Positions 1 through 37,338 of a stretch of 37,338 nucleotides of DNA are shown piece after piece. The translations under genes were made by a program, and so were the position numbers. Below the pieces are notes generated by a model. It was not told the origin of the DNA. It saw only the letters and a program-made list of their open reading frames with translations, and did no database searches. Positions within the stretch are counted from its first letter, which is position 1; each line of letters starts with the position of its first letter. This DNA is from an uncultured Oscillospiraceae bacterium (GTDB lineage Bacteria; Bacillota; Clostridia; Oscillospirales; Acutalibacteraceae), in assembly GCA_949283785.1 (NCBI GenBank), contig CASDTR010000002.1, forward strand, positions 1 to 37,338. The letters run 5' to 3'.

Positions 1-34
1 TTTTTATGTTTGCCGACGCCGCTTAACATAAATT

Positions 35-67
35 GAGCAGGCAAAAGTCTCCGACTTTCGCCTGCTC
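35..67 (+). repeat. Strong hairpin at left edge
   Basis: A 15-position inverted repeat with a 3-nt loop (TCC) pairs at 14 of 15 positions, from GAGCAGGC to GCCTGCTC. The bases after it are T-rich (TCCTTTATTTATT) but not a clean U-run. It may be part of the terminator region of a gene lying left of the window. Confidence 0.45.
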
Positions 68-129
68 CCCTGCTCCTTTATTTATTGGCTACCCCAACAT
101 TTGACATAGAACCAAATAATATAAACATC

Positions 130-163
130 AGCCGCCGGCACCGTAAAAGGTCTGGCGGCTTTT
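130..163 (+). terminator. Possible terminator of the gene left of the window
   Basis: The arms AGCCGCC and GGCGGCT are separated by 17 nt and followed by TTT. The GC-rich stem and T-run fit a Rho-independent terminator reading rightward. The loop is long, so this is moderate evidence. Confidence 0.5.
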
Positions 164-203
164 CTGTTCCAATTATTAATCCGTTAAAATATATCCTCCT
201 GTG

Positions 204-232
204 TTTACTTTATACTTTTTTAATATTACAAT
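204..232 (+). promoter_or_regulatory. Promoter of the hemolysin III-like gene
   Basis: A -35-like TTTACT (204-209) and a -10-like TACAAT (227-232) are separated by 17 nt. Transcription would start near 239, so translation should begin at ATG 267 and not at the GTG at 201. Confidence 0.5.
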
Positions 233-266
233 AATTAAAAAATCAGAAGTAAGGAGACAAACGTGT

Positions 267-911
267 ATGGAAGCTAAGCTTTATACGGTCGGCGAGGAAA
301 TATTCAACTCTGTCTCGCACGGAGTCGGAAGCCTGTTTGCGGTTATCGGTTCAACGGTCCTTGTGACCATGGCGGCAATGAAGGGCTCTTTTATAGGTGC
401 CGTCGCTTTTTTTGTGTACGGTCTATCAATGGTTATTCTCTACACTATGAGCACCCTTTATCATGCGTTTCCCATGCCTTCGGTCAAAAAGATTTTCAGG
501 ATTTTTGACCATTCAACCATTTATCTGTTGATTGCGGGAAGCTACACTCCCTTCACTTTGGTTCTGCTCAGGGATTCAAAATCCGCTCTTGCCGTATGCA
601 TATCTGTTTGGGCGGCGGCGATCCTCGGAATAGTCCTCAACGCTATCGACATTAAGAAGTTCACCGTAATATCAATGGTGCTCTATGTCGTAATGGGCTG
701 GGCGGGTCTTTTTATTATAGTGCCCATTTACCGCGCCTTGGGCAGCGGATTTTACCTTCTGCTGGCAGGCGGCATAAGCTACACGGCGGGCCTGATTTTC
801 TACGGTCTCAAGAAAATACGTTATATGCACAGTATCTGGCATCTCTTTGTGCTCATGGGAACCGTGCTCCACTTTTTCTGCATAGCCTTCTATGTGCTCC
901 CCACAGCGTAA
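267..911 (+). CDS. Hemolysin III / PAQR-family membrane protein
   Basis: A 214-residue polytopic membrane protein, typical in length for the bacterial hemolysin III (YqfA/TrhA) branch of the PAQR superfamily. About seven hydrophobic spans are visible. Family signatures seen: an early His (H18), the S-x-x-Y-H type motif (S63, Y66-H67 region, reading STLYH), DHSTIYLLIAGSYTPF near residue 81, and the C-terminal pair in HSIWHLF and LHFF, which in the family form a metal site. The ATG at 267 is chosen over the GTG at 201 because AAGGAGA lies 9 nt upstream and a promoter sits inside the longer frame. The gene stands alone and ends at a strong terminator. Family membership is clear. The physiological role is not well settled (a lipid or membrane-homeostasis role is proposed for relatives), and haemolytic activity should not be assumed. 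Confidence 0.9.
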   Translation: MEAKLYTVGEEIFNSVSHGVGSLFAVIGSTVLVTMAAMKGSFIGAVAFFVYGLSMVILYTMSTLYHAFPMPSVKKIFRIFDHSTIYLLIAGSYTPFTLVLLRDSKSALAVCISVWAAAILGIVLNAIDIKKFTVISMVLYVVMGWAGLFIIVPIYRALGSGFYLLLAGGISYTAGLIFYGLKKIRYMHSIWHLFVLMGTVLHFFCIAFYVLPTA

Positions 912-933
912 ATTTATACAGAAAACATATACA

Positions 934-964
934 AACCCCCGCTTTCAATAAAGCGGGGGTTAAA
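934..964 (+). terminator. Rho-independent terminator after hemolysin III gene
   Basis: A perfect 12-bp stem (AACCCCCGCTTT / AAAGCGGGGGTT) with a CAAT loop begins 22 nt after the stop codon and is followed by TAAATTT. Confidence 0.85.
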
Positions 965-1049
965 TTTCGTAAACACTTAATTCCTGCGCAAAAGTTTTTT
1001 TAATATATGAACTTCCAAACGCAGTTTTGCAGAGAAAATATATATAAAT

Positions 1050-1072
1050 GCACCGCTTATATGATACGGTGC
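1050..1072 (-). terminator. Candidate terminator after the dehydratase operon
   Basis: On the minus strand GCACCG and CGGTGC form a 6-bp stem with an 11-nt loop followed by ATTTATATATATTTT. It lies about 140 nt past the activase stop. A second weak hairpin (CCGCTTA/TAAGCGG, 1157-1177) followed by GATTTTC lies closer to the stop. One or both may end the operon. Nothing else is seen in 965-1211. Confidence 0.4.
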
Positions 1073-1156
1073 TTTCAGTCTGACCGAAAAATCAAGCAGC
1101 AAAAAGCAATAAGCCGCCCGGAACTTTAACAATATAACATTTTTCCGAGAAAATCG

Positions 1157-1177
1157 CCGCTTACTTTGAATAAGCGG
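1157..1177 (-). terminator. Weak hairpin close to the activase stop
   Basis: On the minus strand CCGCTTA and TAAGCGG pair over 7 bp with a 7-nt loop and are followed by CGATTTTC. The U-tract is short, so this is an alternative or partner to the hairpin at 1050-1072. Confidence 0.35.
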
Positions 1178-1211
1178 GGGCACTTTATTTACATGACAGA
1201 AATCGCCTTTG

Positions 1212-2870
1212 TCACTCTTTGCTGTCCGCGGCAAAAAGGGCTGCTCCCAAAGCTCCGCACAAATCCGGGGCCTCCGGGATAAAGAGCTTTTCCCCCAGTC
1301 CCTTCTCAATTTCTGCGGCAACTCCCCTGTTCCTGGCAACGCCTCCCGTCATCATATAAACAGGACGGTGGTTTGTACGGGCGACAAGGGAAAGGGTCTT
1401 TGATGCCACCGACTTATTCAGGCCGTGTACAATATCGTCGCTGCTCTTGTTTTCCGCAATCAGGGAAATGACCTCAGATTCGGCGAATACGGTGCACATG
1501 CTGGATATGGTTATGTTTTCCTTCCATGAAAGGCCGTGGTTTCCCATTTCATTCAGGTCAAGCTCAAGGGTCTTTGCCATGGCCTCGAGAAATCTTCCCG
1601 TTCCTGCGGCGCATTTGTCGTTCATGACAAAATTTGTCACATTGCCCTTTTCGTCAAGACAGATGACTTTGCTGTCCTGTCCGCCTATGTCTATGACAGT
1701 GCGCACTGCGGGATTTATAAAGTGGGCTCCTCTACCGTGACAGGTTATCTCGGTTTTTGAGTCGTCGGCAAAAGTGATGCTGTTTCTGCCGTATCCCGTA
1801 GCAATAATTCTTTCTATTCCGTCGGCGGAAATACTGTATTCTTCCTTTATTTTCTCAAAGGCACGCCTTGCACCCATTTCGGCTCTGGGTCCCGTGCGGA
1901 CAATGGCGCAGGCCGCCGTATTTCCGTTTTCGTCTATTACTATAACGTTTGTGGAGGTTGAGCCGCTGTCAATGCCTGCGTAAAGCTTACGTCCCGACTC
2001 GGACGGCTGCGTTTTAGCTTCGCTGCTTTTATCGCGGTTGCGAAACTCTTCCCGAAAAGCCTCAAGCCTTGTGGAAAGCTGTCCCGAGGACAGCAGCGTA
2101 AAGTCGGTTTCGATTTTAAGCATGGGCAGATTCGTCTCACGCCGCAGGTTTTCGTACTCAAAGGAATAGTAATCACAGAATTTTACCGTATGGTAAATTA
2201 TCCCTTTGACATTCGGGTGAAGGGTCAGCGCCTTTCTTCCTGAAACATCGGTCATTCTCATACACGGCATTTGGTTGAGCAGAGCGCGGGCATATTCGTA
2301 TGACGCGCTTTCGAAGGAGCCGTACTTTTCTGTCAATAATACGTCCCTGTTGCCTGAACAGGTCAGGTCCGCAGCGGGATATGCCGCATTTTCTTCGATG
2401 ATCTTCCTAGTCTCGCGGCTCACCCTTGCACCTGTAAGAGCGATGAACTCACCCTTCGGATATATGCTTTCTCTTTTGAACGCCTCGCAAAATTTTTCCG
2501 CGGAAAAATCCGTCCCTTTGAAGGCTGAATATTCCCTATACAGACGTAAGAGCTCGTCCTTAAAGCGCGTGGCTGAGCATTCCCCCGAGGTTCTCGGCAA
2601 ATCAAGGAGAAAAATAAAATCGTAATCCCCGTTTTCCTTTATAATATCATAAACTCTGCGAACGCTGTCGCAGCAGTTTACGAACACAAATTCTCTCATG
2701 CCTCCCGAAAGGCAGTGCTCCAAAAGAGCCTTGCAGTGACAGCAGAGATTTGTATGCCCTGCACTTTCGGCAGCTGAAAAGCTCATGGTCTGGGAGTTAA
2801 TAAGCGCGCACTCCCCTCCCAAAGCCTCAAGGAGTTCAACAGGTGTATATTTACAGGTATAGCCTATCAT
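1212..2870 (-). CDS. Fusion: HgdB/D-type domain + 2-hydroxyacyl-CoA dehydratase activase (BadF/HgdC ATPase)
   Basis: A 552-residue two-part protein. Residues 1-280 resemble a short 2-hydroxyacyl-CoA dehydratase D-type subunit: the start GYTCKYTPVELLEALGG, Cys-rich LCCHCKALLEHC (42-53) and VNCC (64-67), and the C-terminal signature with FCDYY, LPMLKIETD and GQLSTRLEAF (231-272). Residues 296-545 are the BcrAD/BadFG activase of the ASKHA fold: phosphate loop GIDSGSTSTN (299), DIGGQD (394), and the two Cys of the inter-subunit [4Fe-4S] site, C377 in EITCHGRGA and C420 in NDKCAAGTGRF. In this family the activase hydrolyses ATP to fire one electron into the dehydratase. The start is ATG 2870: the longer frame begins with TTG, while GAGGA lies 5 nt before this ATG and overlaps the stop of the upstream gene, implying translational coupling. 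Activases are usually separate proteins of about 260 residues, so the fusion is unusual. The substrate is unknown. Confidence 0.85.
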   Translation of the reverse strand: MIGYTCKYTPVELLEALGGECALINSQTMSFSAAESAGHTNLCCHCKALLEHCLSGGMREFVFVNCCDSVRRVYDIIKENGDYDFIFLLDLPRTSGECSATRFKDELLRLYREYSAFKGTDFSAEKFCEAFKRESIYPKGEFIALTGARVSRETRKIIEENAAYPAADLTCSGNRDVLLTEKYGSFESASYEYARALLNQMPCMRMTDVSGRKALTLHPNVKGIIYHTVKFCDYYSFEYENLRRETNLPMLKIETDFTLLSSGQLSTRLEAFREEFRNRDKSSEAKTQPSESGRKLYAGIDSGSTSTNVIVIDENGNTAACAIVRTGPRAEMGARRAFEKIKEEYSISADGIERIIATGYGRNSITFADDSKTEITCHGRGAHFINPAVRTVIDIGGQDSKVICLDEKGNVTNFVMNDKCAAGTGRFLEAMAKTLELDLNEMGNHGLSWKENITISSMCTVFAESEVISLIAENKSSDDIVHGLNKSVASKTLSLVARTNHRPVYMMTGGVARNRGVAAEIEKGLGEKLFIPEAPDLCGALGAALFAADSKE

Positions 2871-2877
2871 TATTTCC

Positions 2878-4152
2878 TCACTTTCCGCCGCTTTCAAGCT
2901 GCTCTAAAAATGCGGTGACTCTCGTGACCATCTGGCCGTCGCTTATATTTCTCCTGTCGCAGCCGTCTCCGTCAAGAATCAGGGTGGGAAAGCCGCTCTG
3001 TTCGAAATCTCTCTTTGAGAGAACGCAGGCTCCCATTGTCTGCTTGCAGCCCCAGTGACAAAAATATATTATTCCGTCGGCCTGCATTTTTTCGGCCAAG
3101 TCTTTGCAGAGCCCGGAGCGCCGCTCCCATCCTCCGTTAAATGAGCAGGACACGGTCCTGTTTGCCATAAAGGCGAAGGGATCTTCCGTATTCCCCGTCT
3201 CCAGGGAGTCGAAGGTCATATCGCAGGAAATTATTTCGCATCTCTCATTAAAATTGAATATTTCACGCAAGGAATCCTGCCAGTATGGCAATGAGTGGAC
3301 CCACAAAAGTCTTTTTCCCCTGAAACCTTCTGGCTTTTTAGCCGTATCTTCACACAGGCGGCGAGTATACTCCTCGCTCTCCTGCGTTCCGAGAAGCACA
3401 TGCATGGCAAAAACCGACAGCATCTCCGAGGTCATCTCGTCGTTTATATAGCGGGACGCCCGCAAGTCCAGATATTTTTTATAATTATCAATTGTCCTTC
3501 GGCTTCTCTCAGCGGAAGCCCTGAGGTTTTCATCGGGATTTTTTTCTTCCGAGAAAACCTTTATTTTCTCCCAGATATCCCTGAGCTGATTTTCAACATA
3601 TTCCGCGCTCTTTTCATCGCTGCTCATGGGCACGTCAATTACATAGTGGGGGATTTTAAAGTATTCTGCCGCTCGTCGGAAGGAAAGCTGATTTGCGTCG
3701 CAGGCAAGGGTGGTGTTGAGGATAAACAGAGGCTTCGGCATCACTCCTGATTCTACCAGCCCTATAAGGATTTTATGGTAGGAGCAAAGGCTTTCGGGCA
3801 CTCCGTTTTTTTCGGCCAGCTCTATAAAATACCTCTCGCTTGCGGAGGCGGCAAGATAGCAGGAAAGGCCCTCTGGGAACATGGGCTCGATACCTGCTGC
3901 GTGAAGCATTTCGCAGGGGGTAAAGATGCTTACGATCGCGGCTCTTTCCGGCCTGCGCAGAGGTTTTGTTATCGATTTTGCCGACACCCACATCATGTAC
4001 TGACGTGATGGCATCAGATCCTTTGAGGGAAAATACTTGGCCTGGAGTCCCGAAAGAGAATACACTGAGGCAAGTATTTTCCTTGCGGCCTTCGGATCTT
4101 CTCCCGCTTTTTTGTATATATACTCGCCGAATTTTTCAATTACCTTATTCAT
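2878..4152 (-). CDS. 2-hydroxyacyl-CoA dehydratase subunit D family protein (HgdA/B-, YjiM- or DCCP-like)
   Basis: A 424-residue iron-sulfur protein of the 2-hydroxyacyl-CoA dehydratase / benzoyl-CoA reductase family. Visible motifs: TPCEMLHAAGIEP (C80), LSCYLA (C98), LACDANQLS (C151), the late Cys cluster FCHWGCKQTMGAC (C365, C369, C376), and the family ending DGDGCDRRNISDGQMVTR (C398). These Cys are the likely ligands of the [4Fe-4S] centre or centres. It is the first gene of a two-gene operon with the D-domain/activase fusion, so the pair could supply all three parts of an HgdABC-type system. An alternative is a double-cubane-cluster protein with its reductase, which has a similar one-subunit-plus-activase layout. 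The start is ATG 4152, because a TTGACT-N17-TAAAAT promoter lies inside the longer frame (ATG 4218), which also lacks a ribosome site. The substrate cannot be told from sequence. Confidence 0.85.
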   Translation of the reverse strand: MNKVIEKFGEYIYKKAGEDPKAARKILASVYSLSGLQAKYFPSKDLMPSRQYMMWVSAKSITKPLRRPERAAIVSIFTPCEMLHAAGIEPMFPEGLSCYLAASASERYFIELAEKNGVPESLCSYHKILIGLVESGVMPKPLFILNTTLACDANQLSFRRAAEYFKIPHYVIDVPMSSDEKSAEYVENQLRDIWEKIKVFSEEKNPDENLRASAERSRRTIDNYKKYLDLRASRYINDEMTSEMLSVFAMHVLLGTQESEEYTRRLCEDTAKKPEGFRGKRLLWVHSLPYWQDSLREIFNFNERCEIISCDMTFDSLETGNTEDPFAFMANRTVSCSFNGGWERRSGLCKDLAEKMQADGIIYFCHWGCKQTMGACVLSKRDFEQSGFPTLILDGDGCDRRNISDGQMVTRVTAFLEQLESGGK

Positions 4153-4183
4153 GCTGCACCGTACCGATTTATTTTTTATGTCT

Positions 4184-4212
4184 ATTTTAAATTCAGTCTC
4201 CCATATAGTCAA
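4184..4212 (-). promoter_or_regulatory. Promoter of the dehydratase/activase operon
   Basis: On the minus strand TTGACT (4212-4207) and TAAAAT (4189-4184) are separated by exactly 17 nt. The predicted transcription start is near 4177, 25 nt before the ATG at 4152. This decides the start codon of the first gene. Confidence 0.7.
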
Positions 4213-4267
4213 GTCCATTGAGTTGCTAAAATAAAATCAGCTTTCCCGCAAAATTCCCAAAATGATG

Positions 4268-4302
4268 AAAATCCCACGGACAGTTTGTGTCCGCGGGATT
4301 TT
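4268..4302 (-). terminator. Terminator of the GH3 gene
   Basis: A 15-position stem (AAAATCCCGCGGACA / TGTCCGTGGGATTTT on the minus strand, one G-U pair) with a 5-nt loop lies about 55 nt after the GH3 stop. The 3' arm ends in TTTT. Confidence 0.85.
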
Positions 4303-4356
4303 ATGTCGTTTTATAAGACTGTCAGTTTCCGGCTGTTTCGTAAGCCATTTCCCTCA

Positions 4357-6801
4357 TCAGATAGAATTGAGAAGGTTTTTCAGGTTCTTGAGCGCGTGGG
4401 GGATTCCGCCCAGGATCTTAGCGAAGCCCTTGCCCGCTCCCTCGTCGTTTATCATCATAAGCATTCCCTTTGCCATATCCTCGGAGAAAACGCCCATGCT
4501 CATCTGGATAAAGTTCCTAATGGGTATCTGAGTGGCCATAGCCTCCATCATGCCTCCGTTGTATCCGTCGTCCTTAGTGGCCATGGAGAAGCCCTTCTTT
4601 ATAAGCCTGTTGATCTTGCCGCCCCACTTTGTGTGCTCGGCGTCCTCAAGGTTGTTATAGATGGTAAGCTTCTGGCTCTTGTCCCTCTCTCTGGGAGGAA
4701 TGGGTCTTCCGAGAACCGCCTCAAACTGGCTGTCATCAATAGCCGAAATGTCAGCCGTATAGTATGCGGGAGCGCTCTGCCTGTAATCGGGAATCTCAAC
4801 CGCCTCGGCCTCAACGTTCACTTTGCCGCTGAGTCTGATGTCGGCGCCGGAAGCTCCTACGAGGATTTCAAACTCACCGCTCTCGACGGTCCAATCCTGT
4901 ACCTTTACGTTGTAGAAGGCGAAAGCTCTTCTGTCAAGCACAACGGAAACTTCCTTTTCCTCTCCCGCTTTGAGGAATACCTTTACAAAGCCCTTAAGCT
5001 CCTTCTCGGGACGGAAGATAGTGCTCTCAACGTCCTTTACATAGACCTGAGCAATTTCCGCGCCGTCGATATCGCCTGTATTTTTGATTTTGAAGGTTAC
5101 CGTAAGCGCGTCTGTATCCTTGAGCTCTTTTGCGCTGAGCTTAAGGTCGGAATACTGGAAATGAGTATAAGATAATCCGTAGCCGAAGGGGAAGAGCACG
5201 GGCTTTTTGGCTTTATCATAATATCTGTATCCGATATAGATGCTTTCCTTGTGCTCGGCAAGAACCCTTCCTCCGGGATAGTTGCCGTAGGTGGGGTTAT
5301 CCTCAAGGGCAAGGGGATATGTCTCGCTGAGCTTGCCTGAAGGATTGACAGCTCCGCTGATTATATCTGCAACTGCGCCTGCACCTGCCTGTCCGCCCAG
5401 GGAGCCGTTGAGAACAGCCTTTACCTTATCAAGCCAGGGCATCTCAACGCATGAGCCGCCGCTGAGAATGACCGCAGTTTCGGGATTTGCCTGTGAGACA
5501 GCCTCAATTAAAGCATTGTGGCTCTTGGGCATACCCATATGCGTTCTGTCGTAGCCTTCGCTTTCAAAATCCTCTGTAAGTCCCGCAAAAACGAGAACCA
5601 CGTCTGCGTTCTTAGCGGCTTCAACAGCCTCAGCTGTAAGAGTCTCGTCGATTACATCCTTTGTCTTGTTGTAGCCCCTTGCGTATATAACCGCATAACC
5701 TGCATCCTTAAGGCAGTCGAGAGCGTTGTCAAGCTTTGTGGGATTTATAAGAGAGCTTCCCGCACCCTGATAGCGGGGTTTCTCTGCCATTTCGCCGATT
5801 ACGGCGATTTTCTTTGATTTGTCAACGGGAAGGATATCGTCCTCGTTTTTAAGAAGTACAGCGCTTTCGCCTGCGATCTGACGGGCTATATTGTGATTTG
5901 CCTCCATATCGGCGGTATATTCTTCCCTGAGGGTCTCCTGTGAACGCAGGAGGATCTCTATTATGTTGTCAACTCTCGCGTCAAGATCCTTTTCATCCAG
6001 TGAGCCGTCCTTGACAGCTTCTATTATCCTCTTGGCGTTGAGCTCTCCCGAGGTGGGCATCTCAACGTCCGTTCCGTATTTTACGCCCTTTACTCTGTCT
6101 ACGGAAGCACCCCAGTCCGTGACGATGAGGCCTTCAAAGCCCCACTCCTCACGAAGTACTTTCTGCTGGAGCCATTCGTTCTCGGAGCAGTATGTACCGT
6201 TGAGACGGTTATATGCGTTCATGACCGTCCAGGGCTGAGCCTCCTTGACGGCAATCTCAAAAGCGGGGAGATAAATTTCTCTCAAAGCTCTCTCGTCAAC
6301 GATTTCGTCGATGACCATTCTTCTGGCTTCCTGACTGTTGGCGGCAAAGTGCTTAATGGAAGTGCCGATTCCTTTCGACTGTACGCCGTTTATGAAGGCC
6401 GCCGCAAGCTTGCCCGCAAGATATGGATCCTCGGAAAAATACTCAAAGTTGCGTCCGCAAAGGGGTGAGCGCTTCATATTTACGCCCGGTCCGAGAAGCA
6501 CCGATACCTTTTCCTTGCGGCACTCGTCGCCCAGAGCCTGACCCATTTTGTAAATGAGCTCAGTGTTCCACGAGCATGAGGTGGCGGCAGCCGTGGGGAA
6601 GCAAGTTGAGGGAATGGAATTGCTCAGACCCTTTTTCTTTCCGTCGGGGTTCTGCTTACGAAGGCCGTGAGGTCCGTCGGTTACCATGATGGGGTCGATT
6701 CCCAGCCTTTCCACACCCTTGAAATGCCAGTAATCCTTACCTGAGCAAAGCCCTGCCTTTTCCTCAAGGGTAAGCTTTTCAATAATGTCCTGATGTTTCA
6801 T
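4357..6801 (-). CDS. Glycoside hydrolase family 3, beta-glucosidase-like, cytoplasmic
   Basis: An 814-residue GH3 enzyme. The N-terminal TIM barrel has VTDGPHGLRKQ (40-50), the CGRNFEYFSEDP motif (115-126), KHFAANSQE (150) and the nucleophile Asp in GLIVTDWGAS (D229). The alpha/beta sandwich has the ESEGYDR motif (413-419) that supplies the likely acid/base Glu. A Fn3-like domain follows (about 560-660), with GDIDGAEIAQVYVKD and RPEKELKGF. About 140 further residues (675-814) form an extra C-terminal region with a Met/Gly-rich amphipathic part. No signal peptide is seen, so it probably acts on imported beta-linked oligosaccharides or glycosides. The start is ATG 6801, with GGAGG 6 nt upstream. 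The open frame runs 38 codons further up and would add a hydrophobic helix, but no ribosome site supports that. Exact sugar specificity is not predictable. Confidence 0.92.
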   Translation of the reverse strand: MKHQDIIEKLTLEEKAGLCSGKDYWHFKGVERLGIDPIMVTDGPHGLRKQNPDGKKKGLSNSIPSTCFPTAAATSCSWNTELIYKMGQALGDECRKEKVSVLLGPGVNMKRSPLCGRNFEYFSEDPYLAGKLAAAFINGVQSKGIGTSIKHFAANSQEARRMVIDEIVDERALREIYLPAFEIAVKEAQPWTVMNAYNRLNGTYCSENEWLQQKVLREEWGFEGLIVTDWGASVDRVKGVKYGTDVEMPTSGELNAKRIIEAVKDGSLDEKDLDARVDNIIEILLRSQETLREEYTADMEANHNIARQIAGESAVLLKNEDDILPVDKSKKIAVIGEMAEKPRYQGAGSSLINPTKLDNALDCLKDAGYAVIYARGYNKTKDVIDETLTAEAVEAAKNADVVLVFAGLTEDFESEGYDRTHMGMPKSHNALIEAVSQANPETAVILSGGSCVEMPWLDKVKAVLNGSLGGQAGAGAVADIISGAVNPSGKLSETYPLALEDNPTYGNYPGGRVLAEHKESIYIGYRYYDKAKKPVLFPFGYGLSYTHFQYSDLKLSAKELKDTDALTVTFKIKNTGDIDGAEIAQVYVKDVESTIFRPEKELKGFVKVFLKAGEEKEVSVVLDRRAFAFYNVKVQDWTVESGEFEILVGASGADIRLSGKVNVEAEAVEIPDYRQSAPAYYTADISAIDDSQFEAVLGRPIPPRERDKSQKLTIYNNLEDAEHTKWGGKINRLIKKGFSMATKDDGYNGGMMEAMATQIPIRNFIQMSMGVFSEDMAKGMLMMINDEGAGKGFAKILGGIPHALKNLKNLLNSI

Positions 6802-6978
6802 TTTTATCCTCCGTTTCTTTTCGCTGCTGTTAAGAATAAAGTCCAAAATAATCAAAATCAGCTCCGCCGCGCCGAAACCCAACAGATAAATAAGATTTTT
6901 CATTTGAAAATCCATGTCGGAGATATATCATAAATAAATCCCGAGCTGCTCCGGTGAGCGACAGTTCATGATTTTGTA

Positions 6979-7008
6979 ATTATACCATTATATAAGTGAT
7001 ATTGTAAA
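6979..7008 (-). promoter_or_regulatory. Likely promoter of the GH3 gene
   Basis: On the minus strand TTTACA (7008-7003) and TATAAT (6984-6979) are separated by 18 nt. This gives a leader of about 170 nt before ATG 6801. The rest of the divergent gap (6802-7274) is very AT-rich and holds no gene. Confidence 0.55.
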
Positions 7009-7200
7009 TAGTTTAATCTTTAAGAAAAGGTTTTTTATAAATTTTTAACAACAGCTGAAATACAGACACATAATTTAATTAATTTTGCAGCCTGAGCCGC
7101 CTTTTATATCGGATTTTGAAAGATTAATTATTGATTTATTTAAATTTAAAAAAATTTATTCGAAATATGATTTAAAATAAGCAATAAAAAACTAAATCTG

Positions 7201-7229
7201 TTGACATTTAGTTAAAAATTTTGTAAAAT
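7201..7229 (+). promoter_or_regulatory. Promoter of the NSS transporter gene
   Basis: A consensus TTGACA (7201-7206) and TAAAAT (7224-7229) are separated by 17 nt. Transcription would start near 7236, giving a leader of about 39 nt that contains GAGGAG at 7262. Confidence 0.8.
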
Positions 7230-7274
7230 CTCATTAATTGTTTATTTAAAATTATTCAACTGAGGAGTGTAGAA

Positions 7275-8651
7275 ATGGAAAAAACTGAAAAAAAGTCCAG
7301 AGGCCAGTGGGGTTCCGGCATAGGCTTCGTCCTTGCAGCGGCAGGTTCCGCCGTAGGTCTCGGTAACATTTGGCGCTTCCCCTACCTTGTTGCCAAATAC
7401 GGCGGAGGAATTTTCCTTCTCGTGTACATTTTTCTCGTAGTCACTTTCGGCGTATTCCTTATGATTACCGAAATAGCTATAGGACGTAAAACGGGTCTGA
7501 GCCCTATAGGCGCTTATGCGAAGCTTGGCAAAAAGTTTAAATTCGTCGGCATCATCGCGTCCTTCGTGGCATTTTTCATTCTTCCCTATTACAGCGTTAT
7601 CGGCGGCTGGGTAATGAAATACTTCGCCTCCTACATCGGCAATCAGCACACTGCGCTGGCGGACTCAAACTTCTTCAGCGGATTCATCAGCAGCGGCGCA
7701 GAGCCTCTTGTATGGCAGATAATCTTTATTCTTCTTACAACGGCGGTAGTTATTTTCGGCGTTGAAAAGGGCATCGAAAAGGCGAGCAAAATCCTCATGC
7801 CCCTGCTTTTCCTTATGCTCATCGGTCTTGCAATTTATTCCGCCACACGCGAAGGTGCGCTTCAAGGTATCATTTTCTACTTTAAACCCGATTTCAGCAA
7901 GTTCTCAATGAACCTTGTCCTTGCCGCCATGGGTCAGATGTTCTACTCAATGTCTCTGGCCATGGGCATCATGATAACCTTCGGCTCATACGTCAAAAAG
8001 GACGAAAACATCGAGAAATCATCTCTCAACATTGCCCTTTTTGATACCATAGTAGCTATCATCGCCGGCTTTATCATCGTTCCGTCCTTCTATATATTCA
8101 GCGGCGGACATGCAGAAGACATGAATGCAGGCCCCGGACTCATGTTCGGTGTTCTTCCCCAGATTTTTGAAAACTTCGGAAACTCAACCATAACAACTGT
8201 TTTCGGCGCCGTATTCTTCCTTCTTGTTTTCTTCGCAGCGATCACCTCTGCAATTTCCCTTATGGAGGCGGTTGTTTCCACAATTTCCGACCAGCTTAAA
8301 ATCAACCGCAAGCTTTCAACCTTTATCGCCAGCGCCTGCGCCATAATCATCAGCTTCTTCCCGTCACTGGGATACAGCGTGCTGAAAAATGTTAATATCA
8401 TCGGCCTTGATATCCTTGATTTCATGGACTTCATCACAAACTCGGTGCTCATGCCCGTGGGAGCTCTTCTCACCTGTATCATCGTGGGATATTTCCTTAC
8501 CCCCAAGACCATTATCGACGAGGTGCGCATATCCTCGCCCTTCAAGCCCGCAAAGCTTTACACCCTTGTTATCAGATATTTCGGACCCGCAATCGTTATA
8601 GCGGTTCTGGTAAGCTCAGTGCTCAACACCTTCGAGGTCATTACACTTTAA
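7275..8651 (+). CDS. Neurotransmitter:sodium symporter (SNF/NSS family), probable Na+/amino-acid transporter
   Basis: A 458-residue membrane protein with about 11-12 hydrophobic spans, the length of prokaryotic LeuT/MhsT/TnaT-type symporters. The start carries the family signature: QWGSGIGFVLAAAGSAVGLG followed by NIWRFPYLVAKYGGG (residues 11-45), which is TM1 with its unwound substrate and Na+ site, then the TM2 motif ITEIAIGRKTG. Other NSS features are LAMGIMITFGSY in TM6-7 and FFAAITSAISLMEAVVS in TM8, which contributes the second Na+ site. It imports a small amino acid with Na+ in the plasma membrane; the substrate is not readable from sequence. The start is ATG 7275 with GAGGAG 7 nt upstream. 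The gene is monocistronic, between its own consensus promoter and a terminator. Confidence 0.93.
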   Translation: MEKTEKKSRGQWGSGIGFVLAAAGSAVGLGNIWRFPYLVAKYGGGIFLLVYIFLVVTFGVFLMITEIAIGRKTGLSPIGAYAKLGKKFKFVGIIASFVAFFILPYYSVIGGWVMKYFASYIGNQHTALADSNFFSGFISSGAEPLVWQIIFILLTTAVVIFGVEKGIEKASKILMPLLFLMLIGLAIYSATREGALQGIIFYFKPDFSKFSMNLVLAAMGQMFYSMSLAMGIMITFGSYVKKDENIEKSSLNIALFDTIVAIIAGFIIVPSFYIFSGGHAEDMNAGPGLMFGVLPQIFENFGNSTITTVFGAVFFLLVFFAAITSAISLMEAVVSTISDQLKINRKLSTFIASACAIIISFFPSLGYSVLKNVNIIGLDILDFMDFITNSVLMPVGALLTCIIVGYFLTPKTIIDEVRISSPFKPAKLYTLVIRYFGPAIVIAVLVSSVLNTFEVITL

Positions 8652-8671
8652 AAGAAAAATAAACGTAAAAG

Positions 8672-8700
8672 AGCCGTCCTTTACGGACGGCTTTTTCTTT
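8672..8700 (+). terminator. Terminator of the NSS gene, probably bidirectional
   Basis: The stem AGCCGTCC / GGACGGCT (8 bp, loop TTTAC) is followed by a T-run TTTTTCTTTTT on the plus strand. On the minus strand it is followed by CTTTTAC, so it can also end the thioesterase transcript arriving from the right. Confidence 0.85.
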
Positions 8701-8741
8701 TTGCTTTTTTAATTTTCTTTAAATCAGCAGACTTATCTTTA

Positions 8742-9131
8742 TCAGCCCTTTCTCTGCTGAGCCTTGCTCAAAAACTTCTCCTTGTAAACCACAAATCTCT
8801 CATGTAAGCCCTCGCCTATCTCTCCCTTTTCGTCGGATGCGGTTACTTTGAAAGTCAGCTTTCTGCCCTCGGCTTTCACAAGCTCGGCACAGGCGGTCAC
8901 TTTCATACCCACGGGAGTAGCCGCATTATGGCTCACATTGAGAAGGGTGCCCACGGTGGTGCTGCCCTCATCTAGAAATTTCTCTGCACACTTTGCCGCA
9001 GCGTTTTCCATAAGGGCCAGCATAAATGGCGTGGCAAATACGGGCAGTGAGCCGCTTCCCGCTGCCATGGCTGTATTTTCATTTGTTACGGTAGTTTCTG
9101 AAAAGCATTTTGTTCCTATTTCAAAAGTCAT
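8742..9131 (-). CDS. FlK-like thioesterase (hotdog fold)
   Basis: A 129-residue single-domain protein of the hotdog-fold thioesterase family related to fluoroacetyl-CoA thioesterase FlK. The catalytic-type residues of that family are visible: T34 in FATPFMLALMENAA, E42 in the same helix, and H68 in VSHNAATPVG. The central stretch TTVGTLLNVSHNAATPVGMKV is highly characteristic. The likely role is hydrolysis of a small acyl-CoA or metabolite clearance. Real fluoroacetyl-CoA specificity should not be assumed, since most homologues are uncharacterised. The start is ATG 9131, because an in-frame TAA lies just upstream; AGGAAAGGA serves as a somewhat distant ribosome site. It stands alone and converges on the NSS gene terminator. 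Confidence 0.85.
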   Translation of the reverse strand: MTFEIGTKCFSETTVTNENTAMAAGSGSLPVFATPFMLALMENAAAKCAEKFLDEGSTTVGTLLNVSHNAATPVGMKVTACAELVKAEGRKLTFKVTASDEKGEIGEGLHERFVVYKEKFLSKAQQRKG

Positions 9132-9163
9132 CTTCCATTATCCTTTCCTGTTTTTCTTTTCTA

Positions 9164-9192
9164 ATTTTACCACAGGGATTATTCGGGCACAA
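9164..9192 (-). promoter_or_regulatory. Likely promoter of the thioesterase gene
   Basis: On the minus strand TTGTGC (9192-9187) and TAAAAT (9169-9164) are separated by 17 nt, about 33 nt before the start codon. Confidence 0.5.
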
Positions 9193-9343
9193 TATAAATT
9201 AACAGCGGTCTTATCTTAATAGAACATATCTTATACTCCTGTACCCTTTGCATAAAATACTTTATTTCCCGTATTGAATTTTAGTTGTCAATATGATACA
9301 CTCCCCATGTAGTTATTTTTTTAACAAAAGGAGTATGTTTTTT

Positions 9344-10756
9344 ATGAAAACCTGCAAAAAAATTTTGACGGTCTTGTGCGCGGCAGGACTGCTGTCATCA
9401 TCCCTTACGGGGTGCGCATTAAAAAAATACGATACCCCTTCACTTAACTCACAGGAGCTGACTTATTCGGCGGAAAGTGAAGAGCAGCTTAAAAAGCTTA
9501 CGGATAATAAGCTTTCTACCTATGAAACTCTCCCTGAAGGAAAAAGCATAGAACTTAATTTAGGCGAAGAAAAGAGCTTTGACCAGGTGGTTTTAAGAGA
9601 AAAAGGTGATAACCTGAATAAATTTTCAATTTCCGTATATACCGGTGACAAATGGGAAAAGGTCTATGAGGGCGACAGGATTTTGGAATATCACCTCTGC
9701 TATATAGGCAAAGTAACGGCAAGTAAAATCAAAATAACCGCGGAGGATTGCATCGAACCCTTAAAGCTCAGCGAAGTGCAGGTACAAATGAGCACTTCTC
9801 GGGAAGATGACATAAAGGTCAGCCAATACATATGCTTTGACGACCACTTTGATGAAATGGCGGCAAGAACCGACGACAGCTTCAGCGGATATTATAACGT
9901 TGTGACCGACGCTGTAATAATAGGCACGATTTCCTTAGACAAAGGCGGAAACGTCATAATATCAGAGGGAGAGGAAAAGTTTGCCGACCGCATGGAAGCA
10001 TTCCGCAAAGCCATAGGCGAAAACGATACAAGGATCTGGGTCACGGTAGGCTTTGATATGAATGACGCTGAGGGAAACAGAAGCTATGATGCCACAGCTG
10101 AATTTGTAAACGAAAATATAGACGCCGTTACCGCAAATATAAAAGCCTTCACTGAAAAATACGGAATTTTCGGCGTAGACTATGACTGGGAATATCCGGA
10201 AAAATCCTCTCATTGGAAGGCCTACGATAAAATTATCATCGAGACAGCCAAAGTCACAAAGGTATCTGTTGCTCTTTCTCCCTGGGGAATAAAGCTCAGC
10301 GATGAAGCCATAGAGGCCCTCGAGCATGTAAACGTTATGGCATATGACCTCTTTGACGAAAGAGGCGACCATTCAAATATTTTCGTTGCAGGCTGGGATG
10401 CTGTGCGAAAGGTTATGAAAAGCGGGATCCCTGCCGAGAAAATACTTCTGGGCGTACCGACCTACGGCAGAACAACGGATAAATCGGGGGATGCGTGGCC
10501 CAGCTATAGGGATTTTGATTTGGGCAAATGGGGAAATCTCATAGAGGATTATCCGTACACGACGGCGGACGGCGAAAGAAAGACCTGCGACGCCTACGTC
10601 AACAGCTACGGACAGGTGAGGGATAAAACAGCTCTTGCACTGAGCAGCGGCATAGGAGGAATAATGATTTTCCGCGAGGGCTGCGACTCAGATTATACGG
10701 AGCAGTACTGTCTGCACCGCGCCGTACAGGAGGTAATCGAAAACAGCGGCAAGTAA
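9344..10756 (+). CDS. GH18-type glycosidase lipoprotein with N-terminal discoidin-like domain
   Basis: A 470-residue exported lipoprotein. The signal peptide ends in the lipobox LTGC (C24). Residues about 45-150 look like an F5/8C (discoidin-like) beta-sandwich: LTDNKLSTYE, SIELNLGEEKSFDQVVLRE and LSEVQVQ. Residues about 155-465 are a GH18 barrel: IWVTVGFD strand, FGVDYDWEYP with the catalytic D279-x-D281-x-E283, SPWG, VNVMAYDL, the helix segment GIPAEKILLGVPTYGR, and IGGIMIFREG near the end. The first Asp of the usual DGxDxDxE motif is Phe here, but the D-x-D-x-E part is intact. It probably cuts GlcNAc-containing chitin-like, glycan or peptidoglycan-derived polymers at the cell surface. The start is ATG 9344, 10 nt after AAAGGAG; the longer frame upstream would disrupt the signal peptide. 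No clear terminator follows directly. Confidence 0.85.
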   Translation: MKTCKKILTVLCAAGLLSSSLTGCALKKYDTPSLNSQELTYSAESEEQLKKLTDNKLSTYETLPEGKSIELNLGEEKSFDQVVLREKGDNLNKFSISVYTGDKWEKVYEGDRILEYHLCYIGKVTASKIKITAEDCIEPLKLSEVQVQMSTSREDDIKVSQYICFDDHFDEMAARTDDSFSGYYNVVTDAVIIGTISLDKGGNVIISEGEEKFADRMEAFRKAIGENDTRIWVTVGFDMNDAEGNRSYDATAEFVNENIDAVTANIKAFTEKYGIFGVDYDWEYPEKSSHWKAYDKIIIETAKVTKVSVALSPWGIKLSDEAIEALEHVNVMAYDLFDERGDHSNIFVAGWDAVRKVMKSGIPAEKILLGVPTYGRTTDKSGDAWPSYRDFDLGKWGNLIEDYPYTTADGERKTCDAYVNSYGQVRDKTALALSSGIGGIMIFREGCDSDYTEQYCLHRAVQEVIENSGK

Positions 10757-11522
10757 AAAGCGCAATCCAGAGAAATAAAACAATATCTCCCCTGATCATT
10801 TGATAAGCATTAAAATGCAATATATTGAGAAAAAGCAGGCGCGTTAGGTTTCTGATTGGAACTGCCTAAAACTAAAATTCAGCACTCGCCCCCGTCTTCC
10901 TTAACAAAGGGATTGCGGGCTAAGCCCAATGCATTTTGCGCACTCACTGACGGTAAACAATATAATTCCCTCGAAAAGGTTCTCTTGGCAGAGAAAGTAT
11001 ATCATGGAAGCCCTGATACAGGCTGCTTTCTGCGTTTTATCGTGTCCCCTTAACAGTACAAAACAGCAATTCAAAAAAATATTTCAACTTAGAAAACTTT
11101 ATTTACAATCTGAAGCAGGCGCGTTAAAGCTCCTGCTTTTTTCATGCTGCAAAAACGAGGTCGGCCGCTCACCGTCCGAGCGCTGCCGCGCTGCTTCTTC
11201 GTGCTCTTTTCGGTTTCTTTCAGCTTCCGTGCAGTTTTCCTCGTCTTCGAATTTTAGGATCTACGTACCTGAACATCTTTTAGTATCGCAGAGCTTCACC
11301 GATAATTTCACGGCTTGCCCGCTGTATGCATTTGCCTGCTGTTCAAATGGACTTTTGTTTGCTGCGCGGGAAAAGTATTTCTGCCCAAACGCATCTTTGC
11401 CTATTTATATAACAAATCACTAATTTTGTTTAACTCTTTTACATATATTATGTTTTTAATATTTAAATTCAACTTAATACGAAAATAATGTTAAAATTTA
11501 ACATATTTTTGCCGTTTTTGTA
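10757..11522 (+). other. Gene-poor stretch, no convincing coding sequence
   Basis: No open frame on either strand here reads like a protein: candidates are Ser/Phe-rich with no domain pattern. The stretch holds a 14-nt direct repeat (AAGCAGGCGCGTTA at 10833-10846 and 11114-11127), the second copy of which forms the 5' arm of a terminator. A TATAAT occurs at 10961-10966, but with only a poor -35 (TTGCGC at 19 nt). A small non-coding RNA ending at 11142 is possible but unproven. The right end is AT-rich and leads into a promoter. Confidence 0.4.
11113..11142 (+). terminator. Rho-independent terminator in the gene-poor stretch
   Basis: The stem AAGCAGG / CCTGCTT (7 bp, 12-nt loop) is followed by a TTTTTT run. 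It either ends GH18 read-through transcripts, about 360 nt past the stop, or a small RNA. Confidence 0.6.
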
Positions 11523-11551
11523 TTGACAAACCGCTTTCCCTATCGTAAATT
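11523..11551 (+). promoter_or_regulatory. Promoter of the interrupted lipoprotein gene
   Basis: TTGACA (11523-11528) and TAAATT (11546-11551) are separated by 17 nt. The leader of about 80 nt holds a hairpin, ACACGGCT / AGCCGTGT (11585-11617), just before the AGAGGGG ribosome site. Confidence 0.6.
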
Positions 11552-11637
11552 AATAATCAGTTAATAGTTTAACTTTTTAATTAAACACGGCTTTCGCCCG
11601 TAAAGCCTGAGCCGTGTGAGAAAAGAGGGGAATATGT

Positions 11638-12525
11638 ATGAAAACGATCCTTGCAAAAGCCACAGCCCTTGCAGCTGCATCAGTTCTTGTTTTCTCCTTG
11701 GCCGCCTGCTCAGGGGAAGAAAATCCCGAGCCTGCGCCTTCAAACACCGAAAACTCATCAATAACCGAAACCTCTGATGAGACTCAAACCGCTCCCTTTT
11801 CTGAATCTGAAGAGCTGGCCGAGCCCTCCGAGTAGGAAACTGCCGACGAATCCGACACAGACAAAGAGGTTTCGGAAAATAAGCCTCAATCGGACGGCGG
11901 TCCCGCAGCGATGCCCACCGACGCCGCCTCAGGCGTAAAGCTTTACAACAGCGCCGTTGCCAAAATCAAAGGTACCAACGCTTCAATTACCCGTAAAATA
12001 GGTTATGCCAGAGCCGAAAAGGGTATTTTAAAAATTGACCTGCTCTCTTTCAGCGACGATATTGAAAAAATCTTTCAGGAAGGCGACGGTCCCATCGACG
12101 GCAGGCTTTCCGCTCTGAGCGCAAAGGACGTCAAGGGATTTTCATCAAAGGATACGGAAAACGGCTATGAGCTTAAATTCACCCTTAAAGAAGTCACCTG
12201 CGACCAGTACTCAAAAACGGGCGTCGGCGGATATATGCACTTTATCACCATGCAAGAAGTGGAAATCATAGTAAAGCAGATGTGCGATCAGCTTACGGGC
12301 GGAAGCGTAGAAGTAAAAGTATACAAGGATAAATCTTCTCTGATTTTAAAGGACGGTGTTTTCACCGTAAACATTGATAAAAATACGGGAAAAATAACTT
12401 CCGCCTCGCTTACATTTACGGAAACTATTAACGGCAGAATCAACGCTCCCATTGTCAGCACACTTGCAATTGACGCCGACGCATATGTGGAGGGATACTG
12501 CACCGTAAATTACAAGCTGTCATAA
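11638..12525 (+). pseudogene. Lipoprotein gene of unknown function interrupted by an in-frame amber codon
   Basis: One frame of 296 codons with a single internal TAG at 11833-11835. Codons 1-65 encode a lipoprotein signal (lipobox LAAC, C24) and a Ser/Thr/Glu-rich linker. After the TAG the same acidic linker continues unchanged, followed by a globular region of about 205 residues (SGVKLYNSAVAKIKGTN onward, with alternating beta strands and a late TSASLTF strand) that I cannot place in a known family; it resembles generic DUF-type surface lipoproteins. Promoter, ribosome site (AGAGGGG, 8 nt spacing) and terminator are all intact, so the lesion looks recent: a nonsense mutation, strain polymorphism or sequencing error. 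Global TAG recoding is unlikely, because the response regulator gene at 20093 ends correctly with TAG. Confidence 0.75.
11911..12525 (+). CDS. C-terminal part of the interrupted lipoprotein (possible separate start)
   Basis: The longest ATG-initiated frame after the amber codon, 204 residues, in the same frame as the upstream lipoprotein signal. The sequence before this ATG has no convincing ribosome site (only CGGCGG-like bases), and the product would lack the signal peptide. It is therefore probably not an independent gene. It is listed because it carries the whole globular domain of the interrupted protein. Confidence 0.35.
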   Translation: MPTDAASGVKLYNSAVAKIKGTNASITRKIGYARAEKGILKIDLLSFSDDIEKIFQEGDGPIDGRLSALSAKDVKGFSSKDTENGYELKFTLKEVTCDQYSKTGVGGYMHFITMQEVEIIVKQMCDQLTGGSVEVKVYKDKSSLILKDGVFTVNIDKNTGKITSASLTFTETINGRINAPIVSTLAIDADAYVEGYCTVNYKLS

Positions 12526-12570
12526 AACATAATCGGTTTACCTGAACTTAAATAAAAATATTGCTTAAAC

Positions 12571-12605
12571 AAACAAGCAGACGCCCTGGGGCGTCTGCTT
12601 GTTTT
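12571..12605 (+). terminator. Terminator of the interrupted lipoprotein gene
   Basis: A perfect 15-bp stem (AAACAAGCAGACGCC / GGCGTCTGCTTGTTT) with a CTGG loop is followed by TATTTATT. A T-rich run also follows on the other strand, so it may act in both directions. Confidence 0.9.
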
Positions 12606-12723
12606 ATTTATCCGCCGGAAATTTGCTTGATATTTTGAATAACCGCTTCTCCTTCAACTCCCGTTAAGCACCGTTCAAATTTTTCGCTGTTACGCTTCGT
12701 CTGTTTTCGGCATAAAAACAAAA

Positions 12724-12755
12724 AACAGCACTGCAAAGGAGGGAGCAGTGCTGTT
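12724..12755 (-). terminator. Terminator of the cobalamin-uptake operon
   Basis: The stem AACAGCACTGC / GCAGTGCTGTT (11 bp, 10-nt loop) is followed on the minus strand by TTTTGTTTTT. It lies about 68 nt after the S-component stop. Between it and the facing terminator at 12571 nothing else is seen. Confidence 0.9.
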
Positions 12756-12822
12756 CAGGAAGGTGTTGCAAATACAACCCCTGTTTTACTCTTACCAATC
12801 CTCAATTACCGTAATTTTCCAT

Positions 12823-13554
12823 TTACAGTAATCCATACTTTATTTTAATTCGATACAGCTTTTCCGTCAAGGGCTTAAGAGCAATAATAAGAAAAAAAAC
12901 TGTCGCTGCGGCGTGTACAAGGTCGAAAGGAAGCCCCGAAGCATAGACGGAAATCACTGTTTGAAGGTTTATTGTCATTACGGAAGAAAGAAGTGTCGAA
13001 AGGTTCATGAGTCCTCCGTAAATGATAAGGGTGGAAACTCCCCCGAAGATTATCACGAAGGGATGCTCTCTTTTCGTAAGGGGTCTCCTGCCGAAGATAA
13101 GCCCCGCCAGAAATCCGATTATTCCGCAGCAAAACATCTGCCACGGCGTCCAGGGACCCTGACCGAAAAAGAAATTCGAGACGAAGGCGGTCATGGCTCC
13201 CGTTAAGAATCCGCTTTCCGCCCCGAAACAGATACCCGTAATAATCACAACGGATACCATGGGCTTAAATTGTGGGACCATAAAAAAAGCTCCCCTGCCC
13301 GCCACGCCTACGGTGCACATGGCAGCCAGCACCGCAAGCTCCCTTGCCGACGGTCTGCGGCTTTCAAAGGACAGAAAAAAGGGGATCATGGTAAGGAGAA
13401 TTATCAGAAGGCTGATGAGGTAATATTTTCTGTCGTCCAAAAACACAATGCCGAAGGCTATTACGGCAGGGACAAGAATGAGTATTATCAGGAAGGAAAG
13501 AATTGTGCGTTTATTTAAAAGAGACTTTAAGCTTTTGCCTTCGAAGCGAGACAT
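12823..13554 (-). CDS. ECF transporter S component, predicted corrinoid (cobalamin) specificity
   Basis: A 243-residue integral membrane protein with about six or seven spans. It is the substrate-binding S subunit of an energy-coupling-factor importer. The conserved middle reads AGRGAFFMVPQFKP, ITGICFGAESGFLTGA and SNFFFGQGPWTPWQM, the pattern of the CbrT-like group of S components. It is the last gene of the B12-riboswitch operon and overlaps the ATPase gene by 28 nt. The start is ATG 13554 (AGGAGG 10 nt upstream); the longer frame upstream is Arg-rich and lies inside the ATPase gene. Cobalamin or a precursor such as cobinamide as substrate is inferred from the riboswitch and neighbours, not from a motif known to bind it. 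Confidence 0.85.
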   Translation of the reverse strand: MSRFEGKSLKSLLNKRTILSFLIILILVPAVIAFGIVFLDDRKYYLISLLIILLTMIPFFLSFESRRPSARELAVLAAMCTVGVAGRGAFFMVPQFKPMVSVVIITGICFGAESGFLTGAMTAFVSNFFFGQGPWTPWQMFCCGIIGFLAGLIFGRRPLTKREHPFVIIFGGVSTLIIYGGLMNLSTLLSSVMTINLQTVISVYASGLPFDLVHAAATVFFLIIALKPLTEKLYRIKIKYGLL

Positions 13555-15194
13555 AGGGAAATTACCTCCTTGTTTGTGACAGCTTGGGGAAAAAATAAAC
13601 GTGCCATTCTGTTTGCTGCGGTTGTGTAGAAGCTGTTGCCCGCAAAAAACTCCTTTGCGGGAGCCGTTGAAACCGCCTCTCCGCAGAAAAGCAGGGTGCA
13701 GTAATCTGCGTACTGAGCGCAGAACTCTATATCGTGGGATACGGCTATTACGGTAACGCCTTTTTCGCAAAGCTCCCTTATAATTTCCGCAAGCTCTCTT
13801 TTAAACCAACAGTCAAGGCCCTTTGTAGGCTCGTCCAGCAAAAGAATATCGGGCTCGGTTAAAAGCACCTTTGCAAGGGCCGCCTTTTGCTGCTCTCCTC
13901 CGCTCAAATCGTAGGGATGCCGTGAAAGGAGATTTTGAAGGTGTACCTGCTCCGCCGCTCTGCGGGCGGTTTTCTCCCTTTCCTCGCCGCTCATTTTTGC
14001 GCCTATTCCCTCCTCTATATCCTCAAGAAGGGTTTTCTTTACGAAAAGGGTCTGCGGATTCTGGGGAAGCAGAGCCACTTTTAGCTTTTCACCTTTTTCT
14101 CCCACCGTGATTTTTCCCCTGTACGCCTTCAGGGAGCCAGAAAGCAGGGAGAGAAGAGTGGTTTTGCCTGCTCCGTTGCCGCCCAAAACGGCGTGGAAGG
14201 TTCCTTTTTTAACGGAGAAATTAAGGTCCCTTATTACATCTGAGCCGTTTTTTTCATATCTGAACCACAGATTCCTCGCTTTTACAGCGTCGGGGACCTT
14301 CTTTTCCGAAAACCTCGTCGTTTTTCCGCTTTCGGCTGGTACTTTCCCCTCCATATACTCTGAAATAAAAAGCCTGCCGTCACGCACCGTTAACGGAAGT
14401 CTCTTTTCTCCACGCTCTCTTTCGCCGCTTTCCGAAATCTCCGCCGCTATCTTGACAGAAGCAGGCATGGCCTCCGCCATAGGGTTCCCCATTTTCTTTA
14501 ACAAGGAATAGGCTTCCCACGGAGCGCATGAAATGCTTCTGCCCTCCTCCATTACGATTACCTTATCGGCAAGGGGAACCACTTCTTCAAGACGGTGCTC
14601 TGAAATAATAACGGTAACTCCCAGAGAGAAATTTATTTTTTTTACCGCCGCCAAAAACTCAGCGGCGGCTATCGGGTCAAGCTGCGAGGTGGGCTCGTCG
14701 AGAATTATCGCCTTGGGCTGCATGGCCATTACTGAGGCCAGATTGAGAAGCTGCTTCTGCCCGCCCGAAAGCTCCTCAACCCCCTTGAAAAACCACTGCT
14801 GTATGCCGAAAAAGCTTGCCGTCTCCGCAACCTTCAACCTTATGCGGCAAGGCTCCTCCCTAAGCGATTCGAGACCGAAGGAGAGCTCGTGCCAAACCTT
14901 ATCGGTAATTATCTGATTTTCGGGATTCTGCATTACATAGCCGATTTCCGATACCGCCTCCCGCTGCGGCAAAGAATTTATGTCCCTGCCCTCAAAGAGG
15001 ATTTCTCCCTCCCGTTTTCCGTGAGGGGCGAGGGCGGGCTTCAAATGGCGAAGCAGGGTGGTTTTCCCACAGCCTGATTTTCCGCATATAACGGCGAACT
15101 CGCCTTTTTCAATTTCTAAACTTATATTATCCAATGCCTTTCCCTCACCGAGAGGATAGGAAAAGCTTAGATTTTTGATTTGGAACGATACCAT
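13527..15194 (-). CDS. ECF transporter ATPase, EcfA-EcfA' fused in one chain
   Basis: A 555-residue protein with two complete ABC ATPase domains. Domain 1: Walker A GKSGCGKTT (38-46), signature LSGGQ (142), Walker B IILDEP (163), switch His H200. Domain 2: Walker A GGNGAGKTT (338-346), signature LSGGE (430), Walker B LLLDEP (451), switch His H487. A linker of about 65 residues (240-305) joins them. In ECF importers EcfA and EcfA' pair on EcfT to power uptake; here one polypeptide supplies both. GGAGG lies 8 nt before ATG 15194. The gene overlaps EcfT by 28 nt and the S component by 28 nt, so translation is probably coupled and the module is dedicated (group I). It faces the cytoplasm. Confidence 0.93.
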   Translation of the reverse strand: MVSFQIKNLSFSYPLGEGKALDNISLEIEKGEFAVICGKSGCGKTTLLRHLKPALAPHGKREGEILFEGRDINSLPQREAVSEIGYVMQNPENQIITDKVWHELSFGLESLREEPCRIRLKVAETASFFGIQQWFFKGVEELSGGQKQLLNLASVMAMQPKAIILDEPTSQLDPIAAAEFLAAVKKINFSLGVTVIISEHRLEEVVPLADKVIVMEEGRSISCAPWEAYSLLKKMGNPMAEAMPASVKIAAEISESGERERGEKRLPLTVRDGRLFISEYMEGKVPAESGKTTRFSEKKVPDAVKARNLWFRYEKNGSDVIRDLNFSVKKGTFHAVLGGNGAGKTTLLSLLSGSLKAYRGKITVGEKGEKLKVALLPQNPQTLFVKKTLLEDIEEGIGAKMSGEEREKTARRAAEQVHLQNLLSRHPYDLSGGEQQKAALAKVLLTEPDILLLDEPTKGLDCWFKRELAEIIRELCEKGVTVIAVSHDIEFCAQYADYCTLLFCGEAVSTAPAKEFFAGNSFYTTAANRMARLFFPQAVTNKEVISLCLASKAKA

Positions 15195-16051
15195 TTAAAA
15201 TCCTCCGTAAGACTGAATATGAGGGGAAATGCCATTAAGAGAAAATATGAAATATATATGGTGAGTCCAAAAAAAGAAAATTCAGGAAAAACTATCGCAG
15301 GATAGTACTTTGCATCCCCCGCTCCCACCGCAATGCCCGCCGATATAATAAAAATCAGGAGAAGCAGAACAGCCAGGGATAAGCCGTCCCGCCTGTCAAA
15401 GCGAAAGCCGGAGAAGGAAGTGCGTCCTCTGAGTCCCCAGCCTCTGCTCTTCATGGAGTCGGCGGTTTCCACAGCGTTTTCTAAAGCCCATGTTATGAGA
15501 ATTGAGAGGATTTTAACGCCGTTTCCCGCTTTTGTGAAAAATCCGCCCTCATCCAAACCTCTGCCTATGGATTTCTGTGCGGAAACTGTTTTTTTAAGCT
15601 GTCTGTTAAACCTCGGCACAAATCTTAAAGTCATGGAAAACAAAAGGGCGATTGAAGGGGAGAGCTTTCCGAAAAGACACATGAGCTTATCCGAGGTCAT
15701 GACCTCGTTGAGGCAGGAAAACCACATGAGCACCCCCAAAAGCATAAGGGCGGCGGCAAGGGAATAAATAAGTGATTCGAGGGTAATCGGATTGTCATTT
15801 ACATACAGGAGAATAGTGAACCCCTCATGGTTAAAGGCGGCGTTTATCACTGCGGCAAAAATCACAAGGAGCAGGGACATTCCGAGAGTTTTAAAGGCTT
15901 TCTTCCCTTTAAGATAAACCGAATATCCGAAAGCGCAGATAAAGGAAATTACAAGAAAAACGGGATGCATCAGAAACATTGAAAAGCCTGCGGCGAAAAG
16001 GAAAAATACAAGCAGCACAAAGGGGTGAAGGGAGGCAAAGGGAGTATTCAT
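15167..16051 (-). CDS. ecfT: ECF transporter transmembrane subunit EcfT (CbiQ-like)
   Basis: A 294-residue membrane protein of the CbiQ/EcfT family with about six hydrophobic spans. The two coupling-helix motifs that contact the ATPases are visible as SAQKSIGRG (157-165) and KSRGWGLRGR (201-210), variants of the usual Ala-Arg-Gly motifs. It links the S component to the fused ATPase. Its ATG overlaps the stop of the DUF4430 lipoprotein gene by 4 nt (ATGA), which ties the surface protein and transporter together in translation. No soluble extra domain is present. Confidence 0.9.
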   Translation of the reverse strand: MNTPFASLHPFVLLVFFLFAAGFSMFLMHPVFLVISFICAFGYSVYLKGKKAFKTLGMSLLLVIFAAVINAAFNHEGFTILLYVNDNPITLESLIYSLAAALMLLGVLMWFSCLNEVMTSDKLMCLFGKLSPSIALLFSMTLRFVPRFNRQLKKTVSAQKSIGRGLDEGGFFTKAGNGVKILSILITWALENAVETADSMKSRGWGLRGRTSFSGFRFDRRDGLSLAVLLLLIFIISAGIAVGAGDAKYYPAIVFPEFSFFGLTIYISYFLLMAFPLIFSLTEDFKWYRSKSKI

Positions 16052-16773
16052 CGGCCGTTTTCCTCAAACCACCGGTCGCCCACGTCGCGGCCTAAATCGC
16101 AGGTATAACGCCACTGTATTTTGTCGCCGTCACTGAGCTTATACCTGCTGCACCCGTAGTTGGGAAACCAGCCGTTTACGCTGTAAGTCCAGCCCGAGAG
16201 CTCGCCGCAGTCGAACTCATAAATATTTCCTATGCCCTCAATGTAATTGCTGTTATACATGGGAGTCTTTTCAAACTCCATATGTATCCTGTTTTTCTTC
16301 ATCTCACGGTTCAGAACGTCGAAAACCGTTTCGCCTTCGTAAAAAATAACTTTTCGCTCTTTATATATGATTCCGTCCTCGGGAAGCACGGAAAGCTTGT
16401 CCTTATTAAATTTATCCATATTGTCGAGAATGGTCAGGCAGTCAACGGAAAGAGTGCAGTAATTTACCTTTGTTTTGTCGGCGGGCTCCAAGTCATCCGC
16501 AGGGGCAGGTCTCTTTTCCGAAGCCTGAGTTTCCTCCTGAGAGGATGGATACTGTGAAACTGAGCTGTCCTTTTGCTCTGATGCGTTTTCAGAGACGGAG
16601 GAAATATTTTTCTCGCTCTCCGAGTCTTCGGTCATATTGCTTTCAAATTCAGATTGATAAAATTCACAATCGCTTTCCGAAGGGATATCATCGGGAAATT
16701 CGATTTTGCATCCGGAAAAAAATACAGTGATCAAAATAAAAAAAAATAAAATAAGTGAGGCGGTTTTTTTCAT
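16048..16773 (-). CDS. DUF4430 (transcobalamin C-terminal-like) lipoprotein, predicted corrinoid binder
   Basis: A 241-residue lipoprotein: signal peptide with lipobox FSGC (C22), a Ser/Glu-rich spacer of about 75 residues (30-105), then one DUF4430 domain (about 105-230). Domain signatures are CTLSVDCLTILDN, LPEDGIIY, EGETVFDVLN, TPMYNSNYIEGIGNIYEFDCG, SGWTYSVNGWFPNYGCSRY and GDKIQWRYTCDLG. DUF4430 is the fold of the C-terminal domain of transcobalamin and intrinsic factor, where it caps cobalamin, so B12 or corrinoid binding at the outer face of the membrane is a reasonable inference in this operon. The start is ATG 16773, 6 nt after AAAGG; the longer frame starts with TTG and adds only six residues. 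It overlaps ecfT by 4 nt. Confidence 0.88.
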   Translation of the reverse strand: MKKTASLILFFFILITVFFSGCKIEFPDDIPSESDCEFYQSEFESNMTEDSESEKNISSVSENASEQKDSSVSQYPSSQEETQASEKRPAPADDLEPADKTKVNYCTLSVDCLTILDNMDKFNKDKLSVLPEDGIIYKERKVIFYEGETVFDVLNREMKKNRIHMEFEKTPMYNSNYIEGIGNIYEFDCGELSGWTYSVNGWFPNYGCSRYKLSDGDKIQWRYTCDLGRDVGDRWFEENGR

Positions 16774-16817
16774 TTCAGCCTTTGCGGACAAAAGTCCCCG
16801 TCCTTTCTTTTTAATGG

Positions 16818-16844
16818 GGGCGGGCAGCTTAAAGCTGTCCGCCC
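16818..16844 (-). repeat. Intercistronic stem-loop in the cobalamin operon
   Basis: A 13-position inverted repeat with 12 pairs (GGGCGGACAGCTT / AAGCTGCCCGCCC on the minus strand) and a 1-nt centre sits in the 91-nt gap between the propeller gene and the DUF4430 gene. No U-run follows, so it is more likely an RNA processing or stability element, or a partial stop that sets the ratio of the first protein to the transporter, than a full terminator. Confidence 0.5.
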
Positions 16845-16864
16845 TCAGCTAAAACGGCGAAAAC

Positions 16865-19504
16865 TCAGCGCCTTTTACGTCTGCCCAAAAGCAGCACGGC
16901 AAGGAGAGAAGCTGAACCAAGGGGAATAAAGGAGATCATGCCGTCGCCGAGGCTTTCGGGTTGTGATGCGCTTTGGGGAACCGCAAAATAAGTTCCGCCG
17001 TTTTGAGCCGTAAATTTAAGGGATGCGTTTTCATAAACTGCATCTTCCTCATATACGGCTTTACCGTTTTCAAAGCGGTAAAGCTTATACTCTCCGTCGG
17101 GGAGAGAGGTTTTGAGAGTTATCTGCGCCTTGGCGGGAAGAGCGCCCTCATGGTCAAGGGAAAATACAAAGGCGTCGGGATAAAGGGCTTTGATTTCGTC
17201 TTCGTAATCGGAACTGAAAGTGACCGAAATGTCAAAGTCCGTTGCGGGGTCAGTAATATCGGTACCTTTAAAGGAAAATACGGCGTTTTCATACTCTGCG
17301 CTGTATGCGTCGGGCGAGCCTGCGAGATTCATAAGCATCTCGGAAATTATAACGCCTTCCTTAAGTCCCTCTATCACTCTGCGGGCAAAAACTACGTCCT
17401 CATAGCGTGTGACGTATTCCCTGTCCGTTTCCGAAAGAAGGGCGTATTCATTTTCGATTTCCGAAACAGCCTTTTCCGTTTCAAGAGTGATGTTAAGTGG
17501 GTCTATTTCATTGAAAATCCTCTCGTCAAGGGCGTCCACCCTGCTTTGAAGCTCGTTTATTTTGTCGGAAGCCGCAAGGAGCTTTTCCCCGTCGCACATT
17601 TTCTTTACTTCGTCCTTCTGCATTTCGTAAAGAGAAAGCACTTCGAGAATTTTATCCCTGTCCTTAAGGGTGACCTTGTCTGCGCTCGGAAGAGCCTCAA
17701 TAAGCTCATTGAGTTTTGAAGCGGCGTCCTGATTTTTAAGGTTTTCTATAACCGCAGCGCATTTTAAAAGCTTCTCGGGATTTTCCACAAGGGCTTTGCT
17801 CTCCTGTGAAAGAGCGTTATATTTTGCGTACCAGCCGTTTACGGTGTCCGCGTCGTCAATTGTGAGAGCGTCGGGATTTACGTTTTTAATGTATTCGTTA
17901 AGGTCTTTAACGACTTGTTCCTCGTTTTTGAGGTTTTCAATTGTTTCAAGCATCTTTACAAGGCTTTCGTAATTCGTGACCTTGGCCTTTTCGCTTTCGC
18001 TCATTAAATCATAACGAAGCTTGAGTCTGTTGAGGCGGTATTCGTCCCTTTCGGTGAATCCCGTAAAATCAAAAAGGGATATTGCGTTTACCATGTCCTC
18101 GGCGGTGTATTCTCCGTCGGCCGAATCAACATGGCTGAAGCAATACATCTTTCCGCCGTCGTTATAGAAATAAATTGAGCCGTCGCCGCCTATTGCCGCG
18201 CTCTGGGAGCAGTACTGAAGCTGTGAGGGAACGGCGAGAATATCGTATTCCGGCTCCGTCTGACCCTGACTGTCCGATATGACATAGACGCAGGAGGACG
18301 AGGGAGTGTATCCGCCCGAAGCGTATCCGCCGTAATCCACCACATACATCTTGACTTCATAATTGTTTTCCTCAGTGGCATAGGCTGTTGTAATTATGGG
18401 TGAGGACTGGGTCTTTATCTCGTCTATCTGATATATTATCTCAAGGGTTTCGCTGTCCATCACGGTAAAGCCGTTGCCCGATGAGATCCCGCCGCCTCCT
18501 ATATAGAGCCTTCCGCCGAAAACTACGGGACTTGAGGTGATGTCGTTTCCGATATTTGTCTTCATTACGGAGGAAGCGTCGAAGGTGTTGTCACCGGAAA
18601 GCTTCACGGAATATATATTTCCGCTTTTAAGAGCGACAAAAACTCTGTTTGTCGCAGCGTCATAGTGAACGCTGCTCCTTATTCCCGATGCTGCGTCGGG
18701 CTCTAAAACAAGAGTATCGTATACCTTATCCTCGGTGAGGCTGTGGATGACAAGCTCCGTCGCCTCGCCGCCGAAAATTATGGCGTCACCCACTATGGCT
18801 CCAGCGCTCCAGTAGTAGCCGCTCTTCATGTTTTCCGGCTTATAGGTCCAGACGGGGGCCTTTACCTCGTCGATTTTTGCGGGATTTTCGTCGGTCGTAT
18901 CAAAGCATACATAAGCTCCTTCGCCAGCACTGCCGTCTGAAACGCCTACATAGATGTGACCTTCATATCCTATGACAGCCGAAAGAGGCTGTATCCTGCT
19001 GTTTGCCCCTCCTATGGGCTCCGAAATCCACAGCTGCTCCATGGTCTCCTCATCGTAGGCGATTATTACGGCTCCCGTGCCGTCGGCCGCAGCTCTCGGG
19101 ACATAGATCACCCCGTCAAAATATGCGATGGTCGAAAAGAACTGGCTCTTTCCCGCACAGGGTACGGATTTCAGGATTTCCCCCGTATTTGCGTCAACTC
19201 GGTAGAGCTTGCTCTGTCCAGCCAAGAGGCAGTAAAGGTAATCTCCTACTATAACGGGGGTTCCGGGAACGTCGCTCCAGCCCGTGCCGAAGGAGGTAGC
19301 CCACTTTTCCTCAGTCTCGCCTGCGTAAATCGGGGTTTTGCTGTCAACTATTCCCTGGGAAAGGGCTTCGCCTCTGAACTGGGAATAGCTCAGGTATTCC
19401 TTTTCGGGAGAGACCTCTCTCGCTGCCGAAATACATATCGGCAGGGAAAGCGCTACGGCAAAAACCAGCAAAAGGCTTACAAGGGATTTTGTGATTTTCT
19501 TCAT
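16865..19504 (-). CDS. Secreted membrane-anchored PQQ-like beta-propeller protein of the cobalamin operon
   Basis: An 879-residue exported protein, first gene after the cobalamin riboswitch. Residues 1-27 are a signal peptide (MKKITKSLVSLLL...). About 60-455 form a PQQ-like beta-propeller with repeated blade patterns such as GDYLYCL, GVIYVPR, GHIYVG, GNIYSVKL, GRLYIGGG and GSIYFYN. About 465-735 are mainly helical with repeated segments (xTEVxxLxxxYxxLSExxK-like: LSESEKAKV, LSQESKALV, LSETDREYV), a spacer type common in Firmicutes surface proteins. About 750-850 are a beta domain, and the end is one membrane span plus RRKRR. No LPXTG is present. In context it is a candidate corrinoid-capture protein, comparable in idea to the BtuG propeller of Bacteroidota; that function is inference. 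The start is ATG 19504 with AAAGGA 8 nt upstream; the longer frame runs back into the riboswitch. Confidence 0.85.
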   Translation of the reverse strand: MKKITKSLVSLLLVFAVALSLPICISAAREVSPEKEYLSYSQFRGEALSQGIVDSKTPIYAGETEEKWATSFGTGWSDVPGTPVIVGDYLYCLLAGQSKLYRVDANTGEILKSVPCAGKSQFFSTIAYFDGVIYVPRAAADGTGAVIIAYDEETMEQLWISEPIGGANSRIQPLSAVIGYEGHIYVGVSDGSAGEGAYVCFDTTDENPAKIDEVKAPVWTYKPENMKSGYYWSAGAIVGDAIIFGGEATELVIHSLTEDKVYDTLVLEPDAASGIRSSVHYDAATNRVFVALKSGNIYSVKLSGDNTFDASSVMKTNIGNDITSSPVVFGGRLYIGGGGISSGNGFTVMDSETLEIIYQIDEIKTQSSPIITTAYATEENNYEVKMYVVDYGGYASGGYTPSSSCVYVISDSQGQTEPEYDILAVPSQLQYCSQSAAIGGDGSIYFYNDGGKMYCFSHVDSADGEYTAEDMVNAISLFDFTGFTERDEYRLNRLKLRYDLMSESEKAKVTNYESLVKMLETIENLKNEEQVVKDLNEYIKNVNPDALTIDDADTVNGWYAKYNALSQESKALVENPEKLLKCAAVIENLKNQDAASKLNELIEALPSADKVTLKDRDKILEVLSLYEMQKDEVKKMCDGEKLLAASDKINELQSRVDALDERIFNEIDPLNITLETEKAVSEIENEYALLSETDREYVTRYEDVVFARRVIEGLKEGVIISEMLMNLAGSPDAYSAEYENAVFSFKGTDITDPATDFDISVTFSSDYEDEIKALYPDAFVFSLDHEGALPAKAQITLKTSLPDGEYKLYRFENGKAVYEEDAVYENASLKFTAQNGGTYFAVPQSASQPESLGDGMISFIPLGSASLLAVLLLGRRKRR

Positions 19505-19560
19505 TTTCTTCTTTCCTTTCTCTTTTTTCGGCACCTTCACACCATACCAAACGGAAAAAC

Positions 19561-19587
19561 AAAAAAGCCGAGCTGAATGCTCGGCCT
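19561..19587 (-). terminator. Leader terminator between the cobalamin riboswitch and the first gene
   Basis: On the minus strand AGGCCGAGC and GCTCGGCTT form a 9-bp stem (one G-U) with loop ATTCA, followed by TTTTGTTTTT. It lies about 95 nt after the B12 box and 57 nt before the start codon, the place expected for an expression platform that ends transcription when ligand is bound. Confidence 0.8.
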
Positions 19588-19680
19588 TAAGGCATGAGAA
19601 AGAAAACGGAAATGAAAACACAAAATCCGCTTTTTTCTTTAATCGCCTCGATCTCCCACCGAAATCAGCAATCAACGCAC

Positions 19681-19845
19681 TACGGCAGGTCTCCTGGCTC
19701 AAAATCATCCTCAGGCTAAACCTTCCCGGTTTCCCAGTGGCAGAGCTTGCGCTCTAATAGCCTTCGTCATTTTTACAGTAGCGGGGGCTGCTGCGGAGTC
19801 TGACCGCATTCCCTTTTAATTTACCCTTCGGTAAAACCGTAATCC
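19681..19845 (-). promoter_or_regulatory. Cobalamin riboswitch aptamer
   Basis: On the minus strand the conserved cobalamin-aptamer blocks occur in order: AAAGGGAATGCGG, GCAGCCCCCGCTACTGTAA, ATGACGAAGG, GCCACTGGGAAACCGGGAAG, a GGATGA block and the B12 box GAGCCAGGAGACCTGCC (19700-19684). The closing helix is TACGG (19841-19837) with CCGTA (19685-19681). In this class binding of adenosyl- or methyl-/aquo-cobalamin lowers expression of uptake or synthesis genes. Here it controls the propeller-DUF4430-ECF operon by the leader terminator at 19561-19587. Confidence 0.96.
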
Positions 19846-19882
19846 GTCGGGGCAAAAGCCCCTGTGTGAAGTTGTCAATGCT

Positions 19883-19911
19883 ACTATACATTACCTTTGC
19901 CCTCATGTCAA
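19883..19911 (-). promoter_or_regulatory. Promoter of the cobalamin-uptake operon
   Basis: On the minus strand TTGACA (19911-19906) and TATAGT (19888-19883) are separated by 17 nt. Transcription would begin near 19876, giving a leader of about 370 nt that contains the full aptamer and the terminator. A second TTGACA-like site at 19878-19873 has no good -10. Confidence 0.8.
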
Positions 19912-19995
19912 ACAAAAGGTTAAAATATTTGTAATAAAAACGTAATAAATAGCAATTCTGAATTGTAACTATTATGCCTCAAAATAATACTTGCA

Positions 19996-20017
19996 GGAGA
20001 GAAGGCGCCTTTTCTCC
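19996..20017. repeat. Inverted repeat in the divergent gap before the two-component genes
   Basis: GGAGAGAAG and CTTTTCTCC (9 bp with one wobble) flank GCGC. T-rich runs follow on both strands only after about 9-11 nt, so it is a weak terminator candidate. It may equally be an operator for the regulator genes. A TATAAT at 20049-20054 is the likely -10 for the downstream regulator gene. Confidence 0.35.
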
Positions 20018-20092
20018 CGCGGTACTTCTTTTTATCGCCGTGTCGGTGTATAATTGACGTAAAAGTTTTATGGGCAAAGAGAGGAAAAGGGT

Positions 20093-20782
20093 ATGTACAA
20101 CATTCTTGTTTGCGACGATGATAAGGCAATACTTGATTCGATCGAGATTTATCTGAAAGCGGAGGGATATAACGTTGTCCGAGCCGAAAACGGAGAAGCG
20201 GCCGTTGAAGCGGTAAAGGGCAGGGATATCCACTGTGCGGTCATGGATATTATGATGCCGGGCCTCGACGGACTCGGCGCAACCCTCAAGCTTCGAGAGA
20301 ATCACAATTTCCCCATTATTTTACTTTCGGCAAAAAGCGAGGATTCCGATAAAATCACGGGGCTTACCTTCGGAGCAGACGACTATGTGACAAAACCCTT
20401 CAATCCCCTTGAGCTTGTGGCGAGAGTAAAGTCACAGATAAGACGATTTGTCAACCTCGGCAGCATCGAGAAAAAGGAGAACGCAATCGTAAACGGCGGC
20501 CTGGTGCTGGACACCGCCGCCAGAGAGCTTTCCGTTGACGGGGAGCCCGTCCACCTTACCGCAAGGGAATACGGAATAATGGAGCTGCTTATGAGAAATC
20601 TCGGCAGAGTCCTTTCGACCCAGCAGATATATGAAGCGGTGTGGAACGAGCCCAGCTTCTCAACCGAAAAGACAGTAACCGTTCACATAAGGCGAATAAG
20701 GGAAAAGATCGAAATCAATCCCAAGGAGCCTAAGTATTTAAAGGTGGTGTGGGGAATTGGCTACAAAATTGAGAAAATTTAG
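20093..20782 (+). CDS. OmpR/PhoB-family response regulator
   Basis: A 229-residue two-domain regulator. Receiver domain (1-120): acidic pair DDD at 8-10, phospho-acceptor D52 in VMDIMMPGLDG, S79, and K101 in YVTKPFNP. The C-terminal winged helix (about 130-229) has LTAREYGIMELLMRNLGRVLS, EKTVTVHIRRIREKIE and the wing ending VWGIGYKIE. It is phosphorylated by the kinase encoded directly downstream, whose frame overlaps it by 26 nt. GAGG lies 8 nt before ATG 20093. It ends with a genuine TAG stop at the expected family length. The target genes are unknown. Confidence 0.95.
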   Translation: MYNILVCDDDKAILDSIEIYLKAEGYNVVRAENGEAAVEAVKGRDIHCAVMDIMMPGLDGLGATLKLRENHNFPIILLSAKSEDSDKITGLTFGADDYVTKPFNPLELVARVKSQIRRFVNLGSIEKKENAIVNGGLVLDTAARELSVDGEPVHLTAREYGIMELLMRNLGRVLSTQQIYEAVWNEPSFSTEKTVTVHIRRIREKIEINPKEPKYLKVVWGIGYKIEKI

Positions 20783-23336
20783 TTACGGCATATTGATGAA
20801 ATCGGTTATCTTCCTTATTACGGCGGGATGTATCGCAATGGCGGGAAGAGCCGTATTTAAAATCGCCGTTTCAGATTCATTATTTTACCGCAATTACGGC
20901 GCAGACTATCAGTACGATGATGATTTTCTTTCATCCTGGACTTTTGCGGATATGCTCGAGAAGGATATAGACAAAATATCAAGATATGCTCAGCGTTATC
21001 ACGGCGACGAGGAATATGTAAACAGCGGTCAGGCGTGGTCTGATTACGAGGCAGAGCTAAAGGATGATTCAGCAAAAACTACTGAAAGAGAAATAAATGA
21101 AAAAATAAAATATTACATTGATTATTACTCCGTATATTCAGAAGAGGTGAACGGCGAAACGCCTACGATGCCTTATGTCGGGTCCGAAGAAGAAACAACG
21201 GCAGCTTACTCAAACGGTGAAGCTGAGTATACCCTCGAATACGCAAAACAGGTGCTTTCGTCCGATTATTACTCCTCTCTCGAAAGAGAAATAGAAAGCA
21301 TAAAAAGTAATAACAACAGTACCCTTAAATCCAATATAAGCAATGCGCAGCTTTATTTTCTCAGCGATTATGAGTCACTGAAAAGTGAAATTTCATCCAT
21401 TAAAAGCTTAAAATTCATATACGACGACGGCAGCGTTTTTGTCACCAATATTGACGGCGCAGAAAAACAGGCAGATAAAAACTACACTGAGTATTTTTCA
21501 TCTCTGAGCTTTTCAGTTACCTCTCAAGGAATGGTAAGCGGCAGCTATAATTTTTCAGGGTATATCGCCGATATAACTTCTTCAAAAGATAATTTGAGCA
21601 TAGGCTTAGATACCGACATGATTTCTGCGGGAACCGCTGACGACAAATATACAAAAGCCGCATCAGACTATATTTCCATGTATTATGACATACGCGATGA
21701 AGCCATCGACGCTTCGGTAAGCGGATTAATTGCCCTTGCAGGCATAATCTATCTGATGATAACCGCAGGCAGAAGGGATAAAAACGAGCCCGTTGAGGAA
21801 ACGGCCATTGACCGCTGCTTCCATGACATTCATTTTCTTATTTCGGGAGCTATTATTTTCCTTGCGTTTATGGCTGCAATTGTCTTTATTGACTCAGTGG
21901 GATTTTACAGTGAAGAAATTCTGAAATATGAAAACATATTCACTGCAATCATGTTTGCCGCTTCTCTTATTATTCTCGAATGGTTTATGTCCTTTGTGAG
22001 AGCCTTTAAAGCACGTACACTTATTAAACACTCACTCTGGTATGTAATCGTAAGAAAAATAGCACACTTCTTTAAAAAATGTGCAAAGAAAATAAAAGCT
22101 GCATTTGATTTAGGCTATCATTTTACATGCCTTAAAAAATCGGTGCTCTTTAAAGCGGTGCTTTTCTTCGGAGTTAATGGACTGCTGCTTCTCATAGGAG
22201 CGGTAAGCGCATATGGCGGAGACGGTTCGGTTTTCTTCATACTTTTCCTTTTTCCGGCAGTGATTTTCAACACCGCATTCCTTGCAGCGACATTTAAAAC
22301 CATTAAAAATCTCGACAAAATTTTCGCCGAAGTACACAAGGGGGTTCAGGGCGATTTCAATTTCTCGCTTGATTACTCAAGGATGAAGGAGCCCGTAAGA
22401 GGCTTTGCACGAGACGTAGAAAACATGCAGCAGGGACTTAAAATCGCCGTGGAGGACGCGATAAAAGGCGAGAGAATGAAAACGGAGCTTATTACCAACG
22501 TCTCCCACGACCTTAAAACTCCCTTAACTTCAATAATCAACTATGTGGATCTTCTGAGCAGGTGCGATATAACCGACGAGACCGCAAAGGAATATATCGG
22601 AGTGCTCAGCGATAAATCCGCAAAGCTCAAAAAGCTCATTGAAGATCTTGTGGAGGCTTCAAAGGCCAGCACGGGAAACGTAAAAATCAATAAGATAAAG
22701 ATGAATCTCTATGAGCTGGCTGTTCAGGCGGTGGGAGAGCACGAGGACGCCCTCTCCGAAAGAGGCATTGAGGTGCGCATCAACACCCCCGAAAAACAGC
22801 CTGTGGTTTTGGCGGATAATCAAAAGACGTGGCGAATTATCGACAATCTTTTCAGCAACGTAAAGAAATACTCGCTGAAAGGCTCAAGGGCGTATATCAC
22901 CGTTGACGAAAAGGACGGCTGGGGCAGATTTTCAATAAAGAATATCTCAGAAAAGGCCCTCGACATCTCCCCCGACGAATTGACTCAGAGATTTGTAAGA
23001 GGCGACGCCTCAAGGTCCACGGAAGGCAGCGGACTGGGACTTTCCATTTCAAAGAGTCTGTGCGAGCTTCAGGGCGGCAGATTTACAATCGAAATAGACG
23101 GAGACCTTTTCAAAGCCACCGTTGAGCTTCCCCTTGTTTCGGAAAACGAAAAAGCAAATAAAAACGCTCTCTTAGAGCGGGAAAGAGCTCAGAGATATGC
23201 ATCGCAAGGAGCCAATCTCAACGCTTCATTTAATCTTCCTCCTGATTTGAAGGTGAGCGAACAGACGGCAGAAGAGCTTCGCCGCAGACAGATTGACGCT
23301 TCACGAAACTTTGCGCCGCCAACTGATATAAAGTAA
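20757..23336 (+). CDS. Sensor histidine kinase with large extracytoplasmic domain and multiple membrane spans
   Basis: An 859-residue kinase. TM1 is about 11-31. An acidic, helix-rich outer region (about 40-315) includes SSDYYSSLEREIESIKS and a beta part around IYDDGSVFVTNIDG. Further spans lie at about 320-337, 357-380, 393-415, 463-485 and 490-512. A HAMP-like link leads to HisKA with NVSHDLKTPLTSI (H584) and a HATPase domain with the N box DNLFSNVKKYS (696-706) and G box EGSGLGLS (756-763). The tail (795-859) is charged and probably disordered. The N box has Val-Lys where Ala-x-Lys is common. The cue sensed is not readable. The start is uncertain: TTG 20757 overlaps the regulator gene; TTG 20769 and ATG 20796 are alternatives, the latter without a ribosome site. 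A terminator follows. Confidence 0.88.
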   Translation: MATKLRKFSYGILMKSVIFLITAGCIAMAGRAVFKIAVSDSLFYRNYGADYQYDDDFLSSWTFADMLEKDIDKISRYAQRYHGDEEYVNSGQAWSDYEAELKDDSAKTTEREINEKIKYYIDYYSVYSEEVNGETPTMPYVGSEEETTAAYSNGEAEYTLEYAKQVLSSDYYSSLEREIESIKSNNNSTLKSNISNAQLYFLSDYESLKSEISSIKSLKFIYDDGSVFVTNIDGAEKQADKNYTEYFSSLSFSVTSQGMVSGSYNFSGYIADITSSKDNLSIGLDTDMISAGTADDKYTKAASDYISMYYDIRDEAIDASVSGLIALAGIIYLMITAGRRDKNEPVEETAIDRCFHDIHFLISGAIIFLAFMAAIVFIDSVGFYSEEILKYENIFTAIMFAASLIILEWFMSFVRAFKARTLIKHSLWYVIVRKIAHFFKKCAKKIKAAFDLGYHFTCLKKSVLFKAVLFFGVNGLLLLIGAVSAYGGDGSVFFILFLFPAVIFNTAFLAATFKTIKNLDKIFAEVHKGVQGDFNFSLDYSRMKEPVRGFARDVENMQQGLKIAVEDAIKGERMKTELITNVSHDLKTPLTSIINYVDLLSRCDITDETAKEYIGVLSDKSAKLKKLIEDLVEASKASTGNVKINKIKMNLYELAVQAVGEHEDALSERGIEVRINTPEKQPVVLADNQKTWRIIDNLFSNVKKYSLKGSRAYITVDEKDGWGRFSIKNISEKALDISPDELTQRFVRGDASRSTEGSGLGLSISKSLCELQGGRFTIEIDGDLFKATVELPLVSENEKANKNALLERERAQRYASQGANLNASFNLPPDLKVSEQTAEELRRRQIDASRNFAPPTDIK

Positions 23337-23381
23337 AAAGTCTTCTCAATGAATAATACACATAAATAAACAGTTTAAATC

Positions 23382-23426
23382 ACTTCCTCGCAATGGTGTT
23401 AAAGCACTTTTGCGGGGAAGTTTTTT
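23382..23426 (+). terminator. Terminator of the two-component operon
   Basis: The stem ACTTCCTCGCA / TGCGGGGAAGT (11 bp, one G-U) is closed by an 18-nt loop with weak internal pairing and followed by TTTTTT. It starts about 45 nt after the kinase stop. Confidence 0.85.
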
Positions 23427-23496
23427 ATGGGCGAAGTTTTCCGCAAATATTATATAAATGTGCAAAACATATTTTCGCCGTTAACGGGAGAATAAT

Positions 23497-24342
23497 ATGA
23501 ATACAAATTTATGGATAGCTTTAACAGCGGCAATAATATTCGATGCGGCAGCCGTATATCTTGAAGCTAAAAGAAAAAAGACAAATATCAATAAAAAGGC
23601 AAAATCAAAAATTAAAGTATTATTTAACGTTTTCGCTGTAATATTGACAACCTCATTGATTTTTGAATTGTCCGGAATTTACATTACACCGAATCGGGAA
23701 AAATTTTATTTTAATCCTCCGCAGGAAAATACGGATAAAATGATAGCTCTGACCTTTGATGACGGTCCCGGTCCCTATACCGACGAGCTGATTGACGGTC
23801 TTGAAAAATTAAACGCGAAGGCAACATTTTTTTTGGTCGGTAAGAGAATAGGCAAATACCCTGATACGGTTGTCAAAATGGCGCAGAACGGTCATCTTAT
23901 CGGAAATCACACATACAATCATGTTAAACTTACCTCTCAAATAAAAAAAGAAATAGATAAAACCAATGAGGAAATTAAAGAACTCACTGGCGAAACTCCT
24001 CAATTCTTCAGGCCTCCTTTCGGCGCATATAACGCCGTTACCTTAAATTATGCAGATATGATAAGCGTAAGATGGTCTAAAGATACGATTGACTGGAAAT
24101 ATGAAGACGAGGAAAGACTCTACAGATATCTTATAAAAAACGCCGACGACGGAGAAATTTTTCTGATGCATGACGTTGAAGAAACAACGGTTAAAGGAGT
24201 TTTGAGAGCCATTGAGACTCTGCAAAAACAGGGATATAAATTTGTACGCGCGGACCAGCTGCTTTGCAGAAACGGTGACGGACTTCTAAAGGGAATAGGT
24301 TACAGAAAATGTGAAAAGGATAAATCTCCCGTTCATTTCTGA
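23497..24342 (+). CDS. Membrane-anchored CE4 polysaccharide deacetylase
   Basis: A 281-residue protein. A first hydrophobic helix (about 4-22), a basic stretch, and a second helix (about 41-63) place the catalytic domain outside the cell. The NodB-homology domain (about 83-255) has all CE4 motifs: TFDDG (D88, D89), H138-T-Y-N-H142 for the metal, RPPFG (R172), DTIDWK and the late LMHD (H225). Such enzymes remove acetyl groups from GlcNAc or MurNAc of peptidoglycan or from exopolysaccharide; the PdaA/PdaC and spore-type groups are possible relatives. GGGAG lies 6 nt before ATG 23497. It has its own transcription unit after the kinase terminator, although the nearby two-component system may respond to the envelope too. 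It ends at a terminator shared with gyrA. Confidence 0.92.
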   Translation: MNTNLWIALTAAIIFDAAAVYLEAKRKKTNINKKAKSKIKVLFNVFAVILTTSLIFELSGIYITPNREKFYFNPPQENTDKMIALTFDDGPGPYTDELIDGLEKLNAKATFFLVGKRIGKYPDTVVKMAQNGHLIGNHTYNHVKLTSQIKKEIDKTNEEIKELTGETPQFFRPPFGAYNAVTLNYADMISVRWSKDTIDWKYEDEERLYRYLIKNADDGEIFLMHDVEETTVKGVLRAIETLQKQGYKFVRADQLLCRNGDGLLKGIGYRKCEKDKSPVHF

Positions 24343-24373
24343 CATACCATATAATCTGTAATTAATTTAAGAA

Positions 24374-24410
24374 AAAACCTGCAATAAGCTTTCGGCTTAC
24401 CGCAGGTTTT
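24374..24410. terminator. Bidirectional terminator between the deacetylase and gyrA
   Basis: The stem AAAACCTGC / GCAGGTTTT continues inward with TAAGC / GCTTA. T-rich runs flank both ends (TTTTACTTTT on plus, GGTTTTTTC on minus). It sits between two convergent genes. Confidence 0.88.
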
Positions 24411-24437
24411 ACTTTTGCTCTTTGCTATTATAATGTA

Positions 24438-27011
24438 TTACTCTTCCGATTCGGAAGCTTCATTTTCTAAAGCTCCCTCGCTTTCTGCCTTCACGTCGGT
24501 TGATGCGCTCTCCTGAGCGATTTCTTCTCCTGAGCGCTCGGTTCTGTCATCAGTCTCCTCGGGGACGGCGGTTTCCTCGCTTTCCTCCTCGTGGTCGGCT
24601 CCCGCAACGGTTACAACCTTTTCGCCCTCGCTTACGCGCATGAGCCTTACTCCCTTCGCAGGACGGTTGAATTCGCTTATGTCTTCGGCGTAAATCCTGA
24701 TGATTATACCGTCTGAGGAGATGAGGATTACATCCTCGCCGTCGCTTACGGTGCGTATTGCCGCCACGTCTCCGTATTCTGCGGTGCGGTAGTTTTTAAG
24801 TCCCTTGCCGCCTCTCGACTGAATTCGGTAATCCTTTTCGCTGCTTCTTCTGCCGTAGCCTGTTTCGCTTACGGTGAGGACGCTGTCGCCCTCGTGAAGC
24901 ACCGCCATTCCGATAACCTCGTCGCCTTCGTCAAGCTCTATGGATTTGACGCCTCTGGCGGTTCTGCCGAGAGGTCTTACGTCGCTTTCACTGAATCGAA
25001 TTGACATACCCTTTTTGGTCGCCACAAGCAAATCATCGTTTCCGCTTGTAAGGTGTACCCATGCAAGCTCGTCGTCATCGTCAAGGGTTACGGCTATAAC
25101 GCCGCTCTTTCTGACATTTGCGTAAACCTCAAGGGGTGTGCGCTTTATGATGCCTTTTCTCGTAACCATGCAAAGGTACGCGCCCTCTTCAAACTGTGGC
25201 ACCCTTATCATAGCCGATACCCTCTCGCCCTGTTCAACGGGGATAAGGTTGACTACGTTCATGCCCTTGCTGGTTCTGCCGCCTTCGGGAATTTCATATC
25301 CCTTTAAGCGGTATGCTCTGCCCTTTGAAGTAAAGAACATCACATACTCATGGGTAGAGCAGGTGAACATGGTCTCTGCAACGTCCTCTTCGCGGCGTGT
25401 CATACCCATGACGCCTCTTCCGCCTCTGCGCTGGAGCTTGTAGGAGTCAACGGGCAGACGCTTTGTGTATCCCATTGTGGTAAGGGTGAATACACAGGTT
25501 TCCTCGGGGATAAGGTCCTCAATATCGACCTCGCCCGTTACGTTTGCAATCTCGGTCCTTCTCTCGTCTCCGAATTTATCAGCGATCTCCCTTGCCTCGG
25601 TTTTGATGATTTCCATTATCTTGCTTTCGTCGCCGAGAATCTCAAGAAGCTCCTGAATCTTGACTTTGAGTGAAGCAAGCTCTTCTTCAATCTTCTGCCT
25701 TTCGAGACCCGTAAGCTGTCCGATACGCATCTGGACTATAGCCTGAGCCTGGATGTCATCAAGGGCAAAGCGTTCCATAAGGGCGGCTTTCGCTGAGGGT
25801 ATATCCTTTGAAGCCCTGATAATTGCGATGACTTCGTCTATAAAGTCGATGGCAACCATGAGTCCCTCTAAGATATGGGCTCTGTCTTGAGCTTTTTTAA
25901 GGTCAAAGTTTGTTCTGCGGACTATTACCTCGCGCTGATACTCTATATAATTCTGAAGGATTTCCTTTAAGTTGAGAACTTTCGGCTCACCGTTTACAAG
26001 GGCTATCATAATCGCGCCGAAAGTAACCTGCATCTGGGTGTAAGAATAGAGCTGATTTAACACAACCTGGGGATTTGCGTCCCTTTTAAGGTCTATGGCG
26101 ACATGGATGCCCTCTCTGGAGGAGTAGTCGCTGACACCCGAAATACCCTCTATTCTCTTTTCCTTAACAAGGTCGGCAATGGATTCTATGAGTCTTGCCT
26201 TATTTACCTGATATGGAAGCTCGGAAATATTGATTGTGAATCTTCCGTTTTTCTTCTCTTCGATTTCGGCTCTGGCCCTTACGAAAATCCTGCCGCGGCC
26301 AGTGGCATAGGCGGCCCTTATACCCGCCTTGCCCATAATTATGCCCGCCGTGGGAAAATCCGGTCCCTTGATGTGCTCCATAAGCTCGGGGAGCTCTGCG
26401 TCGGGGTTATCGATAAGGCAGCACATGCCGTCCACAACCTCTCTGAGATTGTGGGGAGGGATATTTGTGGCCATACCTACGGCGATACCCGTTGAACCGT
26501 TTACGAGAAGGTTCGGGAAACGTGAAGGAAGCACTACGGGCTCCTTGTGGTTGTCGTCGTAGTTGGGGATAAAGTCAACAGTATTCTTATCTATGTTTCT
26601 GAGCATTTCCATGGAGATTTTGCTCATCTTGGCCTCAGTGTAACGGTATGCGGCAGGGGGGTCTCCGTCGATTGAACCGAAGTTTCCGTGACCGTCAACG
26701 AGGGTATATCTCATTGAAAAGCTCTGAGCAAGCCTTACGAGGGCGTCGTAAACTGAAGCGTCGCCGTGGGGGTGATATTTACCCAGAACGTCGCCGACCG
26801 TGGCGGCGCACTTTTTATAGGGTTTTTCGGGATAAAGTCCCGCCTCGTACATGGTGTAGAGTATTCTCCTGTGAACGGGCTTCAAACCGTCCCTTACATC
26901 GGGAAGAGCTCTTGAAACGATGACCGACATGGAGTAGTCAAGGAATGACTTTCTCATTTCCTTGTTGATGTCAACATTTACTATGCTCTGCCTTTCAAAA
27001 TCTAAGCTCAT
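24438..27011 (-). CDS. gyrA: DNA gyrase subunit A
   Basis: An 857-residue type IIA topoisomerase A subunit. The N-terminal breakage-reunion domain has [17 protein letters not shown], the [21 protein letters not shown] and the catalytic Tyr124 in AYRYTEA. The C-terminal beta-pinwheel has the gyrase box [10 protein letters not shown] and repeated GRxxR-type blade motifs ([32 protein letters not shown]). The last 60 residues are a Glu/Ser-rich tail. With GyrB it introduces negative supercoils in an ATP-dependent way. The residue matching E. coli Ser83 is Ala85 here, the arrangement seen in some lineages with lower quinolone sensitivity. The ribosome site is weak (AAGGG, 9-10 nt from ATG). It is the last gene of the replication cluster. 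Confidence 0.98.
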
Positions 27012-27051
27012 CTTTATCAGCCCTTATCTTTAAAATATTTGTTCCTTGCTT

Positions 27052-27630
27052 TTATATAAATTCGGAAAAACTTGAATTGTGGAATACACTTTCCGCTTTT
27101 TCATAGAGTATGGAGGAAATTCTGTCGTTTGTATCCCCGCTCAAGCTCTGCTTCGGAATGCTTATACATTCGTGGCTTTCCCTGAGAAGCACCGAAAAGG
27201 TCTTGCTGCTCTCCCTGATAAATTTTATCTTTTCATAGGGGATAACGTCCTCGGCGGAGTCTATGGAATATTTCATGTATTCCTCATAAAACTCAATGTA
27301 GCAGGGTTTTTTATCAAGCTCCCGCAAAGTAAAAAGCCTCATCCTGTTCCTCTTTATTATTTTAAAGGGAATATGGAAAATAACCGCAATTAGCAGAAGA
27401 AAAATCAAAAAGTCAAATACAAAGGAGGCAAAGGTAAACCTGCTGTCCCCTTCGGCCAGGAAAAGAGCCTTGAGAGTTGTGTTCGCAAAGGTGAATATGG
27501 CTATGACCACTCCCCCCGCGATTTTATTCTCACGCCTTAAAAGACCGATTTTTTTTTCTTTCCACATTTCGCTTTCCGTAAAATTTTCCTTTACCATGCG
27601 GTAATCTATTCTCAAAAGACAATCTTCCAT
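27052..27630 (-). CDS. YcxB-like membrane protein of unknown function
   Basis: A 192-residue protein with two hydrophobic spans in the middle (starting GGVVIAIFTFA and FLIFLLLIAVIF), then a basic stretch and a C-terminal beta-rich cytoplasmic part (YIEFYEEYMKYSIDSAEDVIPYEKIKFIRES ... CISIPKQSL), which matches the YcxB-like pattern of small Firmicutes membrane proteins. The function is unknown. The start is ATG 27630, because AAGGCGG lies 5 nt upstream; the longer frame starts with TTG and no ribosome site. It lies 49 nt after gyrB and 40 nt before gyrA, so it is cotranscribed with the gyrase genes, an uncommon insertion. Confidence 0.75.
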   Translation of the reverse strand: MEDCLLRIDYRMVKENFTESEMWKEKKIGLLRRENKIAGGVVIAIFTFANTTLKALFLAEGDSRFTFASFVFDFLIFLLLIAVIFHIPFKIIKRNRMRLFTLRELDKKPCYIEFYEEYMKYSIDSAEDVIPYEKIKFIRESSKTFSVLLRESHECISIPKQSLSGDTNDRISSILYEKAESVFHNSSFSEFI

Positions 27631-27679
27631 ATTAACCGCCTTTTCCGCTTTTTTCTTTGACAAAGGTCAGGGGTAAATC

Positions 27680-29686
<2,007 letters not shown>

Positions 29687-29802
29687 TTAACAAAAGCCTT
29701 CCTCAAAGGGCTGATATATAAAAATCTGAAATTACAGTTTTTATTAAGATAATCCTTTGCCGAGGCTCAAGGCCTCACTGCGTTTTTGCTTTTATGAAAG
29801 CG

Positions 29803-30096
29803 TTATTTTATATTCTTCTCAATATTGGATAAATTTTCCACAAAGCCTGTCCTTTTTAAAAGGGTTTGACAGGAAATCTGCGATATATATACCACCCTTC
29901 CGCTCTTTCTCGTCTCATCCTCGCAGACAATAAAGGATTTAGGAAGCTCATAGGAAACGTTTATAACGTCCCCCGCCTTTTCAGCCGCTGCAAGATAATC
30001 CCTTGAAGCCTTTGCGACAGTAGCGGTGTCAAGGTCGAAGATACCTATTATTTTGTCGAGAGTGACTACCGTGTCCTGTCCCAAGTGCAGATACAA
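29803..30096 (-). CDS. remB: RemB-like DUF370 regulator (YaaB)
   Basis: A 97-residue protein starting MYLHLGQDTVVTLDKIIGIFDLDTAT, the hallmark of the RemB/YaaB (DUF370) family found between recF and gyrB in Bacillota. In Bacillus the relative acts with RemA in extracellular-matrix gene control. The C-terminal part (SGRVVYISQISCQTLLKR) is also typical. The start ATG 30096 is preceded by GGGAGG at about 12 nt. It follows recF by 66 nt in the same transcript direction. Confidence 0.85.
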   Translation of the reverse strand: MYLHLGQDTVVTLDKIIGIFDLDTATVAKASRDYLAAAEKAGDVINVSYELPKSFIVCEDETRKSGRVVYISQISCQTLLKRTGFVENLSNIEKNIK

Positions 30097-30162
30097 GTCT
30101 TTTTCCTCCCTGATGAAAATCTGTTCAAATCACTCTTTCACTTAAGTAATATCTGAAAGAAA

Positions 30163-31338
30163 TCATTTTTTTGAATATTCTTTTACTTCTCCGTTTTTTA
30201 CCTCGAAAATCTTTCCTGCGCACATATTAAGAGCGGGAGTCGAATCGCAGCAGGTGATAAAAACCTGCTTGTCTCTGATACGGTTTAAAATATAATCCTG
30301 TCTTGACGGATCAAGCTCGCTCATTACGTCGTCAAGAAGTATTACGGGAGAAGTGTCTGTTATTTTTTTTAAGACCTCAGCCTCTGCAAGCTTAAGAGCA
30401 AGAGCGCAAGAGCGCTGCTGTCCCTGAGAGCCGAAGGAGCGGGCAGAAACCAAGTTTACCTTTATTTCAAAATCATCTCTGTGGGGTCCGCAGGAGGTGG
30501 TTCCGTTTGAAATGTCATCTTTCCTGTGCTTTACGAGATTTGAAAAAAGTCTTCTGTAAATTTCATTTCTTACAGCTTTACCTTCGGAATCAACGGGTAC
30601 CTTTCCTCTGTCTGCTTTTATTTCAAATATTTCTCCGTCCTTTTCACAGATATTTCTGATAGATGGAGAATACTCAAAAGAAAAACCTTCTCTGTTTGCG
30701 GACAGCTCGTCATATATCTGCACGGCTTCATTTTTTAACAGCTGCGTATATTCATAGCGATATATAACTACATCAGCTCCGTAAAAGGCAAGCTTTTCGT
30801 CCCACACATCAAGAGTATCGGAAAGAGAGGGCGTTGAATAGAGGCTTTTAAGCAATGTATTTCTCTGTTTCAAAACTCTGTTATAGGAAGAGAGAATCTT
30901 TGCGTAGAGAGGCTTTGACTGAGCCACAGCCATATCTATAAATTTTCTTCTCTCCTCAGGTGAGCCCTTGACTATATTTAAGTGGACGGGAGAAAAAGCC
31001 ACCGCGCTGAAAACGCCTATCATTTCCCTTACGCTCTGTGTTTTCACTTCGTTGAGAGTTACGCTCCGCCTTTTATCAATTGTCATTTCGGCTTTTTGTT
31101 CTCTGCCGCCTGCGTAAAACTCAAATTCAAGATTTGCCGTCTCTTCGCCGAAGGCGATGAGCTCACTGTCCTTAGAACCCCGAAAGCTTTTGCAGCCCGT
31201 AAAAAGCCACATAGCCTCTATAAGATTTGTCTTTCCCTGAGCGTTGTCTCCGCAGATCAAATTGATTCCGGGATCTGGATTTATTTCAATCTCTTTTAAA
31301 TTACGGTAATTTTTAGCTTTAAGCGTCAGCGCTTTCAT
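30163..31338 (-). CDS. recF: DNA replication and repair protein RecF
   Basis: A 391-residue SMC-like ATPase, slightly longer than usual (360-370). Walker A is GDNAQGKTN (30-38), the signature region is SQGQQRSCALALKLAE and Walker B is PVILLDDVMSELD. It loads RecA at gapped DNA together with RecO and RecR. Its start overlaps the yaaA stop by 20 nt, giving translational coupling that is typical of this locus. Confidence 0.97.
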   Translation of the reverse strand: MKALTLKAKNYRNLKEIEINPDPGINLICGDNAQGKTNLIEAMWLFTGCKSFRGSKDSELIAFGEETANLEFEFYAGGREQKAEMTIDKRRSVTLNEVKTQSVREMIGVFSAVAFSPVHLNIVKGSPEERRKFIDMAVAQSKPLYAKILSSYNRVLKQRNTLLKSLYSTPSLSDTLDVWDEKLAFYGADVVIYRYEYTQLLKNEAVQIYDELSANREGFSFEYSPSIRNICEKDGEIFEIKADRGKVPVDSEGKAVRNEIYRRLFSNLVKHRKDDISNGTTSCGPHRDDFEIKVNLVSARSFGSQGQQRSCALALKLAEAEVLKKITDTSPVILLDDVMSELDPSRQDYILNRIRDKQVFITCCDSTPALNMCAGKIFEVKNGEVKEYSKK

Positions 31339-31579
31339 TCGCTTTTACCTCATAAAGCCTTCCGCCAAATTCCGCGACGTCTCCGTCTCTGAGTTTTTTG
31401 CCTCTGGCAGTACATATTTCGCCGTTTACCTTTACCTCTTCATTTTGTATGGCGATTTTGGCATGTCCGCCGCTTTGAACTGCGTCGGCAAGCTTTAAAA
31501 ATGCATCCAGCTTTATAAACGGAGAATTTATCTCTATTATTTTTTTAGGTTTTTCTTTGATCTTAACTTTTATCTTCAT
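31319..31579 (-). CDS. yaaA: S4-domain RNA-binding protein YaaA
   Basis: An 86-residue protein with one S4 fold (FIKLDAFLKLADAVQSGGHAKIAIQNEEVKVNGE followed by RGKKLRDGD). The small S4 protein between dnaN and recF is standard in Bacillota. It probably binds structured RNA, perhaps on the ribosome. It overlaps recF by 20 nt, and GGAGG lies a few nt upstream of ATG 31579. Confidence 0.9.
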   Translation of the reverse strand: MKIKVKIKEKPKKIIEINSPFIKLDAFLKLADAVQSGGHAKIAIQNEEVKVNGEICTARGKKLRDGDVAEFGGRLYEVKANESADA

Positions 31580-31630
31580 ATGAAAAATCCTCCTTTATAA
31601 AGATCGGCATTTGAAAGCGCCGCTCTTTAT

Positions 31631-32167
31631 TTATTCGACTCCGGCTGAAAGTTCTTCAAAAAACTCATTCGTAAATTTGTTCATCTCTTCGCATAAAGGA
31701 ATCGTTTCAGGCAAGCAGCAAAAATTTTTATCTAAAACATTTTTTTGCATATAATTCATTGTTTCTTTAAGAGATTGACCCCTGACCGAACCTGTAATCA
31801 GAGTTTTAACAATTAAATATGTTTTGCCGCCTTCCAAAATATGTGCATCATGCAATATTTTTCCTTCTATGGTTTCCGGTATTTCTTCTCTTTGCGATTC
31901 CCATGATATTTTTATGATTTTAGATATACGCTCTTTATCATAATCATGTATTTCCAACCATTTTTTTATTTTTTCTTCATCTCTGTATATGAATCCATGA
32001 AAATACGCTGCCAACATGAGACACTCTTTATCTGCTTCATAGTGACTGATAGAAAGTATTTTATCAATCATTTTTTTAACTAATTCAATATGCCACATAT
32101 TATGCATAATATCCTTAGTTATATAGTACGGTTCGGCAAAGGCTGAAATTTCTTTTTCATCTATCAT
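31631..32167 (-). CDS. HD-superfamily-like protein with altered metal motif
   Basis: A 178-residue mostly helical protein. The pattern resembles small HD phosphohydrolases: MWHIELVKK (H26) near the start, AAYFHGF (H57) where HD is expected, and EGKILHDAHILEGG (H106, D107) later. The second position of the HD pair is Gly58, so one metal ligand is missing and activity is doubtful. The middle is unusually rich in Lys and Ile and the DNA is more AT-rich than the flanking replication genes, which suggests later insertion. The start is ATG 32167, 6 nt after AAAGGTG; the longer frame begins with GTG. It lies between dnaN and yaaA, where most relatives have no gene. Confidence 0.75.
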   Translation of the reverse strand: MIDEKEISAFAEPYYITKDIMHNMWHIELVKKMIDKILSISHYEADKECLMLAAYFHGFIYRDEEKIKKWLEIHDYDKERISKIIKISWESQREEIPETIEGKILHDAHILEGGKTYLIVKTLITGSVRGQSLKETMNYMQKNVLDKNFCCLPETIPLCEEMNKFTNEFFEELSAGVE

Positions 32168-32320
32168 ACAGCGCACCTTTAAATCTTATATTAGCTGATT
32201 TATTAGATTACAGCATTCATTATTATTGATAGTTAATACCGTTTTCAGAATCTAAATCTCTAAAAATTGATAATAAGTTTTTAAATTAACAGACAGCCTT
32301 TTTGACAGCACAAAATAAGA

Positions 32321-33421
32321 TCATTTAAGCCTTACGGGAAGTACAAGGAACAAAAAGCTTTCTCCCTGCGGCGGAAGAATTATTATGGGAGAAACGGGGC
32401 TGTTGAGCTTTATGAGAACTTCATCGGTATCGCATACCCTGAGGGCTTCAATGAGGAATCTGTTATTGAACCCTATCTCGATTCTATCGCCGTCTATTTC
32501 GGCGGAAATCTTATCGTTTGCGGTTCCCAGAGATGTAATACTTGAAATTTTAATGGTGTTGTCATCAAAAATGCACCTTACGGGGCTTTTAAGCCTGTCC
32601 GTAATAAGAAGCGAGGTCCTGTCGATACTGCTCATGAGTGTCTTGGTGCTTACCCTGACATTTGTGGTAAAAGAAGCAGGAACAGCACTCTTGTAGTCGA
32701 GAAACTCTCCTTCAAGAAGCCTTGAAACTATGCTGTATCCGTTCACTTCGAAAACGATATGTCTTTTACCAACTCCGAGAGAAACATCTGCTTCCTCTTC
32801 ATCAATAAGCTTCATTACCTCTGAAAGGGTCTTTCCGGGAACGATAAAGGAAAGCTCTTCTCCGTCGTAATCAATTTCTTCCGTTCTTATGGCAAGACGA
32901 ACTCCGTCAACAGCGATAAGCTTTATGAGATTTTTTTCTATTTCAAACTTTATTCCTGTATAAACAACATTGCTGTTATTGTCGGCAACTGCAAATATAG
33001 TCTGTCTTATCATGTTTTTGAGAATTCCCTGGTCTATTATGACGGGAGCTCCGCCCGTAACGCTGGGAAGCTCAGGATATTCCTCCGCTGAAATTCCGTT
33101 GAGAGAGTAATTTGTCTCTCCGCTTCTTATATAGCAAAGCTGTCTTGCATCAGCTTCGATTTCAACTTCTTCATCAGGCAGTCTGCGGATAATATCGCAG
33201 AGATATCGAGCGTTCAATATTATGCTTCCGTCCTGTTCGATCTTTGCCTCAATAGATGTATTTATACCTACCTCAAGATCGTATCCCGTAAGGTAGAGCT
33301 TTCCGTTTTCCGCCTTTAATAAAATGCCTTCTATGGCAGGAATTGAGGTTTTTGTGGAAACCGCCCTCTGAACGTTCTGGCATGCCTGAGAGAGAGTTTC
33401 GGTATTGCAAACTATCTTCAT
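32321..33421 (-). CDS. dnaN: DNA polymerase III beta sliding clamp
   Basis: A 366-residue clamp with the three-domain pattern. Domain 1 begins MKIVCNTETLSQACQNVQRAVSTKTSIPAIEGILL. Domains 2 and 3 show ISAEEYPELPSV and IEIGFNNRFLIEAL. The end is SPVSPIIILPPQGESFLFLVLPVRLK, close to the usual protein-binding C-terminal PMR-type end, here with PVRL. AGGAGG lies 8 nt before ATG 33421. It follows dnaA by 253 nt of non-coding DNA that looks like part of the origin. Confidence 0.98.
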   Translation of the reverse strand: MKIVCNTETLSQACQNVQRAVSTKTSIPAIEGILLKAENGKLYLTGYDLEVGINTSIEAKIEQDGSIILNARYLCDIIRRLPDEEVEIEADARQLCYIRSGETNYSLNGISAEEYPELPSVTGGAPVIIDQGILKNMIRQTIFAVADNNSNVVYTGIKFEIEKNLIKLIAVDGVRLAIRTEEIDYDGEELSFIVPGKTLSEVMKLIDEEEADVSLGVGKRHIVFEVNGYSIVSRLLEGEFLDYKSAVPASFTTNVRVSTKTLMSSIDRTSLLITDRLKSPVRCIFDDNTIKISSITSLGTANDKISAEIDGDRIEIGFNNRFLIEALRVCDTDEVLIKLNSPVSPIIILPPQGESFLFLVLPVRLK

Positions 33422-33441
33422 CCCGTTTACCTCCTGAAAGA

Positions 33442-33460
33442 CCGGAAAATTTTTTTCCGG
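33442..33460 (-). repeat. Hairpin in the dnaN leader
   Basis: CCGGAAAA and TTTTCCGG (8 bp) with a 3-nt centre lie about 20 nt before the dnaN start, just upstream of its AGGAGG. It may tune dnaN translation or be part of the origin. Confidence 0.4.
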
Positions 33461-33663
33461 ATTATTTAAATAAATATATAATTTATTTTTTAGTAGTAAC
33501 AGTAGGGGCTGTTGAAACTGTTGAAACAGTTCCGAAAGCCTTGCCGCTTATGAATTTGCCGAACTTTTTTAAATGTTCAAGTCAAAGGAAAAATTTGTTA
33601 ATGATTTTAAAGTTTTTCTGTTTTCCAATCGTCTGTGGAAACTTTCATGTGGAATGTGGAAGA
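33461..33663. other. Predicted origin unwinding element (dnaA-dnaN gap)
   Basis: Read in the dnaA direction (minus strand) the gap shows three DnaA-box-like 9-mers with the TCCACA core (TCTTCCACA, CATTCCACA, GTTTCCACA; 33663-33655, 33656-33648, 33642-33634). Further on come two tandem GTTTCAACA copies (33527-33510), CCCC, then CTACTGTTACTACTA (33505-33491) and an AT-rich tract (33490-33461). On the complementary strand the trinucleotides read TAG-TAG-TAA-CAG-TAG. Box, GC-rich, DnaA-trio and AT-rich tract is the order of the basal unwinding system described in Bacillus. The placement is seen; the function is inferred. Confidence 0.65.
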
Positions 33664-33674
33664 AACTGTTAAAA

Positions 33675-35024
33675 TCAGCTGTCCTTGATATTGGTGATTA
33701 TATCGGTGACGGTAGCTTTGAAGGAGGCGTTTTTGCTCATTTTATCCTTTACCTTTCTGATATTGTAAAGGATAGTTGAGTGATCCTTTCCGCCAAACTC
33801 TGCTCCCACCGCTTTAAGGGACATTCCTGTAATTTCATTTACAACGTAGATGGCAACCTGTCTTGCCGAAGAAATATTTGCGTCCTGTCTTTTTCCTTTG
33901 ATCTCTTCGGGAGAGACATTAAAGGTTCTTGCAACTTCGTTGATTATTTTTTCAACGGTTACCGGAATGGGCTGTGTATCGCTCAGAATATCCTTTATTG
34001 CTATTTGAGCCATTGAAAGAGTAGGGGCATGGCCTTCTATGTCGTTATAGGCTTTAAGCTTTTTTACGGCACCTTCAAGCTGACGAATATTTTTCTTTAT
34101 CTTTTCGGCAAGATACTGGATTACATCGTCGCTTATATCAAAGTTGAGAGAAGCTGCCTTTCTTCTGATAATTGCCATTCTTGTTTCAAGATCAGGGGGC
34201 TGTATGTCTGCTATAAGTCCCCATTCAAATCGGGTTTTAAGTCTTTCTTCAAGAGTCATTATCTCTTTCGGCGGACGATCCGAAGTTAGGACTATCTGTT
34301 TTCCTGCCTTATTGAGAGTTTCAAAGGTATGGAAAAATTCCTCCTGAGTTCTTACCTTTCCTGAAAGGAACTGTATATCGTCGATTAAAAGAATGTCGGC
34401 ATTTCTGTATTTGTTATGGAAGACCGAGGTGAGCTTATCGGTTGTAAGGAATGAGATGAGCTCATTTGTGAAATCTTCGCCGCTAGTATATATTATTTCG
34501 GCATTTGGATTATTTTCTTTTATCTCACAGCAGATAGCGTTTAAAAGATGAGTTTTTCCGAGACCTGAGTTTCCGTATATGAAAAGCGGATTATATGTTT
34601 TTCCCGGGTTTTTAGCTACGGACTGAGCTGCCGCATAAGCGAATTTATTTGAAGATCCGACGACGAATGTGTCAAATGTGTAGTCGCTGACTATTTTTTT
34701 TCGGTATGCAGCGGGAAGCTCGTCAGATGTCTTTACGAGGGAATCTTCCTGTTTTGTGCGGGACGCTTCACCGCTGTCCTTTTTTACGGTGATTTTAAAA
34801 TCCGTTTTAAATCCCGTGGCGCTTTCAAAAGCTTCTTCAAGAGTATTTGAAAATTTATTTTCAACAAGAGTTCTTGAAAATTCAGCGTCAGCTTCTATGA
34901 TAAAAATGCCGTCTTCAAAATCGGCAAGCTTCAATGGTTTTATCCAAGTATCGAAAGCTACCTCTGTCATTTTACCTTTGCAGTGTTCAAGAACACGGGT
35001 CCAAATTTCCTGAAGGGAATTCAT
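33675..35024 (-). CDS. dnaA: Chromosomal replication initiator DnaA
   Basis: A 449-residue initiator, normal family length. Domain I starts MNSLQEIWTRVLEHCKGKMTEVAFDTWIKPL. Domain II is the linker at about 80-110. The AAA+ domain has Walker A GNSGLGKTHLLNA (151), Walker B ILLIDDIQFLSGK (211) and sensor 1 QIVLTSDRPPKE. Domain IV has GKRQDANISSARQVAIYVVNEITGMSL and the DNA-binding signature VGAEFGGKDHSTILYN. The start is ATG 35024 with AAGGAG 9 nt upstream, because it matches the family start. A further in-frame ATG at 35159 with GGAAG upstream would add 45 residues without family resemblance, and the predicted -10 lies beside it. Confidence 0.97.
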   Translation of the reverse strand: MNSLQEIWTRVLEHCKGKMTEVAFDTWIKPLKLADFEDGIFIIEADAEFSRTLVENKFSNTLEEAFESATGFKTDFKITVKKDSGEASRTKQEDSLVKTSDELPAAYRKKIVSDYTFDTFVVGSSNKFAYAAAQSVAKNPGKTYNPLFIYGNSGLGKTHLLNAICCEIKENNPNAEIIYTSGEDFTNELISFLTTDKLTSVFHNKYRNADILLIDDIQFLSGKVRTQEEFFHTFETLNKAGKQIVLTSDRPPKEIMTLEERLKTRFEWGLIADIQPPDLETRMAIIRRKAASLNFDISDDVIQYLAEKIKKNIRQLEGAVKKLKAYNDIEGHAPTLSMAQIAIKDILSDTQPIPVTVEKIINEVARTFNVSPEEIKGKRQDANISSARQVAIYVVNEITGMSLKAVGAEFGGKDHSTILYNIRKVKDKMSKNASFKATVTDIITNIKDS

Positions 35025-35149
35025 TTTATCTTGCTCCTTAATTTCATATGGGACTTTAGTTACCGCCGTTTCGATCCATGAAAAGCAGTTTTTTCTGTCG
35101 AAATAATCAGGTCTATTTTCGAACAATACCCCATTTTCATTACTAAATA

Positions 35150-35178
35150 ATTTTAACATAATTTTTACTTCCTTTCAA
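35150..35178 (-). promoter_or_regulatory. Likely promoter of dnaA
   Basis: On the minus strand TTGAAA (35178-35173) and TAAAAT (35155-35150) are separated by 17 nt. Transcription would start near 35143, giving a leader of about 120 nt and favouring the ATG at 35024. Confidence 0.6.
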
Positions 35179-35213
35179 TGATGAGTTTAATAGGTTTTAT
35201 ATAAGTGCGAAAC

Positions 35214-35245
35214 ATAAAAAAAGTTGCACATAACAGTGCAACTTT
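35214..35245 (-). terminator. Terminator between the LacI-type gene and dnaA
   Basis: On the minus strand AAAGTTGCAC and GTGCAACTTT (10 bp, 6-nt loop) are followed by a TTTTTTT run. It ends leftward transcripts from the regulator gene about 215 nt past its stop, just before the dnaA promoter. Confidence 0.8.
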
Positions 35246-35271
35246 AAAAAATAAATTAATGTTAAAAACTA

Positions 35272-35424
35272 TGTGGAAAATGTTTATAATCATTGTGGAT
35301 TATATGTAGAAATATATTAAAAACCCGTTTAATATGAAAAAAATTTACAAAAACTATATCATTTTACTAATTTTTGTATTTAAAAATGTGGAAAATAACG
35401 ATTTTCTAAAGGTCATTTTCCACA
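35272..35424. other. DnaA-box cluster upstream of dnaA (oriC part)
   Basis: Four 9-mers close to the DnaA box TTATCCACA lie in this AT-rich segment: TGTGGAAAA at 35272 and 35387, TGTGGATTA at 35294, and TTTTCCACA at 35416. Three point one way and one the other. Together with the dnaA-dnaN gap this suggests a bipartite oriC. The stretch 35025-35459 holds no gene other than the dnaA leader. Confidence 0.7.
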
Positions 35425-35459
35425 ATAAAATAAAAATTACTTTATATTATATCTGTAAT

Positions 35460-36476
35460 TTATTTTAAATTTTTTACACTGCTGCGCTCTATATAAATGC
35501 AAGGGATAACCGTTTTATAGGGATATGCAGAGCCTTTTCTCTGTTCATCCATTGATCTTACAGCGGCGTCGGCAATTTCTCTTTGAAGAACTCTTACGGA
35601 AGAAAGAGGGGGCACAGAGTTTTGTGAAATAAGGGTATCATTAAAAGTTATTAGACTTATGTCATCGGGAATTGAAAGCCCGGCTTGCGTAATTGCCTTT
35701 ATAACTCCTTGAGCCATGGCGTCAGATGAGATAAAAAGAGCTGTAGGATATTCTTCCGAGAAATTCAAAAAGTTATTGAGAACTTCATAGGAGCTTTTTG
35801 AATTCATCTCTGAGTTGAGGATAAATTTTTCACGGTACAATCCCTTTTCCGTAAGCATGTTTTTGAAATAATAAAGTCTGTTGTCGAGGATAAGATCTCT
35901 TGTTTCCTGTAAAGTAAAATGACTGCCTATAAAACCTATTTTTTTATGTCCGCCTTCAATAAAACGGTTTACCGCCTGACGTACTCCAAGATGGAAATTA
36001 GGTACTGCTGCGTAGTATTTTTCATCGTCAGGTGTGGAATCTACAAAAACAATATTGTCGGTATATCTGTGAAAGCTTTCAATTTCGGATTTTGTAAAGC
36101 TTCCGATTGCGAAAATACCGTCGAGATTTCCGGAACCATTCATAATAAACTGTCCCTGAGCGTTTCTGAAAAGGCTTGTGGTTTCGATATTCCGAGCAAA
36201 GCACGCTTCTTCAAGAGCGGTTTTCATATAAAGATAATAGACGTCTTCCATTATCTGTTCCATTTCAAACATCTGAGCTATTCCCATTTTCAGGCTTTCA
36301 CGAGCGTTAGAACCTTTATTTTTAGATTTTGAATTATATCCGAGTTCTCTTGCAGCTTCAAATATTCTTTTTCTCGTTTCGGCAGAAACACTTATTGTGT
36401 CGTCCATATTTAAAACACGGGAGACTGCAGAAACGGAGACACCTGTTTTTTCAGCAATATCCTTAAGAGTAGCCAA
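35460..36476 (-). CDS. LacI/GalR-family transcriptional regulator
   Basis: A 338-residue regulator of normal family length. The N-terminal helix-turn-helix and hinge helix read ATLKDIAEKTGVSVSAVSRVLN, then ETRKRIFEAARELGY. The rest is a periplasmic-binding-protein-like sensor (DGIFAIGSF, KIGFIGS, PTALFISSDAMAQGVIKA, DISLITFND, the PLSSVRV end). It probably binds a sugar and controls carbohydrate genes; no operator could be assigned. The start is TTG 36476, since GGAGG lies 8 nt upstream and the promoter (TTGCTT-N17-TATAAT) lies inside the longer frame. It sits directly upstream of the origin, where many Bacillota have other genes. The GH3 gene 30 kb away is a possible but unsupported target. 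Confidence 0.92.
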   Translation of the reverse strand: MATLKDIAEKTGVSVSAVSRVLNMDDTISVSAETRKRIFEAARELGYNSKSKNKGSNARESLKMGIAQMFEMEQIMEDVYYLYMKTALEEACFARNIETTSLFRNAQGQFIMNGSGNLDGIFAIGSFTKSEIESFHRYTDNIVFVDSTPDDEKYYAAVPNFHLGVRQAVNRFIEGGHKKIGFIGSHFTLQETRDLILDNRLYYFKNMLTEKGLYREKFILNSEMNSKSSYEVLNNFLNFSEEYPTALFISSDAMAQGVIKAITQAGLSIPDDISLITFNDTLISQNSVPPLSSVRVLQREIADAAVRSMDEQRKGSAYPYKTVIPCIYIERSSVKNLK

Positions 36477-36510
36477 AGTTTTATTCCTCCAGGACAGTAA
36501 ATTTAAGTAA

Positions 36511-36539
36511 ATTATATCTTTTTTTTTCACTAAAAGCAA
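36511..36539 (-). promoter_or_regulatory. Promoter of the LacI-type regulator gene
   Basis: On the minus strand TTGCTT (36539-36534) and TATAAT (36516-36511) are separated by 17 nt, about 35 nt before the TTG start. It decides the start codon. Confidence 0.65.
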
Positions 36540-36621
36540 GCGAACAAGGAAAACCTGCTATATGTGCCTGTATCTGCTCAAAATATACAGTATTATGCTT
36601 TTCTATATACATATGTAAAGA

Positions 36622-36654
36622 ATGCCTTTATTCAGAAAAAACGAATAAAGGCAT
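36622..36654 (-). terminator. Hairpin terminator after the rhodanese gene
   Basis: ATGCCTTTATTC and GAATAAAGGCAT (12 bp, 9-nt loop) lie about 60 nt past the rhodanese stop. The U-run after it on the minus strand is poor (TTCTTTACATAT), so termination strength is uncertain. Confidence 0.6.
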
Positions 36655-36714
36655 GTTGATTTTATTTGCTGTAATATATAAATATCATTAATATCATTCA
36701 GAGAATTTATATTA

Positions 36715-37113
36715 TCAGTACTGTATTTCGTAGGGCCAGGAATTTATGCCGCCAAATTCATAAATATTTGTATATCCCATATCTACGAGCTGCTGAGCAA
36801 CTTTTTTGCTTCTTCCGCCGCTTGAACAGTATATAAGTATCTTTTGGTCTTTATCAGGAAGCTTTTCATCTACGGTTTTCTCGTTTACTTCCTGACTTGG
36901 AAAAAGAACGGCTCCTTTTATATATCCGCCTTCAAATTCCTCCTGAGTTCGCACATCAAGAATAATAATATCTTTTTCTTCGTCCATTATTTTTTTTGCT
37001 TCTTCATAAGAAATCTGCTTATATCCATCGGAATTTTTGTCCCAAGGCATTGTACATGCAGCCAAGGAGAAAATAAGCAAAGCGGAAATTAAAAGAATAA
37101 AAACTTTTTTCAT
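36715..37113 (-). CDS. Rhodanese-domain lipoprotein
   Basis: A 132-residue exported lipoprotein. The signal peptide starts MKKVFILLIS and ends in the lipobox LAAC (C20). One rhodanese domain follows (about 33-130): ILDVRTQEEFEGGYIKGAVLFP, the active-site loop YCSSGGRS (C96, R101) and the final WPYEI. The catalytic Cys is present, so persulfide transfer or a redox role at the cell surface is possible; the sulfur acceptor is unknown. The start is ATG 37113, 8 nt after GGAGG; the longer frame would bury the signal peptide. It has its own promoter and is not an obvious part of the origin cluster. Confidence 0.88.
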   Translation of the reverse strand: MKKVFILLISALLIFSLAACTMPWDKNSDGYKQISYEEAKKIMDEEKDIIILDVRTQEEFEGGYIKGAVLFPSQEVNEKTVDEKLPDKDQKILIYCSSGGRSKKVAQQLVDMGYTNIYEFGGINSWPYEIQY

Positions 37114-37168
37114 AAATTTTGCCTCCTTAATTTTAAATATGTATATGAAATTTGAAAAAATCAATTAA

Positions 37169-37196
37169 TTTTTAAATATAAAAAATTTTATGTCAA
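37169..37196 (-). promoter_or_regulatory. Candidate promoter of the rhodanese gene
   Basis: On the minus strand TTGACA (37196-37191) and TAAAAA (37174-37169) are separated by 16 nt in very AT-rich DNA. The remaining bases to 37338 are AT-rich with no gene seen. Confidence 0.5.
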
Positions 37197-37338
37197 AAAA
37201 TTATCTTTTTTTCACAAGTGTAATGATATTTTATTTTCGTTAAAACATTGCGTAGGATTTTTCTAAAACGTTTCTTAATAATTTAGTTTAAAATAACAGA
37301 AAGAAAAATACAATACAAATTTAATTTTTTTCAAAAAA

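Follow-up and report, generated by a model that had tools for sequence, protein, structure and literature searches.

A cobalamin riboswitch heads a probable corrinoid-scavenging operon with a CbrT-like ECF importer, a DUF4430 lipoprotein and a beta-propeller protein in an uncultured Oscillospiraceae bacterium

Introduction

ECF importers, to our knowledge, use no extracellular binding protein, and CbrT of Lactobacillus delbrueckii works with an ECF module that is common to other S components (group II). ECF-CbrT (PDB 6FNP) has been described as a transporter of both cobalamin and cobinamide, which is active in proteoliposomes without a soluble binder (PMC5997447). Bacterial secreted proteins with transcobalamin-type beta-grasp domains, which belong to the SLBB superfamily, were predicted to be B12 scavengers by Burroughs et al. 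in 2007 (PMC1796856). In a literature search outside preprints that took in few subscription papers, we found this idea only in that work; a paper on B12 binders that mentions DUF4430 has vertebrates as its stated subject (PMC4350170). Here we describe an operon in which a CbrT-like importer is encoded together with a DUF4430 lipoprotein and a secreted propeller protein, found in a window (the whole stretch of DNA analysed) of 37,338 nucleotides from an uncultured Oscillospiraceae bacterium.

Results

The operon comprises five packed genes on the minus strand of the window, preceded by a promoter-like site, a cobalamin riboswitch and a terminator-like hairpin, all on the same strand. The riboswitch aptamer (19667..19856) is full length, covering positions 1–189 of the RF00174 covariance model with 126.1 bits against a gathering score of 31.5 (E 1.7e-31). 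It is the sole Rfam match at gathering score within the window, and the genome as a whole yields no other RF00174 match with an E value of 0.001 or lower. The sigma-70-like promoter site (TTGACA-17-TATAGT, 19883..19911) agreed with the consensus at 11 of 12 positions, and the hairpin with its T tract (19564..19588, inverted repeat I5), a putative expression platform between the aptamer and the first gene, was found by consensus scan and appears in the predicted fold of the leader RNA (folding z -2.7). Scanning 19450–20100 gave two promoter-like and two terminator-like sites, and since shuffled sequences yield about one of each kind, the leader promoter and terminator are plausible but unproven. 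The longest listed frame of the first gene starts at 19708, within the riboswitch, and the start ahead of the signal peptide is at 19504.

The genes follow one another in the order propeller (16865..19504), DUF4430 lipoprotein (16048..16773), EcfT (15167..16051), fused EcfA-EcfA' (13527..15194) and S component (12823..13554). A gap of 91 bases separates the first two, and the successive junctions from DUF4430 onwards overlap by 4, 28 and 28 bases. The initial annotation had read these genes as one transcript behind a cobalamin riboswitch, encoding two surface proteins and a dedicated ECF importer; the riboswitch and the gene order were confirmed, and all three importer parts lie in the same operon.

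Among these parts, the CbiQ-like transmembrane coupling protein EcfT scored just under the Pfam cut-off (PF02361, 24.2 bits against 25, E 2.9e-5), and a gene of this type is retained in sister operons. The fused ATPase shows two ABC_tran stretches in Pfam and exceeds the cut-off of TIGR04520 (331.6 bits against 315). The S component, a predicted substrate-binding membrane protein, matched both ECF-ribofla_trS (PF07155, 37.6 bits, cut-off 26.7) and PF12822 (34.3 bits, cut-off 30.7). When its single sequence was searched against the PDB, 6FNP was the sole match at E values up to 1 (E 4.2e-10), and the profile of its family again picked out 6FNP (2.5e-28, with the runner-up at 0.007), a kinship judged among those S components that are present in the PDB. 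Corrinoid import by the operon is thus well supported as a prediction from sequence, and we infer that these three proteins together make up a dedicated importer of cobalamin, and probably of cobinamide. The same genome encodes MetH-like and corrinoid methyltransferase proteins. No BtuC-type permease (FecCD, PF01032) exceeded the cut-off genome-wide, the one match reaching 18.6 bits against 26.5, and a search of the genome for cobQ gave no match.

The lipoprotein (241 aa) carries a Cys at residue 22, in a lipobox recognised by eye, a Ser/Glu-rich linker and, at about residues 100–241, a DUF4430 domain (PF14478, 73.5 bits, cut-off 23.8). A single-sequence PDB search found no beta domain of transcobalamin or intrinsic factor. 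In contrast, a profile built from 54 relatives matched haptocorrin (4kki, 8.3e-5), transcobalamin-2 (5no0, 0.0014) and intrinsic factor (3kq4, 0.0047), in keeping with the earlier proposal that DUF4430 has the fold of the C-terminal domain of these carriers. At least one DUF4430 gene lies in a housekeeping neighbourhood beside uvrA and ispH, and therefore the domain is not always that of a B12 protein.

The propeller protein (879 aa) begins with a signal peptide, has its propeller at about residues 39–460 and, after another stretch, ends in a C-terminal hydrophobic segment followed by a basic tail; the signal peptide and tail were assigned by eye from the sequence. Pfam recognised PQQ_2 (32.6 bits, cut-off 27.6), and a single-sequence PDB search gave nothing useful. 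Fold searches with the model returned BamB/YxaL-type propellers as the best of the matches listed, and the model aligned over nearly its full length with these and with designed eight-bladed propellers. The initial annotation had drawn a parallel with BtuG of Bacteroidota, which we could not sustain beyond both proteins being propellers: BtuG2 (3DSM) was absent among the 50 matches listed by each of two fold searches, although a distant link to BtuG is possible. Across 89 sequences of the propeller family, eight alignment columns are invariant. Q172, Y231, W232, R276 and C432 of the window protein are at conserved positions.

We surveyed 120 genomes of the family. Of 81 riboswitches, 52 are followed downstream by DUF4430 at a distance of up to 8 kb, and 68 of 98 CbrT-like matches have a same-strand DUF4430 no more than 6 kb away, against a density expectation of 0.39. 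No cobalamin riboswitch was detected at 44 of 105 DUF4430 loci, 17 of which are also without a propeller, toroid, S or EcfT gene; the remaining 27 carry DUF4430 together with at least one of these, and an Rfam scan of 14 of them left 13 without any riboswitch. The fourteenth, L127, has a riboswitch of the FMN class, which heads a weakly S-like gene and lies 2.7 kb ahead of DUF4430 in the same orientation. Among sub-threshold riboswitch matches in DUF4430 genomes, five of eight are located 256–933 bases before the DUF4430 domain. An exact B12-box pattern had zero matches in 63 DUF4430-only loci, whereas a riboswitch DNA profile picked out 15 loci at E < 0.05 and 14 at E < 0.01.

All 14 strong matches to the propeller family in the 120 genomes had a riboswitch upstream or DUF4430 adjoining (one of them, G014, on weak evidence), as did 74 of 79 propeller loci of named genomes. 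The latter include 16 propeller-DUF4430 fusions, such as the compact 635-aa protein of L251. Caproiciproducens galactitolivorans YR-4 (L186) is a named candidate among carriers of the complete operon. Where at least 1.5 kb of upstream sequence was available, 57 of 72 propeller loci had a cobalamin riboswitch and 15 had no riboswitch call; the named loci L207, L227, L232 and L261 gave no RF00174 match over the cut-off. Homologous operons are therefore mostly under cobalamin riboswitches rather than under other riboswitches or none, which is the pattern of co-occurrence expected from the initial annotation.

In sister operons the slot of the propeller is occupied by an alpha/alpha toroid, which directly precedes DUF4430 in 12 loci, seven of them behind a riboswitch. 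Five toroid-DUF4430 fusions have the domain order of transcobalamin, and for a model of one such fusion, the 15 best Foldseek matches all fell among transcobalamin, haptocorrin and intrinsic factor. With the toroid on its own, squalene cyclases are favoured by VIA-align and by a sequence profile. Propeller and toroid were never found together in the 12 propeller loci of the family set, but both were present in 8 of 80 wider loci. A strict exchange of one for the other was therefore rejected, and the propeller may be an addition rather than a substitute. The propeller is missing from two-gene DUF4430-S modules as well as from toroid operons, which indicates that it is inessential.

Discussion

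Taken together, we consider it probable that this is a corrinoid-scavenging operon, in which a riboswitch-controlled ECF importer is fed by surface capture through DUF4430 and the propeller. Judging from the riboswitch class, low intracellular cobalamin would let transcription through the terminator. Anchored on the outer side of the membrane, the DUF4430 lipoprotein would bind a corrinoid via its beta-grasp domain, the domain with which transcobalamin and intrinsic factor close over B12, and hand it to the S component. In the classical scheme the vitamin is caught by the S component unaided; this importer would differ in being fed by a surface receptor. From sequence, capture of corrinoid at the surface by these proteins is likely. 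We propose less firmly that the propeller, since it stands where sister operons have a toroid, which is the other B12-contacting half of transcobalamin, would be held at the surface and most likely act as the partner of DUF4430, either as part of the capture site or as a dock for the DUF4430-corrinoid complex. A more specific and tentative proposal, which we would rather doubt than accept, is that DUF4430 and the eight-bladed propeller are the two parts of a clam-like receptor for corrinoids that feeds the ECF S component, with the propeller in the role of the toroid.

An alternative possibility, to which we give somewhat less than an even chance, is that the importer and DUF4430 handle corrinoids while the propeller serves just as a scaffold or as an anchor to the wall, for instance by attaching to peptidoglycan or keeping DUF4430 at the surface, and makes no contact with the corrinoid. 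Tethering by the extra domains, the propeller included, was suggested by Burroughs et al. (PMC1796856), and propellers are general binding scaffolds, the nearest folds here being those of BamB and YxaL; moreover, many DUF4430 operons do without a propeller. However, this propeller family is almost confined to corrinoid loci, its invariant columns would not be needed by a generic anchor, and the same slot is taken by a toroid, which contacts B12 in transcobalamin.

A role for the propeller in capture could also take another form, which we regard as unlikely: together with DUF4430 it may scavenge incomplete corrinoids, or corrinoids bound to host binders or to surface proteins of other bacteria, rather than act as a simple trap for free B12. 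BtuG of Bacteroides is able to take B12 from intrinsic factor. The uptake of cobinamide by CbrT (PMC5997447) would also fit this possibility. It is very improbable that the imported substrate is cobalt or some other tetrapyrrole, for example haem, as could be argued from the resemblance of EcfT and the ATPase to CbiQ/CbiO and from the B12 riboswitches that precede some cobalt transporters (PMC2667541), cobalt uptake often being B12-regulated, because the S component is CbrT-like in the PDB search, DUF4430 matches B12 carriers, hemin is reported not to compete with cobalamin for uptake by ECF-CbrT (PMC5997447), and imported cobalt could hardly become B12 in a genome with no cobQ match.

Operons of the type described here are widespread, and their proposed role is testable: a lipoprotein of transcobalamin type, partnered by a toroid or a propeller, would serve a CbrT-like ECF importer. 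If surface scavenging is confirmed, the carriers of B12 in humans and the surface receptors of bacteria would have in common a ligand-closing domain with a modular partner, and the rule that ECF importers work without an extracellular binding protein would need qualifying. Should the clam-like receptor also prove correct, human B12 carriers would have bacterial kin with interchangeable second halves.

Surface scavenging of B12 by such proteins is less novel than the initial annotation had implied, as its outline, including fusion to a propeller, was already given by Burroughs et al. in 2007; the riboswitch, the ECF importer and the kinship of DUF4430 stand. Domains of the transcobalamin-like SLBB clade of that study stand alone or are joined to a toroid or a propeller, and their operons contain CbiO/CbiQ-like genes, as does that of the window. 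In contrast to the present analysis, the main text of that paper has no occurrence of riboswitches, predates CbrT and takes the extra domains as likely tethers (PMC1796856). Our analysis adds to this the riboswitch, the relation of the S component to CbrT, a propeller family nearly restricted to such loci, and the alternation of toroid and propeller.

BtuG and BtuH of Bacteroides are described as B12-binding proteins of the cell surface that belong to B12-riboswitch loci, and BtuG is a propeller (PMC6143338, PMC8941943); the window proteins resemble them in their predicted surface location and type of locus, and one of them is likewise a propeller. Nevertheless, BtuG2 is reported to be seven-bladed and to partner the TonB-dependent BtuB, whereas the model of the window propeller aligns with eight-bladed propellers and the gene belongs to an ECF operon; no TonB-dependent transporter was noticed by eye among the listed frames of the window. 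The Rv3035-FecB pair (PDB 9p3f) is mycobacterial, unlike the system described here, and LpqZ and FecB are reported to be linked to cell envelope biogenesis in a paper from 2025 in which Rv3035 is named. ECF-CbrT of L. delbrueckii is homologous to the window S component across the membrane part and differs in that the window operon itself encodes EcfT, a fused EcfA-EcfA' and two surface proteins. Finally, the beta domain of transcobalamin, haptocorrin and intrinsic factor corresponds to DUF4430, but in the window locus, where no toroid was labelled, a propeller stands in its place and the DUF4430 protein is a bacterial lipoprotein.

Operon organisation and predicted corrinoid import

On the minus strand, positions 19911 to 12823 of the window can be read as a single transcription unit. 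A promoter-like sequence (TTGACA-17-TATAGT, 19911-19883) and a terminator-like hairpin (19588-19564) were placed on this strand by a consensus scan, which returned two sites of each kind in the scanned stretch for a chance expectation of about one. The two elements flank a full-length cobalamin riboswitch on the same strand (126.1 bits), the sole one found in the genome. Five genes follow; their products are a secreted propeller (879 residues), a DUF4430 lipoprotein (241 residues), EcfT, an EcfA-EcfA' fusion and an S component, and the last four genes overlap successively by 4, 28 and 28 bases. By eye, we identified signal peptides, the lipobox Cys22 of the DUF4430 protein, and a hydrophobic segment with a basic tail at the propeller C-terminus. 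Inspection by eye also showed dnaA, dnaN, recF, gyrB and gyrA consecutively on the minus strand (24438-35159), so that the replication origin is probably close to the operon. At 1212-4218, minus strand, there is a 2-hydroxyacyl-CoA dehydratase-like pair: one gene encodes an HGD-D protein, the other a BadF-type ATPase with a fused HGD-D part.

Pfam assigned the S component to the riboflavin type, over cut-off, and NCBIfam to riboflavin and folate types, both far below cut-off. The only PDB sequence match of the protein alone was chain A of 6FNP (E 4.2e-10), and a profile of 49 relatives matched 6FNP at 2.5e-28, followed by 4hzu (0.007) and RibU (0.067). 6FNP is ECF-CbrT of Lactobacillus delbrueckii, for which sections of the original report describe binding and transport of cobalamin and cobinamide, and no competition by hemin (PMC5997447). 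The energising proteins are encoded within the S component's own operon. Corrinoid import by the operon is predicted with high confidence; this grading and those for the two surface proteins below are judgements.

The genome encodes a MetH-like protein that carries B12-binding domains. At locus L183 (G000:C68, 8215-11887, minus strand) it has adjoining genes for a URO-D-type methyltransferase, a B12-binding corrinoid protein and a RACo-type activator; an AraC-type regulator was seen by eye on the opposite strand there. No FecCD permease match reached the cut-off and no cobQ match was found in the genome, absences that are not proof because the genome is 97% complete. A second DUF4430 protein (131 aa) is paired with a CbrT-like S component of 167 aa, also nearest to 6FNP (7e-10), in L119 (G000:C35:47352-61546) at 6812-7704, plus strand; this pair has no cobalamin riboswitch, and the next same-strand gene encodes a hexapeptide acetyltransferase.

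The two surface proteins

The DUF4430 protein matched PF14478 at 73.5 bits and, as a single query, found nothing useful in the PDB. A profile of 54 relatives matched haptocorrin (8.3e-5), transcobalamin-2 (0.0014), intrinsic factor (about 0.005) and the clostridial structural entry 3u7z (7e-13). The latter (RUMGNA_00854), a bacterial protein of DUF4430 type with a solved structure, was deposited as a putative metal-binding protein. By these profile matches, the DUF4430 protein is a member of the B12-closing domain family of the human carriers, and it probably binds corrinoids.

Searching the 120 family genomes with a propeller alignment gave 14 strong matches in 14 genomes (E 2.2e-97 or better), 12 of which had served to build the search model; the next four were weak (1.6e-12 and up). 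By coordinates, 13 of the 14 have a same-strand riboswitch upstream, nine over cut-off and four weaker (genomes G003, G014, G080 and G087; in G014 only 18.1 bits, E 0.016), and the riboswitch-less one, in G063, runs to the contig end. Twelve have a same-strand DUF4430 gene nearby; in G038 it is divergent, and the G014 contig has none.

In named genomes, a context-blind peptide pattern gave 143 relatives, the best 80 of which were kept; some share contigs with the family set, L197 and L246 are identical in layout, and L233 was dropped for having no propeller frame, leaving 79. A same-strand riboswitch lies within 4 kb upstream in 57/79 (57/72 once loci with less than 1.5 kb of upstream sequence are set aside); 67/79 have DUF4430, whichever its strand, within 8 kb, and 74/79 have at least one of the two; 16/79 are propeller-DUF4430 fusions, and CbrT-like S and EcfT genes occur within 9 kb in 39/79 and 38/79, respectively. 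These riboswitch calls come from a DNA profile built from 81 family riboswitches, which matched nothing once the 80 loci were reversed or shuffled, and gave 69 true matches, 64 of them upstream of the propeller. Rfam confirmed five of nine named loci (L186, L223, L254, L255 and L260), that of L254 lying downstream of the propeller gene, and found no riboswitch over cut-off in L207, L227, L232 and L261. Five of the 79 loci, four of them near a contig end, have none of riboswitch, DUF4430, S or EcfT; L227 (Blautia glucerasea) lacks them across flanks of 4.4 and 4.6 kb. A direct role of the propeller in corrinoid binding is predicted only tentatively.

Association of DUF4430 with cobalamin riboswitches

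The family set is an even draw of 120 genomes of the GTDB family from a larger group. RF00174 matched 81 sites (5 under cut-off) in 70 of these genomes, and DUF4430 gave 127 domains (4 under cut-off) in 89. Same-strand DUF4430 lies within 8 kb downstream of 52/81 riboswitches, and 54/127 domains are so placed. A sensitive re-search of the 30 DUF4430 genomes without a first-pass riboswitch gave eight sub-cut-off matches in seven genomes; by coordinates, five precede a DUF4430 domain by 256 to 933 bases, one lies 2.7 kb 5' of the G014 propeller and two are elsewhere. Degenerate cobalamin riboswitch matches that score 19-23 bits, below Rfam's cut-off, stand directly 5' of DUF4430 at G084:C7:404584, G108:C63:17529, G053:C62:6677, G074:C72:4388 and G056:C6:17720. 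Some members of this group may escape detection at the Rfam threshold.

CbrT-like S genes gave 98 matches in 89/120 genomes, some being pieces of one gene. Of these, 68 have a same-strand DUF4430 no more than 6 kb away (0.39 expected from density, assuming 2.0 Mb genomes) and 42 have a riboswitch within 9 kb upstream; S and DUF4430 occur together in 82 genomes (Fisher p 4e-13, kinship ignored). Among 69 DUF4430-S pairs, 35 are spaced by 21 to 372 bases and 28 by 2.5 to 3.5 kb, the room of EcfT and EcfA-EcfA'.

Grouped into 105 loci, DUF4430 genes have a riboswitch at 61, sub-cut-off and DNA-profile matches included: 10/11 loci with a propeller, 17/29 with a toroid, 21/35 with S or EcfT only and 13/30 with none of these. 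At twelve of the 44 riboswitch-less loci the upstream DNA is shorter than 2 kb. In this survey, of the kind proposed by the initial annotation, the link is thus strong, though not universal.

A full Rfam scan covered 14 of the 27 family loci that have DUF4430 with propeller, toroid, S or EcfT and no cobalamin riboswitch. Thirteen showed no riboswitch of any class, several of the 14 having little upstream DNA, and L127 has an FMN riboswitch (4042-4159, plus strand) 2.7 kb 5' of same-strand DUF4430. The order on that strand is FMN riboswitch, a weakly S-like gene, a 566-aa gene, DUF4430, EcfT, ATPase and CbrT-like S, either two adjacent vitamin operons or a single mixed one. In L142, Pfam places DUF4430 between uvrA and ispH genes. 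A recurring context of uvrA, a DUF5685 gene, two small genes, DUF4430, an HI0933-like flavoprotein gene and ispH(LytB)-S1 was seen in L142 and, judged from gene sizes, in L159, L167, L177 and L180.

Operon forms and the toroid partner

Three layouts recur in the family: riboswitch, DUF4430 (about 150 aa) and S (about 170 aa); riboswitch, partner, DUF4430, EcfT, EcfA-EcfA' and S, with parts missing at some loci; and long multidomain DUF4430 proteins. The partner in the second is a window-type propeller or a prenyltransferase/squalene-cyclase alpha/alpha toroid (Pfam, with some matches below cut-off). At 12 loci a toroid gene lies directly 5' of DUF4430, behind a riboswitch in L040, L043, L044, L086, L094, L113 and L143, the others being L130, L131, L163, L171 and L176. 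Five fusions (L058, L126, L136, L153 and L162) have the toroid first, the order of transcobalamin; three of these loci have a riboswitch match, each weak or by DNA profile only. In the L058 model (mean pLDDT 68) the toroid is well predicted and the linker disordered; transcobalamin, haptocorrin and intrinsic factor account for all of its best 15 Foldseek matches, and for the toroid alone VIA-align and a sequence profile favour squalene cyclases. L248 has a 2851-aa frame with propeller, DUF4430 and toroid, and a riboswitch-like element by DNA profile.

Discussion

The window operon is a variant of a kind already predicted. Sections of Burroughs et al. 2007 (PMC1796856) describe bacterial transcobalamin-type domains, their fusions to toroids or propellers, and operons of the CbiO/CbiQ type; B12 scavenging is proposed there for these proteins. 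Beyond these, our analysis adds the riboswitch, CbrT, one propeller family near-confined to such loci and the alternation of toroid and propeller. As described in parts of the respective reports, BtuG and BtuH of Bacteroides (PMC6143338, PMC8941943) are the functional parallels. The BtuH paper calls Firmicutes less understood, and for Eubacterium siraeum places a BtuH homologue in the vicinity of a predicted ECF-like transporter (PMC8941943).
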